Origin: Leucosporidium creatinivorum
Lineage: Eukaryota; Basidiomycota; Microbotryomycetes; Leucosporidiales; Leucosporidiaceae
Length of the DNA: 64,000 nt
Assembly (NCBI GenBank): GCA_001600635.1
Contig: BCKL01000001.1
Location: 1,158,808 to 1,222,807, forward strand
Direction of reading: 5' to 3'
In this document: one piece after another, positions 1 to 64,000 of the stretch
Layout of the letters: the number at the start of each line of letters is the position of its first letter
Numbering within the stretch: position 1 is the stretch's first letter
Translations under genes and position numbers: made by a program
Notes under the pieces: generated by a model
Databases searched by the model: none
The model's input: the letters and a program-made list of their open reading frames with translations, nothing else
What the model was told of the DNA's origin: nothing

Positions 1-2368
1 TTCGTTCATCTACTCGCTCTCGGCGATCCCAGATTCGGCCGGCGGAGGACTCATTAGTGGAGGAGAGGATCGGACGATGAGGGTTTGGCGAGGTGAGTAC
101 CTCCTCTATTGTGTCCGAGCGATGATTGGGCGCTTATCCCTCTTTCGATCTTCCTTTCGCAGCGGCCGACGGCGAGTGCGAGCAGACCCTTGTCATCCCG
201 GCCATTTCCGGTACGTTCTCTGACTACACCCCAACTATTCGCGCTCTAACGACCTTTGCGTTATCAGTATGGGCCGTCACCTGCTTGTCGAACGGCGACA
301 TCGCGGCCGGAACCTCGGACGGCCTCGTTCGAGTCTTTACTCGCTCAGACGACCGCGTCGCTTCGGCTGAAGCTCTTTCGGTATGTTCGCCGTTCGGTTA
401 CGCGTAGTCGGACCTCCTCAGCTTACACTTCGCTCTACGGCAGGACTACGACGTGCAAGTCTCGAAGACCCAGGTCAACTCGTGAGCAGCCTCTCCTTTC
501 GCCCTCGCCGCATTCGCTGACGACTCTCCATCAACCAGCTCGCAGATTGGAGACGTCAAGAGGGACAACCTACCTGGACTTGAAGCACTCGATTCGCCCG
601 GCAAGAAGGACGGCGCCGTCATCATGGTCAAGGCGCCCGACGGTACCGTCGAGGCTCACTCGGTGGGTCTGCGCATCACTTCTTTCGAGGTCGAGCGAAG
701 GCTGACATGCTCCTATACTTGTAGTGGTCGAACGGAGAAGGCTCGTGGACCAAGATCGGCGAAGTCACCGGCGGCGTCGGCGCGAGTCAGAAGCAGATGT
801 ACATGGGACAGGAGTACGACCACGTCTTTGACGTCGACTTCAAGGACGGCGCGCCCAAGCTCAAGCTCCCCTACAACAACGGCCAGAATGCTTACGAGGC
901 AGCTCAAAAGTTCTTGTTCGCCAATGAGCTCCCTCTGGAGTACACCGAGCAGGTCGTCGAGTTCATCGACAAGAACACCGGTGGCGTCACCCTCGGCGCT
1001 AGCGACTATGTCGACCCCTACACCGGCGCATCGCGGTATACTGGCGGAGGAGTGCCCACGAGTCGGCCTTCGCAAGGCTTCAGCGGCGATCCGTTCACTG
1101 GTGAGCTCCGGGCGACCCCCGTCTCTCATCGAATCTACCTACTGATTCTCCTTACCTACAGGTGGAGGACGAACCATCCCCACGACGCCCAAGATCCTCC
1201 CTCACGTGCGTTCGCTGCTCGACGATGAAGGTGCTTGCCCGCTGAGATCTCTCGCCCACCACAGAAAACCTTCCTCTCCTTTACCTCCGCCAACCTCCCC
1301 GCTCTCAGGAGCAAGCTAGGTCAACTCAACGACGAGCTCGCCGCCAACGAGGCAACGTCCGCCCTCGCCCTTTCGCCTTCCGAGGTCACCTCGCTCGACA
1401 GCCTCGTCGCCTACCTTCTCATCTCCACCGCTACTCCCGGAAAGGCCTCCCGCTCGCTGGATGAAGCAGAAAGCGCTGTGGCGCTCAAGCTGCTGCAATG
1501 GCCCTCGGCTCAGCGCTTCCCAGGCGAGCCGAGGTCGTCTTGTACTCGCCTGAACTACGGCTGACTTCTTCCACTCGCAGGTCTCGATCTCCTCCGGCTC
1601 GTCTCCCTCTCCTCGCCACTACCCGAGTCCCTCCCTGCCCTGCTCGAGGTCGTGCACACCACGTCCGGTCCTGCCAAGGAGCTGGAGACCAACTCGATGC
1701 TCGCTTTCCGTGCGCTCGCCAACCTCTTCGTACCGGCATCCGGAAAGTCGCTGGTCAAGGATGAGGCTGATTCGGTGAGCTCTTTCTCCTTGAGCTATCC
1801 CACTTCATTCGGCGATGCTGACCCGCTTGGCGCCCACTCTGCAGATTACCGAGGCGCTCAAGAGTCGTGGAGTCGCCGGTGTCAGCAAGCTCGGAAAAGT
1901 TGCTCTGGCTACCATCGCTTTGAAGTGAGTCCTTGCTGCTGTGCGCGACTTGCGACGGCGAGCTTACTCCTTCTCATCTCGCAGCTACTCGATCCTCGCC
2001 GTCGACAAGAGCCTCGATGCTGCCGCAGGACAGTCTTTGCTGGATGTGCTGGTCGATGTGAGCTCTTGCCCTTCTCGTGTACCTTGTTTCTCGCTGACCC
2101 TCCGCTTTTGCAACAGCTGCTCGGCGATGCTGATCCCGAGGTGGTCTACCGAAGCACCATGGCCGTCGGCAACTTGGTGAGTCGAGAGGCGCTTCGTATG
2201 AGAGCGTACTGAGCTGACCCTGCCCTTCTACAGCTTCTCTCGCCATCCTTCACCAACAGCTTGCCTTCCTCCGCCGTCGCTCGCTTCAAGACCTTGGCCA
2301 AGGAGGCGAGCAAGCGACTGCCCGCCGAGGCGCGCATCAAGGTGTTGGTTGCAGAATTTGCTGCATGA
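1..2368 (+). CDS. DOA1: DOA1/UFD3 (PLAA) ubiquitin-binding Cdc48 cofactor, 5' end missing
   Basis: This is the 3' part of the WD40-PFU-PUL protein that binds ubiquitin and Cdc48/p97 and supports ubiquitin recycling and ribophagy-type turnover. The gene begins before base 1. The first exon (frame 2) gives the end of a WD40 blade (GGEDRTMRVWR). The next exons give VWAVTCLSNGDIAAGTSDG, a typical last blade. The PFU domain lies at about 797-1010 (MYMGQEYDHVFDVDF ... EYTEQVVEFI). A PUL armadillo-like domain follows from about 1270 to the stop (LGDADPEVVYRSTMAVGNL). At least nine short introns interrupt it, most with a CTGAC branch site. The stop TGA is at 2366-2368. The family assignment is secure; individual exon edges are by eye. 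Confidence 0.9.
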
Positions 2369-2501
2369 TACTTGCAATACACCTTTGTCGTTCGAGTACA
2401 GCTTTCTCTTGATTCCCCTCGGCTCCGCTTGACGGCTAGCCGACCTGCTGTTCCCCGCCTGGCCGCAGCACCCTCGCTTCTGCTCCTGCACTCACCTCGC
2501 A

Positions 2502-4873
2502 ATGCCCTACGACCCCAAGACCAGCATCTACACGGGTGCACCACCAGCAGTGATCCCCGATGGGCTGTCTCTGTACGACTTCATGTTCGAATGGCGCTCC
2601 AGCTCGACGCCTGGAGCGACCACAAGACCCGACCCCGCGACCTCGACTTGGCTGATTGACGCGCCGACTGGTAGGACGTTGGACTACAAGGGAGCTTACG
2701 ACCGCACCATTGATATCGCTAGAGCGTTGCACTCGCTCGGAGTTGGAGCAGATGACGCTGTACTGCTATTCAGCTCGAACGAGGTGCGTTGCTGATGGGT
2801 TCGGATGCAGCAGCAGCCGGCAGAGAAGGGTGGTACCAGGGAGATATCTGTACTGAACCCCTCTTCCATGGCAGGTCGATTACGCCACTTCGATCTGGGC
2901 AACTTCTCGCCTCGGCGGGATCACGTCCACGGCAAACCCGGCTTACACCTCATCGGAGCTCACCTATCAGCTCAACATTGGTAAGGAGTCGATTTTTGGA
3001 CTATAACATACGACCCACGACCACCGACGATGCAGCCCGCTCAGGTTCGAGCTCAGCCGGTTCGGCGCTCGGTGCTGACCTTCTCGCTCAATTCCAGTCA
3101 ACGAGTACAATCCGGTCAAGGTCATTGTCGTCCACCCTGACTCCCTACTATCGGCCATCGAGGCGGTGGACAAGAGCAGCCTCACCACGACGAGCATCGT
3201 GCTCATCCGAGCTCCTGGTGAGCCGAGGGCGGCGCCGAAGCGTGCTGTTGCCTGCTAACGCCCCTCCTCTCACAGATGATACAACGGATCCGAAAGCAGC
3301 CGATCTGGCTACCAACTACCGAACACTGGACGACCTCATCGCCGAGCTGCAGACGCTTGAGCTCCCACCGAAGCCGGTCCTGACGGCCGCCGAGGCCAGG
3401 TCCAAGACCGCCTTCTACATCTTCTCGTCCGGCACTACCGGACTCCCCAAGGCAACATGCATCTCAGCCTATTCGGTCATCGCCAACGTGCTGCAGGCCG
3501 CCGGCCATTGGTCTTCAGCGCTGCCCTTCACCCCGTTCGATCCGCGCAAGGAAACAGGCGACAAGGTCATGGGATGCCTCCCCTTCTACCATATTTACGG
3601 CTTGGTCGTCGTGCTTCACCAGAGCATCTTCTTCGCCACTCCTGTCGTCGTCCTTCGCAAGTTCAATCTCCCCAACTTTCTCGGCGCCATCGAGCGGTAC
3701 AAGATCTCGATCCTCTACGTCGTGTGAGTAGCGAGGTCGAGCGTAGTCCGTACAGCAGGCTGACTCCATCCTACCGCAGCCCGCCCATGGTTGTCCTCCT
3801 CGTCAAGAACGACACTTCCAAGTACAACCTCGATTCGGTTCGGGCCGGCATGACTGGAGCAGCTCCGTTGACCGAGGAGACATCGCTGGCGCTGCAGAAG
3901 AAGTTCCCGAAGTGGATCTTTGGGCAAGGTGAGCTCCCATTGTCTCCAGAGGTGATTTCAGCGCACGTGGGCGGGATCTCGGCGCGAGACACTGGACAGC
4001 TTTCGGCGCAGACGCTGACCTCCCACATGTAACAGGCTACGGTATGACTGAGACCTGCACCATCATATCCCTCTTCGACCCCACGACAAACACCCCCGGA
4101 GCGTCGGCAGGTCGTCTGGTCCCGAGTGTCGAGGGCAAGATCGTCTCGCCCGAAGGCAAGCTCTTGCCGCCTGGCGAGATTGGAGAGCTATGGAGCCGGT
4201 CCCCTTCAAATGCTCTTGGCTGTATGTCGCATCGGCTCCCATCTCCCCATCGAGACTGACCTCTGATGTATCGTAGATCTGGGGAATGGAAAGGCCACCG
4301 CCGAGACTTTCGACTCGCAGGGATTCGTTCACACGGGCGATGAATGCCGCTTCGACGATGCTGGATGGCTCTATGTAGTCGACCGGATCAAGGAGTAAGC
4401 TTTGAGGCCGCCGGCGTTCACCTCGAAGCGCCGTGCGCTGACTCTCTTTCTCTGCAGGCTGATCAAGGTCAAGGGCAACCAAGTAGCCCCCGCCGAGCTG
4501 GAAGGCCATCTCCTCGAGCATCCGCTGGTGCAGGACGTCGGCGTAATTGGTATCCTGGACGAGATGGCCGGCGAGCGACCGAAGGCGTTCATTCATCTCG
4601 TCCCTTCGGCCGCCGAGAAGCTCGCTAAGAATCCAGCAGCAGCGGACGAGTTGACCCAGTCCATCTTCAAGCACGTCAAGGACCACAAGATCCACTACAA
4701 GCATCTCGGAGCCGTCGAGTTTGTTTCTGCCATCCCCAAGACCCCCAGTGGCAAGCTGCTGAGGAAGGATCGTAAGTCGAGCGCCGAACCCATCGCCGAG
4801 CTCGCTTGACCTCTCTTCTCTCGCAGTGCGAGCTCTTCATGCGGCGTCGGAGAAGTCGAAGCCGAAGCTATAG
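2502..4873 (+). CDS. 4-coumarate-CoA ligase-like acyl-CoA synthetase (AMP-forming)
   Basis: An ANL-superfamily enzyme that adenylates a carboxylic acid and transfers it to CoA. The start ATG at 2502 opens MPYDPKTSIYTG. Motif A3 is FYIFSSGTTGLPKAT (about 3413-3460), and GYGMTETCTI is seen across the junction at about 4035. FVHTGDECRFDDAGWLYVVD and KGNQVAPAELEGHLLEHPLV mark the hinge and C-terminal domain. IPKTPSGKLLRKD carries the catalytic lysine. About seven introns. The last intron splits a Leu codon (C|TG) and the protein ends SKPKL. The final PKL is a weak variant of the peroxisomal PTS1 tripeptide, so peroxisomal location is possible but not shown. Fungal 4CL-like proteins often act on medium-chain or aromatic acids; the substrate cannot be read from sequence. 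Next gene upstream is DOA1, same strand, 133 nt away. Confidence 0.9.
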
Positions 4874-5206
4874 AAATATCAAGTTGTATATGATCCGTGA
4901 ACTGCAGGTAAAAAGTTGGAGCGCCGGGGAGAGAGACATATCGCCGAGAAGTCCAGATCTCTCGGCTGGTGGACTACACAACCATCTCAGAAATACGAGT
5001 GAAGCGTATGATTTACAATGGAGCACGCCGAACGCCTGTAGGCGATTGCAAGATCCAAGATCTGCTCTCCCTTGCTCTCCCCGCGCTCAGACCGTCGAAA
5101 CGCGAGCTCTTCTCCTTCCTCCGCTTTTCTTGCTCAGCTTACTTCGCCACCGTCAAGCAAAAGTACACTACTCCTCGCCAGCTCTACTGCATCACCTACC
5201 CACCTA
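4874..5206. other. intergenic region, 333 nt, tandem genes
   Basis: This lies between the acyl-CoA synthetase stop and the ATG of the orphan at 5207. It should hold the terminator of the first and the promoter of the second. The last 100 nt are pyrimidine-rich (CTCC/CTTC runs), as is usual near transcription starts in this window. I see no further gene. Confidence 0.5.
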
Positions 5207-6170
5207 ATGTCCAGCCTACCTTCGCCAACCAAGCGCGCTACCAGGGAGATGGCCCCAGTCGAACTCGCAACTGGATCGGACCCTCGCGGCAGCCTACAGA
5301 GGGCTGCGTCCAACTCGACCGCCCAGTTCAACGCTAGCATCGTCGAGAAGGCCATGAAGGCCAGGCAAGGTGAGTCTGGTGTACCAGCGAGCCGTTGGCA
5401 GAGCAGAGCTCTTTAGGCAGCTCGCTGGCAGCGGCTTGCTGGCTGTGGCTCGCCTGCAAGGAGCTCAGCACGTCGGCTGACACAGATGACACGCTTCTAC
5501 AGCCGTACAGCGAGGCCAGCTGGGCATGCCGCCTCCCCCTACCGCGGGCGCTGGACGTCGCCCACTGGGACCTTCTCAGTCAACTCCCGTCCTCAACTTC
5601 GGCGGCAGCAGCAACGCCCCCTTCGTCACCACCAACTCGACTCTCAACTCCGTCTTTGGCGACGTCAAGCGGAACGAGCTGCAGCCCTTCTTCCAGAACA
5701 TCCACGAGGACGAGGCGGAGAGGTCGAGGAGGAGCGCGTCGCAGCGTAGTCTCGGTTTCGAGGGCAGCGGCTCGTTCGGCGGCAGCGCAGGAGGATACGA
5801 GACGCGCGAAACGACCGCCATGGACGACGGCGGCGATGGATTCGACATGGACGAGGTCTTCGGCGAGTCGAACATCAAGATCCCGGGCTTCGCTTCGCAA
5901 TCCTCTTTCGGCGGCCAGGAGGAATCTCAGTCGTCCGCCGGAACAGCGCGCACCATCACCCAAGGCATGAAGAGGGCCTACGACGACGGAACCGAGGCCA
6001 ACGCCGACGGCGACGAGGAGATGGATGCTACGGACGTTGAGGATGAGGGAGGAGACGTAGTGCAGCCGAGCATGTTCAACGCGCCTGCTGGAAGGAAGAT
6101 TGGTGGAAGGCGCGGGCTCTCCAAGACTCAGAGTCTGCCTGCCGCCGTCTTCAACGGCGCCGACTTCTGA
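5207..6170 (+). CDS. orphan protein, low complexity with acidic C-terminal part
   Basis: Two coding exons, 5207-5369 and 5503-6170, joined in phase 1 with a GTGAGT donor and a CTACAG acceptor at 5502. A second AG at 5509-5510 would break the frame, which fixes the acceptor. The product is about 276 residues and starts MSSLPSPTKRATREM. It is rich in Ser, Gly, Asn and Asp, with RRPLGPSQSTPVLNFGG near the start, an acidic stretch EEMDATDVEDEGGD, and a basic end RKIGGRRGLSKTQSLP. No enzymatic or transmembrane domain is visible. SPTK and TPVL are possible proline-directed phosphosites. I do not recognise the family. A cell-cycle regulator with RxxL-type degrons is conceivable but unsupported. Convergent with VAC1, 204 nt away. 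Confidence 0.7.
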
Positions 6171-6374
6171 GCGAGGGGAGGAGCGCCCGAGGGGAGGAGC
6201 GCCGGGAAAGGAGCAGGGAGTTGGAGGGTATTAGTTGGCTACCCCCCGAACCGCCCACCCATGTAGCTCTGTAACATCAGCCTGCCGCATCTTCGCGCAA
6301 ATCTCTCTCGGCGGGACGTCGTTCGCAAAGGCGATGAGAAGACAACTCGGTCGAAAGGGATACGTTGCTCGACG

Positions 6375-8599
6375 CTACACCAACGTACTCCGCACCATCC
6401 TAATCTCTTCCCGCAACTCATCAAGACTAGCCTGCAGGCTCGCAGCATCCTCGAATTGTCTCCGAGCGTTGGCATCGTCGACGTACGAGCTCACGAGCTG
6501 CTCTTGTCTGTAGAGGAGCAGAGGTCAGCAGGCGTCGACTGGGCAGGAGCACAAGGAGCTTACTCTAGCAGCACCGCCAGCTTTCCCGACGCCTCCAGCT
6601 CGGGCCCAACCTTCTCGTTGATGAGCGCGCTGGCCGGGTCCTCGCCGAGCAGGCTCGCCAATGTCTTGACCGTCGTCTCCTGCTTTGCGGTTGCCTTCTT
6701 CTTTTTGTCCGAAGAGCCCGTAATCTCCTCCATATTGCCGAAGCTGCGCAAAAGGCTCAGCTTCTCGCTGAGGTACAGCGTGCCCTTCATGGCGACCGCC
6801 CGCTGGAGACGATCTTGCGAGCCGCTAGGGAGGCTGCCTTCGGTGAGGGGGAGGTCGCGGATTCGTTTTGAAATGGTGTCGTAGGAGGCGAGATTGGTGA
6901 GGAGGCGTTTGCGGAGGGTTTGGGCTTGCTTGGCCGAAGGCTGGTGACCGGGTGGCGAGACGGCCGAGGGTTTCCTGAGCGAAAGACCGGAGTCAGCGGA
7001 GCTTTCAGAGCGCGAAGGGGAGAAAAGACTCACTGTAGACCGAGAACCAGCTCTTGGAACTCGGGAAGAACCTCCTCGATCTCCTTCTCGAGCTGGACGA
7101 GCACTTCGTAGAGCTTGAGCCAGGTCGGCGTCCGTACGGGGAGGGTCTTGAGTTGCTGCCGTCTGTGGGAGTCAGAAATCAGTAACCCATAGCTAGCGGA
7201 CAAGGCGAGAGAGCTCACAGGACCGTGTTCAGGCAATCTCGGCAGACGCGAACCTTCTTGCGCTCGTCCTTCTCCTTCGTTTGGCCGATGTCGTTGACCA
7301 CGCCACCGAGCGAGAGGTCTTGCTCTACAGGCTCAATCTCGACCACCAATCCCGTTGGCTTCTTCTCGCCCACGAGAGCACCCTCGTACTCGTAAGTGAA
7401 GAAGGTTGAGCAGCGTTCGCGCCGAGACGGCGTAGGTATCGGCGGCGGGGCGTCTGGTGATGGAGGAGCGTCGAGTGGAGATGAGACTGGCGGCAGGGTA
7501 GGTGGTAGGAAGCAGACGACTCGACCGCAGAGTCGGCAGTGGTGACGTCGAGTCTTGATGCCGAAGGAGGCCCTGTCCGCAGCGAACAGGGTCAGCGAGC
7601 TCATGTCGCGGCGCGGTAGCACTCCGACGCACATGCAGATGGGACACCGAATGGCTTCCGAATCTTCTTGCCACTTGACGATGCCTTGCTCGGCTGCGAG
7701 GAGGAGCTTCAGCTCGATTCGGCGATAGGTCTTTGGCCAGCACTCACCTCGTTCGAGCTCGCCCTTGCTCCCTGCGACGGTAGACCAGATCTCCTTGGCA
7801 CTCTTGCCTCGTAATGACCCTCCAAATGCCGAGATGGAAGCGAGAGTCGACTGTCGCGAAGGGGTCGGAGCCTCCTCCTGCTCGACGGGCACGGGGAAGT
7901 GCAAGGCGACGAGCTGTGGAGCGGCGAGGGATCAGCAGCGCTCTCCAGAATGGGATGTACCACACGCACCTTCTCTAACCGTCGTCCCAGCCTGCCCTCC
8001 TCCAGCTTCTTCCCCTCGCCCCTGCTCTTGCGCTTGATCATGAACTCCTCCGTCCAATCCCTCCGTACGCCCTGAGGCTGAAATGCCGAATGATAAGGTG
8101 CTCGAACCCTCTCGCCCGCTACTCTGCCGTTCACTGCTCGAGCTGCTGCTGCTGCTGCTGATGGCCCATGCTGCGTCGTGCTGGCGGCGGGGGATTGAGT
8201 CCGGTGGGGTGTCGAAGGAGGGAAAGGAGAGTTGCCGGGCGAGACGGATTGAAAGGGGAGAGCCGAGGTTGCGAATTGGGTGGGAGTGGGTCGGCCGCTC
8301 GAGGCGGGAGGAGGGGTCGAGGACGACGAGCCGGCGCCAGAGTAGCTCCACGGGGCGGCAGAAGCTGCTGGTCGGTAGGGCTGGGGCTGCCTAATGGGCG
8401 AATCGCCGCCTGCTGCTGAGGTAGAAGCTGTCGGTGTCGAGGGAGACGAGGCGGGGCGGACCAGGCCGAGCGGTCTCGCGTTGCTTGACGAGGCGGGCGG
8501 AGGGGTCTGAGGTGCAGTGAATGATGAGACTGATGCTGTAGATGCGCGCTTCGATTTGGTGTAGGGCACATAGCCACTGGGGCCCGTTGAAGTCGACAT
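6375..8599 (-). CDS. VAC1: VAC1/PEP7 (rabenosyn-type) FYVE-finger vesicle tethering protein
   Basis: Endosomal FYVE protein that links PI3P and Rab5-type GTPases to SNARE docking in vacuolar sorting. Start ATG 8597-8599 (MSTSTGPSGYVPYTKSKR) is followed by a long Ser/Pro/Ala-rich region. The FYVE finger has the WxxD motif (WQEDSEAIRCPICM), the RRHHCRLCGRVVC core and RVCRDC. The C-terminal part carries the Rbsn Rab-binding helices (PTWLKLYEVLVQLEKEIEEV; LASYDTISKRIRDLP; QEQLVSSYVDDANARRQFED) and ends MVRSTLV with TAG at 6375-6377. Exons read on the minus strand: 8599-7970, 7913-7748, 7693-7633, 7572-7219, 7162-7034, 6974-6564, 6507-6375. The 7573-7632 intron is 60 nt and stop-free; removing it restores canonical finger spacing CPICMASFGIKTRRHHC. 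A proline-rich insert of about 40 residues follows VVC. Confidence 0.9.
7573..7632 (-). other. in-frame, stop-free 60-nt intron inside the VAC1 FYVE finger
   Basis: On the minus strand the intron starts GTGCGT, carries a CTGAC branch site and ends GACAG. It is 60 nt long with no stop in the VAC1 frame, so an unspliced mRNA would still be translated through it. Splicing gives CPICM-ASFGIKTRRHHC, the spacing expected of FYVE fingers. Retention would add 20 residues between two zinc ligand pairs. Confidence 0.75.
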
Positions 8600-8728
8600 T
8601 AAAGGCGAGCGATGAAGTCGAAAGGAGAGAGGCGTGAGCTCGCTGAGGCGGAGGTCGTTGATTGCGAACTCTCACACAGCGACTAGAGCTCCACACAAGG
8701 TTCTATTTGACATTCAATGATCGGGCCT

Positions 8729-10247
8729 TCATAGCTTAGAGTGTACAGGAGCGCCTGCGAGAGCTCCTTCAAGAAGCTGCACCGCAGCTCGCGCCGAGCC
8801 CCAAGATGTCTGGTAGCCGTAGCCGCCGTGGCTGTCGGGAGAGGATCAGCGACTACACCGAATCTTGTAGAAGCACCTCACTCACCCATAATTGTGCACG
8901 ACCGGCACCTTGCGACCGCCAACGACTGCGAAGGGGCTCGGTTCAGCTTCGATCCTCTGCCACTGCCCTTCCTTACTCACCAATTTCGTCCGATTCAAGT
9001 CGCATGCCTCCCTTGCGCGTGGGTCGAAGTCCAGCAGCCAGCTCGACGACATCCAAGTCCTCGATGCGACCACCAGCTCGCTTCTCGGGAGGGAGAAGCT
9101 CGGGGTGCATGGCCAAACCGAGACGCATGATCCTTTCCGTGAGTTCCGGTCGAGGATTCGGGTCCCTGTCAAGTATAAGAGGCGTCAGCTCAGCCTCCAG
9201 AGCAAAAAACGAGCCTGACTAACCAGTCGTTCGCATCGGCGCTACCCCCAATCACCACATCTCCCGACTTGCGAGGAATCGTATAGGTGTAGACTCCCTT
9301 TCCGAGTCGTGTAATCCCTCTCTTGATCCAAGGCGCCCGAACAATGACCAGCTGTCCTCGAGTAGGGAACACGTCCATGTCTCCGACAGTTTCGCGAGCG
9401 CCGAGCCCAGTCGAGTGAACGATGGCGTCGGCGGAGGCGAGCTCGGGAGAGACAGAGAGAGCTGAAGGGATGTCGGGTAGTGTGGTGCGGTAGGTGACTC
9501 CTCCTTTGCTCTTGAAGCGCTTAAGGAGGTAGGGGAGATAGTGAGGGGTGTCGATGAGGATGCAGGTGAAGGCGGCGCCGTGCTGGATGCCTTCTGGTAG
9601 CTCGGAAGGCTCGAGGCGGCGAAACTGTGAGATTGTAAGTCAGCGCGAGCGAGCCAAGGCGGGAGCTCAAGACGGACATCAGGATGGTAGCGGCCGAGGA
9701 GCGAGATCTGGTCGGTGTCGCCTTCGGGGCGAGGCTGCACGAGGACGGTGTCAGCTCGGAGATGATAGGAGCGCTCAGATGCACTCACACCTTCCCTGTA
9801 CTCGATTTGAGGTGCGAAGATGAGCGGCAAGCTCGGGTCGGCCTTGATCATCTCGGCCATCACTCTGAAGGTCTCCTTGTCGAACTCTGTAGCATAGAGG
9901 GGTCAGCTTGACAACAGGAGTAGATTTGTACATTTACTCACCGTGCATCCGCATGTCGGCTCCAGTAGCGACCGATACATGGTGGGCGCCCGCCTAAAAT
10001 GGCCGAGAGTCAGCCTTCTCACAAGTAGGCAGCTCTCGAGGATGACCTACCCAGGGTGAAGTATACTTGATGTTCTTGGGATCTCCAGGGAAGTCGCGAG
10101 CGACGATAGTGACCTTGTGGCCAGCTTCTTGCAGACGGATCGCGGTTGAGAGCCCGACGACGCCTGCGAAGGGGTCGAGATCAGCGAGATGTGGCTAGAG
10201 AGAGCAGCAGCATACTCACCTGCACCAATCACGACGATGTGAGGCAT
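8729..10247 (-). CDS. DAO1: peroxisomal D-amino-acid oxidase
   Basis: FAD enzyme that oxidises D-amino acids to 2-oxo acids, ammonia and hydrogen peroxide. The spliced product is about 358 residues, close to the 368 of the well-known red-yeast enzyme. The dinucleotide fold VIGAGVVGLSTAIRL is created across the first intron (exon 1 is 28 nt). YTSPWAGAHH, the Arg motif GLRPTREGG, and the family signature HNYGHGGYGYQTSWGSA are all present. The C-terminus is HSKL, a canonical PTS1 signal, so the enzyme should be imported into peroxisomes next to catalase. About eight introns. One donor is GTTAGT and one is GTCCGT. Same strand as VAC1, 129 nt upstream of it. Divergent from NPR3 with only 116 nt between ATGs. 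Confidence 0.95.
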
Positions 10248-10363
10248 TCTGTAGCGAGCGAAGTGTAACGTCGAAAGCCAAGAGTCGAAAGCCTGCCGTC
10301 GGCTCGCTTTCACTCCGCCTACATTCTCCTAGTCACTCGTCGCTCCACTACAGGAGGCTCAGG
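10248..10363. promoter_or_regulatory. short divergent promoter region, DAO1 / NPR3
   Basis: Only 116 nt separate the start codons of the D-amino-acid oxidase (minus) and NPR3 (plus). Both promoters must be in this stretch or overlap the genes. No TATA-like element is obvious. An acceptor-like CTACAG lies 17 nt before the NPR3 ATG. Confidence 0.55.
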
Positions 10364-12985
10364 ATGGCCAGTGCAGACTCGCTGCTGGCGTTGCTGGTAG
10401 TGGCCAAGTCGTCGAGGGGCGCCAACCTCGTCTACAGCTTTCCGCCGCTCCCCTCTGCCGTCCCCCGCACCTCGGTACCCATCTACCCTTCAATCCGCCG
10501 TACCGCGCATGACACGGGCTACTCGACCCCTTCGGAAGGTGTATCCTCTAGCTCAGAGTCCGAGGTGGGCCAAGAGAACGACGACAAGGATGCAGCAGAG
10601 TCGTATCTGGGCTTCCCAAACGCCGTCCTCGCGTCTTTGCTCAGCCCCAGCCGCGAGCTGTGTGATCAGCCTTTCGAGCTCGTGGTGGACCATCTCGCTT
10701 TCGTTGGTCACCCCGTCTGGCTAGGCGACGAGGAGGTGGGGCGCCGAACGGAGGTCGCGGAGGTGGATGAGGACGATGAGGAGGAGGAGGATGACCTTCG
10801 AGGCAGGAGCAGGCAGCGCTCGGGCAGCGTGGCCACGGATTCACCACGACTAGATGGAGCGGAAGGATCGGACGATTCGGCGTTCAAGCCGTCTGAGCGC
10901 ACCTCGTCGGAGCCGCCGAGCCTCTCCCGTCGCGAGTCGCCTACCAACCCCATCAAACTGCCCCGTACACCCTCTTCCACCTCGACGCTGCACCCCTTCT
11001 CTTCCCTCGCTTCTTCTCAGCAATCGCACAACTCGATCCACGGCGCCGGGCGGCTCATCTCCTTCAACTTTGTCTGCATAATCGACACTCCACCGGACAG
11101 CCATCTCAGCAGCCATCTCGAGGGCTACTACAAGGACGTCGTCATCCCCATTACCGCCAACTTGAAAGCTCTCGAGCGCAAGGACAAATGGCTGGGCAAG
11201 GAAGCGGCCAAGCTGCGCAAGGCGCGCGGGAAGTTCCACGAAAAGGGTGAAGCCCTCTTCGCCGAGCTGGCTTTCAGACGCCCGCTGACACGTTCTTGCA
11301 CTCAGGAATCGCCGGCTTCGAGTACCTCTCCTCCCTCACCTCCGTCTCCTCCCTCGCCGCCGCCTTCAGCCAGCTCTTCGGCGCTCTCAAAGCCCAACAG
11401 CTCGCCAACATCACCCTCGGCACCCTCCCAATCCAAGTCCTCCTGCGCGGCGAAGTGCCCCTCGAGGACGAGAACGACGATTTCTCGAACGAGCGCAACG
11501 GGTCGGGCATCAACCTCGCTGCTCATGGCGTGAGTGGGGATGATAGCGATTCGGTGGACGACCATCTGCGAGCGAGAAGCCTCTCACCCGAGCCGGAACC
11601 GTATCAGCGTCAACCGCCTCCGCCGTTGTTTTCCAGGATGAGGAGACGGCCGCCCGTCAAGTTTCAGCCATGGGAGACGTTGCTGCCGCTGGAGGATACC
11701 GAGGAGCTCAAGGACAACGTGGAGGAGAATACGCTGCTCTGGCGCTTTCTCGACATCTGCAGTCCGACACTCTCGTATGTTGTTCCCGACCTCTGTATCT
11801 ACCTAGGCGCGAAGCTGACCCTGTATCTCTCCACAGCTTCGCCGAGTACGAGACCCTTCTCGACATCGAATCCGAGGACGCCCCGCTCAAGGATGTAGTC
11901 GAGCATCTCGTCTACTGGCGCAAGGCTCGTGTTATCGATGTCGTATCGCTCAAGGGCGTCTACGCCATCCGAGCAGACTTTGACACCCACCGGTGAGCGC
12001 AACTACCATCCTCGCTCCATCGCCGACGCCTTGGCTGACCCGACCATCACGCCACAGCATCGCCACCCTCGCTCGCACATTTCAATCCCTCTTCCCGACT
12101 CTCCCACCCCTCCCCCTCCTCCTCTCCCAAATCCCTCCAACCGAGCCTTTCGTCACCCTGACCTCTTCCCTCCCTTCCGTCCGCACCGCCTACTTCCACG
12201 CCCTCATTTGGCTCCTCCAACAAGACGTGATTGACAAGCAGCGGACCTACGTTCGATTGGTGGCGAGCGAGGAGATCAAGCGAGGGAGTTTGATGAAATG
12301 GGGCGCTTCGGCCGGTGGAGGGGGAGGAGGGGTAGGAGGAGGAGGGGGGAAGGCCTACGACGACCTCCTCAGTACGAGTGGGAGCGGGCGGTCAGAGTCG
12401 TATACTAGCGATCATTCGGGAGGAGGGGGGAGGAGGTCGAGGCAGAACTCGAGGATCGACTTGGACGACACGAGGGGGATGAGCATCACTGGCTCGGCGT
12501 TGAGTGGGAGTCCTCCGCCGGGGACTATGCTCTCCCGTTCGCAGAGGAGTATGGAGGGGAAGCTGGGGGGGAGGAGGAGGACGCAGACGGAGGTGGTGAG
12601 GGGGATGAGTGGAACGGGGGGGACCACCGTGTCGAGTGGGAGTGAGAGGTTGGATCCGATGCATGCGGAGAAGGGGCCTTCGGTGATTTTGGAGCCGGGG
12701 AGACCCACCGCGTTGGAGAGGAGGTGGATTGATGAGATTTGTAGGGAGAAGGAGAAGAGCGTGGTCGAGAGGTTTGAGAGGTGAGTTTGGTCGGCGGGGG
12801 CCCAGGCCGGGAGAGAGAGCTGATCTCATCGCGTTTGTTGGTGTGCGTCGCGCAGGATCGTTCGCATGCTCAATGGTCAACACCACCTCGACGAGATGCG
12901 ACACCGCGCCTCGCTTTCGAGGAAGGACATTCGCCTCGTCCTCTCGGCCTTCAACGAGCACCTCATCCTCTTCACTCATCCCTGA
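10364..12985 (+). CDS. NPR3: NPR3 (NPRL3), GATOR1/SEACIT subunit
   Basis: Subunit of the complex that, with Npr2 and Iml1, switches off TORC1 under amino-acid limitation. Exons 10364-11246, 11306-11774, 11837-11992, 12058-12780 and 12856-12985 join in consistent phase to 786 residues. The N-terminal longin-like part includes LLALLVVAKSSRGANLVYSFPP, then LGFPNAVLASLLSPSRELCD and ISFNFVCIIDTPPD. The C-terminal part has VIDVVSLKGVYAIRADFD, and winged-helix-type DIRLVLSAFNEHLILFTHP ends at the stop. Acidic and Ser-rich linkers sit at about residues 60-80 and 125-220. Exon 4 encodes a Gly/Arg/Ser-rich insert (about 12300-12660) that is nearly pure purine on the plus strand. Convergent with HPM1; the stop codons are only 32 nt apart. 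Confidence 0.9.
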
Positions 12986-13017
12986 TTCGACCTCGTCCTC
13001 TCATTCCACATCTATAT

Positions 13018-14490
13018 CTACTCCTTCTCCGCCCACTCAACACTCATCACCACCCTCCCGACACCCCGATCCTTGCCCAACCCACTCCCCTCGCCCCAAA
13101 CCGTCTCGACCTGACCCCTTCTCTCCTCGACCCTCCTCCTAAACTCCAACTCGCCCCCACCAACCCCGAAATAAATCCTCTTGCACGCGACCAAGCACCT
13201 CGTCTCTCCCTTTCCCTTCTTACACGCCGCCTCGAGTAGATCCAGCAGGGAGGGAAGGGAGGGCAGCGAGTAGATCGTCTCGCTCGTCAACACCAGATCG
13301 TACTCGTCCCCGGTCTCCACCTTCATGCCACTCCAATCTCCCTCGGAGAAGAGGATCTGGATGTTCTCCTCCCGAAGCAAGGATTCAAAGGAAGAGAGAA
13401 ACTCGGGCGTCACGTCCAACTCGCCGGGGTCGGTGAAGGCGGGAGGAGGGGGCGTGGGGTCTTCGTCGGCGTCTAGAGGGGTTTTAGAAGGCGGTGGGAT
13501 TGTGAGGTGTTGGGCGTAGGTCAGGAGGAGGTTGGGGAGGGTGATGAGGGAGAGGACTGTACGCGCCGAGGAGGGGAGTTAGCGAGCAAGATGGAGGAAA
13601 GGAGAGGGTGTATGAAGTTGAATCGTACCTTGTTTGTTGTAATCCTGGAGATGCAGACGAGTGGCTTTGGGAGGCGGCTGCGAAGGGTCGGAAGGGGAGC
13701 GTCGGATCTCGGTGAGGAGGCGAGCGAAGATGGAGCAGATGGGGAGGGCGGTACCGCAGCCGAGCTGGTGCAGTGTGGGTGTCAGCATCAGCGAGAGACG
13801 ACTGGTCGTGAGAGAGAGAGAGAGAGGGCCTAGAAACTCACCTCGAGCACGCTCTTGCCCCTCACGACCTCGTCCTTCTCCCCCTCGCCGAACCCGAGGC
13901 TATCGAGGCAGTCGACCAAATCAAGGCTACATTCCCACGTCTTGAGCCCTCCCTCATACACCCCCTTGACCAGATCTGTCCCCTCATCCACGAACGTCTC
14001 CCTCTCCTTGCCTTTGCCCTTCTCCTTCTCCTCCCCCTCTCCCTCGGCCTCAGCCTCGGCGGCCTCCTCGTCCTGGTTGAGGACTTGAAACCGCGCGTCA
14101 AAGAGATCTCGGCGAAGGAGGGTGGTGGAACGTTGAGTGGTGGTAGAAGTGGGAGTGTCGAGAGGGATGAGAACAGGTGTGTAGGAGATTAGAGGTGGCA
14201 GGGTGGCCATCTGTTTTCGCGCGAAGGATCAGCTGCTGCTGTACAAAGAGCAAGGGCAAGAGAGCAGCCGTACGAGCTCAGCAAAGGGTACATGCTTGTG
14301 AGGGAGGTGCGAAGTGGTCGCTTCGGGTTGTTGGGTCAAGGTGAGATTGGAGAGAGAATCGGTAGGGAGGGAGAACGAGTCGTCTAGCTCGGATTCGTCG
14401 ATGTCCTGTTGTAGTATTAGTGCAGAGTTAGTTCTGTAGCATTTGTAAGAGCTGTTAGAGAGAGAGACGTACGAAAGCGAAAGAGAACAT
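13018..14490 (-). CDS. HPM1: HPM1/METTL18-type protein-histidine methyltransferase
   Basis: SAM-dependent seven-beta-strand methyltransferase; the yeast enzyme methylates a histidine of ribosomal protein uL3. Exon 1 is just 18 nt (MFSFAF), then DIDESELDDSFSLP, and later KHVPFAEL|MATLPPLISYTPVL. The SAM motif LELGCGTALPI is rebuilt across an intron. LHLQDYNKQ follows, then the acidic binding strand YDLVLTSETIYSLPSLP and KRIYFGVGGG near the C-terminus, all typical of the family. The stop TAG is at 13018-13020. An acidic/Lys linker (EEAAEAEAEGEGEEKEKGKG) is inserted before the catalytic core. About five introns. The assignment to HPM1 is by motif order; a general family-16 methyltransferase is the alternative. 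Confidence 0.85.
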
Positions 14491-14708
14491 GATCAACTAC
14501 AGCTGGAGCGAGCGATTGGCGAGAAGGCAAGAGACGCAGCCTCAGAGGTTGGCTTCCTCACCTTACCTCGTCTACAAGTCGACTCGCCTAGAGCACATCA
14601 GCAGCAGCTGTACTTTGATAGGACTCTCCTACAGCCCTTCAGCCTCAGCCGCCGCTCTCTCTCAGCTTTCCCCCCTCTCCTCCACCTCCCTCTCTCCTCT
14701 CGCTCGCT
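14491..14708. promoter_or_regulatory. divergent promoter, HPM1 / SF3B6
   Basis: 218 nt between divergent start codons. The SF3B6 side is a long pyrimidine-rich tract (CTCTCTC, CCTCCCTCTC), presumably its transcription start region. An ACAGC acceptor-like site hints at a 5'-UTR intron but none can be proven. Confidence 0.45.
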
Positions 14709-15348
14709 ATGTCAGCGACGGGACAGAAGCTTCCCCCAGAGGCAAACCGCGTCCTATGGGTAAAAGTGGGTCTTACCAACTTCTCCTCCTGCTGTCCTAC
14801 AGCCTCGCCTCTCTCTGCATAAGCTGACTCCCGCTCTCTGGCTCTCCCGACTCAGAACCTCAACTACAAGACCCGCGGCGACGACCTGTACGACCTCTTT
14901 GGCAAATACGGCGCCATCCGACAGATTAGGCTGGGCAACGAGGCAAAGACGAGGGGCACGGCCTTTGTCATTTACGAGGACGTGATGGATGTGAGTTGGG
15001 AGCTTGTTCCTTTCGGGCGCTGCGAGGAGAGGCGAGCTGACTGGTGGGATGTTGTACAGGCCAAGCAAGCGTTCGACCATCTGAATGGATTCCACCTGCA
15101 GGAGAGGTATCTCGTCGGTGCGTTGGAGCTCGCTTCTTCGCTGCTCGTACTCCTCCCGCCGCTCCTCCGCTGACCTGCTTCATACACACGCTCCCCACCT
15201 CTTCCCAACCCCCTTCGCATCCACCCATCAACCACCAACAGTCCTCTACCACCAAGCGGCCCGTCTAGCCAACAAAGCCGACCTGGCTCGGAGGGAGAAG
15301 GAGCTCGTCGCTTTGAAGGCGAAGCATAACATTGCTGAGGATGCATGA
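14709..15348 (+). CDS. SF3B6: SF3B6 (p14), branch-site contacting subunit of SF3b
   Basis: RRM protein of the U2 snRNP that sits at the branch adenosine. Four exons, 14709-14765, 14856-14990, 15060-15117 and 15242-15348, join to 118 residues, matching the small size of the family. The RRM is clear: [21 protein letters not shown] (RNP2 and helix), [12 protein letters not shown], and [21 protein letters not shown] (RNP1). The typical tail [19 protein letters not shown] and [16 protein letters not shown] complete it. Donors are GTGGGT, GTGAGT and GTGCGT. One of five splicing-related genes in the window. Confidence 0.95.
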
Positions 15349-15693
15349 GAGGGAGGAGGAGATTGTTCAGAAGGGAAGGGATGACGCGATGTGCTTGCTG
15401 TAGGATCAGGGACGTTGTAAGAATAGCGGGGCTTTTCGTTCGCACTCTCGGGTCCTGTTCGGGGAGCTGGGCAGGAGAAGGCGCGAGAGCAGCAGGCTCG
15501 AATCCCAGGAGATTCGGAACGGGATTACTGGAGAGGCGGCGTCGACGCCGAGGAGAGATGCAAGTCGATGCAGCACGTCCAGCCAGCCGGCGCCGCCTCT
15601 CGGCCTTGGCTGTGCTCCTGCTCTCGGCTTTACCCAGAGCGGGGGCGGCTTGGAGGGGGAGTCTGAGCTGCTCCAGATTACACGTCTCTCGCG
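15349..15693. other. convergent 3' region, 345 nt
   Basis: Between the stop codons of SF3B6 (plus) and the NmrA-like gene (minus). It should hold both 3' ends. I see no gene, repeat or structured RNA here. Confidence 0.5.
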
Positions 15694-16912
15694 CTACTCC
15701 AGCCCCGCGATCACCTCCTCCACCCTCGTCGGTTCCCACCCCGGCCACAGCCCATTACTCGTCTCCCCCTCCTCCAACACTTCATTCTCATCCCAACTTA
15801 ACCTCAACCACTCCAACACGCTCTCCACTCCCGGATGCTCCTCAATATACTTCCGCGTCTCCTCTTTTGAGGTATGCGTGACAGCGATGGACCGACCGGG
15901 GTGGGTCGCTTCGAACAGCTCGACCGCGCCTTTGAAGGAGAGAAGGGAGGCTTGGATGCGGAGGGTCTGGTTGGAGGAGAGAGTGGAGGGTGGGGAGGTG
16001 GTGAGAGTGTGGACGAGGAATCGGGCGACGTCGGCTTGGGTTGTTAGAGGGACCTTGAGGGGGAGAAGGAAGGGAAGTGGGTCAGCGGCCGAGCGGGAGG
16101 AGGAGACGAGGGAGCGCGAGAAGGGGCACACAGGGTTTGTCCCAGAGCCGATGATGTTGACTTTGTTGTTCGACCAGTCAAAGCCGAGTAGTCTGTGTAG
16201 TTGAGGGGAGGAGAAGGGGTCAGTAGCTGAGAGAGAAGAGGCAATGGTCGATCGCCGAGAGGGAAGGGGGGGCGAGAGAGAGCAAGGACAGCGAGGGTGA
16301 AAGGTCGACTCACGGGACGAAAGTGGTATCGAGGAAAGGTCCGTTGTGCACGAGAAGGTAACTAAGCCCGAGCGACTTCAGGAGATGGTGAAGTTGAGTC
16401 TTGCCGAACAGAGGCTTGAAGGTCGGCGAAAGCACAGGCGGGTCAGTCCTCGATTCCCGGAGAGGCTGGAGAGGGACTCATGAAGAAGAAGAAGACTCAC
16501 ACCATCCGTGAGATGAGCAGTAGGGTTACCAAACTCGGAGGGCACGAAGAGCTTGACTCCCCCGACTTTGGCTGCTGCGGTGGCCAGAGCGGGCTGGGCG
16601 GCAAAGCCTGCGCCGTTGAGAGTGGAGATGACGACTTCTACGCCTCTGACCGCCTCGACGAGGGATTCCTCAGACTCGTAGTCGACGACCTGCAGCACCA
16701 AGCGAGGGGAAGGTCAGCTCGGCGTTGGCGACGAGCGGGGTCAGAGCTCGGTTCTCGGGTCTCACCTTCAGATCGACGCCCTCGGGGACCCTGGTATCGC
16801 CCGAACGAGAGAGTACACGGAGAGAAACTCCAGGGACTGCAGAGAGGTGCTGGGCGATGAATGAACCGAGGGAGCCGGCGCCGGCGAGAGCGAAGGAGGT
16901 GTAGTGGGACAT
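15694..16912 (-). CDS. NmrA-like / isoflavone-reductase-like NAD(P)-binding protein
   Basis: Atypical short-chain dehydrogenase-fold protein. The N-terminus MSHYTSFALAGAGSLGSFIA holds the GxGxxG nucleotide-binding loop. VVDYESEESLVEAVRGVEVV and ISTLNGAG follow the family pattern, as do KLFVPSEFGNPT and FGKTQLHHLLKSLGLSYLLV. The lysine of FGKTQ is in the place of the family's catalytic Lys. GPFLDTTFVPLLGFD is followed by a VPLTTQADVARFLVHTL segment typical of the domain end. About four introns; stop TAG at 15694-15696. The family includes both true reductases and nitrogen-regulator-type redox sensors; sequence does not decide between them. Confidence 0.85.
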
Positions 16913-17843
16913 GGTGTGAGGGGTGAGACCTGGGCTGGTGCTGCTGAGAGGTGGTTGAAGTGTTGGAAGTGCTGAAGCTAAAGGCGAGAGGGAACAAGTC
17001 GAAGCGAAGCTGGTCCGGTGAACTGGAAAGCAAGCGCTGCCGCCTTCTCCCCCTTCTTATACCCCTGCTCGTCATCGTGACACAATCACACGCCATCTCA
17101 TCAGCTTATCACACACTTACCTCTGCCTTCTTCTCCGCGATCCTCTGGAGCTTTGGTCAGCTAGTCTCGGCGTTAGAATGTTGCCATTTCTAGCCAGCAG
17201 AGCTGAGGTGAGCGAAGGGAGGATGAGAGGAGGGTGGATCAGGCTGATGTATGCAGGAGAAGCGGATTCCGAGGCTCGGAAGCTGGGCGAGCCGGGTTAA
17301 AGGGCGACGGGGGCGAGGAGATGGACCAGCCGTGAGCGCCGAGTGGTCGCTATTGGGTCTCTCTCACGCGCTGTGAGGTCATCGATGCTAAGGGTATGTC
17401 TGACAGCCCGAGCACCTATTGATGTCTGCCTATAGAGCCCAGCGAGCTCTCACCTAGCTCGCATTCGCCTGGCGGACTTCGCCATCCGCTGCTCGGCGCT
17501 CGCCAGATCGCGTGTCGAGACCTTTGTAACGCTCATGACGCGCCAGAGATGAATCACCGCAGCGTCGAGGATCGGTATGAGCCACCTCAGCTCACGGTGC
17601 GGCCTCCACTTAAACAGAACTCGAATCGCTTCAGAGCAGCTTGAACGCCGAGAGAGGGGCCTCGACGAGCTGCAAGGCAGTAGGGGCAGCCGAGGCTCTA
17701 ATGGTGAGCTGTGAAAAGTGTCACAGTATGCTGCAGAGTGCTTAGCAAAGCTCTGAGGGCCAGAATCCGAAGCTGGCGAAGTCCCGCCGTTTTTTGCTGA
17801 GGCGCTTGTTGACCTTTCCCCTCCACCTTTGCTCGTTTCTCCA
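16913..17843. promoter_or_regulatory. long divergent intergenic region, 931 nt
   Basis: Between the ATGs of the NmrA-like gene (minus) and POL5 (plus), and the second longest gene-free stretch. Only short open frames without splice support are present. I looked for a tRNA B box and found none. It likely carries both promoters; a non-coding transcript cannot be excluded. Confidence 0.45.
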
Positions 17844-20800
17844 ATGGCGCCTCGTACCAACGGAGCGAGTTCTAGTACACGATCACAAGGAGGAGGAGGA
17901 GCAGAGTCAATCCTGCCCTTGTTCCCCTTGTTATCCTCGCACGATCCACCAACTCGTTTGGACGCTTCGCTTTCTCTCCTCACCGCTCTGCCCGCCCTCG
18001 CCTCTTCTGCTGCCACCACTCCCTCGACCAGCAACGACGACGACGCCGACACTCCTTACGCCATTAAACGTCTAGTCACCGGATTAGGATCCAGCAACGA
18101 AGCATCCCGTCAAGGCTTCGCAGTAGCCCTCACCGAGCTCCTCGCCAGGCTCCCCGCCGACAAGGCTAACACCGTCCTCCCTTTGATCCTCTCCACCTCG
18201 ACCCCTACCGCTGGATCAGAGTCCCGCGAGGAGCGCGACTTGCTCTTCGCTCGCTTGTTGGGACTGCACGCCGTCGTGCGCTCTGGCGTCCTCTTTCGCG
18301 CCGAGCAGCACGATGGCGGCGAGAGCTTCAAGGAGGTCATCCTCGCCCTCCTCGCCCTCTCGGGCAAGAAGTCTTGGATCAGGGAGCCCGCCTACTGGAC
18401 GCTGATCGAGTCGGTCCGCACTTTGCTCGAGCTCGAGCAGCCCGTCGAGTGGAGCGACGAGATCGCAGCCTGGGTCATCCAGCGCCTCCTCCTCGACTCG
18501 CGCGAGAAGGCTCGCGGATGGAACCCCGAGAAGATTGCTTTGGTCATCGTCCTACAGACCTACGGCGTCGTAAGTAGTTGCTGCAGTCTCGAGATTTAGA
18601 CAAGACGCTTTCAACTGACTTTGCGTTCGGCTCGCTCTCAATAGGAAGCGGATTACGTCTCGGTCCTGTCGCCTTCCTTCCCCAGCGGCAACCCTCTTGC
18701 TCGTTCTTCCCTCGCGGCTCTTGCTCAGGCCATCAAGGTGGGCCCGCAGACCTCACACCAGCGAAAGAAGCGACTTTCCGCTGACCCTCTCGCATTTCGC
18801 AGGGATCCGTCGGCGAGGCTGAGGCTGCACCTGCGAGCGGACCCAAGATGGGTTCCAACGCCGTCAAGACCTCCAAGGCTGGAGCTCCCCTGCCCGGCGC
18901 GGCCCCTCATTTCGTCTGGAGCGAGATCTTCGACCTCTACTTCCCCGCCGAGGATGCAAAGGCTCGCTCTGGCAAGCTCGCGGGCAAGGAGCCTCGCGCC
19001 AAGTGGGCTGATGTCTGGAGGATTCTCGTCGACCGTGAGTCGGCGTGCTCTTGAGCTCGGGGAGCCCCTCGGCTGACCCTCTTTCCTTCTCGCAGAGTCC
19101 CTCTTCGCCCCTCCTTCCCTTCCTCTCAAGGCCACTGGATTCGCTCTCCTCTCCCTCGCCATCCAGCGTCTTCCTCCTACCGACGTTCCTGCTCTCTTCG
19201 GCGAGGGTGTCGTCCGCACCTTCGGCAACCACCTCCGCAAGACTGGAGATGGCGAGAAGACCCTCAGCCGTGTCGCCGAGAAGCTGGTGCGTGTCGTCTC
19301 GCTGCCAATAACTCGCTGCAGCACCTCACTGACTCGTCTCTTCTGCATCAACAGGCCACCTCGCTCCCTCCCTTCCTCGCCGCCAACCCCACCGTCTCGC
19401 TCCCCCTCCTCAAAGCCCTCGTCGCCCCTCCCTTCGGCTCGCACCTGTTCGACCACAAGACGCTCGAGAAGATTGTCGCCAAGCTCGACCTCAAGGGCAC
19501 TCGCGGTTGGGTCGCCTACCTCAAGGAGTTTGTCATCGGCGCCGAGCAGGAATCGGAGGATGGCGTCGTACCCCAGCCTGAGGAGGAGAAGATCGTCACC
19601 GCTCGTAGGACTTGGGCGTTCGATCAGCTGTTGCATGTTGTCAAGAGCGGCTCGGTCCCCAAGGATGATGAGCTCATCGCTGGACTGCTCGAGTTCTTCG
19701 CCGTCCTTGGATGGTTCGAGGTTCGCAAGTCGGGCAAGGGAGCTGTGCGTCGTCTGCTCGCCTTTCGATTGAGACCCATAGCTGACTCGACTCTCCTATA
19801 CAGCGCTCCTACGTCCCCCTTCCCGCCTTCACCGAATCCCTGCAAATCGCCGCCCGATCCCGCTTCTTCTCCATCCTCACCGCCCTCCCCGGCCAGCCCT
19901 GGCTCTCGCGAGCCCTCTCGCTGATGGAGAACCTCGAGGCCGATACCAAGCACTTCAACTCGATCAACGAGACCGAGGAGGAGGTCGCTGCTTCCCGCAA
20001 GACGGTCAAGAAGATGTACGCCAATCTTGCTGGAGAGGAGGAGCGGAATAAGGTTGCGAGGAGTCTGGTCGAGGGTGTCGTCCTTCTCTCGTATGAGGAA
20101 GGCGAGGAGTCGCTCGAGGCTCTCGAGGTGAGCTGAAGCGAGGCGTCCAGAACTGAACGAGTGCTGACCTCTCACCTTCTACAGCAAATCACCGATCTCC
20201 TCCCCCTTCTCTTCCCCAAGGCCATTAAGGCTGCCCCCAAGGCTGCCGAGGAGGACGAGGAGATGGATTCCGAGGATGGCGAGGAGCCCGAGCCCACCAC
20301 CGTGCTCGTCGACCTCCTTCTCGAGCTTCTACACCGTCCTTCAGCTTTCGTCAAGGGCATCTCGCAGGCTGCCTTTACTGGCTTTGCCGATGAGCTCGGA
20401 GAGCAGGGCATGGAGTTGCTCCTTGAGGTGAGTCGCTGTACTGTTCTCGATGCGCAAGCACCACTGATGCCCCCTCTTTGTAACAGCAAATCCGCCCCGA
20501 CGTCGCCGACGCTGCCGAGGATGAGGATACCGAGATGGCCGATGGCGACGACGAGGAGAAGGCTCCCAAGGCCAGCACCTCTGCCGCTCCCACCAAGGCT
20601 TCGACCAAGGGCAAGAAGGCCGCCGCCCCCGCCGAGGAGGATTCGGACGAGGACGATTTTGACTCGGACGACGAGGATCTCGACGTCGATGAGGACTTCA
20701 AGGCCGAGCTGCTCGCCGCTCTTCAGGCTTCGGGTGTCGCCGATGACCTCGATGCTGCTGTGGAGCGAGATGGAGACGAGTCGGAGGAGGAGATTTTGGA

Positions 20801-22249
20801 TGACGATCAGATGCTGGCGCTCGATGATAAGCTCGCCGACATCTTCAGGATGAACGGCGGTGGTCGCAACACTAAGAAGCGTGAGTCGTCAACGCCTCTC
20901 TCAGACGCCGAGCTCTGTTGACGTTCCCTCTTGACGTCACAGTCGACCGAACGGATGATATGCACTACCGTCTCCGCGTTGTCGACCTTATCGACGCCCT
21001 CGCCAAGCAACGCTCGACCAACCCTCTCCTCATCCTCACCCTCCTTCCCCTCTTCGGCATCTCCCGCTCCACCGCCGTTCTCGAGGAGGAGCTCCAAAGC
21101 AAGGCGACCAAGATCCTTCGCTCCATCGTCCAGGCTAAGAAGGACGCCGTCGTCCCCGCTTCGCCCGACTCGGCGCTCGACGCCCTCGCCGAGCTCCACA
21201 CCGTCGCTCAGACCGTCGAGGCTGCCGAGCTCGGCACTCTGTGCAGTCAGACCGCCATCTACCTCGTCAAGGCTGCCCTCGCCTCCCCCGCCGCCGACGC
21301 TGAGACCTCCAAGGCCATCGCCGACCTGTACGGTGACTCGTTCGAGATCTACCTCTCGACCAAGAACTCCAAGACCAAAGTCCAGCCCCTCCTTACCGTC
21401 GACTTTGCCAAGAGGAGTCCGGCATGTGCATGGGAGCTGTTTGAGAGGATCGTCAAGAGCGCTAGTGGAGAGACGAGCAGCGTCAACGCTTACAGGCGGA
21501 TGCAGGCCTTTGAGGTCGCTCAGGCTTTGCTCACTTCCTACGCCGCTCTGGTGAGTAGTCATGATCTTGGCGTCTCTGCGTTGCATCTCGCTGACTCGTC
21601 CTCGCTGTCGCAGAAAACCCCCGCCTCCAAGTCCGCCATCCTCGCCGCGATGCCCTCCTACCGCTCCGCCCTCCTCTCCACCCTCACCGCCTCCGCCTCC
21701 TCCACTCCCTCCACCTCCGGCACCTTCGACGCCTCGCGCCTGAAGGACCTCCTCAAGTTCGCCCTCGCAGCGATCCGCCTGACCCTCACCTCGGCCGCCA
21801 ACGACTCGACGCCCGTTCGCAAGATCTGGGTCGCCGACGATTGGGTTCAAGTGGGCGAGGAGTTGAGGAAGAGCGAGCGGTTCGCCAAGGCGCAGGGGAT
21901 CCAGAACTCGTTGAAGCAGGTCGTGGGGATGATTGGAGGTGCGAGTGCTAGCAGTAGCGCACCGGCACCCAAGGAGGGAAAGAAGAAGAGGAAGCAGGAG
22001 GAGGTGGACGCTGCGGTGGAGGTCGAGTCGACGCCCAAGTCTAAGAAGGGGAAGAAGGCTGTCGCGGGAGGAGCGGGCGCCGAGAAGAAGGAGAAGTCGA
22101 CACCGGTTAAGGCTTCGGCGCCGGAAGTGGAGGTCGAGATCGAGGTCGAGGAGGAGGCTGAGCCTGAGACGCCAGCAAAGGGTGGTAACGGGGCCAAGAG
22201 CAAGAAGGAGAAGAAGAAGGGCAAGAAGCCGAAAGAGAAGGCAGCATAA
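17844..22249 (+). CDS. POL5: POL5/MYBBP1A-like nucleolar protein
   Basis: Large HEAT/ARM-type nucleolar protein needed for rRNA synthesis and ribosome assembly; despite its name it is not a real polymerase. ATG 17844 opens MAPRTNGASSSTRSQGGGG. Diagnostic stretches: YAIKRLVTGLGSSNEASRQG, then FAVALTELLARLP. AYWTLIESVRTLLELE, FDHKTLEKIVAKLDLKGTRG and HYRLRVVDLIDALAKQRS also fit. A long acidic region lies at about 20500-20830 (EDSDEDDFDSDDEDLDVDED). The C-terminus is a lysine-rich tail ending KGKKPKEKAA. Exon 1 is 17844-18569 and exon 2 is 18645-18737. About nine introns with donors such as GTAAGT, GTGGGC and GTGAGT. Total length is about 1,200 residues, as expected. Confidence 0.88.
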
Positions 22250-22559
22250 TGTGGAGCCTCTCGAAGCCGGCCGAGGAGTGGAGGGGAGGGGCGGTTAGAG
22301 CCCCGTTTGTCGTCCTAGTCATTCGCTCTTGTTCTCTCTCTAGTAGCAGCTGAGGAATTGGAGGTCTTATTCTTGTTACAGTCATACGAAGCAGAGACAG
22401 CGAGCGGAGAAGCAGGTTACGAAAAGACATGCGGAAAGAGAGACGGCGGCGAACGAGTCGCGAGAGGATAGCGAAATGATGAGAAGAAGAAGCAACAACA
22501 CGGGGGAGACACTCGACCCGACCCGACAGCAAGCATGACGACGACCTAGCGATACCCTC
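22250..22559. other. convergent 3' region, 310 nt
   Basis: Between the stops of POL5 (plus) and the coiled-coil orphan (minus). It should hold both 3' ends. No gene or repeat seen. Confidence 0.5.
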
Positions 22560-24318
22560 TCACCGCTTCTTGCCTCCTCCGCCGCCCTTCTTCGATCCTC
22601 CCTCGCTCGGCAGGCTCTTCCTCAGTGCCGTGCACGTGTCGGCGTAGTTGCGCGAGAGGTTGTCGAGTTTGGTAGTAGTGGCGTCGCCTGTTTTTGTGTC
22701 GAGTAGTCGGCGTCGCAGGGGAGCGAGGGGAGGGGGAGAAGAAACGAAGATCAGCGAGTCTGTCCTCCCTCGTTGCGAAGCAGGCGAGGGTCGAGGAGAC
22801 GTAGGTGTGAGAGAAGCGACGTACGGGAGGTGACGAGCTCGCCTGCGAGCTCTTTCCTGCTGGACACGATTCGCTCGGAGAGAGAAGTGAGGCGATCAAG
22901 GGTGAGGCGGGCTTGCTCCTGCGAGTTGGGAGACAAGAAAGGGCACGGAAGTGTCCGTCAGCATTGTGAGGGAAGAAAGTAAGAGCTCCCTCGAGGCGAA
23001 CGAGACAAGACGCACGAAGTTCCCGACCAGCTCGTCCACGACCTTGTCCTTGCCCTGCCTCAGCTGAGCGGTTCCGCGTTCGACTCGCTGCTCCATGGCG
23101 TCGATAGTCTTGCTGTTATTTTAGAGCGATGGGGGAAAAGCAATGCCGAGGAGAGTCAGTTTCGGAACAGTCAAGCGGAGCAGGGCAGAACGCCGAAAAC
23201 GGTTGAAGGCCGAAGGCGGGTTACAAGGAGGCAGGGAAGGGATGAAGCAAGACTCACAGTAGCTCGACCTGCATAGCGTCGCCCATGCCCTCGATGTACA
23301 GCAGCTTAGCCCTCTCGCACGCCTTGGCGAGCACTTGCTCCTTTTCGGCGAGGTCGACGGCCGGGTAGGTGAAGAGAGGGCCTGCGAGGAGGGCGGGAAG
23401 AGGAAGGTATTCAGAGATCAGTGGGGTCCTGAGAAGAGCGCGAGCTTAGGAGCGCGGCGATGAAGGCAACGACTCACCTCGGGAGAGCTGCTTGAGCTTC
23501 TTCTTCTCAAAGTTGGGGTCAAGGTAGGGCGAGGTAGGGACCTCGTAGCTGTAGGCGAGTGGTCCGAAAACCGTCAGCGAGCGTGCTCTAGCTGCTCTGA
23601 AGATAGCGGAGGCTGCACTCACCCCTCCTCGTCCGTCCTCGGCTCATCCTCCTCCTCCTCACTCTCGCTCCCACTATCGCCCGCACTATCCCCACTCTCA
23701 GTGTTCCCACTGTCCCCTCCATCAACATCACTATCGCCTTCAGCATCATCGTCGCTGTCGCCCAATCCACCTGCCAATCCAGCTGCCAGTCCACCTCCGC
23801 CGAGGCCGAAAGCAGCGCCGAACAAGGATCTACGAGGGCCGGCCGCAACGGGAGAGGACTTGTGACCAGCGGCGGCGGGGGCGAGGGAGAAGGTGTCGAA
23901 CTTGCGGTGGTGAGGTTTGGCCTGCTGCTGTTGGGAGGAGGGGAGGGGGAAGGCGCCGAGAGAGAGGCGGGAGCGAGCTTTGGCTGTAGGTCGACGAGGA
24001 CGGGGATTAGCGGCTAGTAGGACCGTTCCGCACGCGTCAGATACCTTTAGGAGAGGTGCTAAGCTTCCTGTTGGACAGTCCTAGGCCTGCTTGAAGAGAG
24101 AGTCGCGAAGCAGGGGAGCGAGCTTTGGTTGCTGTAGCCTTCCTGGCGCTGCCTGTGAGAGCTGCGAAGCGAGGGTTGTTGAGGAAGGAGAGGGAAGTAC
24201 GCTGATGCTTTGGTGCAGGCGGTTTTGACGGCTGAGAGAGGCGGCCCTGCAAGAGCGAGACGAGAGTGAGCTCGAGACGCGTCGCAGTGTGGCGAGGTGA
24301 GGAAGGGGGAGCTTACCA
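22560..24318 (-). CDS. orphan coiled-coil protein; ATG-only first coding exon
   Basis: The start codon at 24316-24318 is followed at once by a GTAAGC donor. The next exon begins GGC after CTCTTGCAG, giving M|GRLSQPSKPPAPKHQ. The product then has a basic Ser/Pro region (TSLSFLNNPRFAALTGSARK), and a Gly-rich hydrophobic patch (FGLGGGGLAAGLAGGLG). A long acidic run follows (ESEEEEDEPRTDEEG), then YEVPTSPYLDPNFEKKKLKQ. The C-terminal half is helical: ACERAKLLYIEGMGDAMQVE, TIDAMEQRVERGTAQLRQGK and ARLTLDRLTSLSERI suggest coiled coils. It ends SKKGGGGGKKR, with TGA at 22560-22562. I do not recognise the family. The architecture (basic N-terminus, acidic linker, coiled coil) would fit a chromatin- or kinetochore-associated protein, but this is a guess. 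Confidence 0.65.
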
Positions 24319-24484
24319 TGCTGGGCTGTAACTCTGTAGGATGAAACTGTGCAGTAAGAAAGTTGTAGTCGATTTACTAATGCCAATTGAGGTCAGGGTA
24401 GGAAGTCAACCTTTCGTCTCGCGCTCGCTCAGCTCTCTCCCTCTGTTCCTCTCGTTCTCGTTTCTTCGCCTCTTCTCAGCGACG

Positions 24485-27400
24485 ATGGCGGGGGACAAGC
24501 AGCAGCCGTCGCAGTCTCAGCAGAGTACCCTCTCCTCCTTCTTCCGACCCTCCCAACAGCCCAAGCGACCAACCCCCGCTTCGACCAGCGACATCCTCAT
24601 TCTCAGCGATTCGGACGACGACGACAGCGCAGAGCAGCAGCAACCTCTGGTCAAGAAGGTCAAACTGGAGCACAGTGCTGCTTCTGCTCAACTACCTACT
24701 CAGCAGCAGACGCTCTTTGGTCGCGCCGCGCCTTCAGCTTCAGCGCCCGCTCCCGCCCCCGCTCCTGCACCCAAACGCCCCCAACCCTCCGCCAAAGTCC
24801 TGCAATGGCGCTACGACCCCAGCGCTCCTCCCTCCTCCACCGACCCCTCCACCTCGACCAACGGCAACACGGCGCAACGCGAGAAGCTCGCGCGCAAGCT
24901 CCTGGGCAAGAACCTCCTGCAGAGGAAGACGGCGTACCTCCAGGAGGATCACTACATGTCTTCCAACGCTTCCAACGCCGAGGCGAGCGGCAGCGGGTCG
25001 AGGAGTCCTGCTTTGGGAGCTTCGGGCGAGGACGACGAGGACTCGTTCGGCGGAGAGGATGGGGAGGACAGTGACGAGCAGGAGGTGGCGGGGAAGGGGA
25101 AGGGGAAGGCCACGGCTAAGGGGAAGGGCAAGAGCGCTGCCAAGGAGCAGGAGAAGCAGCTGGCGGGATCGAGGTTGGCGGGATCGAGGTTCGCCAAGTT
25201 CGCAGCCAAGGGGAGTGGCATCGCCGAAAAGGCTTCTACGGCGGGCGGCAAAGCGGGTGGCAAACCCAAGTACACCCCTCTGTGAGTTGCGTTCCCCACT
25301 GCTCTCGAGGAGCCACCGTAGAGCGCGGAAGCTGACCCAGACTCATTCTCGGTGATAGGGAGCTTCAAGTCATCGCTCTTCAAGAGGCTCACCCAGGCGT
25401 ACTGCTCGCCATCGAAGTCGGCTACAAGATGAAGTTCTACAACGACGACGCCGTCGCCGCTTCTCGCATCCTGGGCATTGCCCACTTCCCCAGCAAGAGC
25501 ATGATGACCGCCTCCATCCCCGTCCACCGCCTCAACGTCCATCTCAAGCGACTCATCTCTGCCGGCTTCAAGGTCGGCGTCGTACGTCAAGTCGAGACCG
25601 CCGCTCTCAAGAAGGTTTCCGACAACCGCTCGGCGCCGTTCACGAGGAAGCTCTCCGCTCTCTACACCTCGGCGACCTATATCGACGAGCTGCAGGTGGA
25701 TCCGCTCGAGAGTGTGGGGAGTAGGGCGCCGACGTTGATGTGCTTGGTGGAGGATCAGAAGGGCAAGGACAGCAAGGTCAAGATTGGGATGCTGGCTGTT
25801 GTGCCGAGCACGGGAGAGGTTATCTACGACGGTAGGTTCGGCTTGCTTCGGTTGACTTGAGCCTATTCTATACCCTTCCGAAGCTACAGCTAACGGGCGC
25901 CTCTTCCCATGCGCAGAGTTCGACGACACCCTCATGCGCTCGGAGCTCGAGACTCGCATGCTTCACCTTCAACCCTCCGAGCTGGTCCTGCAGAAGGACA
26001 TGAGCAAGCAGACCGAGTCGCTCGTTAAGCATCTCATCGGCTCGCACGAGTGAGTCCAGTTCGTCTCGCCCGCCTCCAGGTCCGACAGCTCACCTTTCCT
26101 TCTTCGCAGCGCCGGCGTACCGGGCTTCACCTGCCGCGTCGACCGCATCAAAAAGCGCCTGACCCCTACCGCTGCTCATTCCTTCGTTTCCGACTTCCTC
26201 GCCAAGACTCAAATGGCGGCGAAGGACCAGAAGGGCAAAGGCAAGGAGAAGGTCGATTTGGGCGAGATGGTCCTCGACGACGACGATGATGAGGAGGGGG
26301 GGCCTAAGGGTGAGTGATGCTCGCTGTATCGGCACAAATCTTTTGCTGACTCCTACTTGCTACAGCCGCTCCCGCCTCGACCAGCATCCTCGACCTCCCC
26401 TCCCTCGTCCTCATCGCCCTCTCCTCCCTCATCTCCCACCTCACCGCTTTCCAGCTCGACACCGTCTTCCAACACTCCTCCTCCTTCACGCACTTCACCT
26501 CCCGCTCCTCGATGAACCTCAATGGCAACACTCTCACGAATCTCGAGGTCCTCGTCAACTCGACCAATGGAAAGCAGGAAGGCAGCCTACTCTCTGTTCT
26601 GGACCACTGCAAGACGGCGTTCGGGAGGAGAAGGCTGAGGCAGTGGGTCAGCAGGCCGTTGGTGTCCGTCCAGTGAGCCCCTTGCCTCCTTCTCCACCCC
26701 AAGCCGAGCTGACCTCTCTTTCCATGAGCGCAGAGCCGTCACCGACCGCCTCGACGCCGTCACCGAAATCATCTCGAACGCCCAGTCCTCCGCCCTCACC
26801 CTTTGCAAGTTGCGCGAGCTCTTCCGCGGTCTGCCCGACCTCGAGCGCGGGTTGGTCCGAATCCACTTCGACAAAGCCACCCCGGCCGAGCTAGTCAGGG
26901 TGCTGCAGGCGTTCGAGCGCGTAGCCAAGGAGTTCGAGCCGGTGGATGAGGAGGATGTGCAGAGGGGAGCGAAGACGGCGAGTAGTGGGTTGAAGAGCAG
27001 GTTGTTGAAGGAGATTGTGGAGAGCTTGCCGAGGGTCAGGGAGGAGGTGGATGGGTATTTGAGGGCGATTGATTGGGGCAAGGCGAGGGAGGGGAAGAAG
27101 GAGGAGATGTTCAAGGAGTTGACGGAGGAAGTGCAGGTGAGTTCTCCGTTCTCAGCTTGCGCGAGCTCGGTGCTGGAGAAGGAGCTCATCCTTTCGCCTC
27201 GAACAGGACTGCCGCGACTGCCTCGACGCCGTTCACTACGAGCTGGGCGAGCTTCTCGCCGACGCTCGCAAGCTCCTCAAGAAGCCCAACATCGAGTTCA
27301 TCAAGGTGGGCGAGGAGGACTACTTGCTCGAGGTTCGCATCGCCGAATCCAAGAAGATCGTCCCGGCCAACTGGGTCCGCATCAACTCGACCAAAGCCGT

Positions 27401-28706
27401 ATATCGCTTCCGCCCTCCTGCGGTGCAGAGCAAGATTGAAGAGCTGGGGCAGTGCAGGGAGAGGATGGCCGCTGGTGAGTTCGGAGCGAGCTAGCCTTCT
27501 CGGCACGCCTTGCTGAGCCTCCCCTTTTTCACCCACAGCGGCCAACGTCGCCTACATGGACTTCCTCAAACTCGTCACCACCTCCTACGAATCTTTCCGC
27601 CTCGTCATCTCCAACCTAGCTACAGCCGACGTCCTCTTCTCCTTCGGCATCACCGCCATCTCGCCCGGCTACTGTCGACCTACTATCGTCCCAGACGAAG
27701 GTCGAATCGAGATCGTCGACGGTAGACATCCCATCATCGAGGTCGTCAGCCCACAACCATTTGTCCCCAACTCGGTGCAGCTTGGCGCAGGAGGAACGAA
27801 GCAGATGATCTTGACGGGCAAGTTCGACGTCTTGTGCTCCTGTACCCGGCGATAGAGGCTTACCTCTTTGTCTCCAGGCCTCAACATGGGCGGCAAGAGT
27901 AGCTTCTCCCGTTCGGTCGCCCTCATCGCCCTCATGGCTCAGATCGGCTGCTACGTGCCCGCCGAGTCGTGCACGACGAGCCTCTTCGACTCGATCCTCA
28001 CTCGTATGGGCGCCTCTGACGAGATCGCGCGCGGGCGGAGCACCTTCATGGTCGAGATGAGCGAGTGCAGCGAAATTCTCAAGATGGCGACGCCCCGGAC
28101 GCTCGTTATCTTAGACGAGCTCGGCCGAGGCACCTCGACGAGTGACGGGCAAGCCATCGCTTCCGCCGTCCTTCAGCACATCGTCGCTACCCTCAAGTCA
28201 ACCACCATCTTTGTTACACACTACCCCTCGCTCGCCGACCTCGTCAAGGTGCGTCGGTCGAGCATCTCGAGCTTCCCTCCCCTCCCGAATACCAGCGACT
28301 GACCCTCGCCTACATCTGCAGCGCTTCCCCGACTCGCTTTCGGTGCACCACATGTCCTGCCTCGAATCACCTCGCGCCGACGGCTTCGTCGATGTCACCT
28401 TCCTCTACACCATCAAGGACGGCCTCGCCTCTCGCTCCCACGGACTCAATGTCGCTCGACTGGCCGACCTGCCGGAGAGCGTCCTCGCCAAGGCGTTAGT
28501 CAAGAGCAAGGAGTTGGAGGAGAAGATGGAAGCGAGGGCGTTGGCCAAGAGGTTAGTCGAGCTGGATTGCTGCGAGCGAGACGAGAAGCTGACGACTACG
28601 ACTGAGCAGGTCGGACAGGTTCGCGGTCATTCTGAAAGCGCTGATGAGCGATGGAGCGGTGAACAAGGAGCAGCTTGTCGAGGCTTGCCTCGCAGCTCTC
28701 GCGTAG
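24485..28706 (+). CDS. MSH3: MSH3, MutS-beta mismatch repair ATPase
   Basis: With Msh2 it binds insertion/deletion loops and starts mismatch repair. An N-terminal PIP box is QSTLSSFF (residues 13-20), the PCNA contact usual for Msh3/Msh6. The mismatch-binding domain starts [20 protein letters not shown] and has [12 protein letters not shown] and [12 protein letters not shown]; its YK in place of the Phe-x-Glu pair of Msh6 marks Msh3. Core: [19 protein letters not shown] and [14 protein letters not shown]. ATPase: [12 protein letters not shown] (Walker A), [21 protein letters not shown] (Walker B/signature), and [13 protein letters not shown]. The tail is [20 protein letters not shown], stop TAG at 28704-28706. 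About nine introns; the one in Walker A (27818-27877) uses a GC donor. Walker A has Leu where the family has Pro (TGPNMGGKS). Convergent with COQ2, 82 nt apart. Confidence 0.95.
27818..27877 (+). other. GC-AG intron inside the MSH3 Walker A codons
   Basis: The exon ends ATC TTG ACG G and the intron begins GCAAGT, the consensus of GC donors. It ends CTCCAG after 60 nt, and the next exon starts GC CTC AAC ATG. No GT donor in the neighbourhood gives an open frame, and an in-frame TAG lies inside the intron, so it must be removed. Splicing gives [12 protein letters not shown]. Confidence 0.8.
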
Positions 28707-28788
28707 TTGAGCCGCTCGATAACTTTGCAACTCGCTTGAGCTTGAGCTTGAGCCGTAACGTCGCAAGCAAATGAGGTCCGATACTGCT

Positions 28789-30185
28789 CTACATCAGCCC
28801 CGCCGACAGCAACGCATAATCAACGGCCAACCCCGAGAAGACGATCGCTCCCAAATCCCTGTTGCTCTTGAAGACCTTCCAGCAGCTCTCCCTCGTCTCC
28901 AAGTCGGCCGTCCTCAGCTGCCATGCCAGATGAGCAGCAGCTCCACCGACGCTGAGGAGGTAGAACGCCGGTCCTTGCGAGTTGAGCCAGCCCGAGAGCG
29001 CAAGGAGACCGACGAAGGAGGTCGAGAAGCCGGCGAGGATGGGGCGGGTCTTGTCGGCGAAGAGGAGAGCGGTGGACTTGACGCCGGCGTGGATGTCGTC
29101 GGCCTTGTCCTGCGAGAGGGTGGGTGTTAGCGACGAGGGAGCGCCAGGTCAAAAGCCGAACTCGCCTGATGAGCGTAGATGGTGTCATAGGCGATGGTCC
29201 ACGCGACACTGCCAGCGTAGAGAGGCAGCGCGACAGTCCAATCGCAGTGTCCGAGCACCGCAGAAGAGCCGAGCAATGCTCCCCAATTGAAGGCGAGGCC
29301 TGCGAGAGAGCGAGCAAGATGAGCGCTAGGACTGAAGTCGGAAGCTGGGAGGAAACTTGCCGAGGACGGCTTGCGGCCAGTATGTTATCCGCTTCATCAG
29401 CGGGTAGGCGACCACTAGAGAGAGCGAGGAGGCGCCGAGAACGATGCTGCGAAAGGCGAAGGATCAGCTCGGCTCGGTCTTCGCACGAGATCTCGCAGCT
29501 CACCTGTACCAGTTCAGCTGGGTGAGGATACCGAGGCCCACGGAGAGCTGGAGACCGAGGAAAGAAAGAGCCTGGAAGGGTACAATCTCGCCCGAAGCCA
29601 ACGGGCGCAACTTGGTCCGCTCTGCGCCGAGCGTCAGCTCTTCGCTTGCCAACTACGAGATAGCGTAGCAGAGCACTCACCGACTTTCTGATCAATCTTG
29701 CGATCCCACATATCATTAATGGTGCATCCTGCTCCCCTCATCACCAGTGCGCCCGTCCCGAAGAGCGCGAGATTCCATGCCCAGCTCGTTACGGGCAATG
29801 CACTCGAGTAGGCGGCCATGGTGATACCCCAGGCTGTTGATTGAGCTACATCAGCCCTTTCTCGCGCCTCAGACTTCTGTGGCAACTCACCGCAAGGCCA
29901 GTAGAGCAGCCAGGTGCCGATCGGCTTGTCCATCCTTGCCAACGAGATGTAAGGATGAGTCCAGCGCAGAGCTTTCGGCAGTCGTTCAGCCCATGGTGGC
30001 AAAGGGTAGTCGTGCTTTGCCGGAAGTGTTGATGGTGTAGAAGCGAGTGCGGAGGTTGGCGGAGGGGGAGGTTGCGAGAGCTGGCGGCGAAACGGGGTGG
30101 TAGACAGGCAGCGAGGTGTAAGGAGTGGTGTGAGTAGTCTTGGCTGTAGCGGTCGTGCTCGGAGCTGTAGTAAGAGTCGCGACAT
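28789..30185 (-). CDS. COQ2: COQ2, 4-hydroxybenzoate polyprenyltransferase
   Basis: Inner mitochondrial membrane UbiA-type enzyme that attaches the polyprenyl tail to 4-hydroxybenzoate in ubiquinone synthesis. ATG 30183-30185 opens an Arg/Leu/Ser-rich presequence ([18 protein letters not shown]), fitting mitochondrial import. The core begins [19 protein letters not shown]. First aspartate motif: [20 protein letters not shown], then [12 protein letters not shown]. Second: [20 protein letters not shown]. Several hydrophobic segments follow ([17 protein letters not shown]), and the end is [15 protein letters not shown] with TAG at 28789-28791. About six introns; one in-frame intron follows YWPC. 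Divergent from the F-box gene with 111 nt between ATGs. Confidence 0.95.
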
Positions 30186-30296
30186 GGTCAAAGGTTGAGT
30201 TCAAAAGATGGCGCGAAGCTCGAGCCACCTCTTTGTCTCCTTCTGCTCGCTCACTATTTGCTGCTTCTTCGGTTTCGACTCTGAGCTGCACCAAGA
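30186..30296. promoter_or_regulatory. compact divergent promoter, COQ2 / F-box-like gene
   Basis: Only 111 nt lie between the two start codons. No TATA-like box is visible; both genes must share or overlap their core promoters here. Confidence 0.5.
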
Positions 30297-31910
30297 ATGG
30301 GAAGGAAGTCGCGCCGTGCTGCTAACAATGCGCCCAGCCTGCCCAATGAGGTGAGAACGAGCGCCCGCCCCCATTGCTTCCCCGCTCACTTCTCGCTCTG
30401 TAGATCAAGGGCCTCGTCGTGGAGCAGCTGGGGATAGACGGCGACAAACATACACTTCTCTCGCTGCTCAACACCTCTTCAGCCTTTGCTCAGGTCTGCA
30501 GGTGAGTACCGGCCTTCGCTTTCCCCTCGGATGCTCGTTGACTCCGAACTTCCTCAGACGAGAGCTGTACCGCGTTCGTTAGCCCCCCCCCTGACCAAGA
30601 GCGAGCCCCCCACTGACCTCTACCACTCTACAGCACGTCGACTTTCGTGGAAAGAGCCTCGGCGCTGTTGAGACCTTCGCCTCCGCCATCGCTCCTCGGT
30701 TCCACCACTACGTGCTCTCCATCTCGCATGCCATCCCCGAGCGAGACGACCTCGCCACACTCGCTCTATATGGCGACCAACACAGGCCTCCCAAGAAGCA
30801 CTTCCGTGCCGACGGAGTGACGCCTAACTGGAGATTCTTCGTCCAGGCCGACACCACGTTCGCTCGAGCGCTCGAATCACTACAGAATGTCGTTGCCCTC
30901 AACCTTACCATACCTGAGGATCATGTCGATCATAAGGGCTTTCCTCTTTGGGCATCGAGTAAGTCTGGCTCGCCTCCCCAGGATTCGGCGCTCGGCTGAC
31001 CGCTCTCGATTGGCAGCTTTTGACGCTCTCTCGCAATGGCAAGGGTTGCGGCACCTCACTCTGCGCAGCGCTGGTGCTAGTCAAGACTTGTCCATGTCTG
31101 AGATGCAGCCAGCATCTCTCGATGCCGCCATGGAGGCTCTTGCGCCTCATCGACATCTGCACACGCTTCGCCTACTGCACGTCAGGGCCACGTGAGTTGG
31201 GTTGAAGGTGGTACATGCTACGCAAGTACTGAAGCATCTCCCTTACAGGCCCGATGACACATGGGGCTTTACAAGCAAGCGGCAAGAGCCACCACCGCCG
31301 TCCTTGTCTGAGCTCCAAGCGTTGCAGTAAGATCTTGCTCTACTTCGCTTCTCGTACTGAAGATGACCGCCCCAACTAACACCACAGTCTCTCTGGATCC
31401 TTCACCTCCCAACATCTATACTCGGTCACCAGATGGGGAGCGAGCAACCTCACTCATCTCGTGCTCTCCGAGCGGGAATGGGATGGAGTCGAGGCTCTCC
31501 AGGGCCTACTCAGAGCCAACAAATCGACTCTGGAGTCGCTAGTCATTCGTCAACGTGGCGAGCTCGACTGGACAGCCACCAAGGGACCGACCCCCGCCTC
31601 GGACGAATTTCCTCACCTGCACCGACTGGCTCTCGAAATTGACACTGGAGTCACATCGGCCATCAAGTTCTGGTCATGTCTCGAGGGCGTTGGCGTTGTG
31701 GAGATTGGCGCCGGCGCTGAGGAGACGGTCGCCGATGTTGTCGAGCTCCTTCGGCCGTCGAGCGTTTGGCCCAAGTTGGTGGAGCTCTCAGTGACCGCTC
31801 ATGGAGATACGGAGGATTGGTCGGAGCTGTATGAGCTGTGCGAGAAGAAGGGTGTCGAGTTGATCCCTGGGTTTGATGTAGAAGCAGACTTCCCCTGCAC
31901 TCGACCTTGA
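30297..31910 (+). CDS. F-box/leucine-rich-repeat-like protein
   Basis: Probable substrate adaptor of an SCF ubiquitin ligase. MGRKSRRAANNAPSLPNE is joined to IKGLVVEQLGIDGDKHTLLS and LLNTSSAFAQVC, an F-box-like helix set (LPxEI...LL...L.......VC). A 16-nt microexon (30558-30573) adds RELYR and leads into HVDFRGKSLGAVETFASAIA. Later parts have LRR-like strands: QWQGLRHLTLRSAG, HRHLHTLRLLHVRAT, ASNLTHLVLSEREW and FPHLHRLALEID. Seven or so exons; the donor after the microexon is GTTCGT, a weak match. Stop TGA at 31908-31910. Such genes are a fast-evolving family in basidiomycetes; the target is unknown. The F-box reading is moderate, the gene itself is firm. Confidence 0.75.
30558..30573 (+). 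other. 16-nt microexon of the F-box/LRR-like gene
   Basis: It sits between a CCTCAG acceptor and a GTTCGT donor. It joins VC-R to RELYR-HVDF in frame (TGC AG|A CGA GAG CTG TAC CGC|CAC GTC). Skipping it would shift the frame. F-box proteins commonly have R.LY followed by V at this place, which supports the model. Confidence 0.65.
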
Positions 31911-32301
31911 ACTTCGACCTTGACTTTGCAAGTTCGCCCCGAGGGTCGAGTTCGCCATCTGAAAGGGAGGATCGCAGGCGAAAGAAGCTTTGATACACCT
32001 GAACAGTATGTTTGAGCTCCAAAGGGAGGGCTGCTGAGTCGTTGCGAGCACGCAGTTCTCGGCGCGGCGAGCGAGCTGCTCAACGCCGAGGCCGGCCCCT
32101 TTCGCTGCTTCAGAGCTGCTGCTAGCGTCATCAGAAGTGGGACAAGCCGAAATGGATGTATACAGACACTCATACTATACAGCAGTGGGTCCCATCTCAC
32201 CCCCCTCGTTCTCTCCAAACTCGGCCGAAAAAGGGTCCTCGCCGACAACCTGCCTCGTCTTCCTACACGTCGTTGCATCCTGAAGACGGTTGTTTGATCC
32301 A
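31911..32301. other. convergent 3' region, 391 nt
   Basis: Between the stop of the F-box/LRR-like gene and the stop of the cysteine-rich gene on the other strand. No coding sequence or repeat is apparent. Confidence 0.45.
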
Positions 32302-32689
32302 TCAAGCAATAGTGCAAGGTACTAGGACCGAGCAGCTCTGTTGAAAGATCGCGGGGTCAGCGATTGCGAGCGCTTGGCTGCTCGAAGCTCCCTCGGCGGC
32401 CTCCCGGCGCGGGTTTTGGCCATTAGTAACTGTATATTGAGGTACTTACATCGCAACAGCAGCATACATCAACACAGCAGCCTCCCCTGGTACGGAGGAC
32501 CTCCTCGTCCGTCTCTTCTGCAGCTTGCGAGACGTCCGCTGAACCATTCGGCGTCGCCGAAGCGTCCAAGTTGACCGAAGTAGGAGGGTAAGAGGCGGTC
32601 TCGGTGGTGTCGGGCGCAATTGAGGACACTTTAGATCATTGATGGTGAGCAACGATACTCTGCACTGCTCTGCAGATAGCCGGCTCACT
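32302..32689 (-). CDS. small cysteine-rich protein (71 aa), start codon split by an intron
   Basis: On the minus strand the first exon ends ...GAACA at 32689 before a GTGAGC donor, and the next exon starts TGTCC at 32628, so splicing creates ATG TCC (A|TG). Exon 2 (32628-32450) then reads MSSIAPDTTETASYPPTSVN, and later EETDEEVLRTRGG, CCVDVCCCCD. A GTAAGT donor follows. With the acceptor AACAG at 32338-32342, exon 3 (32337-32302) adds SCSVLVPCTIA and a stop. The 71-residue product has a disordered acidic half and nine cysteines in the last 21 residues. The Cys block recalls palmitoylated or CYSTM-type membrane-anchored tails, but no long hydrophobic helix is present. Two well-formed introns (60 and 112 nt) argue that it is real; expression is unproven. 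Confidence 0.5.
32629..32688 (-). other. intron splitting the start codon (A|TG)
   Basis: 60-nt intron with a GTGAGC donor, a CTCAC branch-like site and a CTAAAG acceptor. Neither flanking exon has an ATG in the right frame. Only the spliced mRNA has it. Confidence 0.5.
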
Positions 32690-33025
32690 GTTCGGCGTTC
32701 AAGTAGTAAGGGCGGGGGGTACTAGGTAGTTCGGCCTTGCAAAAAGAAGATCAGCCTTGGTCGACTACAGCTCTACAGCAGCACTCACGATGTATAGAGA
32801 GCTTGTAAAGCGAGTGAAAATCAGGAAGACAAGCGACAAACGCTGCCTCTTCGTCATGAACAGGCGCCAAGCGAGGCCGCGAAGTCGAAACAGCGAGGCG
32901 CTGTCCCGTTTCACCGCTTCGTGTACTGCAATGGCCGAGCTGCTTCGATAGGAAAATGTCTGTGCTAATAGTTACAACAGAGTTGGGAATGTCGTGTATG
33001 GTTGAGTCAAGACCTGCTTGAACTC
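32690..33025. other. upstream region of the cysteine-rich gene, 336 nt
   Basis: Lies between the aquaporin stop and the cysteine-rich gene on the same (minus) strand. A GTGAGT at about 32785 and a TTTGCAAG acceptor at about 32740, both on the minus strand, could form a 5'-UTR intron. No other gene seen. Confidence 0.35.
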
Positions 33026-35323
33026 CTAATCCTCGGCGCCTGCTACCTCCCTCTCCCGCTCCTCGATAATAGCCTGGATCCTCTCCTGCTGCCGCTCCTT
33101 GATGGCCTCATCCTCCCGCTCCACCTTCGCCCGACTAGCCTCCCACCGCTGACCGAAGCCAGCCTTGTCCTTCGCCATGTGGTCCTGACCAGCTCGGCGG
33201 TTGTAGTCGTCCTTGAACGCTCGGCCGCTCTCCAATCGAGCTTCCTGCTCGGCGGAGAGAGGTCGGTCGCGAACGATGGCGGCTCGGACCATGCTGTGAA
33301 TCTTGGGGAGCTGGAGAGCGTAGCGTAACTCTCTTGCCGAGGTGTTTAAGGGCCTGCAGAAGTACCGAGGTGAGCCTCAGGCGCGAGCCGTGAGGTAGGA
33401 GCACAACTTACGATCCGCCGCCAGTGAAGACCATTAGGTCGTATATGAAGCAGCCCACGAGCGCACCGAGGATCGTGCCGAATATCGGCTGCGAAGAGAG
33501 AAGCAAAGGGAGGTCAGCTTCGCCGAGCTCAGTCGTCGAAGTCGCTCCCTCGTCCAGGACTCACCCCAATAAGCCACCAGCAGCTGTCGTGAGTCCAGAG
33601 CTCAGTGCCGTAGCCCAAGCACCACAGCGCGAGGCGAGGTCCGAGGTCACGAGCGACATTGATGGCGTACTGCGAAGGGGGAGAAAGGGTCAGCTCGGCG
33701 GTTCGGCGGCGATGAAGCTGCTGATTCTACTCACGCCTGAGATCCAGCCCATGCTCATGCCGATGGCCGTGACGACGAAGCCTAGGACGAGTGCTCCGAG
33801 TCCAGCTCCGGGCGGGGCGTTGTTCTGCGATGGAGAGGATTAGCTTGCGCCGAGAAAGAGCGGCGGTGAACTCACCTCGTCTCCGAGGGCAAGTACGATG
33901 ATGGCGAGGACGGCCGTGGCGAGCACCTCTTGACAAAAGCCTTGAACGGTTCCTCCAACCGAGATGTTGGGCACTGTCACAAAGAGCGAAGCTGAAGCGT
34001 TCCCAACGATCATGCCGTTGGCGTCCAGCGCGTCGTAGATGAGCTTGTTGGGGTCGTAGCTGTCGAGCGCCTTCTTATAGTTCCCCCAGATGATGAAGGC
34101 GCCAACGAAAGCGCCGAGGACTTGAGCGAGGATGTAGCGAGGTACCTGTCGTCGGAAGGGTCAGTTCGGCGTTCGGCGCGCGCGAGGATTTGAACTCACC
34201 ATTCTCCAGGGGAAGCCTCGAAAGCACGCGAGCGCAATCGTGAGAGCGGGGTTCAAATGACCTCCTGAGATTCCTCCAGCGATGTCTACGGGGAGAGGTC
34301 GTGATTAGCGAGCCGTGGAGCCACCGAAGGAGCCAAATCGCGCTCACAGATCCCCGACATGACACCAAACCCCCATGTCCAGTTGACGCTTGAGCTGTCT
34401 CCTGCAGTCGTCTGCGAAATCTTAACCTGGCAATCCGCACCGACGCCCAGGACGATGAGGACCAACATGCCCAGGAATTCGGCGAAGGGCTCGCGTAGAG
34501 CGTAGCGCAGTCGACCCCAGCTATAGAGAAAGTAGGTCAGCACAGCTCGAGGTCAATTACATGCTCAAGATCGAGTACATGCCACAACTCACTTGTTGCG
34601 AACAGGCGGCTCCGCAAAGTCTCCCTCGAGCTCCTCCTCCCACTGCTCTCCGTCCTCATTGAGAGGCCCTCCAACTTGTCCTTGCTCCTCCTCATGCTCA
34701 TCATTGGTACCAGCAATCGATGCTGTGCCCCTTCGGCTCAGTGTACCGATATGAGAGCGAGCGTCGGCCTCGTCGCTCTCCTTCGGCGATGATTCGTCGA
34801 AGGCGGTGGTGGCGTGGGAGCGAACGCTGGCTGGGACGCCAGAGTGAGTGCGAGCGTTGGCGAGGGAGTGTACTGTCGATTGTCGAGTGGGTTGCCTATC
34901 CAAGTTGGTGCCAGGAGTGGCGCCGGCAAAGGGGTCGGGCTTTTCGAACTGGGGACTGCCCGCCGTGCCGAACGTCTCGCTCGTGTACCTCGGTACCCTC
35001 GCCTGCTGCTGAGCGCGCTCCTCCTCAAAGTCCCTCGCCTTGGGCTTCTGCCTCTTCTGACTGACTCGAGGGAACACACCACCGACGCCCCAGACGGGCG
35101 AGCGCTCCCTCTCTCCTCCTCCCGTCGCCGAGCCTCCCGTGAAGCTTCCTGAGCGATACGACTGTTGCTGTGGTAGTTGTCCTCGGCGAGCAAGAAGGGT
35201 TCCAGCGAGTTGCGGACCGCTCACGTTGGGAGGAGGCGGTCGGTCTTCGAGGGTGTTGGTGCGGATAGAGGGGAGACGAGCGGTTGTGCTCTCCAGTCGG
35301 CTGGTCGCCCTCGGTCGAGACAT
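33026..35323 (-). CDS. aquaglyceroporin (MIP family) with long N-terminal extension
   Basis: Membrane channel for glycerol/water. ATG 35321-35323 opens a cytosolic tail of about 244 residues rich in Ser, Gln, Arg and acidic patches, like the long-tailed Fps1/Yfl054 type. TM1 is FAEFLGMLVLIVLGVGADC. The first half-helix is ISGGHLNPALTIALACF with canonical NPA. TM3 is YILAQVLGAFVGAFIIWG. The second half-helix reads GYAINVARDLGPRLALW, where NPA is replaced by NVA; the Asp after Arg (ARD.GPR) marks a glycerol-permeable member. TM6 is PIFGTILGALVGCFIYDLMV. A charged helical tail (EREDEAIKERQQERIQAII) ends at TAA/TAG near 33026. About seven introns. NVA/NLA replacements are known in fungal aquaglyceroporins, so this is not a defect. 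Confidence 0.9.
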
Positions 35324-35691
35324 GGAGCGTTGGTGCTCGAGCGAAAAATGTGGGAGGAGACAGAAGGAAAAGCTGGCAGGCGCTGCAGCGCATGGACGGA
35401 CGGGCGGCGAGCGAGGATGATGCGAAACTGAACATGCTTTGGGTGTGTGGAGAGGTGACGTTGGAAGGCGGGGGTGGAAAGAGGAACATCTCGTGGTTTA
35501 GAGACATTCTCGTATCGCCATACAGCGAGTCTAGCGTCAAAGCATGTTCAAGCCGAGCGATTCTTTGCCATTTCCAGAGTTGAAGCGACCGAAAGAGCGG
35601 GAGAGGAGAGGAGGGAGAGAGTAGTCGCGTCGAAAGGTTTGAATTCCGACCACGTCGCTAGGCTCACGCTACATCAGCCTACAGCAGCAAA
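35324..35691. promoter_or_regulatory. divergent promoter, aquaglyceroporin / HOP1
   Basis: 368 nt between divergent ATGs. The HOP1 side contains CTACATCAG and CCTACAGCAGC just before its ATG. No meiosis-type control element could be named with confidence. Confidence 0.4.
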
Positions 35692-38600
35692 ATGGCACAA
35701 GTGAGTATTGTAGCTCCCTGCTCAGACTACCCTGCAGCAAGCTAAGCCGTCGCTTCTCCTACAGCGCGTGAGGCCCAAGCAAGCAGTCGAGCAGGACGTG
35801 ACGATGGAGACGAGCCTACAGCAGGTCAAGGTGAGGAGGAGGGCTACAACAGTACAGAGAGCTCAGCTGATCAACTGACTCCCTACAGACGCTGCTGGAT
35901 ACGGGTGTGGCCTGCATCACCTACTTGCGAGGCATCTTCGAGGAGAGCACCTTCTCGGAGGCTCAGATCCTCGCTCCCCGTGCTCCAGTGTCGTCGAGTA
36001 ACCCAGCAGGATCTCAGAAGGCGGAGCAGAAGAAGGGAGACACGACCAGCGTCAAGGTCAAGCGCCTCCTTCGCGGCCACTCGGAGGAAGCCGACAAGCT
36101 GCTCGACTTTCTGGTGAGCTTCTTGCTCGTACACTCGAGTACCACAGAGCTGATTCCGAGATCTACAGGAGCATGGTGCAGCCGATGCCATCCGTCTAGG
36201 ATACCTCCATCAGCTCAGTACGTCTCGCCTCTCGGCGCCGAGCTCGCTGTTCTCTTTCTCTCTCCTCTGGCCCCGCACCTCTCCGCTGCCGATGCTACCA
36301 TCCCTTCTGAACCTACAATACGACACCTCGCTGAAGAGTGCCGAGCACAAGCTGACCGAGCTCTCCTTCGTTTCTTTCCCCTCTCCCCTCTTCTTCGGCT
36401 CGGTCGACCTCGCTTCACAGTCTTGGTCATCTACCTCGACCCTTCGCAGCCCACCAACATCGTCGAAGCCTACACCTTCACCTTCAGCTACGAGACGGAT
36501 GCCCAAGGCAACAAGGTGGGTTCCTCCGCTCCCTCGCATGGCGGCGAATTCGCCGAAGTGTGGACTTGACGGGTGACGACTATCTCACCGGCTTCAACAG
36601 CGCCCCGAGATGGACGTTCGCGACAAGCTGGGCAACATGGTCATCTCGTCTTCATCGTCATCTGGGAGCAAGAAGAACAAGATCAAGGACAGCGATGTCA
36701 AGCGTCAGGTGCAGCGCCTCATCAAGAAGTAGGGTGTTCTCGGTCTCGGCTCGCTGCGACGCCTCGCTGACCCATGCGCCCCACCTCGCAGCCTCATCAC
36801 CAACACTCAAGCACTGGACGAGCTCCCTCGTCGTCGCTTCGTCAACCTGCGCGTCTTCTTCACCGAGGACTGCCCGCCCGACTACCACCCTCCTCACTTC
36901 AGGTGAGTGCTCCCGTCGACCTGCTTCCGCAAGCATCGGGAGTGTCGCTGACCTCTCTCTCTTCAGTCCTGTCGACCCTTCTCAAGCGGACTACAGCATC
37001 ACGACGTCTCAGGCTTCAGAGCAGCCCGAGGTTGGCACGCTCGGCGCCTTGAACACCGGCTTTCATGGGTAAGGCCTTCGCGAGCTTCATCGAACACGAC
37101 CGCTTACCTTTTGCGTATACAGTGTCACCCTCCACACCATCTCCATCGCCCATCTCCTCGAGACCGAGTACGACGAGAACATCACCCGCGCCGAGTGCCT
37201 CGACCGCAACCAGCGCGAAGCTGCCACTCGCAACGTCGTGTGGGACGCCGAGGAGCTCGTCTCGTCCATCACCGACGAGGACGCCAAGATCAAGCTGCTC
37301 GATCCTGTGGGCATTCTCGACGAGGAGGGCAAGCTGAGGACGGTCGAGGAGGTGCAGCGCGACGAGGCGCTCAAGGAGATTCGCATAAAGGTCGGGCTCG
37401 AGGTTGATGAGGAGGAGCAGATGGTGCTGTCTAAGGGAGAGGCCGACAAGGCGGCGAGGTCGAAAAACCTCTCGGACAACGAGGCTCTTCAGCAGGCGGT
37501 GAGCTTGCTCGGTGCTCGGATCGGCGCTCAGAAGGCTGACCGCCCTCTTCTGCAGCTCGCCTCCACCGTCGACCAAGCTTCGAGTCAAGTCCCTGCGACT
37601 CAGCCAGCACCCATCGTCTCCCGTCAAAAGTCCTTCCGCCCTCCCGTCCCTCTCTTCGATGAGGCGCCAGAAGCGTACGCCGAGAGATCGGCTCAGGCAG
37701 CCGCTTCGATGCAGCTCAGCCAACAATCACTCTCCGACCTCGATGGAGAGCGTCTCGCTACGGTGGATGAGGATGCGGAGATGGAAGATGGGACAGCGGA
37801 GCACGGAGCTGTCGCCGAGACTGTCAATGAAGGGGCCTCGATCCAGTCGTGAGTGACCTCCGCCAACCTCTCGAGCCATCGCTAACCCTTCTCGTATCTT
37901 TTCTAGTATCGTGCAAGAGCGAGCGGCTGCCCAAGGCTTCCCCGTCTCGTCGATGAATGCCTTCGAGGTCGCCGAGGACGAGACCCAGCTCATCGACTGT
38001 GAGTCTTACCCGATGCTCTTCGCTCGACGCAGCTGATATTCTTGCCCTACAGACACTCAACACGTCGGCGCGAGCCCAGCTCTTCCCGAGTCGGCTCAGG
38101 CGGCTCGCTTGCCTGCTCCTCAAGCCGCTCAGCCCGCTGGCAAAGCGCACAAGGCGGCTCTGCCCGAGCATCGTCAGGAAGGATGCTGCGAGTGTGGTTA
38201 GTTCCATTGTCAGAAGCGTCGCGACTCATTATGCTGACCTCGCTCCCTTCGCAGGCGATTCGGCGGATGATGGCGACATGATCGAGTGCTCTGGTGCGCC
38301 GACCACTTGATCCAGCCTCTCGTGCTGTCGCTGACCTCTGCTTACACAGACTGCGACGTCTACAAGCACTGCTGCTGCTACGGGTGAGCCCTTGACTGTG
38401 CTCGCTCAACGCCGCCCATCGCTGACTTCTCGACTCGCAGCTTCGACGGCGCCTCTGACAAGCGCATCCCCGAGGAGTTCGTCTGCTACCCCTGCAGGGT
38501 CAACATCGGTCCCGTCGAGGCCTTGCTTAACCCCAAGCGCATGCCCGAGATCTCTGGCGCTCTCGATGACCTTCGCAGCCTCGCCTTGTTCCGCCGAGGT

Positions 38601-39943
38601 GGGTTCGAGTCTCTCGCAACGAGTGCTGCTCGCTGATACTCCTTTCTCATCACAGCTATCGATACGGTGTGGAAAGATGGCGTTCTCGACCAGAACCAGC
38701 TCAGCGCCCGTCTCGGTAAGCTTTCGTCTCGCGTTCTGCGAACGGTCGCGCTCACCTTCTCGCAGCCGTCGATCTTTCTACCGCCGCTCAGCTCATCGCT
38801 CGCCTGCGCGAAGAGCGCTTCATCGTCGAGAGAGCACCACCGAAGGGCAAGGGCAAGTCGCAAGGTCGCAAGAAGCCTCAAGTCAGCATCAGCAGGTGAG
38901 TCGAGCCGCTTCTCGCAGCTCCTGCGATGCTTGCTGACGCTCTCCTTGCACTTCAGGTCGGCTCCGCAGAAGCGCCTCAAGAACGAGACCTACTTTAATC
39001 CTGGGAAAGGCGCCGAGGCCGATTTGACCAGCTTGCTCACCTCCACCGACGCCGATGCCGAGGGCGAGATCGAAGTGCTTCGTCGCCTCGCGTCTCCAGG
39101 GCCCTTCGCTGACTTTTGTCACATAGAGTCGTCGCTCGACTGTTACGCGAGACAAGTCGGCGCCTCCTCAAGCCGCCCCCAAGCCCTTCTCGAGCATCGA
39201 CACTACGTCGTCGACTGCCTCGAACCCTGCGCTTCTCGCGCCGGCTGGACCCGTCAACGGCAGTCAGATCCTTCCCGCCTCGCTTCTTCGTCCCTCGCGT
39301 GACGCCGAGATGCTGGAGGACGACCCCATTGGCGACTTTGACGGGGAGAGCCTCGAGCCTCCTTGCGCTCAACAGCAGCAGCAGCAGGTCGAGCAGGCGG
39401 GCGAGTCGATCGACACCGATGAAGAGCATAGTCAGAAGCAGCAGCAGGTCAAGAAGGCGCCGTACGTGCCCAAATTTTCGAAGGGCAAGGGCAAGGCGAC
39501 GACGAGCGGCACTTCGCCCTTCCAGCGCGCTTCGTCGGCCAAGGTACGTCTGCTCAAGTCTCTCCCCGTCTCGCGCGCTGGCTGACTTTTGCTTTCCCGG
39601 TCACCTGCAGTTCGTCAGCATCCCCGAGCAGGCTTCGACCGACATGGACGAAGACGACGAGGCCGAGCCCGAGACCGTCATCGAGACTCCGCCCGCCGCC
39701 GCCCTCGCCGCTGCTGCTGCTGCCTCTTCGGCCAAGTCTTCCGCCTCCTACCGCCCTCTCACACCCGTCACTCGCTCGCCCTCGAAAGCTTCCACCACCA
39801 CCCCAAAGTCGAACGGCAAGCGCGCGGCCGACGAGGCTTCGGGGCAGCCCGAGATGTCCGACTTCGAGGAGCAGGTCGGCGTGACGACGAGGCGAAGCAA
39901 AAGGACGAGGAGGTGTGCCGAAGCTGTTGCGCTTGAGGTCTGA
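35692..39943 (+). CDS. HOP1: HOP1-like meiotic HORMA-domain protein with PHD-like finger
   Basis: Meiotic chromosome axis protein that promotes interhomolog recombination. The first coding exon is nine bases (ATG GCA CAA). The HORMA domain includes TLLDTGVACITYLRGIFEES, HSEEADKLLDFL, DAIRLGYLHQL, then VIYLDPSQPTNIVEAYTFTF. NLRVFFTEDCPPDYHPPHF and TLHTISIAHLLETEYDENI complete it. A zinc finger follows at about 38160-38500: GCCECG, DGDMIECSDC, YKHCCCYGF, EEFVCYPC, a PHD-like C4HC3 pattern, and then a helical part (VDLSTAAQLIARLREERF). This matches the PHD plus winged-helix chromatin-binding region described for Hop1. The tail is Gln-, Ala- and Ser-rich and ends RTRRCAEAVALEV. About 15 exons. 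Hop1 is absent or lost in many asexual fungi, so an intact copy suggests a sexual cycle. Confidence 0.85.
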
Positions 39944-40099
39944 GGGCGATGCTTTGCTTGTTGAGGAGGGATCGAGTCGCTTTGCTTCGCTGTCGAGTGT
40001 TATCCAGTTGCAAAGCTTTCGAATGAGCTATTCACTATCATCGTTGAGAGTCTGGAGAGCTGTAGAGCCGATGGATACGCTGTGGCGCGAAGGAGAGCT
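39944..40099. other. HOP1 3' flank
   Basis: Short non-coding stretch between the HOP1 stop and the first copy of the direct repeat. Nothing else seen. Confidence 0.4.
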
Positions 40100-40430
40100 G
40101 GTCTGCGAGGCTGCTCTCCTCCAGGCGAGACCGCTTCGGTGAGGGGTCCGAGCTTCGGCGCTGGCATATGGGCCCTCCGAGCAGTCGACCTGTACCAGAA
40201 CAAGCTCGCAGAGTCTCTTCGCATCTCTCTCGGCGCTCTCCATCGCTCAGCCGCTCCTCGAGTAGTAGACAGAGTAGCAGGATCCCTCCCTTTTCAGGCT
40301 CAAGCTTCGTTCGTACACGGGGTCACCCCTCCCTCCCCTTCCCAGCCACCTCAGCACACGTCCTACGTACCCTACGCAGCGATACTTTCTTGTAGGTTCG
40401 CGGGCAGCTATCCTGTGCAGTGGGAAGGGC
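40100..40430 (-). repeat. copy 1 of a 331/332-nt direct repeat: displaced duplicate of the FAL1 3' end
   Basis: This segment matches 43972-44303 with 16 substitutions and one single-base indel by my count (about 95% identity), same orientation. In the other copy the last 60 nt are the final FAL1 exon ([13 protein letters not shown] and stop) and part of the preceding intron, read on the minus strand. Here the exon remnant is altered near its start (an indel shifts the DEMP codons), and no upstream FAL1 exon exists, so it cannot be a working gene end. The remaining 270 nt match FAL1 3' flank. It lies about 410 nt beyond the orphan A stop codon, on the side towards HOP1. Confidence 0.85.
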
Positions 40431-40838
40431 TTGACAAGGAGGCACTGAAGGCGCCGAGACGAGACGAATCGAGTAGCAAGCTCGGCGGCGGTGGAGAGCA
40501 CGATCTAGGCGTTCTGAGGTGCACGTCTTTGATATGAGCTCCGTTTCTCGACGCCTTCTGCTTCTCCTCGAGCCTTGTTCGCTGGGGAGAGCCTGCTCAC
40601 CTCGCCGCCTCTCGATTCTGCTTCTGTAGACAAAGTACGACACTGACTTGCAACGACGAGAGTATGGCAATGATGGAATGGAACATGACTAGATGTAGAT
40701 GAATAATGGCACGACATGATGAGGGTACAGCTATGCACGAAAGGGAGAAACTGGAGGTAAAGAACGTCAGCGCCGAGCTCGACAAGAGAGCGAGAAAGAG
40801 GCTCACCTATTCTGTACATTGGGTTCACAGTTCTGAGC
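40431..40838. other. 3' flank of orphan A
   Basis: 408 nt between the repeat and the orphan A stop codon. GCGCCGAGA (about 40450) and CACGATCT (about 40499) resemble words in the FAL1 intron beyond the other repeat copy, so a decayed extension of the duplication is possible. No gene seen. Confidence 0.35.
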
Positions 40839-42838
40839 TCAAACTCGGCCAGCCGGGAGCACCTCCAGGATGGCCTTGGCGAGCCTGCCGAGGGACCACG
40901 AAGCCTCGGCGCCGAACTCGTTGGTCTTGGACGAAGGGCAGCTGGCGAAGTGGGAGATGACCCTGACTGGCCTGCGCTTCTCCTGTCCTTCGCCATCGTA
41001 GCGACAGGTCCAGTGGCCATCCGAGAGGGGGAAGCTCGGGTGAGTCTGCTGGCATTGCTGAGTCCTCCACCAAGCGCGAGAGCCGAGCGGGTAGGAGGGT
41101 GTGACGACAATGTCGCCAGGCTCGAAGTGGATGAAGGTGTAGATGGGCGTGGGTGCGGAGGTGGGGTCGGACGAAGAGCGAGCTGGGGCGGAAGGAAGGA
41201 TGCGAGGGCCGAATTGGGAGAAGTTGACGCTGTAGCCGATGGTGCCGTCTTGCGAGTGGAAGAGGTACGCGTTGCGTTGCTGGCAGTCCTCGCGGAACAG
41301 AGCCGAGCTATACTCGATGCCGGTGTTGACGCAGCGGGCGAGAGGGAGGTTTGGTAGAGTCTCATCGGAAAGGACGATGGGGGAAACGCTGGCCTCGCTG
41401 ACGTCGACCTTGGTCTTCGACTGTGTAGTGAGATAGAGTTAGCGGTTGTTCTTGCTAGCGAGAGGATGGATGGCTCACCTGGATGTGCACAGCAAAAAGG
41501 TGGTGCTGGTTCATGGTGACCGAGGCGGCCACCGCCTCGTTGTAGACCATTGGCCTCGGCGCCCTCTGTCGGATCCTGGCCGAGCTGCTCCTCGAAAGGC
41601 CGTCCTTGGGGGGAAGAAGCGGGCTAGTAGGAACAGGCGAGGTAGAGAGGGCAGACATCTGAAGGGCGATGTTGGCGACGCCTTGCGCCGAGCCTCCATT
41701 GTTGCCGATGGCGATGGGAAGGGATCGGGAGAGGTTCTCCGAGAAGGAAGCTGACCTGCTGTGGCAGTTGGAGGTGGAAGCCATAGGGTTGAAGCGAGGA
41801 GCGTCGCGACCGCTCGATCCGCGCCGAGGTGCCCTGCCGGCGTTCGAGCTCGTGCGGGTGAGGGCAGGCGAGGTGTGAGGGATGGGCAAGCTGGTGCCCA
41901 GCGACGAGTCGAGAATTTGCTGAAGCTGAGCCGCGAATGAGCTGGGGCTGGCGGCCGCGAAGAGGGGGAGGGAAGAGTTGGCTTGAGGAGGGCAGGGCGC
42001 GGAGAGGAGGGGAGTGTCGACGCCGAGGCTAGCGGGGAAGCTGTTCGACATGGGAGGCGAGGAGTAAGGGCTGTCAAGAAGCTCTTGCGAGCCGCTGACG
42101 AACGAGAGGTCGGGGAAGGCAGCGTAAGGCGAGAGCCACGGGGAGCGGCTCGGCGAAGGCCCCGAGGAGCAGCTCGAGTTGGATCGAGGGTAGTGCTGGT
42201 TGAGGAGGAAGGCGGGGTCGATGGTGTTGTCGTATGGAAGTACAGGGAGAGGAGGAATGCCGTCGAGGGGAGGGAGGGAGTCGAGAGGAGGGAGAGCCGC
42301 GCCGAAAGCGTTGGTCGACCCGAGAGCGTCGACGGCGCCAAAAAGAGGGCTGTCGTCGAACACGGTCGGCCAGGTCGAAGAATCGTTGAACTCTCCTCCG
42401 ATGGTGAACTCCTCCTCGTCAAGCGGAGCATTCTGCTGCATGGTGAAGCCGGCAAAGTGGCCTCGAGCGAACGAGGGGTTGCCTTGCTCTCGGTGGGCTT
42501 CCAGCTCCCTCTGCACCTTCTCCCAGATGAGGGGATCTTGCTGGCCCGAGACTGAATCAGGATCAAGTCAGTTATCGAGCTCGGATCACCTGGAAGGGGC
42601 ATTGTTCGGCTCACTCGAGTTGACCTCGTCCCGGAAGGCGGCGATGGCCACGGCGTTGGTCCTCTGCGCAGCGGCGAGAGCTTCCTCACTCTGTTGTAGT
42701 GCCAACAGACGTGCGGCGAGAGCTGCAGAACGTGAAGAGTGAGTCATCTCGGCTCTGCGGTGAAAGCGATGCCGCGAGGAGCGAGAGAGAGCACGCACCA
42801 GAGGGAGCAGCGAGGGACTGGGAAGAGCGCCCGTCCAT
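40839..42838 (-). CDS. orphan A: Ser/Pro-rich protein with WWRxQxC...HFxxC C-terminal domain
   Basis: Exons on the minus strand 42838-42799, 42722-42615, 42551-41479 and 41420-40839 join in phase to 600 residues. The N-terminus has a short helical segment (LLALQQSEEALAAAQRTNAV; DPLIWEKVQRELEAHREQ). Residues about 80-400 are low-complexity Ser/Pro/Leu with acidic and aromatic patches (DEEEFTIGGEF, STWPTVFDDSPLFGAVDALG), which could be activation-domain-like. The C-terminal domain, about residues 395-590, includes IYTFIHFEPGDIVVTPSYP, WWRTQQCQQTHP at 524 and RVISHFASC at about 560. The same ending is found in orphan B (50296-51872). I know of no family with this motif. There is no DNA-binding finger, membrane segment or enzyme signature. 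It is bracketed by the FAL1-derived direct repeats. Confidence 0.7.
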
Positions 42839-43971
42839 GAAAGTAGGCAGCAGCTATAGTCGAGTTGAAGTTGGTGGTGCTCGTATGTAGTCGAGTGCGA
42901 GAGCGACGAAGAGGGAGAAGGGAGAAAGGTGGCGGTCAAGAGTCCGGGGAAGGGGAGGGGCGGCGTGCCGCTGTACAGAGGTCATATTCAGCCTCCGAGG
43001 CTGCCCGAGCACTGCAACGGCCTGCATGGCATCCAAATCTGAACCCAGAAGGCTGGGCAAGGCCTCAGACAATCATGGGAGACATGGAGCGCCGAGATCG
43101 CTGGTAACCCTCTCGGCGTTGCTTGCTGGTCGTGTACAGCAGCTGCAGGTGTGAAACTTGAACAGAGTATTCAAGTACAGTCTATTCACCCCGACCGAAG
43201 TTACCGAGCTGCCAAAGAGCTACAGAACGCCAACCCGTCGAGCTCCTCCGTCTCGACCGAACCTCGTCACAGCTCCGGGCTGTGCAGGCTCCGAGCCTAA
43301 TCGCTCGAATCGCGCCTGATGCCAGAGGAGATCTGTCGAGATGGCGGATTCCATCGGCGTATCGCCTGGCAAAGCTCGGCACGGGGGTCGAGGACGGAAA
43401 CGAAAGGCTCGGCGGAGTCTCGACCTGGTGTGAAGGCAGTGCGAAGGGGAGAGGGAGGGGAAAGGCCTTGGCCGCGGGAAACTTGCTCAACAGCATCATC
43501 CTATGGCGGTACGAGAACGTTGCCAGACATCGATCCGTCGCGGAGGTTGGAGCTGAGCAGCTGACTTGACCGGATGGGTGGACTCGGAGGGAGGGAGTGC
43601 TCTGCGAGCAGCCAGAGGGACTTTTCCCTGGAGCCAGGTCAGCATCTCCAGAGTCATCTGACATCATTGCAGACCGTACAGGACCCTGCCCGTCGTAATA
43701 GCGAAGGCAGTCGTTTTGTTAGCTCCGCCGAGCATCAGCGCCGAGCTGTCGGCCTTCCTCGCTCATCACGAAAGGGCTGTCGTAGAGCCAGGCGGAGTCT
43801 GTGAGCAATTTGCATAGCTAGAAGAGCTGTATGGGCAAAGTCGTAGCACTCGCAAGGCCGTCCTTCCCTGCGAGCCAGGACCATTACCTCGGCGATGACT
43901 GCCACCTTCGGCGCCGGCTTACGAGCGCTGTGAGCCATCCAAACGCCTTCTGCTTGCTGTCAGATGAGAAA
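42839..43971. promoter_or_regulatory. upstream region of orphan A, 1.1 kb without a supported gene
   Basis: The longest gene-free stretch. A 161-codon minus frame at 43182-43667 exists but has no recognisable domain or splice partners, so I do not call it. The region should contain the orphan A promoter and perhaps the true end of the FAL1 transcript. No tRNA or transposon hallmark was found. Confidence 0.4.
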
Positions 43972-44303
43972 GGTCTGCGAGGCTGCTCTCCTTCAGGCGA
44001 GACCGCTTCGGTGACGAGTCCGAGCTTCGGCGCTGGCATGTGGGCTATCCGAGGAGTCTACCTGTACCAGAACAAGCTCGCAGAGTCTCTTCGCATCTCT
44101 CTCAGTACTCTCCATCGCTCAGCCGCTCCTCTAGTAGTAGACAGAGTAGCAGGATCCCTCCCTTTTCAAGCTCCAGCTTCGTTCGTACACGGGGTCACCC
44201 CTCCCTCCCCTTCCCAGCCACCTCAGCACACGTCCTACGTACCCTACGCAGCGATACTTTCTTGTAGGTTCGCAGGCATCTCATCCTGTGCAGTGGGAAG
44301 GGC
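43972..44303 (-). repeat. copy 2 (source) of the direct repeat: FAL1 last exon and 3' flank
   Basis: 332 nt overlapping the end of FAL1. It covers 272 nt of 3' flank, the last exon (stop TAG at 44244-44246), and part of the last intron. Because the exon here is functional and continuous with the gene, this copy is taken as the source and 40100-40430 as the duplicate. Boundaries are sharp: identity begins at GGTCTGCGAGG and ends at GTGGGAAGGGC in both. Confidence 0.85.
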
Positions 44304-46480
44304 GTAGAAGGGTGTACAAGGGCCGTTAGCGGTCGAAACGCGAGTGGAAGCGAGCGCCGAGAAACGTCGGGCGACGCTGGAGTACAGTGGAAAGGTGCAC
44401 TCACGATCTGAGTAGCGTAGTACTGTTCCAGGTCCTGTAGGTGAGTGGTAGAGGTAGCGAGGTTAGCATACAGAGCTCATAGAGAGCAGCAGAACGAGCG
44501 CCGAGAAGACGAACTCGGAGGATCTTGATGTCCTCGTTGGTGACAAACTGCAGGGATGTAGCGGGTCAGCAGTAGCACACAGAGACAAGCTAGAGCAGCA
44601 CTCACGTTGATGGCGACTCCCTTGCGACCGAACCTGAGTACAGAGTACAGAATCTCGGGTCAGCTCTCGCTCGCTCCTCGACCACCAGCTCCTCCCCGTC
44701 CACAAGGCCACACCGACTCACCTTCCCGAGCGTCCGATGCGATGAATGTAGTTCTCGCGGTTTGAGGGCAGGTCGTAGTTGATGACGAGCGAGACCTGCT
44801 GGACGTCGAGTCCACGCGCCCAGACGTCGGTGGTGATGAGCACACGAGACGTTCCCGAGCGGAACTCGCCCATGATCGTGTCGCGCTCCTTCTGTGGCAT
44901 CTCGCCGTGCATCGAGGAGACCTATCACAGCAAAGAGGTAAGAGGTCAGCGCGGGGAGAAGGAGGGAGAGGCGCCAGAGACGAACGGTAAAGTTGGCCTC
45001 GCGCATCTTCTCGGTGAGCCAGTCGACCTTTCGCCGTGTGTTGCAGAAGATGACGGCCTGGGTGATGGTGAGGGTGTCGTACAGATCGCACAGGGTGTCG
45101 AACTTCCAATCCTCCTTCTCGACGGCGACGAAGAACTGCTTGATGCCCTCCAGCGTCAACTCATCGCGCTTGACGAGGATGCGGATGGGGTCGGTCATGA
45201 ACTTGGTGGTCATCTCGAGGACGTCGTGAGGGAGCGTAGCGGAGAGGACGACGACCTGCGTCTGAGGAGGGAGGTAGCGGTAGACGTCGTAGATCTGGTC
45301 CATGAAGCCTCGGTTGAGCAGCTCGTCGGCCTCGTCGAGGACGAGCATCTTGATGTTGCGAGTGCGGAGGTGACGACGCTTGATCATGTCGAACACGCGG
45401 CCAGGGGTTCCCGAGACGACCTGCTGGCCGTGGTCGAGCTTGCGAATGTCCTCGCCGACCGAGGTTCCTCCGATGCAGGCGTGGCACGACACGTTCATGT
45501 AGTCTGTTCGAATAGAAGGTGAGCTCTTGATCACCGCCGCGAAGTAAACCAACGGCACTCACCTCCAAGAGCGAGGACGACACTCTGGATCTGAGTCGCG
45601 AGTTCACGAGTAGGGGAGAGGACGAGGGCCTGGGTCTCGCGAACGGAGGTGTCGATGGACTGGAGGATGGAGATGGAGAAGGTGGCGGTCTTTCCGGTTC
45701 CAGATTGAGCCTGCGAAACGAGCCGAGCGAGCGAAGTCAGCCAACGTCTCGGGGCGGGCTCTCAACCTAGGGAATGAGATGCGCACCTGAGCAATCACAT
45801 CGCGACCTTGGGTGACGGGCTTGATGGCACGCTGTTGGATAGCCGAGGGCTTCTCGAATCCTGTGGTCCGGCGAAAGCGAGAGTCAGCATGTGGGAGCTT
45901 GAAGGAAGCGAAAGCGCGTCTTTGATGAGAGATGGACGGACCGTAAGCGTAGACACCACGAAGGAGGTCCTCCTTGAGCCCAAGAGCATCGAAAGTAGGG
46001 GCCTGCAGACAGCCCAAGATCAGCGAAAGGGCTCGGCGGAGAAGGGAGGGCGGAGCGAGTAGCGCACGATGGAGACAGACTCGGAGGTCTCGAAGACGAG
46101 CTTGGAGTCCTTTGCTGGGTCGATCTATGAGTAGTGGAGTTGTAAGAGTCAGCTACACGTCCTGGTCGCCCTTGCTGAGCCTTTCGACCGAGATGAGTTG
46201 CTGGTGGCCCGCCTTGCTCCCTCCCAACTCGCCCTGCAATCGACTTGGACGGTTCTTGCTGGTCCCAGCTGCTCCTCTATAACCCGGCATGCTCCTTCTT
46301 AACTTCAAAGTTGATCCCACCGCGCGAAAGCCGAGTAGACGGCGAAGGCGAGAGTCGAGACGGAGAGGCGAGGGGAGGATGGGAGGTGACTGAGTCCACG
46401 CGAATTTGTAGCGACAAGACGAGGCTGTAGGGCGGTAGGGCTAGGGTAGACTGAGCTGTGAGTTGTACACTTACCGACAT
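44244..46480 (-). CDS. FAL1: FAL1/eIF4A3 DEAD-box RNA helicase
   Basis: Orthologue of human eIF4A3 (exon junction complex anchor) and yeast Fal1 (40S rRNA processing). The first coding exon is only ATGTCG (46475-46480), then a 350-nt intron. The body follows eIF4A3 almost residue for residue: [40 protein letters not shown] (Q motif); [14 protein letters not shown] (motif I); [19 protein letters not shown] (II); [12 protein letters not shown] (III). The C-terminal lobe has [60 protein letters not shown] and [19 protein letters not shown]. The tail is [10 protein letters not shown] joined to [13 protein letters not shown]. About ten introns. The last exon lies inside repeat copy 2. The eIF4A3-like signature motifs place it nearer FAL1 than the translation factor eIF4A. 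Confidence 0.95.
46125..46474 (-). other. long (350 nt) first intron of FAL1
   Basis: Starts GTAAGT right after ATG TCG and ends CTCATAG before ATC GAC CCA. It is several times longer than the other introns in the window, which are mostly 50-110 nt. Early long introns often carry transcriptional enhancers; this is inference. Confidence 0.65.
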
Positions 46481-46733
46481 GATGAGGATGAAGTGGGAAT
46501 CAGACCTGCTCTCTCTGCGACTGTCTCCCTTCTCAAAGCTGGCCAGCTCACAGCTCTGTTTCTTACGCTCTCCTGCTCCGCTTCTGTACCTCGCTACTAC
46601 TAGACTAGGCTCAGCAGTGAGTTGCAGTCCTGCTCATCAGAATCACAGCGCTAACCAGCTCTCCTACAGCTCGACCTCAGCCAGGCCAGCAGCTCCCGCC
46701 TCGCCTCGCCTCGTCTCGTCGTCTCGCTGTACC
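46481..46733. promoter_or_regulatory. divergent promoter, FAL1 / SF3A3
   Basis: 253 nt between divergent ATGs of two RNA-processing genes. Several CTCTCC/CTACAG words are present on the SF3A3 side. A shared promoter would co-express an exon-junction helicase and a U2 snRNP subunit. Confidence 0.5.
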
Positions 46734-48626
46734 ATGTCGTCCTCCGTCATCGAAGACTGCCGTCAGCAGGCCGAGGACGCCGACTTGTACGAGCGCTCCG
46801 TCACGCAATTGCTCCTCTCGCTCGAAACGCCCGCCCTCACCCACCGCGACAAGCTCGCAACCTCCCACCGCGCCTCCGACTTGCTCTCCCGCATCGTACA
46901 CCGCTCCGACGCCCTCCTCACCGCAATCTCGCCCGACAACGAAGAACGAACCCGCGAGATTGACGCCCTCACCGGCCAGGAAACTGGGGGCGACCTCGCC
47001 GAGTTCTACCAGCGGTTGGCCAAGGTCAAGGAGTACCATCGCAAGTACCCGGACATTGCGCAGGTCCGCGTCTCGGGCGACCGGGAGGTCGACTTTGCTG
47101 CATTGGAGCAAGGCGACGACGAATGGCTCGACAAGAAGTTCACGGGCGAGGAAGGGCTGGGCCGTTATGTTGACTTGCACGAGCTGCACGAGATGTGGAA
47201 CAACTTGGCGCCCGCCTCATCCTCGGGTGCAGCAACGGCAGGAGGATGGAAGCGCATGACCTACCTCCAATACTTGGCCGCCCTCACCCAGTTCGCCCTC
47301 TCGCCGACGCTCAAGTCGACGCCCGAGTACTCCAAATACCTCACGGCGCTCCTTTCCTACCTCTCGAGCTTCTACGAGAAGACGCAGCCATTGGGAGATT
47401 TGGATGAGGTGCTGAAGAAGGCCGATGAGGAGTTTGCCAAGGCATGGGAGGAGGGCAAGATCGAGGGATGGGCCAAGCCGAACGAGCAGGGAGAGGAGAA
47501 GAAGGAGGGCGAGGGCATCTGGTGTGCAGCTTGTGAGTTGGTTCGCTCAAGCCGTTTCTAGGACCTGACTGACCCTCTGCTCTACCACAGGCCAAAAGAT
47601 GTACTCAAAGGACACGGTCTACCAGGCTCATCTGACATCGAAGAAGCACGTCAAAGCCGCTGCCAAGCTCTCCTCCTCCACCACCGACTCCTCCACCCCA
47701 TCAGCCTCCGCTCCCTCCTCCTCCTCCCTCGCCACCCTCCGACACCAAAAGAACCGCGCCCTCGCCCTCAAAGAAGCGCTCATCACCTCTCTCCTCTCGC
47801 CCTCCACCGACCCCCCTGGTCCCCTCTCCACCATCCTCTCCGACACTCTCTCCAACACGGAACGTCGCTCCGCTCTCACCGACAAAGAACGAGCCGTCGA
47901 GATCGAGGAGCTCGAGGCGCGCGAGGCGGCCGAAGCGGCTGCTGCTGCTGCTGCTGCTCAGGCCAAGGCGCCGCAGGAGGAACAGGAGGATGAGGAGGAG
48001 AGGATCTATAACCCCCTCAAGCTGCCGTTGGGGTGGGATGGCAAGCCCATTCCTTTTTGGTTGTACAAGCTGCATGGCTTGGGCGTCGAGTACAAGTGCG
48101 AGATTTGCTCGGATTTCATCTACATGGGACGGTGCGTTCTGTTCTCTCTTGGCTCGCTCGGCCGAGGTAGGTATTGACACCTTCTCTCTTCTCGACCTAC
48201 AGCAAAGTCTTCGAGCGCCACTTCCAGGAATCTCGTCACGCCTTCGGTATGCGCGCCCTCGGGCTGCCCAACACCAAGCATTTCCACGAGATTACCAGGA
48301 TCGAGGATGCGATTGCTCGTGCGTTCTCGCTCCCTTCCTTCTGTTCTCCTTAGCTCGAGCTTGAGCTGACACGACCCTTCTCGACCCGTGAACAGTCGCC
48401 GAGAAGCTCAAGCAGGAGGGCAAGGCCGAGTTGGCGCAGAGCGAGTTGACCGAGGAGCTCGAGGACGAGGATGGTAATGTGTACAACCGCAAGGTGAGCA
48501 TCTCTCCTCTCACTTCTCCCTCACCGCTCCACCTGCAGAGCGAACGCTGACCTTCTCCCCTCGCTCGCGCTATCGCTCGCTCGTTCGTAGACGTGGGAGG
48601 ACCTCAAGCGACAGGGATTGTTGTAG
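46734..48626 (+). CDS. PRP9: SF3A3/PRP9, SF3a 60-kDa subunit of U2 snRNP
   Basis: Core SF3a protein needed to form the 17S U2 snRNP and the prespliceosome. ATG 46734 opens [30 protein letters not shown]-type region is [39 protein letters not shown] and [15 protein letters not shown] are family hallmarks, as is [12 protein letters not shown] first zinc finger is rebuilt over an intron: [20 protein letters not shown]. The C-terminal matrin-type finger is [20 protein letters not shown], then [20 protein letters not shown]. The end is [11 protein letters not shown], stop TAG 48624-48626. Five or six exons; an Ala/Glu-rich linker ([20 protein letters not shown]) separates the fingers. Convergent with FRG1, about 108 nt apart. 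Confidence 0.95.
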
Positions 48627-48734
48627 TCGCTCTCTCCCAGTGCTCGTCGCGAGGAGCAATAAAGATGAAGTTTACGACAAAGCGGTTTTGCAGAGCGAGA
48701 GCGAGAGTATATACATGACAGGGGAGGGATAGAA
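48627..48734. other. convergent 3' region SF3A3 / FRG1 (108 nt)
   Basis: Holds both 3' ends. AATAAA lies just after the SF3A3 stop at about 48658-48663, a plausible poly(A) signal on the plus strand. Confidence 0.5.
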
Positions 48735-49841
48735 CTAGCAGTAGCGATCACTGTGAGAGAGGCGAGGTCAGCGGAAGATAGGGCAGAGGGCAAGGGACCC
48801 TTGAGCGCACCTCTTAAGCTTGACACGACGCTCGAGCATAGCTTCGCCGAGCTTGCCGTCCTGCCTGGCGCGTTTGAGCTCCTTCTTGTCCTCAGCCGAT
48901 CCAACGTAACGTCCTTGACCGCGAGCTTGGTACTTTTGGCTGTATTAGCGGGCAGAGAAGCGATCAGCCATCGACTTATCAGCCATCGACTTAAGCGAAC
49001 TCCGAACCTCCGAACTCACATGAGATCCTTCTCAGCCGCTCCCACATCTCCCACAATGGTCAACCCATCGTTGGCCACCGCCGCCTTGACTCCACTCCTC
49101 TCCATCAACTGCTTCTTGGCCTTGGTGAGGAACTCCCCCTGCATCCAAAGCCTCCACCTCTCGGTCTCTCCCTCCTCCGTCTCATCAGCCCTAACCTCCA
49201 TCTTCCCTCCCGCCAACACATCCACACTCAGATAATTCCCATACGAGCTCTTGACGACCACTCCCTTGCCCCCCGTAGCCTCCTCGAGGGTAAACTCCTC
49301 CTGCACTCCCCTTGCCTCCCTCTCGGCGCTGACCACTCCCAGTTCATCCACCGCGAGGAACTTGCCCGACCCCGACCTGAACGTCACCGTGTTCATCGTA
49401 TCGGGAATGCGAGTGCACACCCATACATGATTGACGTCGGCGGGGCCTTCGGACCCTGCTTCCGCTTCGACGATGGCTTCCAGCTCCTCTTGCTCCAATC
49501 CAGCGGCGGCGGAGGCGGCGAGGGTCGAGTGCGAGGAAGCAGGGATGGGGAAAGGGTAGATCTTGCCTGTTGTAGGTTGTAAGGCGAGGCAGATGGGCTG
49601 TTGGGTGAGCGAAGTGGAGGGGAGGGTGAGGTAGGTTGGGCCCAGAGTGAGCGAGGCGGAAGGGACGGCCATCCAGCCTGAGAGCTCTTCCTCCTCTTCT
49701 TGCGCTGTGATGGGTGCTTTGACCTTCTTCTTCTTCTTCTGAGGCGCGTCGCCTTTGAACTGGGACAGCGGAGAGGTGGGAGTCAGCTCTCGCAGAGGGG
49801 TGGAGCTGTAGCAGAGCAGTACTCACAGTGAGCTTGCCCAT
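48735..49841 (-). CDS. FRG1: FRG1-like nuclear/actin-binding protein
   Basis: FRG1 has a fascin-like beta-trefoil, binds F-actin and RNA and is found in spliceosomal C complexes. Exon 1 encodes only MGKLT; the next exon starts FKGDAPQKKKKKVKAPITAQ with a basic nuclear signal. The trefoil includes SGWMAVPSASLTLGPTYLTL, FRSGSGKFLAVDELGVVSAE, EEFTLEE and YGNYLSVD, as in the family. The C-terminal KYQARGQGRYVGSAEDKKEL, then ERRVKLKSDRYC and a stop, matches the RAKLKADRYC ending of FRG1. Four exons on the minus strand, stop TAG 48735-48737. A disordered segment rich in Glu and Ala interrupts the trefoil at about residues 80-110. Confidence 0.9.
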
Positions 49842-50295
49842 TGTTAGCTGAGAGCTAGAAGCGAGTACGAGTCGAGAGCGAGAGCGGAGCAAGAAGACGT
49901 CGGAGGGAGAGAGGCGAAAGCGGAGGGCGTCCTCAAGCTTAGACTCAGACCGCATCCTACTCGACTGCAATCTCGTATCTTAGCATCTCCAGCAGCAATC
50001 ATGACCGCCTACAGACCCCCTGCTCGCTCTTCAGCCGCTTCTCCGCCCGTCCTACAGCCCCCTTCGCCTCTCGAGCTTCAGCTTACAGCTGCTTAGCTGG
50101 CGCTCAACTTCTGTAGCGCAGTAGTCGTCAGCAGAGCTCAGCACGACATCTAAACGGCCTTACGCGTCTTCACCTCCGCTCTCCCGCTTCGTAAGATCAG
50201 CGAAGTCGCACTCGACTCTACTCGGCGTGTCCCCTTCAGAGCGGTCGCTTTCGCTGGTCTTCCTCAGTCAACAACGACCAAGGACGAAGCCGCTG
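49842..50295. promoter_or_regulatory. divergent region FRG1 / orphan B with an upstream ORF
   Basis: 454 nt between divergent ATGs. On the plus strand an ATG at 50001 opens 31 codons (MTAYRPPARSSAASPPV...) ending at TAG 50094-50096. Several CTACAG words here could instead be 3' splice sites of a 5'-UTR intron. No other gene seen. Confidence 0.4.
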
Positions 50296-51872
50296 ATGGA
50301 CTACAGCTCGCCCTACGACTTCGACACCACCAGCGGAGGCGGAACGCTACAGCCCTTGGCTCCTGAGACTAATGGAGCGGGGTCGGCTTTCGCAGCTCGG
50401 TTCCACCAGCTGCTGCTGCCGTTGGAAGAGCTCATGAGCGAGTGGAGGATAGGTGAGTCGTCTATAGTGCTGGAAGAGTGCTCTCCGCAGGCGTCATACG
50501 AAGCTGACTCGCTACAACAGTCTGTCAGACCTCGCCCGAACTCGCGCAAGAGACGCTCTCGCTCCTCAACCACAGCGGCAACCTCACCGAGACTCACTAC
50601 ATTCTCATCAATAGTATCTTCACTTCCGCTGGAGCGCAACCCGAGGTCTGTAGAGCTTTCCGTCGCTGTTCTCGGACCCTCGGCGCACGAGCTGACTCAC
50701 TCGGCTTGAACAGTACTACGCCCCTGCATCTCTTCACTACGAATCGCAGCCACCTTCGCAATACATCAACTTCATCCCTCCTACGATACTCGCCCCTCCG
50801 CCGCCGACCTTCCCTCCGACTCAGCAGCAGCAGCAACCCTGGGTCGGGATGACTCTCGTGGACCCTCCCGCTCCCTCGGTGTTCGACTCCATCCTCGCAG
50901 CTACGGAGGAGTTCTCGAGCTCGAAGAGTCTGATGTCGCCGGGCGGCGGTATAAGCCTCTTCGACTCGCCAATACTCTTCGGAGGAGGGGCGTCGACCGA
51001 GCCCATCGGCAACTTCCTCCAACTCCCGACTCCCCTCCCTACGCCCACGGCTCCCGGCTCCTCCTTCTCCCCGTGGTCCTCTCTCGCACGCTCTGCTTCC
51101 ATCAGCAGCAGCAGCAGCAGCAGCAGCTTCTCCCCTTCCGCTCCTGGGCCGATTCTCGTCCGCTCGGCCTCCCTCCCCTCGCCCTCTCCCGCTCGTACCG
51201 CCCAACTCCCACCACTCAACACCACCGCTCTCTACCTTCTCCTCCTCACTCGTCCTTCCTCGGCACTCGACACGAAGGCCAAATCACCCAAGCTCGAGAT
51301 GCACGAGCTCTCGCTTCTCCCCTCCGGCTCCTCCCCCTCGGCGCTCGACTCGGAGTCGGAGGAGCAGATCCTCCGCCTCGGATGGTTCGAGTACGAGGGA
51401 CAGAAGACGCCTAAGAAGGTGTATGAGGTGGTGCAGAGTAAGGGGGACGTCGAGTTGGAGCTGCGCGGGAGCTCGGCGATGGAGCGCGAAGGGGAGGGGG
51501 TGCGGATCCTCTTCTTTGAGGTGGGGACGTACTCTGTACCCGTCGCGAGTGAGGGGGGAGCAGTGAGAATCGGCAGCGGCGAGTGGTGGCGCGCGCAAGT
51601 CTGCATGGGACGTGTACGCCTTCATCTTCTCTCTTGCTCCCTCCCCCGGGCCTTGCCTTCCTCGCCGTCTCGCGCTCACCTCCTCCTCGCCGACCGAACA
51701 GCACCCCCTCTCTCCCCCCTCCCACCTCTACTGGTCGTCCACCACAATCGGCCACAAGACGCGCAAGAATCGAGTCCTCGCGCATTTCACGACTTGTACG
51801 AAGGGCAAGAGCTCGGAGGCGTTGAAGGTGCTTGCGAGGGCTGCGGCGGGGGAGGGGAAGAAGAGTGGGTAG
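50296..51872 (+). CDS. orphan B: Ser/Pro-rich protein sharing the WWRxQxC...HFxxC domain of orphan A
   Basis: Exons 50296-50452, 50521-50645, 50714-51613 and 51702-51872 join in phase to 450 residues. The N-terminus (MDYSSPYDFDTTSGGG) leads to a helical piece (HQLLLPLEELMSEWRI; TSPELAQETLSLLNHSGNLT). A poly-Gln/Pro stretch and Ser-rich middle follow, with FDSILAATEE and nine consecutive AGC serine codons. The C-terminal domain starts near TALYLLLLTRP and has RLGWFEYEGQKTPKKVYEVV, GVRILFFEVGTYSVPVA, WWRAQVCMGRHP at residue 385 and RVLAHFTTC at 418. The last intron (donor GTACGC) lies between CMGR and HPLS; orphan A has no intron there. Function unknown. It stands about 7.5 kb from its relative orphan A. 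Confidence 0.7.
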
Positions 51873-52240
51873 GCGAGTAGATGGACAGGAGTAGGGGGAG
51901 TAGGTTGGGAGAGGGGAGAGGTTCGGTGGCGAGGGGAGGAAGATTAGGAGGGAGTTGCTTGGCGGGAGATACTTGGATGCTATCGCGGGCAGGCTGTTTT
52001 ATTTCGACGTTCTTTCACCGTGTATATGCTTTTGAAACGCTTTGTTGTTTGTTTGACAGACTCGGCGCGAGCGAAGAGGACTGGTCGATCAGGCGATTCG
52101 GTGCTCGGCGTTCGCTCTCTTAGCTCTCGGCTTCTCATCTCGGGGTCGATCTCTCAGTTCCTCGCTTCCGCTCCTGACACTACACACAGAAAGTATCTGA
52201 TTCAATCCCTCTCGCAAGCAGAAAGCCATCTGAACTGACC
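51873..52240. other. convergent 3' region, 368 nt
   Basis: Between the stops of orphan B (plus) and the AP endonuclease (minus). Includes a purine-rich GGAG run just after the orphan B stop. No gene seen. Confidence 0.45.
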
Positions 52241-53714
52241 CTACGGCTGACCCTCCATGACGAGAGTGCAAGGCCAGTGGTCGCTCGCGTTGGGGAAGTT
52301 GGCGTTCACGTCGTGGCGGATGTCGCAGCTGAGGATCTGGTCTTGTAGCTCTGTATTCGCGAGAGGAGGGTGTGAGCTAACTTTGACCAAGCGGGAAGGC
52401 AGGAAATGACGAACGAGGCGAGATGAGGAAGGTGTCGAGCCTCCATTTGCCGTAGCGGACGCTCTCGTGGCTGTTCAGTTGAGGCAGAGGGTCAACTAGG
52501 CCCGCAAAGGACCTGAGCGATCAGCGAGAGACTCACGTGTACTCCCTCGCCGTAGGATGAAGTGCCCTCCAAGCATCGACCAACCCCGTCTGGTCGAGCA
52601 GCAGACCGTGCTCGACGCGCTCCCAGCCCATACATCCAGGCATTCGGTTCCAGCAGTCGCCGAACTTCTCGCCTTCGACATCTGCGGTGACGGACGGAGA
52701 GGCGTCAGCAATGGGCAAGGGCAACGCCCAGCAAGGCGAGGTAGCGACCTACCGTTCTCGTGGAAAAGGACGTTCAAGTCTGCACCCCAGATGATGGGCT
52801 TCCTGATGTAGCTGACGTGCGTCTTGAAGGTCGAGTTGAAGTCCTGGCGCCTCTCCTTGAACTGCAGACCCCTCGGCAGGCAGCTCTCGCGCTGTCGAGC
52901 CTCGGCCGAGGCAAGCTGACTCACCTGACCCTCCTTGCCGCTGTTGGGGACATACGAGCCAATCACGACGACGTGCTCGAACTCGAGGGTGATGCAGCTT
53001 AGGAGAGAGATGAGATCGAGGTCAGAAATCGGTCGACTTGTGCACACCAGCGCAACTCACGTCTCTCGGCGTCCTCCTGGATGTAGTTGAACGATCCAGG
53101 AAATCCATACTGTGGGTCAGCGACAGGCTTGAACTTGCTGAGAATGGCTACGCCCGTCTTCCAGTAGCGGTACTGCAGGCGCGTGGGGAGTCAGCGCGCC
53201 GAGCGAGCGTAGAGAGTCAGCGACCGGAAGCCAAGCAACTTACAAGGTAGCGAGGGCGAAGGTAGTAGAGCTCGTCGGCATCCTCAGCGTTCTCCCAGCC
53301 AGACTCGCAGATGATCATGATGTCGGGGTCCTCTGCACGAGAAGGAGGAGCGGTCAGCTCAGCTTTCGGCGCCCGAGCGAGCTGCTCGCTCTGCAGGGCG
53401 GAGAGAAAGAGCGGAAAGAAAGAGCGTACCAGCCTCAGTGTACTTCCTGAAGCAGTGCTACAGAGTCAGACGCGTGGTTTGAAGAGCTCGTCAGCTCGCA
53501 GTCTTCCCACCGCGCCCGACCTCTCTCGTCTCGCACGCGGCAGCCTATCGCTCACCTTCTTTTTGGCACTACTGCAGTCGGCGAGCGACCTGACGTTCCA
53601 GACTGCGAGCTTGTAGCTGTTGTCGGGCTTTCGAGGGTAAGAGAGCGGGTTGTTGGGCAACGGTTCGGGAATCTCGTTGCGAGGGCGGAAGAGGGGAGCG
53701 AGCTGAGGCGGCAT
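52241..53714 (-). CDS. ExoIII/APE1-type AP endonuclease-like protein
   Basis: Member of the endonuclease/exonuclease/phosphatase fold. All ExoIII catalytic positions can be placed: the Asn in LAVWNVRSL, the Glu in IMIICESGWE (family LQExK), Tyr in GSYVPNSGKEGQ, Asp and Asn in IWGADLNVLF, Asp in WRLDTFLIS, and the Asp-His pair in ASDHWPCTL. YRYWKTGVAILSKFKP also fits the family (Y.G.A...K). The protein begins MPPQLAPLFRPRNEIPEPLP and has no zf-GRF domain, so it is the short APE1-like form rather than APN2. About eight short exons on the minus strand, stop TAG 52241-52243. The change from LQE to ICE and the inserted GWENAED make the substrate less certain than the fold. Confidence 0.8.
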
Positions 53715-53929
53715 GTCGAGTAGTAGAGGTGCAGCTGATAGCTAGAGCTGTTTAAAGAGGTACAGGGAAAGCCTGAGCGAGCTGTCGAGAAGAGCGAGGT
53801 GTGGAAGGAGGGAGAAATCAAGTTCGAGCTCGTCTCGCTCTTCTCCCTCTCTCTTGCCACTCGCTTCGCTGCAGATCTCGTCTCTCAGCAAGGCTCATAC
53901 ACTACTCAACACACTCAAGTACACCCAGA
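53715..53929. promoter_or_regulatory. divergent promoter, AP endonuclease / acidic orphan
   Basis: 215 nt between divergent start codons. CT-rich near the plus-strand gene (CTCTTCTCCCTCTCTC), as at other starts in the window. Confidence 0.45.
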
Positions 53930-55078
53930 ATGGCCCCCAAGAGTACCTCGCGCGCCACCGCCAGCAAGAGCGCCCCGAAGGAGACGAAAGGCCGTGCGAC
54001 TCGAGGAGGAGGAGCTCATACCGTCCACTACGCCGAGGAGGAGGAGGAGATTGATGATGGAGAGGGATATGGTGCTGCTGCAGGAGAGGATAGGGGAGGA
54101 GACGATGACGACGATGATGAGGTGGACCCTGTGAGGTGAGTTAAAGCTCGGCGCGCGCTTCGAAAGGGCTCGCTAGAGCGCCTTGAGAGACGTGTAGGAG
54201 GGTGTGACCGGATGTCTGAGGATACTGAAAGATACTTAGAGCTACATAGAAGCGCGGAGCTGACATCCCTGCCCTACTTGTAGCACTGCCGAGCTGCAGA
54301 AGGTCATCAAGGTGAGCTATCTCGCCTTCTTCCGTCACTCATCGCCTCCCTGCTGACTTTCCTCACAGGCGTTCTCGAAGGGAAAGGCTTCCAAGGAGAA
54401 AGCGAGCGCCGCCAAGCTCGCCTCGCAGTGCGACAACCTCCTCGCCTCGGCCGAGAAGAGCGCCGAAGCCAACATCAAGCAGCAGCTGGCCAAGTGGTCC
54501 GTCTACTGCTCTCCTCGACCACCGAGCTCCTCCACTGACCGCCGCTTAACTCTGAACGATCACACAGCGACCAGTTTGTTCTCAGCCTGAAGCTCGATGA
54601 GGAGAGCATCTCGCTCGGCGGCGACGACTCGGCGCACTACGCGACCATGCTCGAAAAGCAGAAGGTCGAGGCCGAGGAGCAGCTCACCATCTTCGACGAG
54701 ATCCTCGAGGAGCTCGACCCCGCCAACAACTTGTTCTACGAAGAGGTCAAGCAGCATCGTGAGTCGTTTCCTTCGCTCGGCGCTGGCGGCTTCAGTCGGT
54801 GGAGACGATGAGCGGCGGACGATGCATTCGGGTCACTTCGCTGACGAAACATCTCATCGTCCCCAGTCGCCGACCGTCCCGCTCAGGGCAAGCGCTGCCA
54901 CAAGAAGCTTCGCAACGCCATCACCAAGGAGCTCGCCGAGCAGACCGAAATGGCCGAGGTGAGTTCTACTTCGCGTTCGACTTCGGTAGCCGAGTCTGAC
55001 CTGCTCTAACACCTGCAGCTCTACGCTCAAGCTGCCCCCAAGATCGCCAAGGGCTTCAGGATTGCGATGGGCGCTTAA
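53930..55078 (+). CDS. orphan helical protein with acidic N-terminal region
   Basis: ATG 53930 opens MAPKSTSRATASKSAPKETK, a basic tail, followed by a strongly acidic run (EEEEEIDDGEGYG; GGDDDDDDEVDPVR). After several short introns come helical exons: TAELQKVIK, AFSKGKASKEKASAAKLASQ and CDNLLASAEKSAEANIKQQL. Next are DQFVLSLKLDEESISLGGDD, EKQKVEAEEQLTIFDEILEE and LADRPAQGKRCHKKLRNAIT. It ends AAPKIAKGFRIAMGA, stop TAA 55076-55078. The total is about 240 residues. No membrane segment or enzyme motif. The basic-acidic-coiled-coil layout is typical of nuclear scaffold proteins, but I do not recognise it. Confidence 0.65.
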
Positions 55079-55316
55079 GAGCGAGGAGGAGGAGCATCTC
55101 GGGCGAGTTGTGAGGGGCTTCGAGGGTGTCAATAGCGTTGAAGCGTGAGCTGTGTATTTCAAAATTTTCTGCAAAACCCCTCGAATCGCTCTTCGAAGCC
55201 TCAAGAGGTGCAGCATGATTAATTAGCACGGCTCCTTACTCCGATAGTCGAGGCAATTCCAAGCTCCAAGCCGGCTTGCCCTCTTCCACACCCGCGCTCG
55301 CGACCCTCTTGTTAAC
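55079..55316. other. intergenic, tandem genes (238 nt)
   Basis: Between the acidic orphan and LUC7, both on the plus strand. Contains AT-rich words (AAAATTTTC, TTAATTAG), unusual for this GC-rich window, which may be the poly(A) region of the first gene. Confidence 0.45.
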
Positions 55317-57153
55317 ATGGGACGCATGGCTGTATGTAGTCAACTATGACGACCTCTCTGAGCTAGCTGACACTCCTCTGCACACCCTACAGGAAGTGCA
55401 GCGCAAGCTGCTCGAGCAGCTGATGGGAGCTGGTGCGTCTCTGTCCGTTTCTGTGCGATGCAGAGCTCTGCTGACCTTGCTGTACCTCTCTGCATCACCA
55501 CCACACTATCCCCACTGCCCTCCGACCTCTGCTGCTGTCCTGTGCTCTCCGCTACAACAGAGGCGATGGGAATCGTTCAGAGCGACATCTCCATGTGGGA
55601 TCCCAAGGTCTGCCGCCCGTTCGTCTCTGGTATCTGCCCTCACGATCTGTTCACCAACACAGTACGTCGCTTCCGCTTGCCCTACCACGCCGAGACGAGA
55701 GACTGACGAGCTCCCGCTGCTCCCCTCGCTTCCTCCGCTCACAGAAAATGGATCTCGGCTCCTGCCCGCGCACCCACTCGGTCAAGCTCAAGAACGAGTA
55801 CGAAGCGTCGATGAAGAAGGCCGAGGCCGACAAGGATGAGCCCAAGGTGGCCGAGCTCAACAGGCTCAAGGTCGACTACGAGCAAACGGTGCGTAGCTCC
55901 CCTGCGCTCTGCTGCTCGTGCTGGAGAAAGGAACAGCATACTGACGCGTTCATCGTATGCTGTCAGATCTTCGGCTTTGTTGAAGAGTGCGACCGCAGGA
56001 TTCGTGCTGCTCAGCGGAGGCTGGAGAAGACGCCAGAGGAGAACAACCGCACTACCAACCTCGTTCGTGCTATCTACGCCTCCTGGCCGATGCTCTTGCG
56101 CATGCTAACGTTCTGCTATCCCCCAGATGCGCGAGATTGGAGAGATTGAGGGAGCTTACCAGGCCGCCATGGCTCAGGTCGAGCAGCTCGGTTCGTCTTC
56201 GCTCACTCCTCGCGCGCGACACCCCACTGACCGTCTACCACTCATACAGGATCCGAGGGAAAGGTCGAGGAGTCGATGACCCAGCTCACCAAGGCCGAGG
56301 CGCTCAAGAGCGAGAAGCAGGAGAAGGAGCGCGAGCTGCAGCAGCTCACCGAGACGTCGGGAGCCTCGGGACACCAGAAGCTTCGCGTCTGCGACATCTG
56401 TGGTGCTTACCTCTCGGTCCTCGACTCGGATCGTCGTCTCGCCGACCACTTTGGTGGAAAGGTGCGCTTCTCGGCGCCTTCTCGTTCTCGCGCCTCGTTC
56501 TGACCTCTCGGCTTTCGTAGATGCATCTCGGCTACCTTCAACTTCGTCAAACGATGGACGAGTGGCGCGCTCGCGGTCCCCTCCCCACTGGACCCGCTCC
56601 TTCCATGCAGCACAACGGACCTCCAGGCTACAACGCCCCTCCCCCTGCCACCGCAGCTCCCCCTCCCATCACCGCTCCCCCTCCCATGTCCTTCCGCCCC
56701 ATCCCTTCCAACAGCGTGCCTCAAGGCCCTCCTTCCATCCACGGCCCTCCGTCCATCCACGGCCCTCCTGCACCAGGATTCGTACCCGCTTCGTCGGGCG
56801 GAGGCGGATCAAACAGCGGCCGAGGGGATAGGGATCGTCGGGACGACCGTGATCGCCGAGACGACCGAGGAGACGGATACAGGAGTAGCCGATATGATGA
56901 GAGGGATAGTCGCAGCTCGAGGCGCTACGACGAGCGGGACCACCGGTCGAGTCGGAGGGAAGACGATGATAGGCGTAGTTCGCGAAGGGAGGATGATGAC
57001 AGGAGGCCGTCGTCAAGGAGGGAGGATGAGGAGAGGCGCAGTAGCTCGAGGAGGTATGAGGATGACGAGAAGCGGAGCTCGTCGAGGCGGACTCATGAGG
57101 AGGGAGCAGAGGATCGTAGCGACAAGCGGAGAAAGGTGGAGGAGGCTCCTTGA
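55317..57153 (+). CDS. LUC7: LUC7-like U1 snRNP protein with C-terminal RS/RD tail
   Basis: U1 snRNP subunit that stabilises 5' splice-site pairing. The first coding exon is 15 nt (MGRMA), then EVQRKLLEQLMGA, the typical LUC7 start. The first zinc finger spans WDPKVCRPFVSGICPHDLFT and LGSCPRTHSVKLK (CCCH). VAELNRLKVDYEQT, FGFVEECDRRIRAAQRRLEK and IGEIEGAYQAAMAQVEQL form the helices. The second finger is LRVCDICGAYLSVLDSDRRL and ADHFGGKMHLGYLQLR. After a Pro-rich linker the tail has many RRD/DRD and SRR repeats (DRDRRDDRDRRDDRGD), ending DKRRKVEEAP. Eight or so exons, stop TGA at 57151-57153. It fits basidiomycete LUC7L well. Confidence 0.95.
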
Positions 57154-57500
57154 TTTAGCGCCGAGGAGGTCAGAATAATGTACAATGCGGTTCACTGTTT
57201 GCTTTGGCCGAGACTGGAGAAGCTCGCTTCTTTCTCTGCTCCTCTCGCACTTCTCGGCTTCGCTTGTTCGCTCTGAACGAGACCTCGCAGCGGCAACAAG
57301 GAGACGGTAAATCAAGGTAGTCCTAATGATAGCAAAACAGGGATGGTACACAATGGAGGAGGAGGAGGAGGAGGAGGAGGGGCTCGACGTGTAAGACGGC
57401 GCAAGGGGATCGACGACAAGGGAAGAACGAGGGGGAGTCGCAGATAGATGCTAATGGGGATCCGAGGGAGAGATAAGGGAGGGGGAAGCCGACTCCTCGA
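57154..57500. other. convergent 3' region with a (GGA)n tract, 347 nt
   Basis: Between the stops of LUC7 (plus) and the KDM5-like gene (minus). It contains a short purine microsatellite. No gene seen. Confidence 0.45.
57355..57381 (+). repeat. (GGA)n microsatellite
   Basis: About nine GGA units in the shared 3' region of LUC7 and the KDM5-like gene. Simple slippage-prone tract without coding role. Confidence 0.8.
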
Positions 57501-60500
57501 CTAGCCGGAGGAAGTCATGCTGACGGGGTGCTGGTGCATCGACGAGGCTGCGGCAGGGTGCGAAGGCCAGCTCCTCGGCGCCGACTGCTGACCGCCCATC
57601 AACGAGGCTGCGACGGCGGCCGAACCATCCGAGGAGACGTCGTCGGGGAACCTAGGCCTCTGGGCGAGGGATGGCAAGGCGACTTCGGCGGCAGCATCGG
57701 CCACAACGCTGGACGTCTTGCGCTTGCGAGCATTCGCCAAATCGCTGACGCCAATGGGTCCTTCCGAGACGCGACCTGCCTTGTCGGAGCGAGCCTTCAC
57801 CTTGGCAAGCATGGACTTGAGGTCCTCGTCGCTGTAGCGGAGGCGGTAGAACATGTCGCCCTTGGGGAGCGAGGAGTAGTGGTCGGGGCAGGAGATCTTC
57901 TGCTCGTTGCCGACCTCGACAATGATCTGCGAGAGGTAGCACAGAACGCGGCAGGTGCCACACTGGTACTCCTCCTCGTCGAGCTCGGTCGAGTCGACGT
58001 CCTCGTCGGCGTTGGGAAGTAGGCGACGGATGCGAGCTCGAGAGACGAGCTCGCGGTCGACCATCTCCTTGTAGTTGGGGAGCAGCCTGTCCAGATACAA
58101 GTTAGCGGTAGCTCAATAGCAAACGAGTCCAGAAGACCTACCAGCGCGAGTTGCGAGGGCTCTTCTCGTACTGAGCGATGGTGACGAGGAGCTCATCGTG
58201 CGAGAAGACGGGGTTCTTCTTGATGTCGCGGTAGCGGTTGACGCACTTGAGGCCGGTCGGGAGCCAGTCGGGGAGGGCAAAGTTGACCGCCTCGTTGAAG
58301 TTGAAGCCGTGGTTGAAGCCCGAGTGGTAGCCGCGAGGGAAGGTGATGATGAACTCGTTCGGGCGTTGATCGCAGGCGACGACGCGGACGCCGTGCTTCT
58401 TGAGCCGTCCAGGGCTCATAAGGGTGACGAGCTGGAACATGAGGTCGGGCTGTTGGTCGAAGAGCTCGGGAGCGGCGAGCTTCATGGCGGCCTCGAGCTT
58501 CTCGTCGTCGGCGCCGGGAATGCCGTACCAGGTCTTAGTGTCGCCCCAGTGGTGGTAGTTGATGCTGCAGAGGGTCAAGACGGGTCAGCTACATAGCTCA
58601 AGGTCGCGAGGATGAGAGCTCGACCGACCTGTAGGTGTAGTGGTCCTCCTTGTGCCAGGCGAAGGTCGAGAAGACCATGCCGACGTAGATCCAAGGGATC
58701 GTCATCCCCGAGATGTCCGACTTGATGTAGCGCAGAAGCGAGCCAGCGAGGATGGGGAGGTTGTTGAGGTTCCAGCCGTCGCGCGAGTATGGATCCTGAG
58801 GATGAACCTCAAGGTTGGGGAATCCTCTGCGAAGGGGCGAAGGTCGTCAGCGCCGAGATCGCTCCGGCGGCACAGTAAAGTGGACTCACCCTCCGTCCTT
58901 CGTCGAGTTAACATCTGCACCGTACTCGACCTCGACCGTCTCGTGCTGCGACTCAACGAGGCGCCAGAACTCCCGCTCAAAGTGATCCTCAATCGCGAGC
59001 TGCTCGTCGAGCTCGTCCTCGGCGCTGTCGATGTCCATGGCGCGACCCTTGCCCTTGTCGAGTGGCATAGGGTGATCCTGCAGCCACTTCCGCTTGAAGG
59101 CATCCGCTCGCCTGCGGAACGAGTGGAGACTGTGCTCCTCGCCCTCGTCGAATCCGTAGTCGGCGCCGTTGAGGAAGAGGCAAGTGTCACAGAAGAATTG
59201 GGAGGTGGGAACTTCTTGTAGAGGAGGGGAGAGGCAGTTGAGGTGGTAGCCACGATCGCAGCCGTCGCAGAGGACGATCTTGTGAGGGTCGTGGTCCTTG
59301 GTGCAGATCTCGCAGACCTGTAGGGGAGCAAGTCTCAGCTCACCGCTCCTCGTAGCCGAGCCGGTCAGCTAAGCTCACCTCTCCGGGCGTGTCGTCGTAA
59401 GCAGCAGCCTTCTTGACGTCGCGGGAAGGCAGGAGACCGGCGAGCTTCGTGACGGGGGCTACGGACCGAGCGGCCGAAGTGTCAGCTCGAACAACTCGTC
59501 GCTTGTCCACAGATACAGGAGACGCACTTGATCCTTTGTTTTCCATCTCGATGGCCTCGTTGAGCTTGTCCGAAGCGGTGCGGACCTTCTCGTGCGTAGC
59601 GGCGGAAGGTCCAGCGGGTCCTTCGGCGTCGGAGCGAGGCGTAGCCAGCGAATCAGCGCCGTTGCCGGGGTTGGGAGTGGCGTTGAGCTTACTGGCGAGC
59701 TCATCGAGGATGGGAACGTCTTCATTGAGGATGGTAGGGTCGGGAGGAGGAACGCCGCCGGCGAGGTTGACTCGCTTTACGTAGTCCTCGAAGGGCACAA
59801 CGATCTTGAGGTAAGCCGTTTTGAGCTGCGAGCAGACGGTGGTGTTGACGGTGACGTTGTAGCCCATCTGCTTGCCGACCGCGGTCCACTTGCGCTCGTT
59901 CGTGACCTGATCATCGCCGAAAAGTGCGAAAGTCAGCTTTCGTTCTCTCGATGGTGGGCCACAGGCTTCCAAAACCTACACTGGCGTATCCTCCGAGAGT
60001 GGTCACTTCTCGCTTGAGCTTCCACATGTCGAGGGGCTTGTTGCCGATGGTAGGGATCGAGATTCCGCTGCTGCCTTGCTGTCGGTGGAAGAGGTAGAGC
60101 TGCTCGAGGAAGTTGAGACTGGCGCGGGCGGAGGCTTCCATCGAGTTGAGCTGCTGTAGACGAGTCTTAAACCGGAAGGTCTGCACCGGAGCTCACGAGC
60201 GTTAGCGTACAGCGCAAGCGGCAAAGCCGAGCTTCCCGGCCAAGAACGACGCACCTCAGAGTCGAGAGCAAAGGGAGGGCGCCATCCCTCGGGCGGGACG
60301 ATCTTGCAGATGCCGTACTCCTTGGCTTCGACAGCAATCTTCTCAATGTACTCCATGGGGTGCGCAAACTCCTCGACCGAAGGGTGGTAGACGGGCGCCT
60401 CTGGGATCCCGAAGATTCGAGTCGGTCGGCTCTTGGGACGAGGGGCGGGATTGGGGAAGCGTGGCGCATGGGTGCGGATGGTGGAGAAGTCCAGGGGAGG

Positions 60501-60887
60501 AGATTTGGCGAGCTTTGCAGCCCTTCTCGACGGGTTGGCCTTGGGTCCCGTCGTCGTTGTCGAGCTCGAGTCGGTCGCTGCTGTCGAGGCAGCAGGCGGG
60601 GGGGAGCCACGATCCGAATCCTCGGCTTTCGAGGGCCCTGCCGTCGCCAATTTTTGTACGCTAGTATTAAGCGCAGCCAGAGCATTGGTTTTACTCGCCC
60701 GAGCTCCCGGTCGAGGCAGCGTCGCGGGAGTGTTGCGCCCCTTGATGGCGGTCGTCTCAGCCACGCTCGAGACGGAAGGGAGCGCTACAGGGCCCTGCTC
60801 CTCGTCGTCGCCCTCGTCGTCGCTAAAGACGAGGTCCATGGACGAGTGGAACGTCTCCACGGGTGGCACATACTTGCTGGTCGACAT
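57501..60887 (-). CDS. KDM5/JARID1-type histone H3K4 demethylase (compact form)
   Basis: Fe(II)/2-oxoglutarate enzyme. Domains in order: JmjN (IFGIPEAPVYHPSVEEFAHP), ARID (LQQLNSMEASARASLNFLEQ ... LDMWKLKREVTTLGGYAS), a PHD finger (CEICTKDHDPHKIVLCDGCD; GYHLNCLSPPLQEVP), JmjC, and a C5HC2 finger (CGTCRVLCYLSQIIVEVG; ISCPDHYSSL). JmjC keeps the metal ligands: His and Glu in FAWHKEDHYTYSINYHHWGD, and the second His in YHSGFNHGFNFNEAVNFA. The PHD is of the kind that reads unmodified H3. The protein stops soon after C5HC2 with a low-complexity tail (SMHQHPVSMTSSG). It lacks the PLU-1 region and the extra PHD fingers of animal KDM5 and smut Rum1. About eight introns, stop TAG 57501-57503. Confidence 0.92.
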
Positions 60888-61275
60888 GAGCGGCGACTGA
60901 GCTCTTGGAGAGGGAATCTGGAGGGGGCGGCGCCCGAGACGAAAAACGACGTTGGTGTGGTCCGAGAGCAGTCGAAGAGGGTGTAGTCGAGTAGTAGAGT
61001 AGTCGAGAGGCGGTAGGTGCAGCGCAAAGGTGAGAGTCGGAGTTGGAACGATGTCGGAGAAGGCAGAAGAGCTTGGACCAGCTGCTCGCCGACATTTACG
61101 ATCGAGTTGGCCCTCAAGATAGAGAGGAAGCGAGTTGCTAGAGATGCATACGAAAGCTACACAACCACAGCTACATTTTTCCGAAGCGCCCCATCTCTCA
61201 TCGCCGACCTAAGAGGTCCATGCTCGCCCTGCTGAGCGAGAAGTGCGTGTGCCCGCTTCGTTCGGCGGGCCACCC
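60888..61275. other. promoter region of the KDM5-like gene, 388 nt
   Basis: Lies between the F-box protein stop and the KDM5 start, both minus strand. No additional gene or repeat found. Confidence 0.45.
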
Positions 61276-62580
61276 TCAGCGAAAGCCTGCACCGTCCTTG
61301 ACCGAGCAGTGCATCTCCCACCATTCACTAGTGATCCCCGACCGTGCGCAGACGTTGAAAAAATCTTCGACGTCGAGTGAAATGGGAGGATGAGGGGCAA
61401 ACTCGCTTCGGCGACAGCCTGGCGAGGGTCGAATCGTGGCTGCGATGCTGGGGAAAGCAGCCGGTCAGCACTAGCTCTTGCTTTGGGACATGAATGGTCA
61501 ATAGCTCACAGCGCGGGTCCAAGGATCGCATGAGAAGGTCCTGAGCCCTCTCGTCTCCATCCGCCGAGCTGGTCGAGCACGTCCATCACATTCTTGTTCG
61601 TGAGGAAGGCGTCGCTTCGACCGATGGTCACATAGAGGGAGATGGCGACATCCACAGGCAAGAGCCGAGGAGGTATAACCTGCAGCGACAGCTGTCAGCT
61701 CTGCATCCTCCGCCGCAAGATCGCCGAACTCACGACTTGGACCGTAGTGTAGTGGCCGAGCGAGTTCTGTCGTCTACAAGAGGGGTCAGCTGCAGCTTTG
61801 GGCGCTTTGAGGCGAACTATAGCTCACTTGAGCTCCTCAAAGACTCGCAAAGGGTCGTATTCGCGAGTCGCCATGCGGTTCCGAGTGATGCCAGCCTTGC
61901 GATGCATAACGACGTATCGGCACTGCAAACGAGTGGAGTCAGCGACAACATTAAATACGTTCGGAGGCTTGAGCCCTACAGAATGATCCTCTTGCGCGCA
62001 GGCGGTCCCATCTCGGTGTTCTAGTCGGCCAATGATTTCTGTAGGCTTCCGCATCAGCTTCCACATCCCGCTCGGGAGCAAAGCACGATGTATTGAGTAA
62101 CTCACTGGTGAACACAGCCTTCCAACGCCCCTTCATCCACAGACTCCCGTCGTCTTCGCCCCGGCGCTCCACCTCTCGCGAGAGCACTCCGGGGAGGAAG
62201 CGCCGCTCGCATACCTCCTTCCACTGCAGATTCTTCAGCCGTGGGAGCTCGGCATTGAGTAAGAAGTCTCGAGAAAGTACTGGCAGCAACTGCACGAACG
62301 CTCTTGCAGGGATCGGCCGACCTGCAGCGGCGGCGAGGCAGTCCCAGTCGACGTCAGAGTAAGGTAGGTTTGGCGCAGGGCGTAGGATGTGTACTCCAGC
62401 AGCTTCGGCGGCAGCTTCCAGAGGTTCCAGCCAGGCTATCGACTCGCCGGCGATCGTGCGAAGTCTTGACGAGGCCTGCGAGAGGGAAATGGCGCTGGGA
62501 AGGGTGCAGGCGGATATCACGGTAGCGATGAGCTCGGGCGGTAGGTCGTGTAGCCTCGTCGGTAATTCTGTAGCTGACAT
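61276..62580 (-). CDS. F-box protein
   Basis: Likely SCF ubiquitin-ligase adaptor. ATG 62578-62580 starts MSATELPTRLHDLPPELIAT, then VISACTLPSAISLSQASSRL and RTIAGESIAWLEPL, a clear F-box (LPPEL...I.......L......SRL..I). Then LKNLQWKEVCERRFLPGVLS and WMKGRWKAVF, which resemble the W-rich repeats after the F-box of fungal F-box proteins. Later exons give VADSTRLQCRYVVMHRKAGI, the short exon RQNSLGHYTTVQVV, and VIPPRLLPVDVAISLYVTIG. The end is EWWEMHCSVKDGAGFR, stop TGA 61276-61278. About five exons. The target is unknown. Divergent from the tRNA thiolase gene with only 73 nt between ATGs. Confidence 0.78.
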
Positions 62581-62653
62581 TGGAGTGAAGACGAGGTGAA
62601 CGTCGAAAGCGAAGAGTGCCGCCGCTCGCTTTGCGGTTCTCTCGCTCAGCCCA
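62581..62653. promoter_or_regulatory. very short divergent promoter (73 nt), F-box gene / MTU1
   Basis: The two ATGs face away from each other with 73 nt between. Core promoters and 5' leaders must overlap or one must extend into the neighbour's coding region. No TATA-like motif is visible. Confidence 0.5.
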
Positions 62654-64000
62654 ATGAGCACTTTCGCGAGGCGAGCTCAAGCCGCGCTCGCCAAGCACCA
62701 CCGCATCCGAAAAGCTTACAGCACTGCGTCAACACCGGTCCAACAGTCATGGGGGCCACCACCGCCGGGAACCAAGGTCTTCGCCGCCATGTCAGGAGGG
62801 GTCGACAGCTCTGTAACGGCGAGGATGCTCCTTGAGCAAGGCTACGACGTCGCGCCAGTCTTTATGAGGAATTGGGACACCCTGGATGAAGCCTCGGATT
62901 CAGGAGGGTGCGAATGGGAGCGTGATTGGGAAGCAGTCCAGCGCATCTGTCGAGAATCGCTCGGCGGAGTTCAGCCTGAGCTTGTGGACCTCTCCAAAGA
63001 GTACTGGAACTCGGTGTTTCAAGAGGCGCTCGACGACTGGGCTGCAGGCGTGACGCCGAACCCGGATGTCAACTGCAAGTGAGTTCGGCGCTCAGCTTTC
63101 TTCTCCAGGTCGCTGACAGAATGCCCTTCACAGCCAGCAGATCAAGTTCCGCGAACTCCCAGATCGACTATTCGAGAAGGACCCACATGCATGGCTAGCT
63201 ACTGGCCACTACGCCCGCCTACTGCCCTCGCCCATCGACCCCTCCCTCCCCTCCCTCCACCGGGCCTCTTCCCTTCCCAAGGATCAATCTTACTACCTCT
63301 CTACCTCATCAATATCCGCTCTTTCCCGTACCCTTTTCCCGCTCGGCGACCTCACCAAGGACGCTGTGCGAGATCTGGCGAGGAAATGGAACCTCCACAC
63401 CGCCGAGCGCAAGGAGAGCATGGGCATCTGCTTCGTCGGCGTTCGCAACCGCTTTGGGACCTTTCTTGGTGCGCTCGGCTGATCACGATGTGCTGTAGGA
63501 GTATGACTGACTCTGTGATGCCCTCTGCAGACTCTTACCTCGAGCCAAAACCGGGCAACATCGAGGATGCTTCGGGCAAGGTCGTCGGTCAGCACACTGG
63601 GCTCTGGCGCTACACCATCGGCGAAGGCGCTCGTCTTGGAGGATTCCCGACCAAGATGTATGTCGGTCGGAAAGATGTTGAACGCAACGTCGTCGTCATC
63701 GTTCCGGGAGAGTGAGTTTGGTTCCGATTCGTCGAGGTTGAGCATCGCTGACAGCTCTTCCTCTACAGCTCGCCTCTCCTCCGCGTCACTCGTCTATCTA
63801 CCGAAGGCTTTATCTGGTCTTCACCTCACCACCCGCCACCAGCCATTGACTCGGAAGAGGGCTTTACGGTCTCGGCGCAGACTCGGTCGCTGCAAGCCGG
63901 CGCGCTGTCTGACTGCACGGTCAGGCGGCTCTCGGACGGCTCGCTCTCGGTGGAGCTCTTGCAGCCGATCAAAGGCGTCTCTCCAGGACAAGCAGTAGTC
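62654..64000 (+). CDS. MTU1: mitochondrial tRNA-specific 2-thiouridylase (MTU1/TRMU/MnmA), 3' end cut off
   Basis: Enzyme that thiolates U34 of mitochondrial tRNA Lys, Glu and Gln. MSTFARRAQAALAKHHRIRK is a basic, Ser/Ala-rich mitochondrial presequence. The PP-loop is FAAMSGGVDSSVTARMLLEQ, followed by VAPVFMRNWDTLDE. The first catalytic Cys lies in NPDVNCN|QQIKFRELP, rebuilt across an intron. HAWLATGHYARL, SLPKDQSYYLS, and the second Cys in ERKESMGICFVGVRNRFGTF follow. GNIEDASGKVVGQHTGLWRY and TIGEGARLGG complete the central domain; the beta-barrel domain runs to the window end (IKGVSPGQAVV). At least four exons. The missing end should be only a few dozen residues. Confidence 0.93.

Follow-up and report, generated by a model that had tools for sequence, protein, structure and literature searches.

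In the 64-kb window, the whole stretch of DNA that was analysed, two predicted genes, A and B, encode proteins that end in a common C-terminal domain. Once spliced, the two proteins are identical at 22 of the 57 aligned positions (BLASTP E=5e-10), and the domain that the sequence-only reading had proposed is, as judged by these comparisons, real. The pair was chosen by eye from about 25 genes (an estimate), that is, from about 300 possible pairs; multiplied by that number, the BLASTP E value should still stay near 1e-7.

How are the two genes built? Both models were predicted from sequence alone. Gene A (40839–42747, minus strand) encodes 595 residues and, after splicing, is open to its stop. 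Its three coding exons (42747–42615, 42551–41479 and 41420–40839) are separated by introns of 63 nt (42614–42552) and 58 nt (41478–41421), with the borders GTGAGC...CAG. The ATG at 42747 is the safe start, giving a clean 595-residue frame with two introns by predicted splicing. From the start proposed earlier, at 42838, the simplest intron leads to a stop after 16 residues, although an acceptor 2 nt further, placed by hand, would keep the frame, so that 42838 may also serve as the start. Gene B (50296–51872, plus strand) encodes 450 residues in four coding exons, with introns at 50453–50520, 50646–50713 and 51614–51701. The third of these (88 nt, GTACGC...CAG) falls inside the first conserved motif, between CMGR and HP; splicing joins the two parts in register with the intronless CQQTHP of A, and if a donor 2 nt upstream is taken instead, the reading frame changes and the motif is lost. 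The third-position GC is 0.77 in gene A and in gene B, 0.81 in the nearby SF3A3 stretch and 0.74 in the FRG1 stretch, in a window of about 60% GC.

With low-complexity masking, BLASTP of A against B gave E=7e-10 and one significant piece, residues 514–570 of A (LGSRAWWR...SSKTNE; 40917–41087, minus) and residues 380–433 of B (51569–51818, plus, with the intron 51614–51701 within). The score of a local alignment confined to the domains is 110, as against a mean of 25.6 and a maximum of 64 in 20,000 shuffles. When the full-length proteins are aligned, none of 2000 simple shuffles reaches 110 (maximum 84) and one of 2000 shuffles of B within 20-residue windows does (maximum 115), apparently through composition. 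By tblastn over the window, B finds A at 8e-8 and otherwise, up to E=1, only itself. The reverse search is weaker, because an intron splits the domain of B: A missed B up to E=1 in one run, and in the other, among the last matches listed, it found the last exon of B alone at E=0.047.

Which residues carry the similarity? Both motifs lie within the genes to which they had been assigned, at coordinates found by motif match: WWRTQQC (41072–41052) and RVISHFASC (40964–40938) on the minus strand in A, WWRAQVC (51584–51604) and RVLAHFTTC (51771–51797) on the plus strand in B. As a DNA pattern and in a six-frame scan, each of the two has two matches in the 64-kb window, those in A and B. Measured from start to start, the motifs are 36 residues apart in A and 33 in B, which corrects the earlier figures of 40 and 33. 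The two Cys and two His do keep their positions, as had been claimed: C525, H529, H559 and C563 of A align with C391, H395, H422 and C426 of B. Mapped from the residue positions, they make up a C-x3-H half site (41040–41054, minus, in A; 51602–51704, plus, in B, where the splice sites place C391 before the intron and H395 after it) and an H-x3-C half site, placed also by the DNA motif (40938–40952, minus, in A; 51783–51797, plus, in B). The layout is C-x3-H-x29-H-x3-C in A and C-x3-H-x26-H-x3-C in B. The whole of protein B contains three Cys, of which the two in the domain region are the conserved pair; an additional domain cysteine of A, C541, is Ser in B. Three Trp are common to the aligned domains, one of them between the two motif blocks, and basic residues ahead of the second half site are kept in both. 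The bare spacing C-x3-H-x(20-40)-H-x3-C is not rare: a six-frame scan of the window meets it three more times, and each time a stop codon interrupts it.

The loop between the motifs scores 18, a value equalled by 27% of shuffles, and the tail after HFxxC scores 17, equalled by 65%. The region upstream of the motif scores 26, at a shuffle mean of 25.8. A hydrophobic strand with F-E-[PV]-G before WWR had been counted as a common feature. This is not supported: 30% of shuffles attain its score of 17, and so do 64 of the 189 other 30-residue segments of A. Since the inner loop, the tail and the upstream strand are each nonsignificant alone, the conservation lies mainly in the two motif blocks. We infer that the signal consists mainly of WWRxQxCx3HP and RVxxHFxxC, whose spacing hardly varies; a conserved Trp lies between the two.

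Does the domain belong to a described family? Neither full-length protein matched Pfam (newest models 2025) up to E=10, and at the same threshold the domain pieces gave one chance match, of the B piece to Lipid_DES at E=0.2, in scans whose HMMER filters discard most weak matches. NCBIfam and PHROGs have no match to A or B. With no convincing match in these three collections, the description of the domain as unrecognised holds. Literature searches on the motif strings, fungal-specific domains, zinc signatures and the spacing returned nothing relevant among the matches listed.

Relatives were sought in several sequence collections. With the alignment of A and B we obtained 36 candidate stretches in viral contigs and 60 in genome contigs, and with the second half of the domain 29 in viral contigs; none was confirmed, in searches that use exact short peptide patterns and are blind to distant relatives. 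The DNA pattern WWRxQxCxxxHP picked out 7 viral and 92 prokaryote-collection stretches. None of the 84 in-frame matches in these 99 loci is followed within 90 residues, before any stop, by R[VIL]xxH[FLY]xx[CH]. A tblastn of both domains on the same loci gave a best E of 0.004, its top rows lying over the selecting pattern. The plasmid collection yielded one match at E=0.9 and the phage collection none up to E=1. Since the viral, prokaryote, phage and plasmid collections contain no fungal genomes, misses there say little. Within the window, the stretch 52438–52247 (minus) was tried as a third copy and rejected: its tblastn match to A (E=0.15) is a chance one, without the WWR and RVxxHF motifs. 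By eye, we take it to be the end, with S-D-H-W-P, of an AP-endonuclease-like gene. This exonuclease/endonuclease/phosphatase-like gene (52241–53714, minus, several short introns, by eye) lies just after B.

The conservation of the Cys and His makes a metal site, which the sequence-only reading had already raised as a possibility, plausible. The putative ligands follow the order C, H, H, C of the CHHC finger (U11-48K, tRNA methyltransferase, GTSF1), with an identical second half, H-x3-C. In the known CHHC fingers R-x3 precedes H-x3-C, as it does in the module of A and B. The extract of PMC9539491 defines the CHHC finger as CPX4HX9HX3C and reports such fingers to be binders of structured RNA or, among some relatives, of proteins. 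A and B depart from the finger as defined in that extract: their first half is C-x3-H, 29 or 26 residues separate the His, no Pro follows the first Cys, and the spacing CPX4HX9HX3C is found in neither protein. The CHHC Pfam model (zf-U11-48K) matched neither the full proteins nor the domain pieces up to E=10. As far as that extract describes it, the CHHC finger appears to be the closest described layout that we found. We predict that the two half sites probably bind one zinc ion, in a layout that suits known zinc sites.

What of the long bodies that precede the module? Ser and Pro make up 27% of the body in A and 31% in B, and it is from composition that we judge the bodies to be probably disordered. 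Their mutual alignment score is reached by 84 of 1000 simple and 192 of 1000 windowed shuffles; in these tests no alignment beyond composition was found. A candidate body motif, EEF...FDxSPxLFG, was discarded, its 27-residue score of 29 being lower than the 34.7 that shuffles average for the best stretch of that length. The bodies carry net charges of −7 (A) and −12 (B), the C-terminal cores +2 (A) and +9 (B). Of R-S-x-S sites, which are possible kinase targets, A has four, three of them in its body, and the body of B has two; a Ser-rich sequence, however, readily produces such sites. By eye, no signal-peptide-like start is evident in either protein.

How might these parts work together? In the mechanism that we favour, A and B would be old, diverged paralogs that retain a single compact module of about 57 residues at the C terminus, whose two half sites would share one zinc ion. 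The body, rich in Ser and Pro and probably disordered, would act as a regulatory or activation region. The zinc module would bind nucleic acid, and both proteins would be regulators in the nucleus, most likely as transcription factors.

The same Cys and His would also serve in a zinc-stabilised module for protein–protein or RNA interaction, that is, in an adaptor whose Ser/Pro body acts as a scaffold and offers phospho-dependent docking sites. In its favour, B contains R-S-A-S-L-P, which presumably fits a 14-3-3 mode I site. The H-x3-C half is moreover the second half of the CHHC fingers, which the extract describes as RNA or protein binders (PMC9539491). On the other hand, the spacing in A and B does not fit the CHHC fingers as they are defined in that extract, and there is no relative with a known function; we consider an adaptor possible, if somewhat unlikely.

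Could the ancestor of the module have been a zinc finger of the transposase type (BED or FLYWCH-like) whose domestication preceded the split of A and B? BED fingers have a Trp-rich start, a first pair C-x2-C and a terminal H-x3-C-like pair, and the Trp-rich start and H-x3-C end of the module recall them. However, the first half site is C-x3-H in both A and B, not C-x2-C, the BED Pfam model matches neither the full proteins nor the domain pieces, and there is no Pfam match to a transposase and no catalytic domain. A direct repeat of about 330 bp (40100–40430 and 43972–44303, 94.9% identical, 3.87 kb apart) flanks gene A. The site may therefore have been rearranged, which would suit a transposase origin, but the repeat ends lack an inverted pair: none was found at both ends of either copy, and while copy 1 has none at all, copy 2 has one imperfect 21-nt pair, one arm of which lies inside the copy and the other across its edge. 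On balance we hold such an origin to be improbable. The repeat could be a dispersed element or what is left of a segmental duplication. With an identity of 94.9%, as against 39% at best between A and B, this recent-looking repeat would not explain the duplication of A and B. A search of 38000–53500 gave no Rfam match at gathering score, and no tRNA was found in the window.

A metal-free beta-sandwich of immunoglobulin-like fold, in which the Cys and His would be structural or surface residues, is likewise improbable. It was suggested by a PDB search with exon 3 of A, which up to E=10 gave 25 sequences. Twenty are IgE heavy chains, matched over G-D-I-V...THP at a best E of 0.067, and two further antibody heavy chains match an earlier stretch of the same exon. 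An E of 0.067 is at chance level, however, and the IgE matches all but repeat a single sequence. The profile of A and B together found no PDB chain up to E=10, B alone found only an unrelated enzyme (E=0.53), and the immunoglobulin lead, which the profile does not support, was set aside. AlphaFold models are of low confidence and uninterpretable, for exon 3 of A (193 residues; mean pLDDT 34.9, pTM 0.20) as for the last 101 residues of A (mean pLDDT 39.8, pTM 0.26); the input was A with two unspliced exon pieces of B as extra rows, in which MAFFT misplaced a few B residues.

That A and B resemble each other by chance, or merely through low-complexity sequence or faulty gene models, is scarcely credible: the single windowed shuffle, the inflation of full-length comparisons by the Ser/Pro bodies and the poor tblastn of A would allow it, but the domain-only shuffles, the masked BLASTP, the tblastn from B to A, the third-position GC similar to that of two neighbouring genes and the restoration of the split motif by a GT...AG intron all speak against it.

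Do A and B form a local gene family, as had been suggested? They do have a homologous module, but they lie on opposite strands, their identity of 39% is confined to 57 columns, and between them there are at least three unrelated genes, with predicted DEAD-box helicase, SF3A3 and FRG1 stretches; the case for a local family is weak. A stretch with a LUC7 domain follows beyond the gene after B. In a scan of twenty of the longer open frames of the window, the neighbours look like ordinary housekeeping genes and offer no functional hint for A or B. Elsewhere in the window, an open frame at 60006–61208 (minus) contains a JmjN domain (E=1.1e-15) and may mark the beginning of a gene for a histone demethylase, and a gene for NPR3, a GATOR1 subunit, at 10199–12781 (plus) is matched in two open stretches.

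We return to the proposal that A and B are nuclear regulators. For the predicted proteins, the alignment shows the homology of the module and the conservation of both half sites, three Trp and basic residues. This homology, the aligned Cys and His, the conserved pair of B, the positive core, the negative Ser/Pro bodies, the R-S-x-S sites and the start without signal-peptide character support the proposal; against it stand the lack of a match to a Pfam DNA-binding family, the weakly basic module of A (+2), the restriction of the conservation mainly to two motif blocks, the low-confidence AlphaFold models and the lack of a relative beyond the pair in the collections searched. Our assignment of A and B to the nuclear regulators, in which a small module that would bind zinc and possibly nucleic acid follows a disordered body, is tentative, and the prediction that the module binds DNA is made with similar reserve.

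A further step, which we think unlikely though worth stating, would be to see in the module the founding member of a type of DNA-binding domain that holds zinc, is restricted to one lineage and has not been described before. Its layout would be C-x3-H...H-x3-C, entered by WWRxQ, and it would belong to a family of fungal regulators that no Pfam model recognises. If A and B are a lineage-specific orphan pair only, they would matter little beyond annotation. If orthologs keep the four ligands, the module would be a small zinc module, missed by the Pfam models searched, in regulator-like proteins, and would give a handle on genes that annotation would leave hypothetical.
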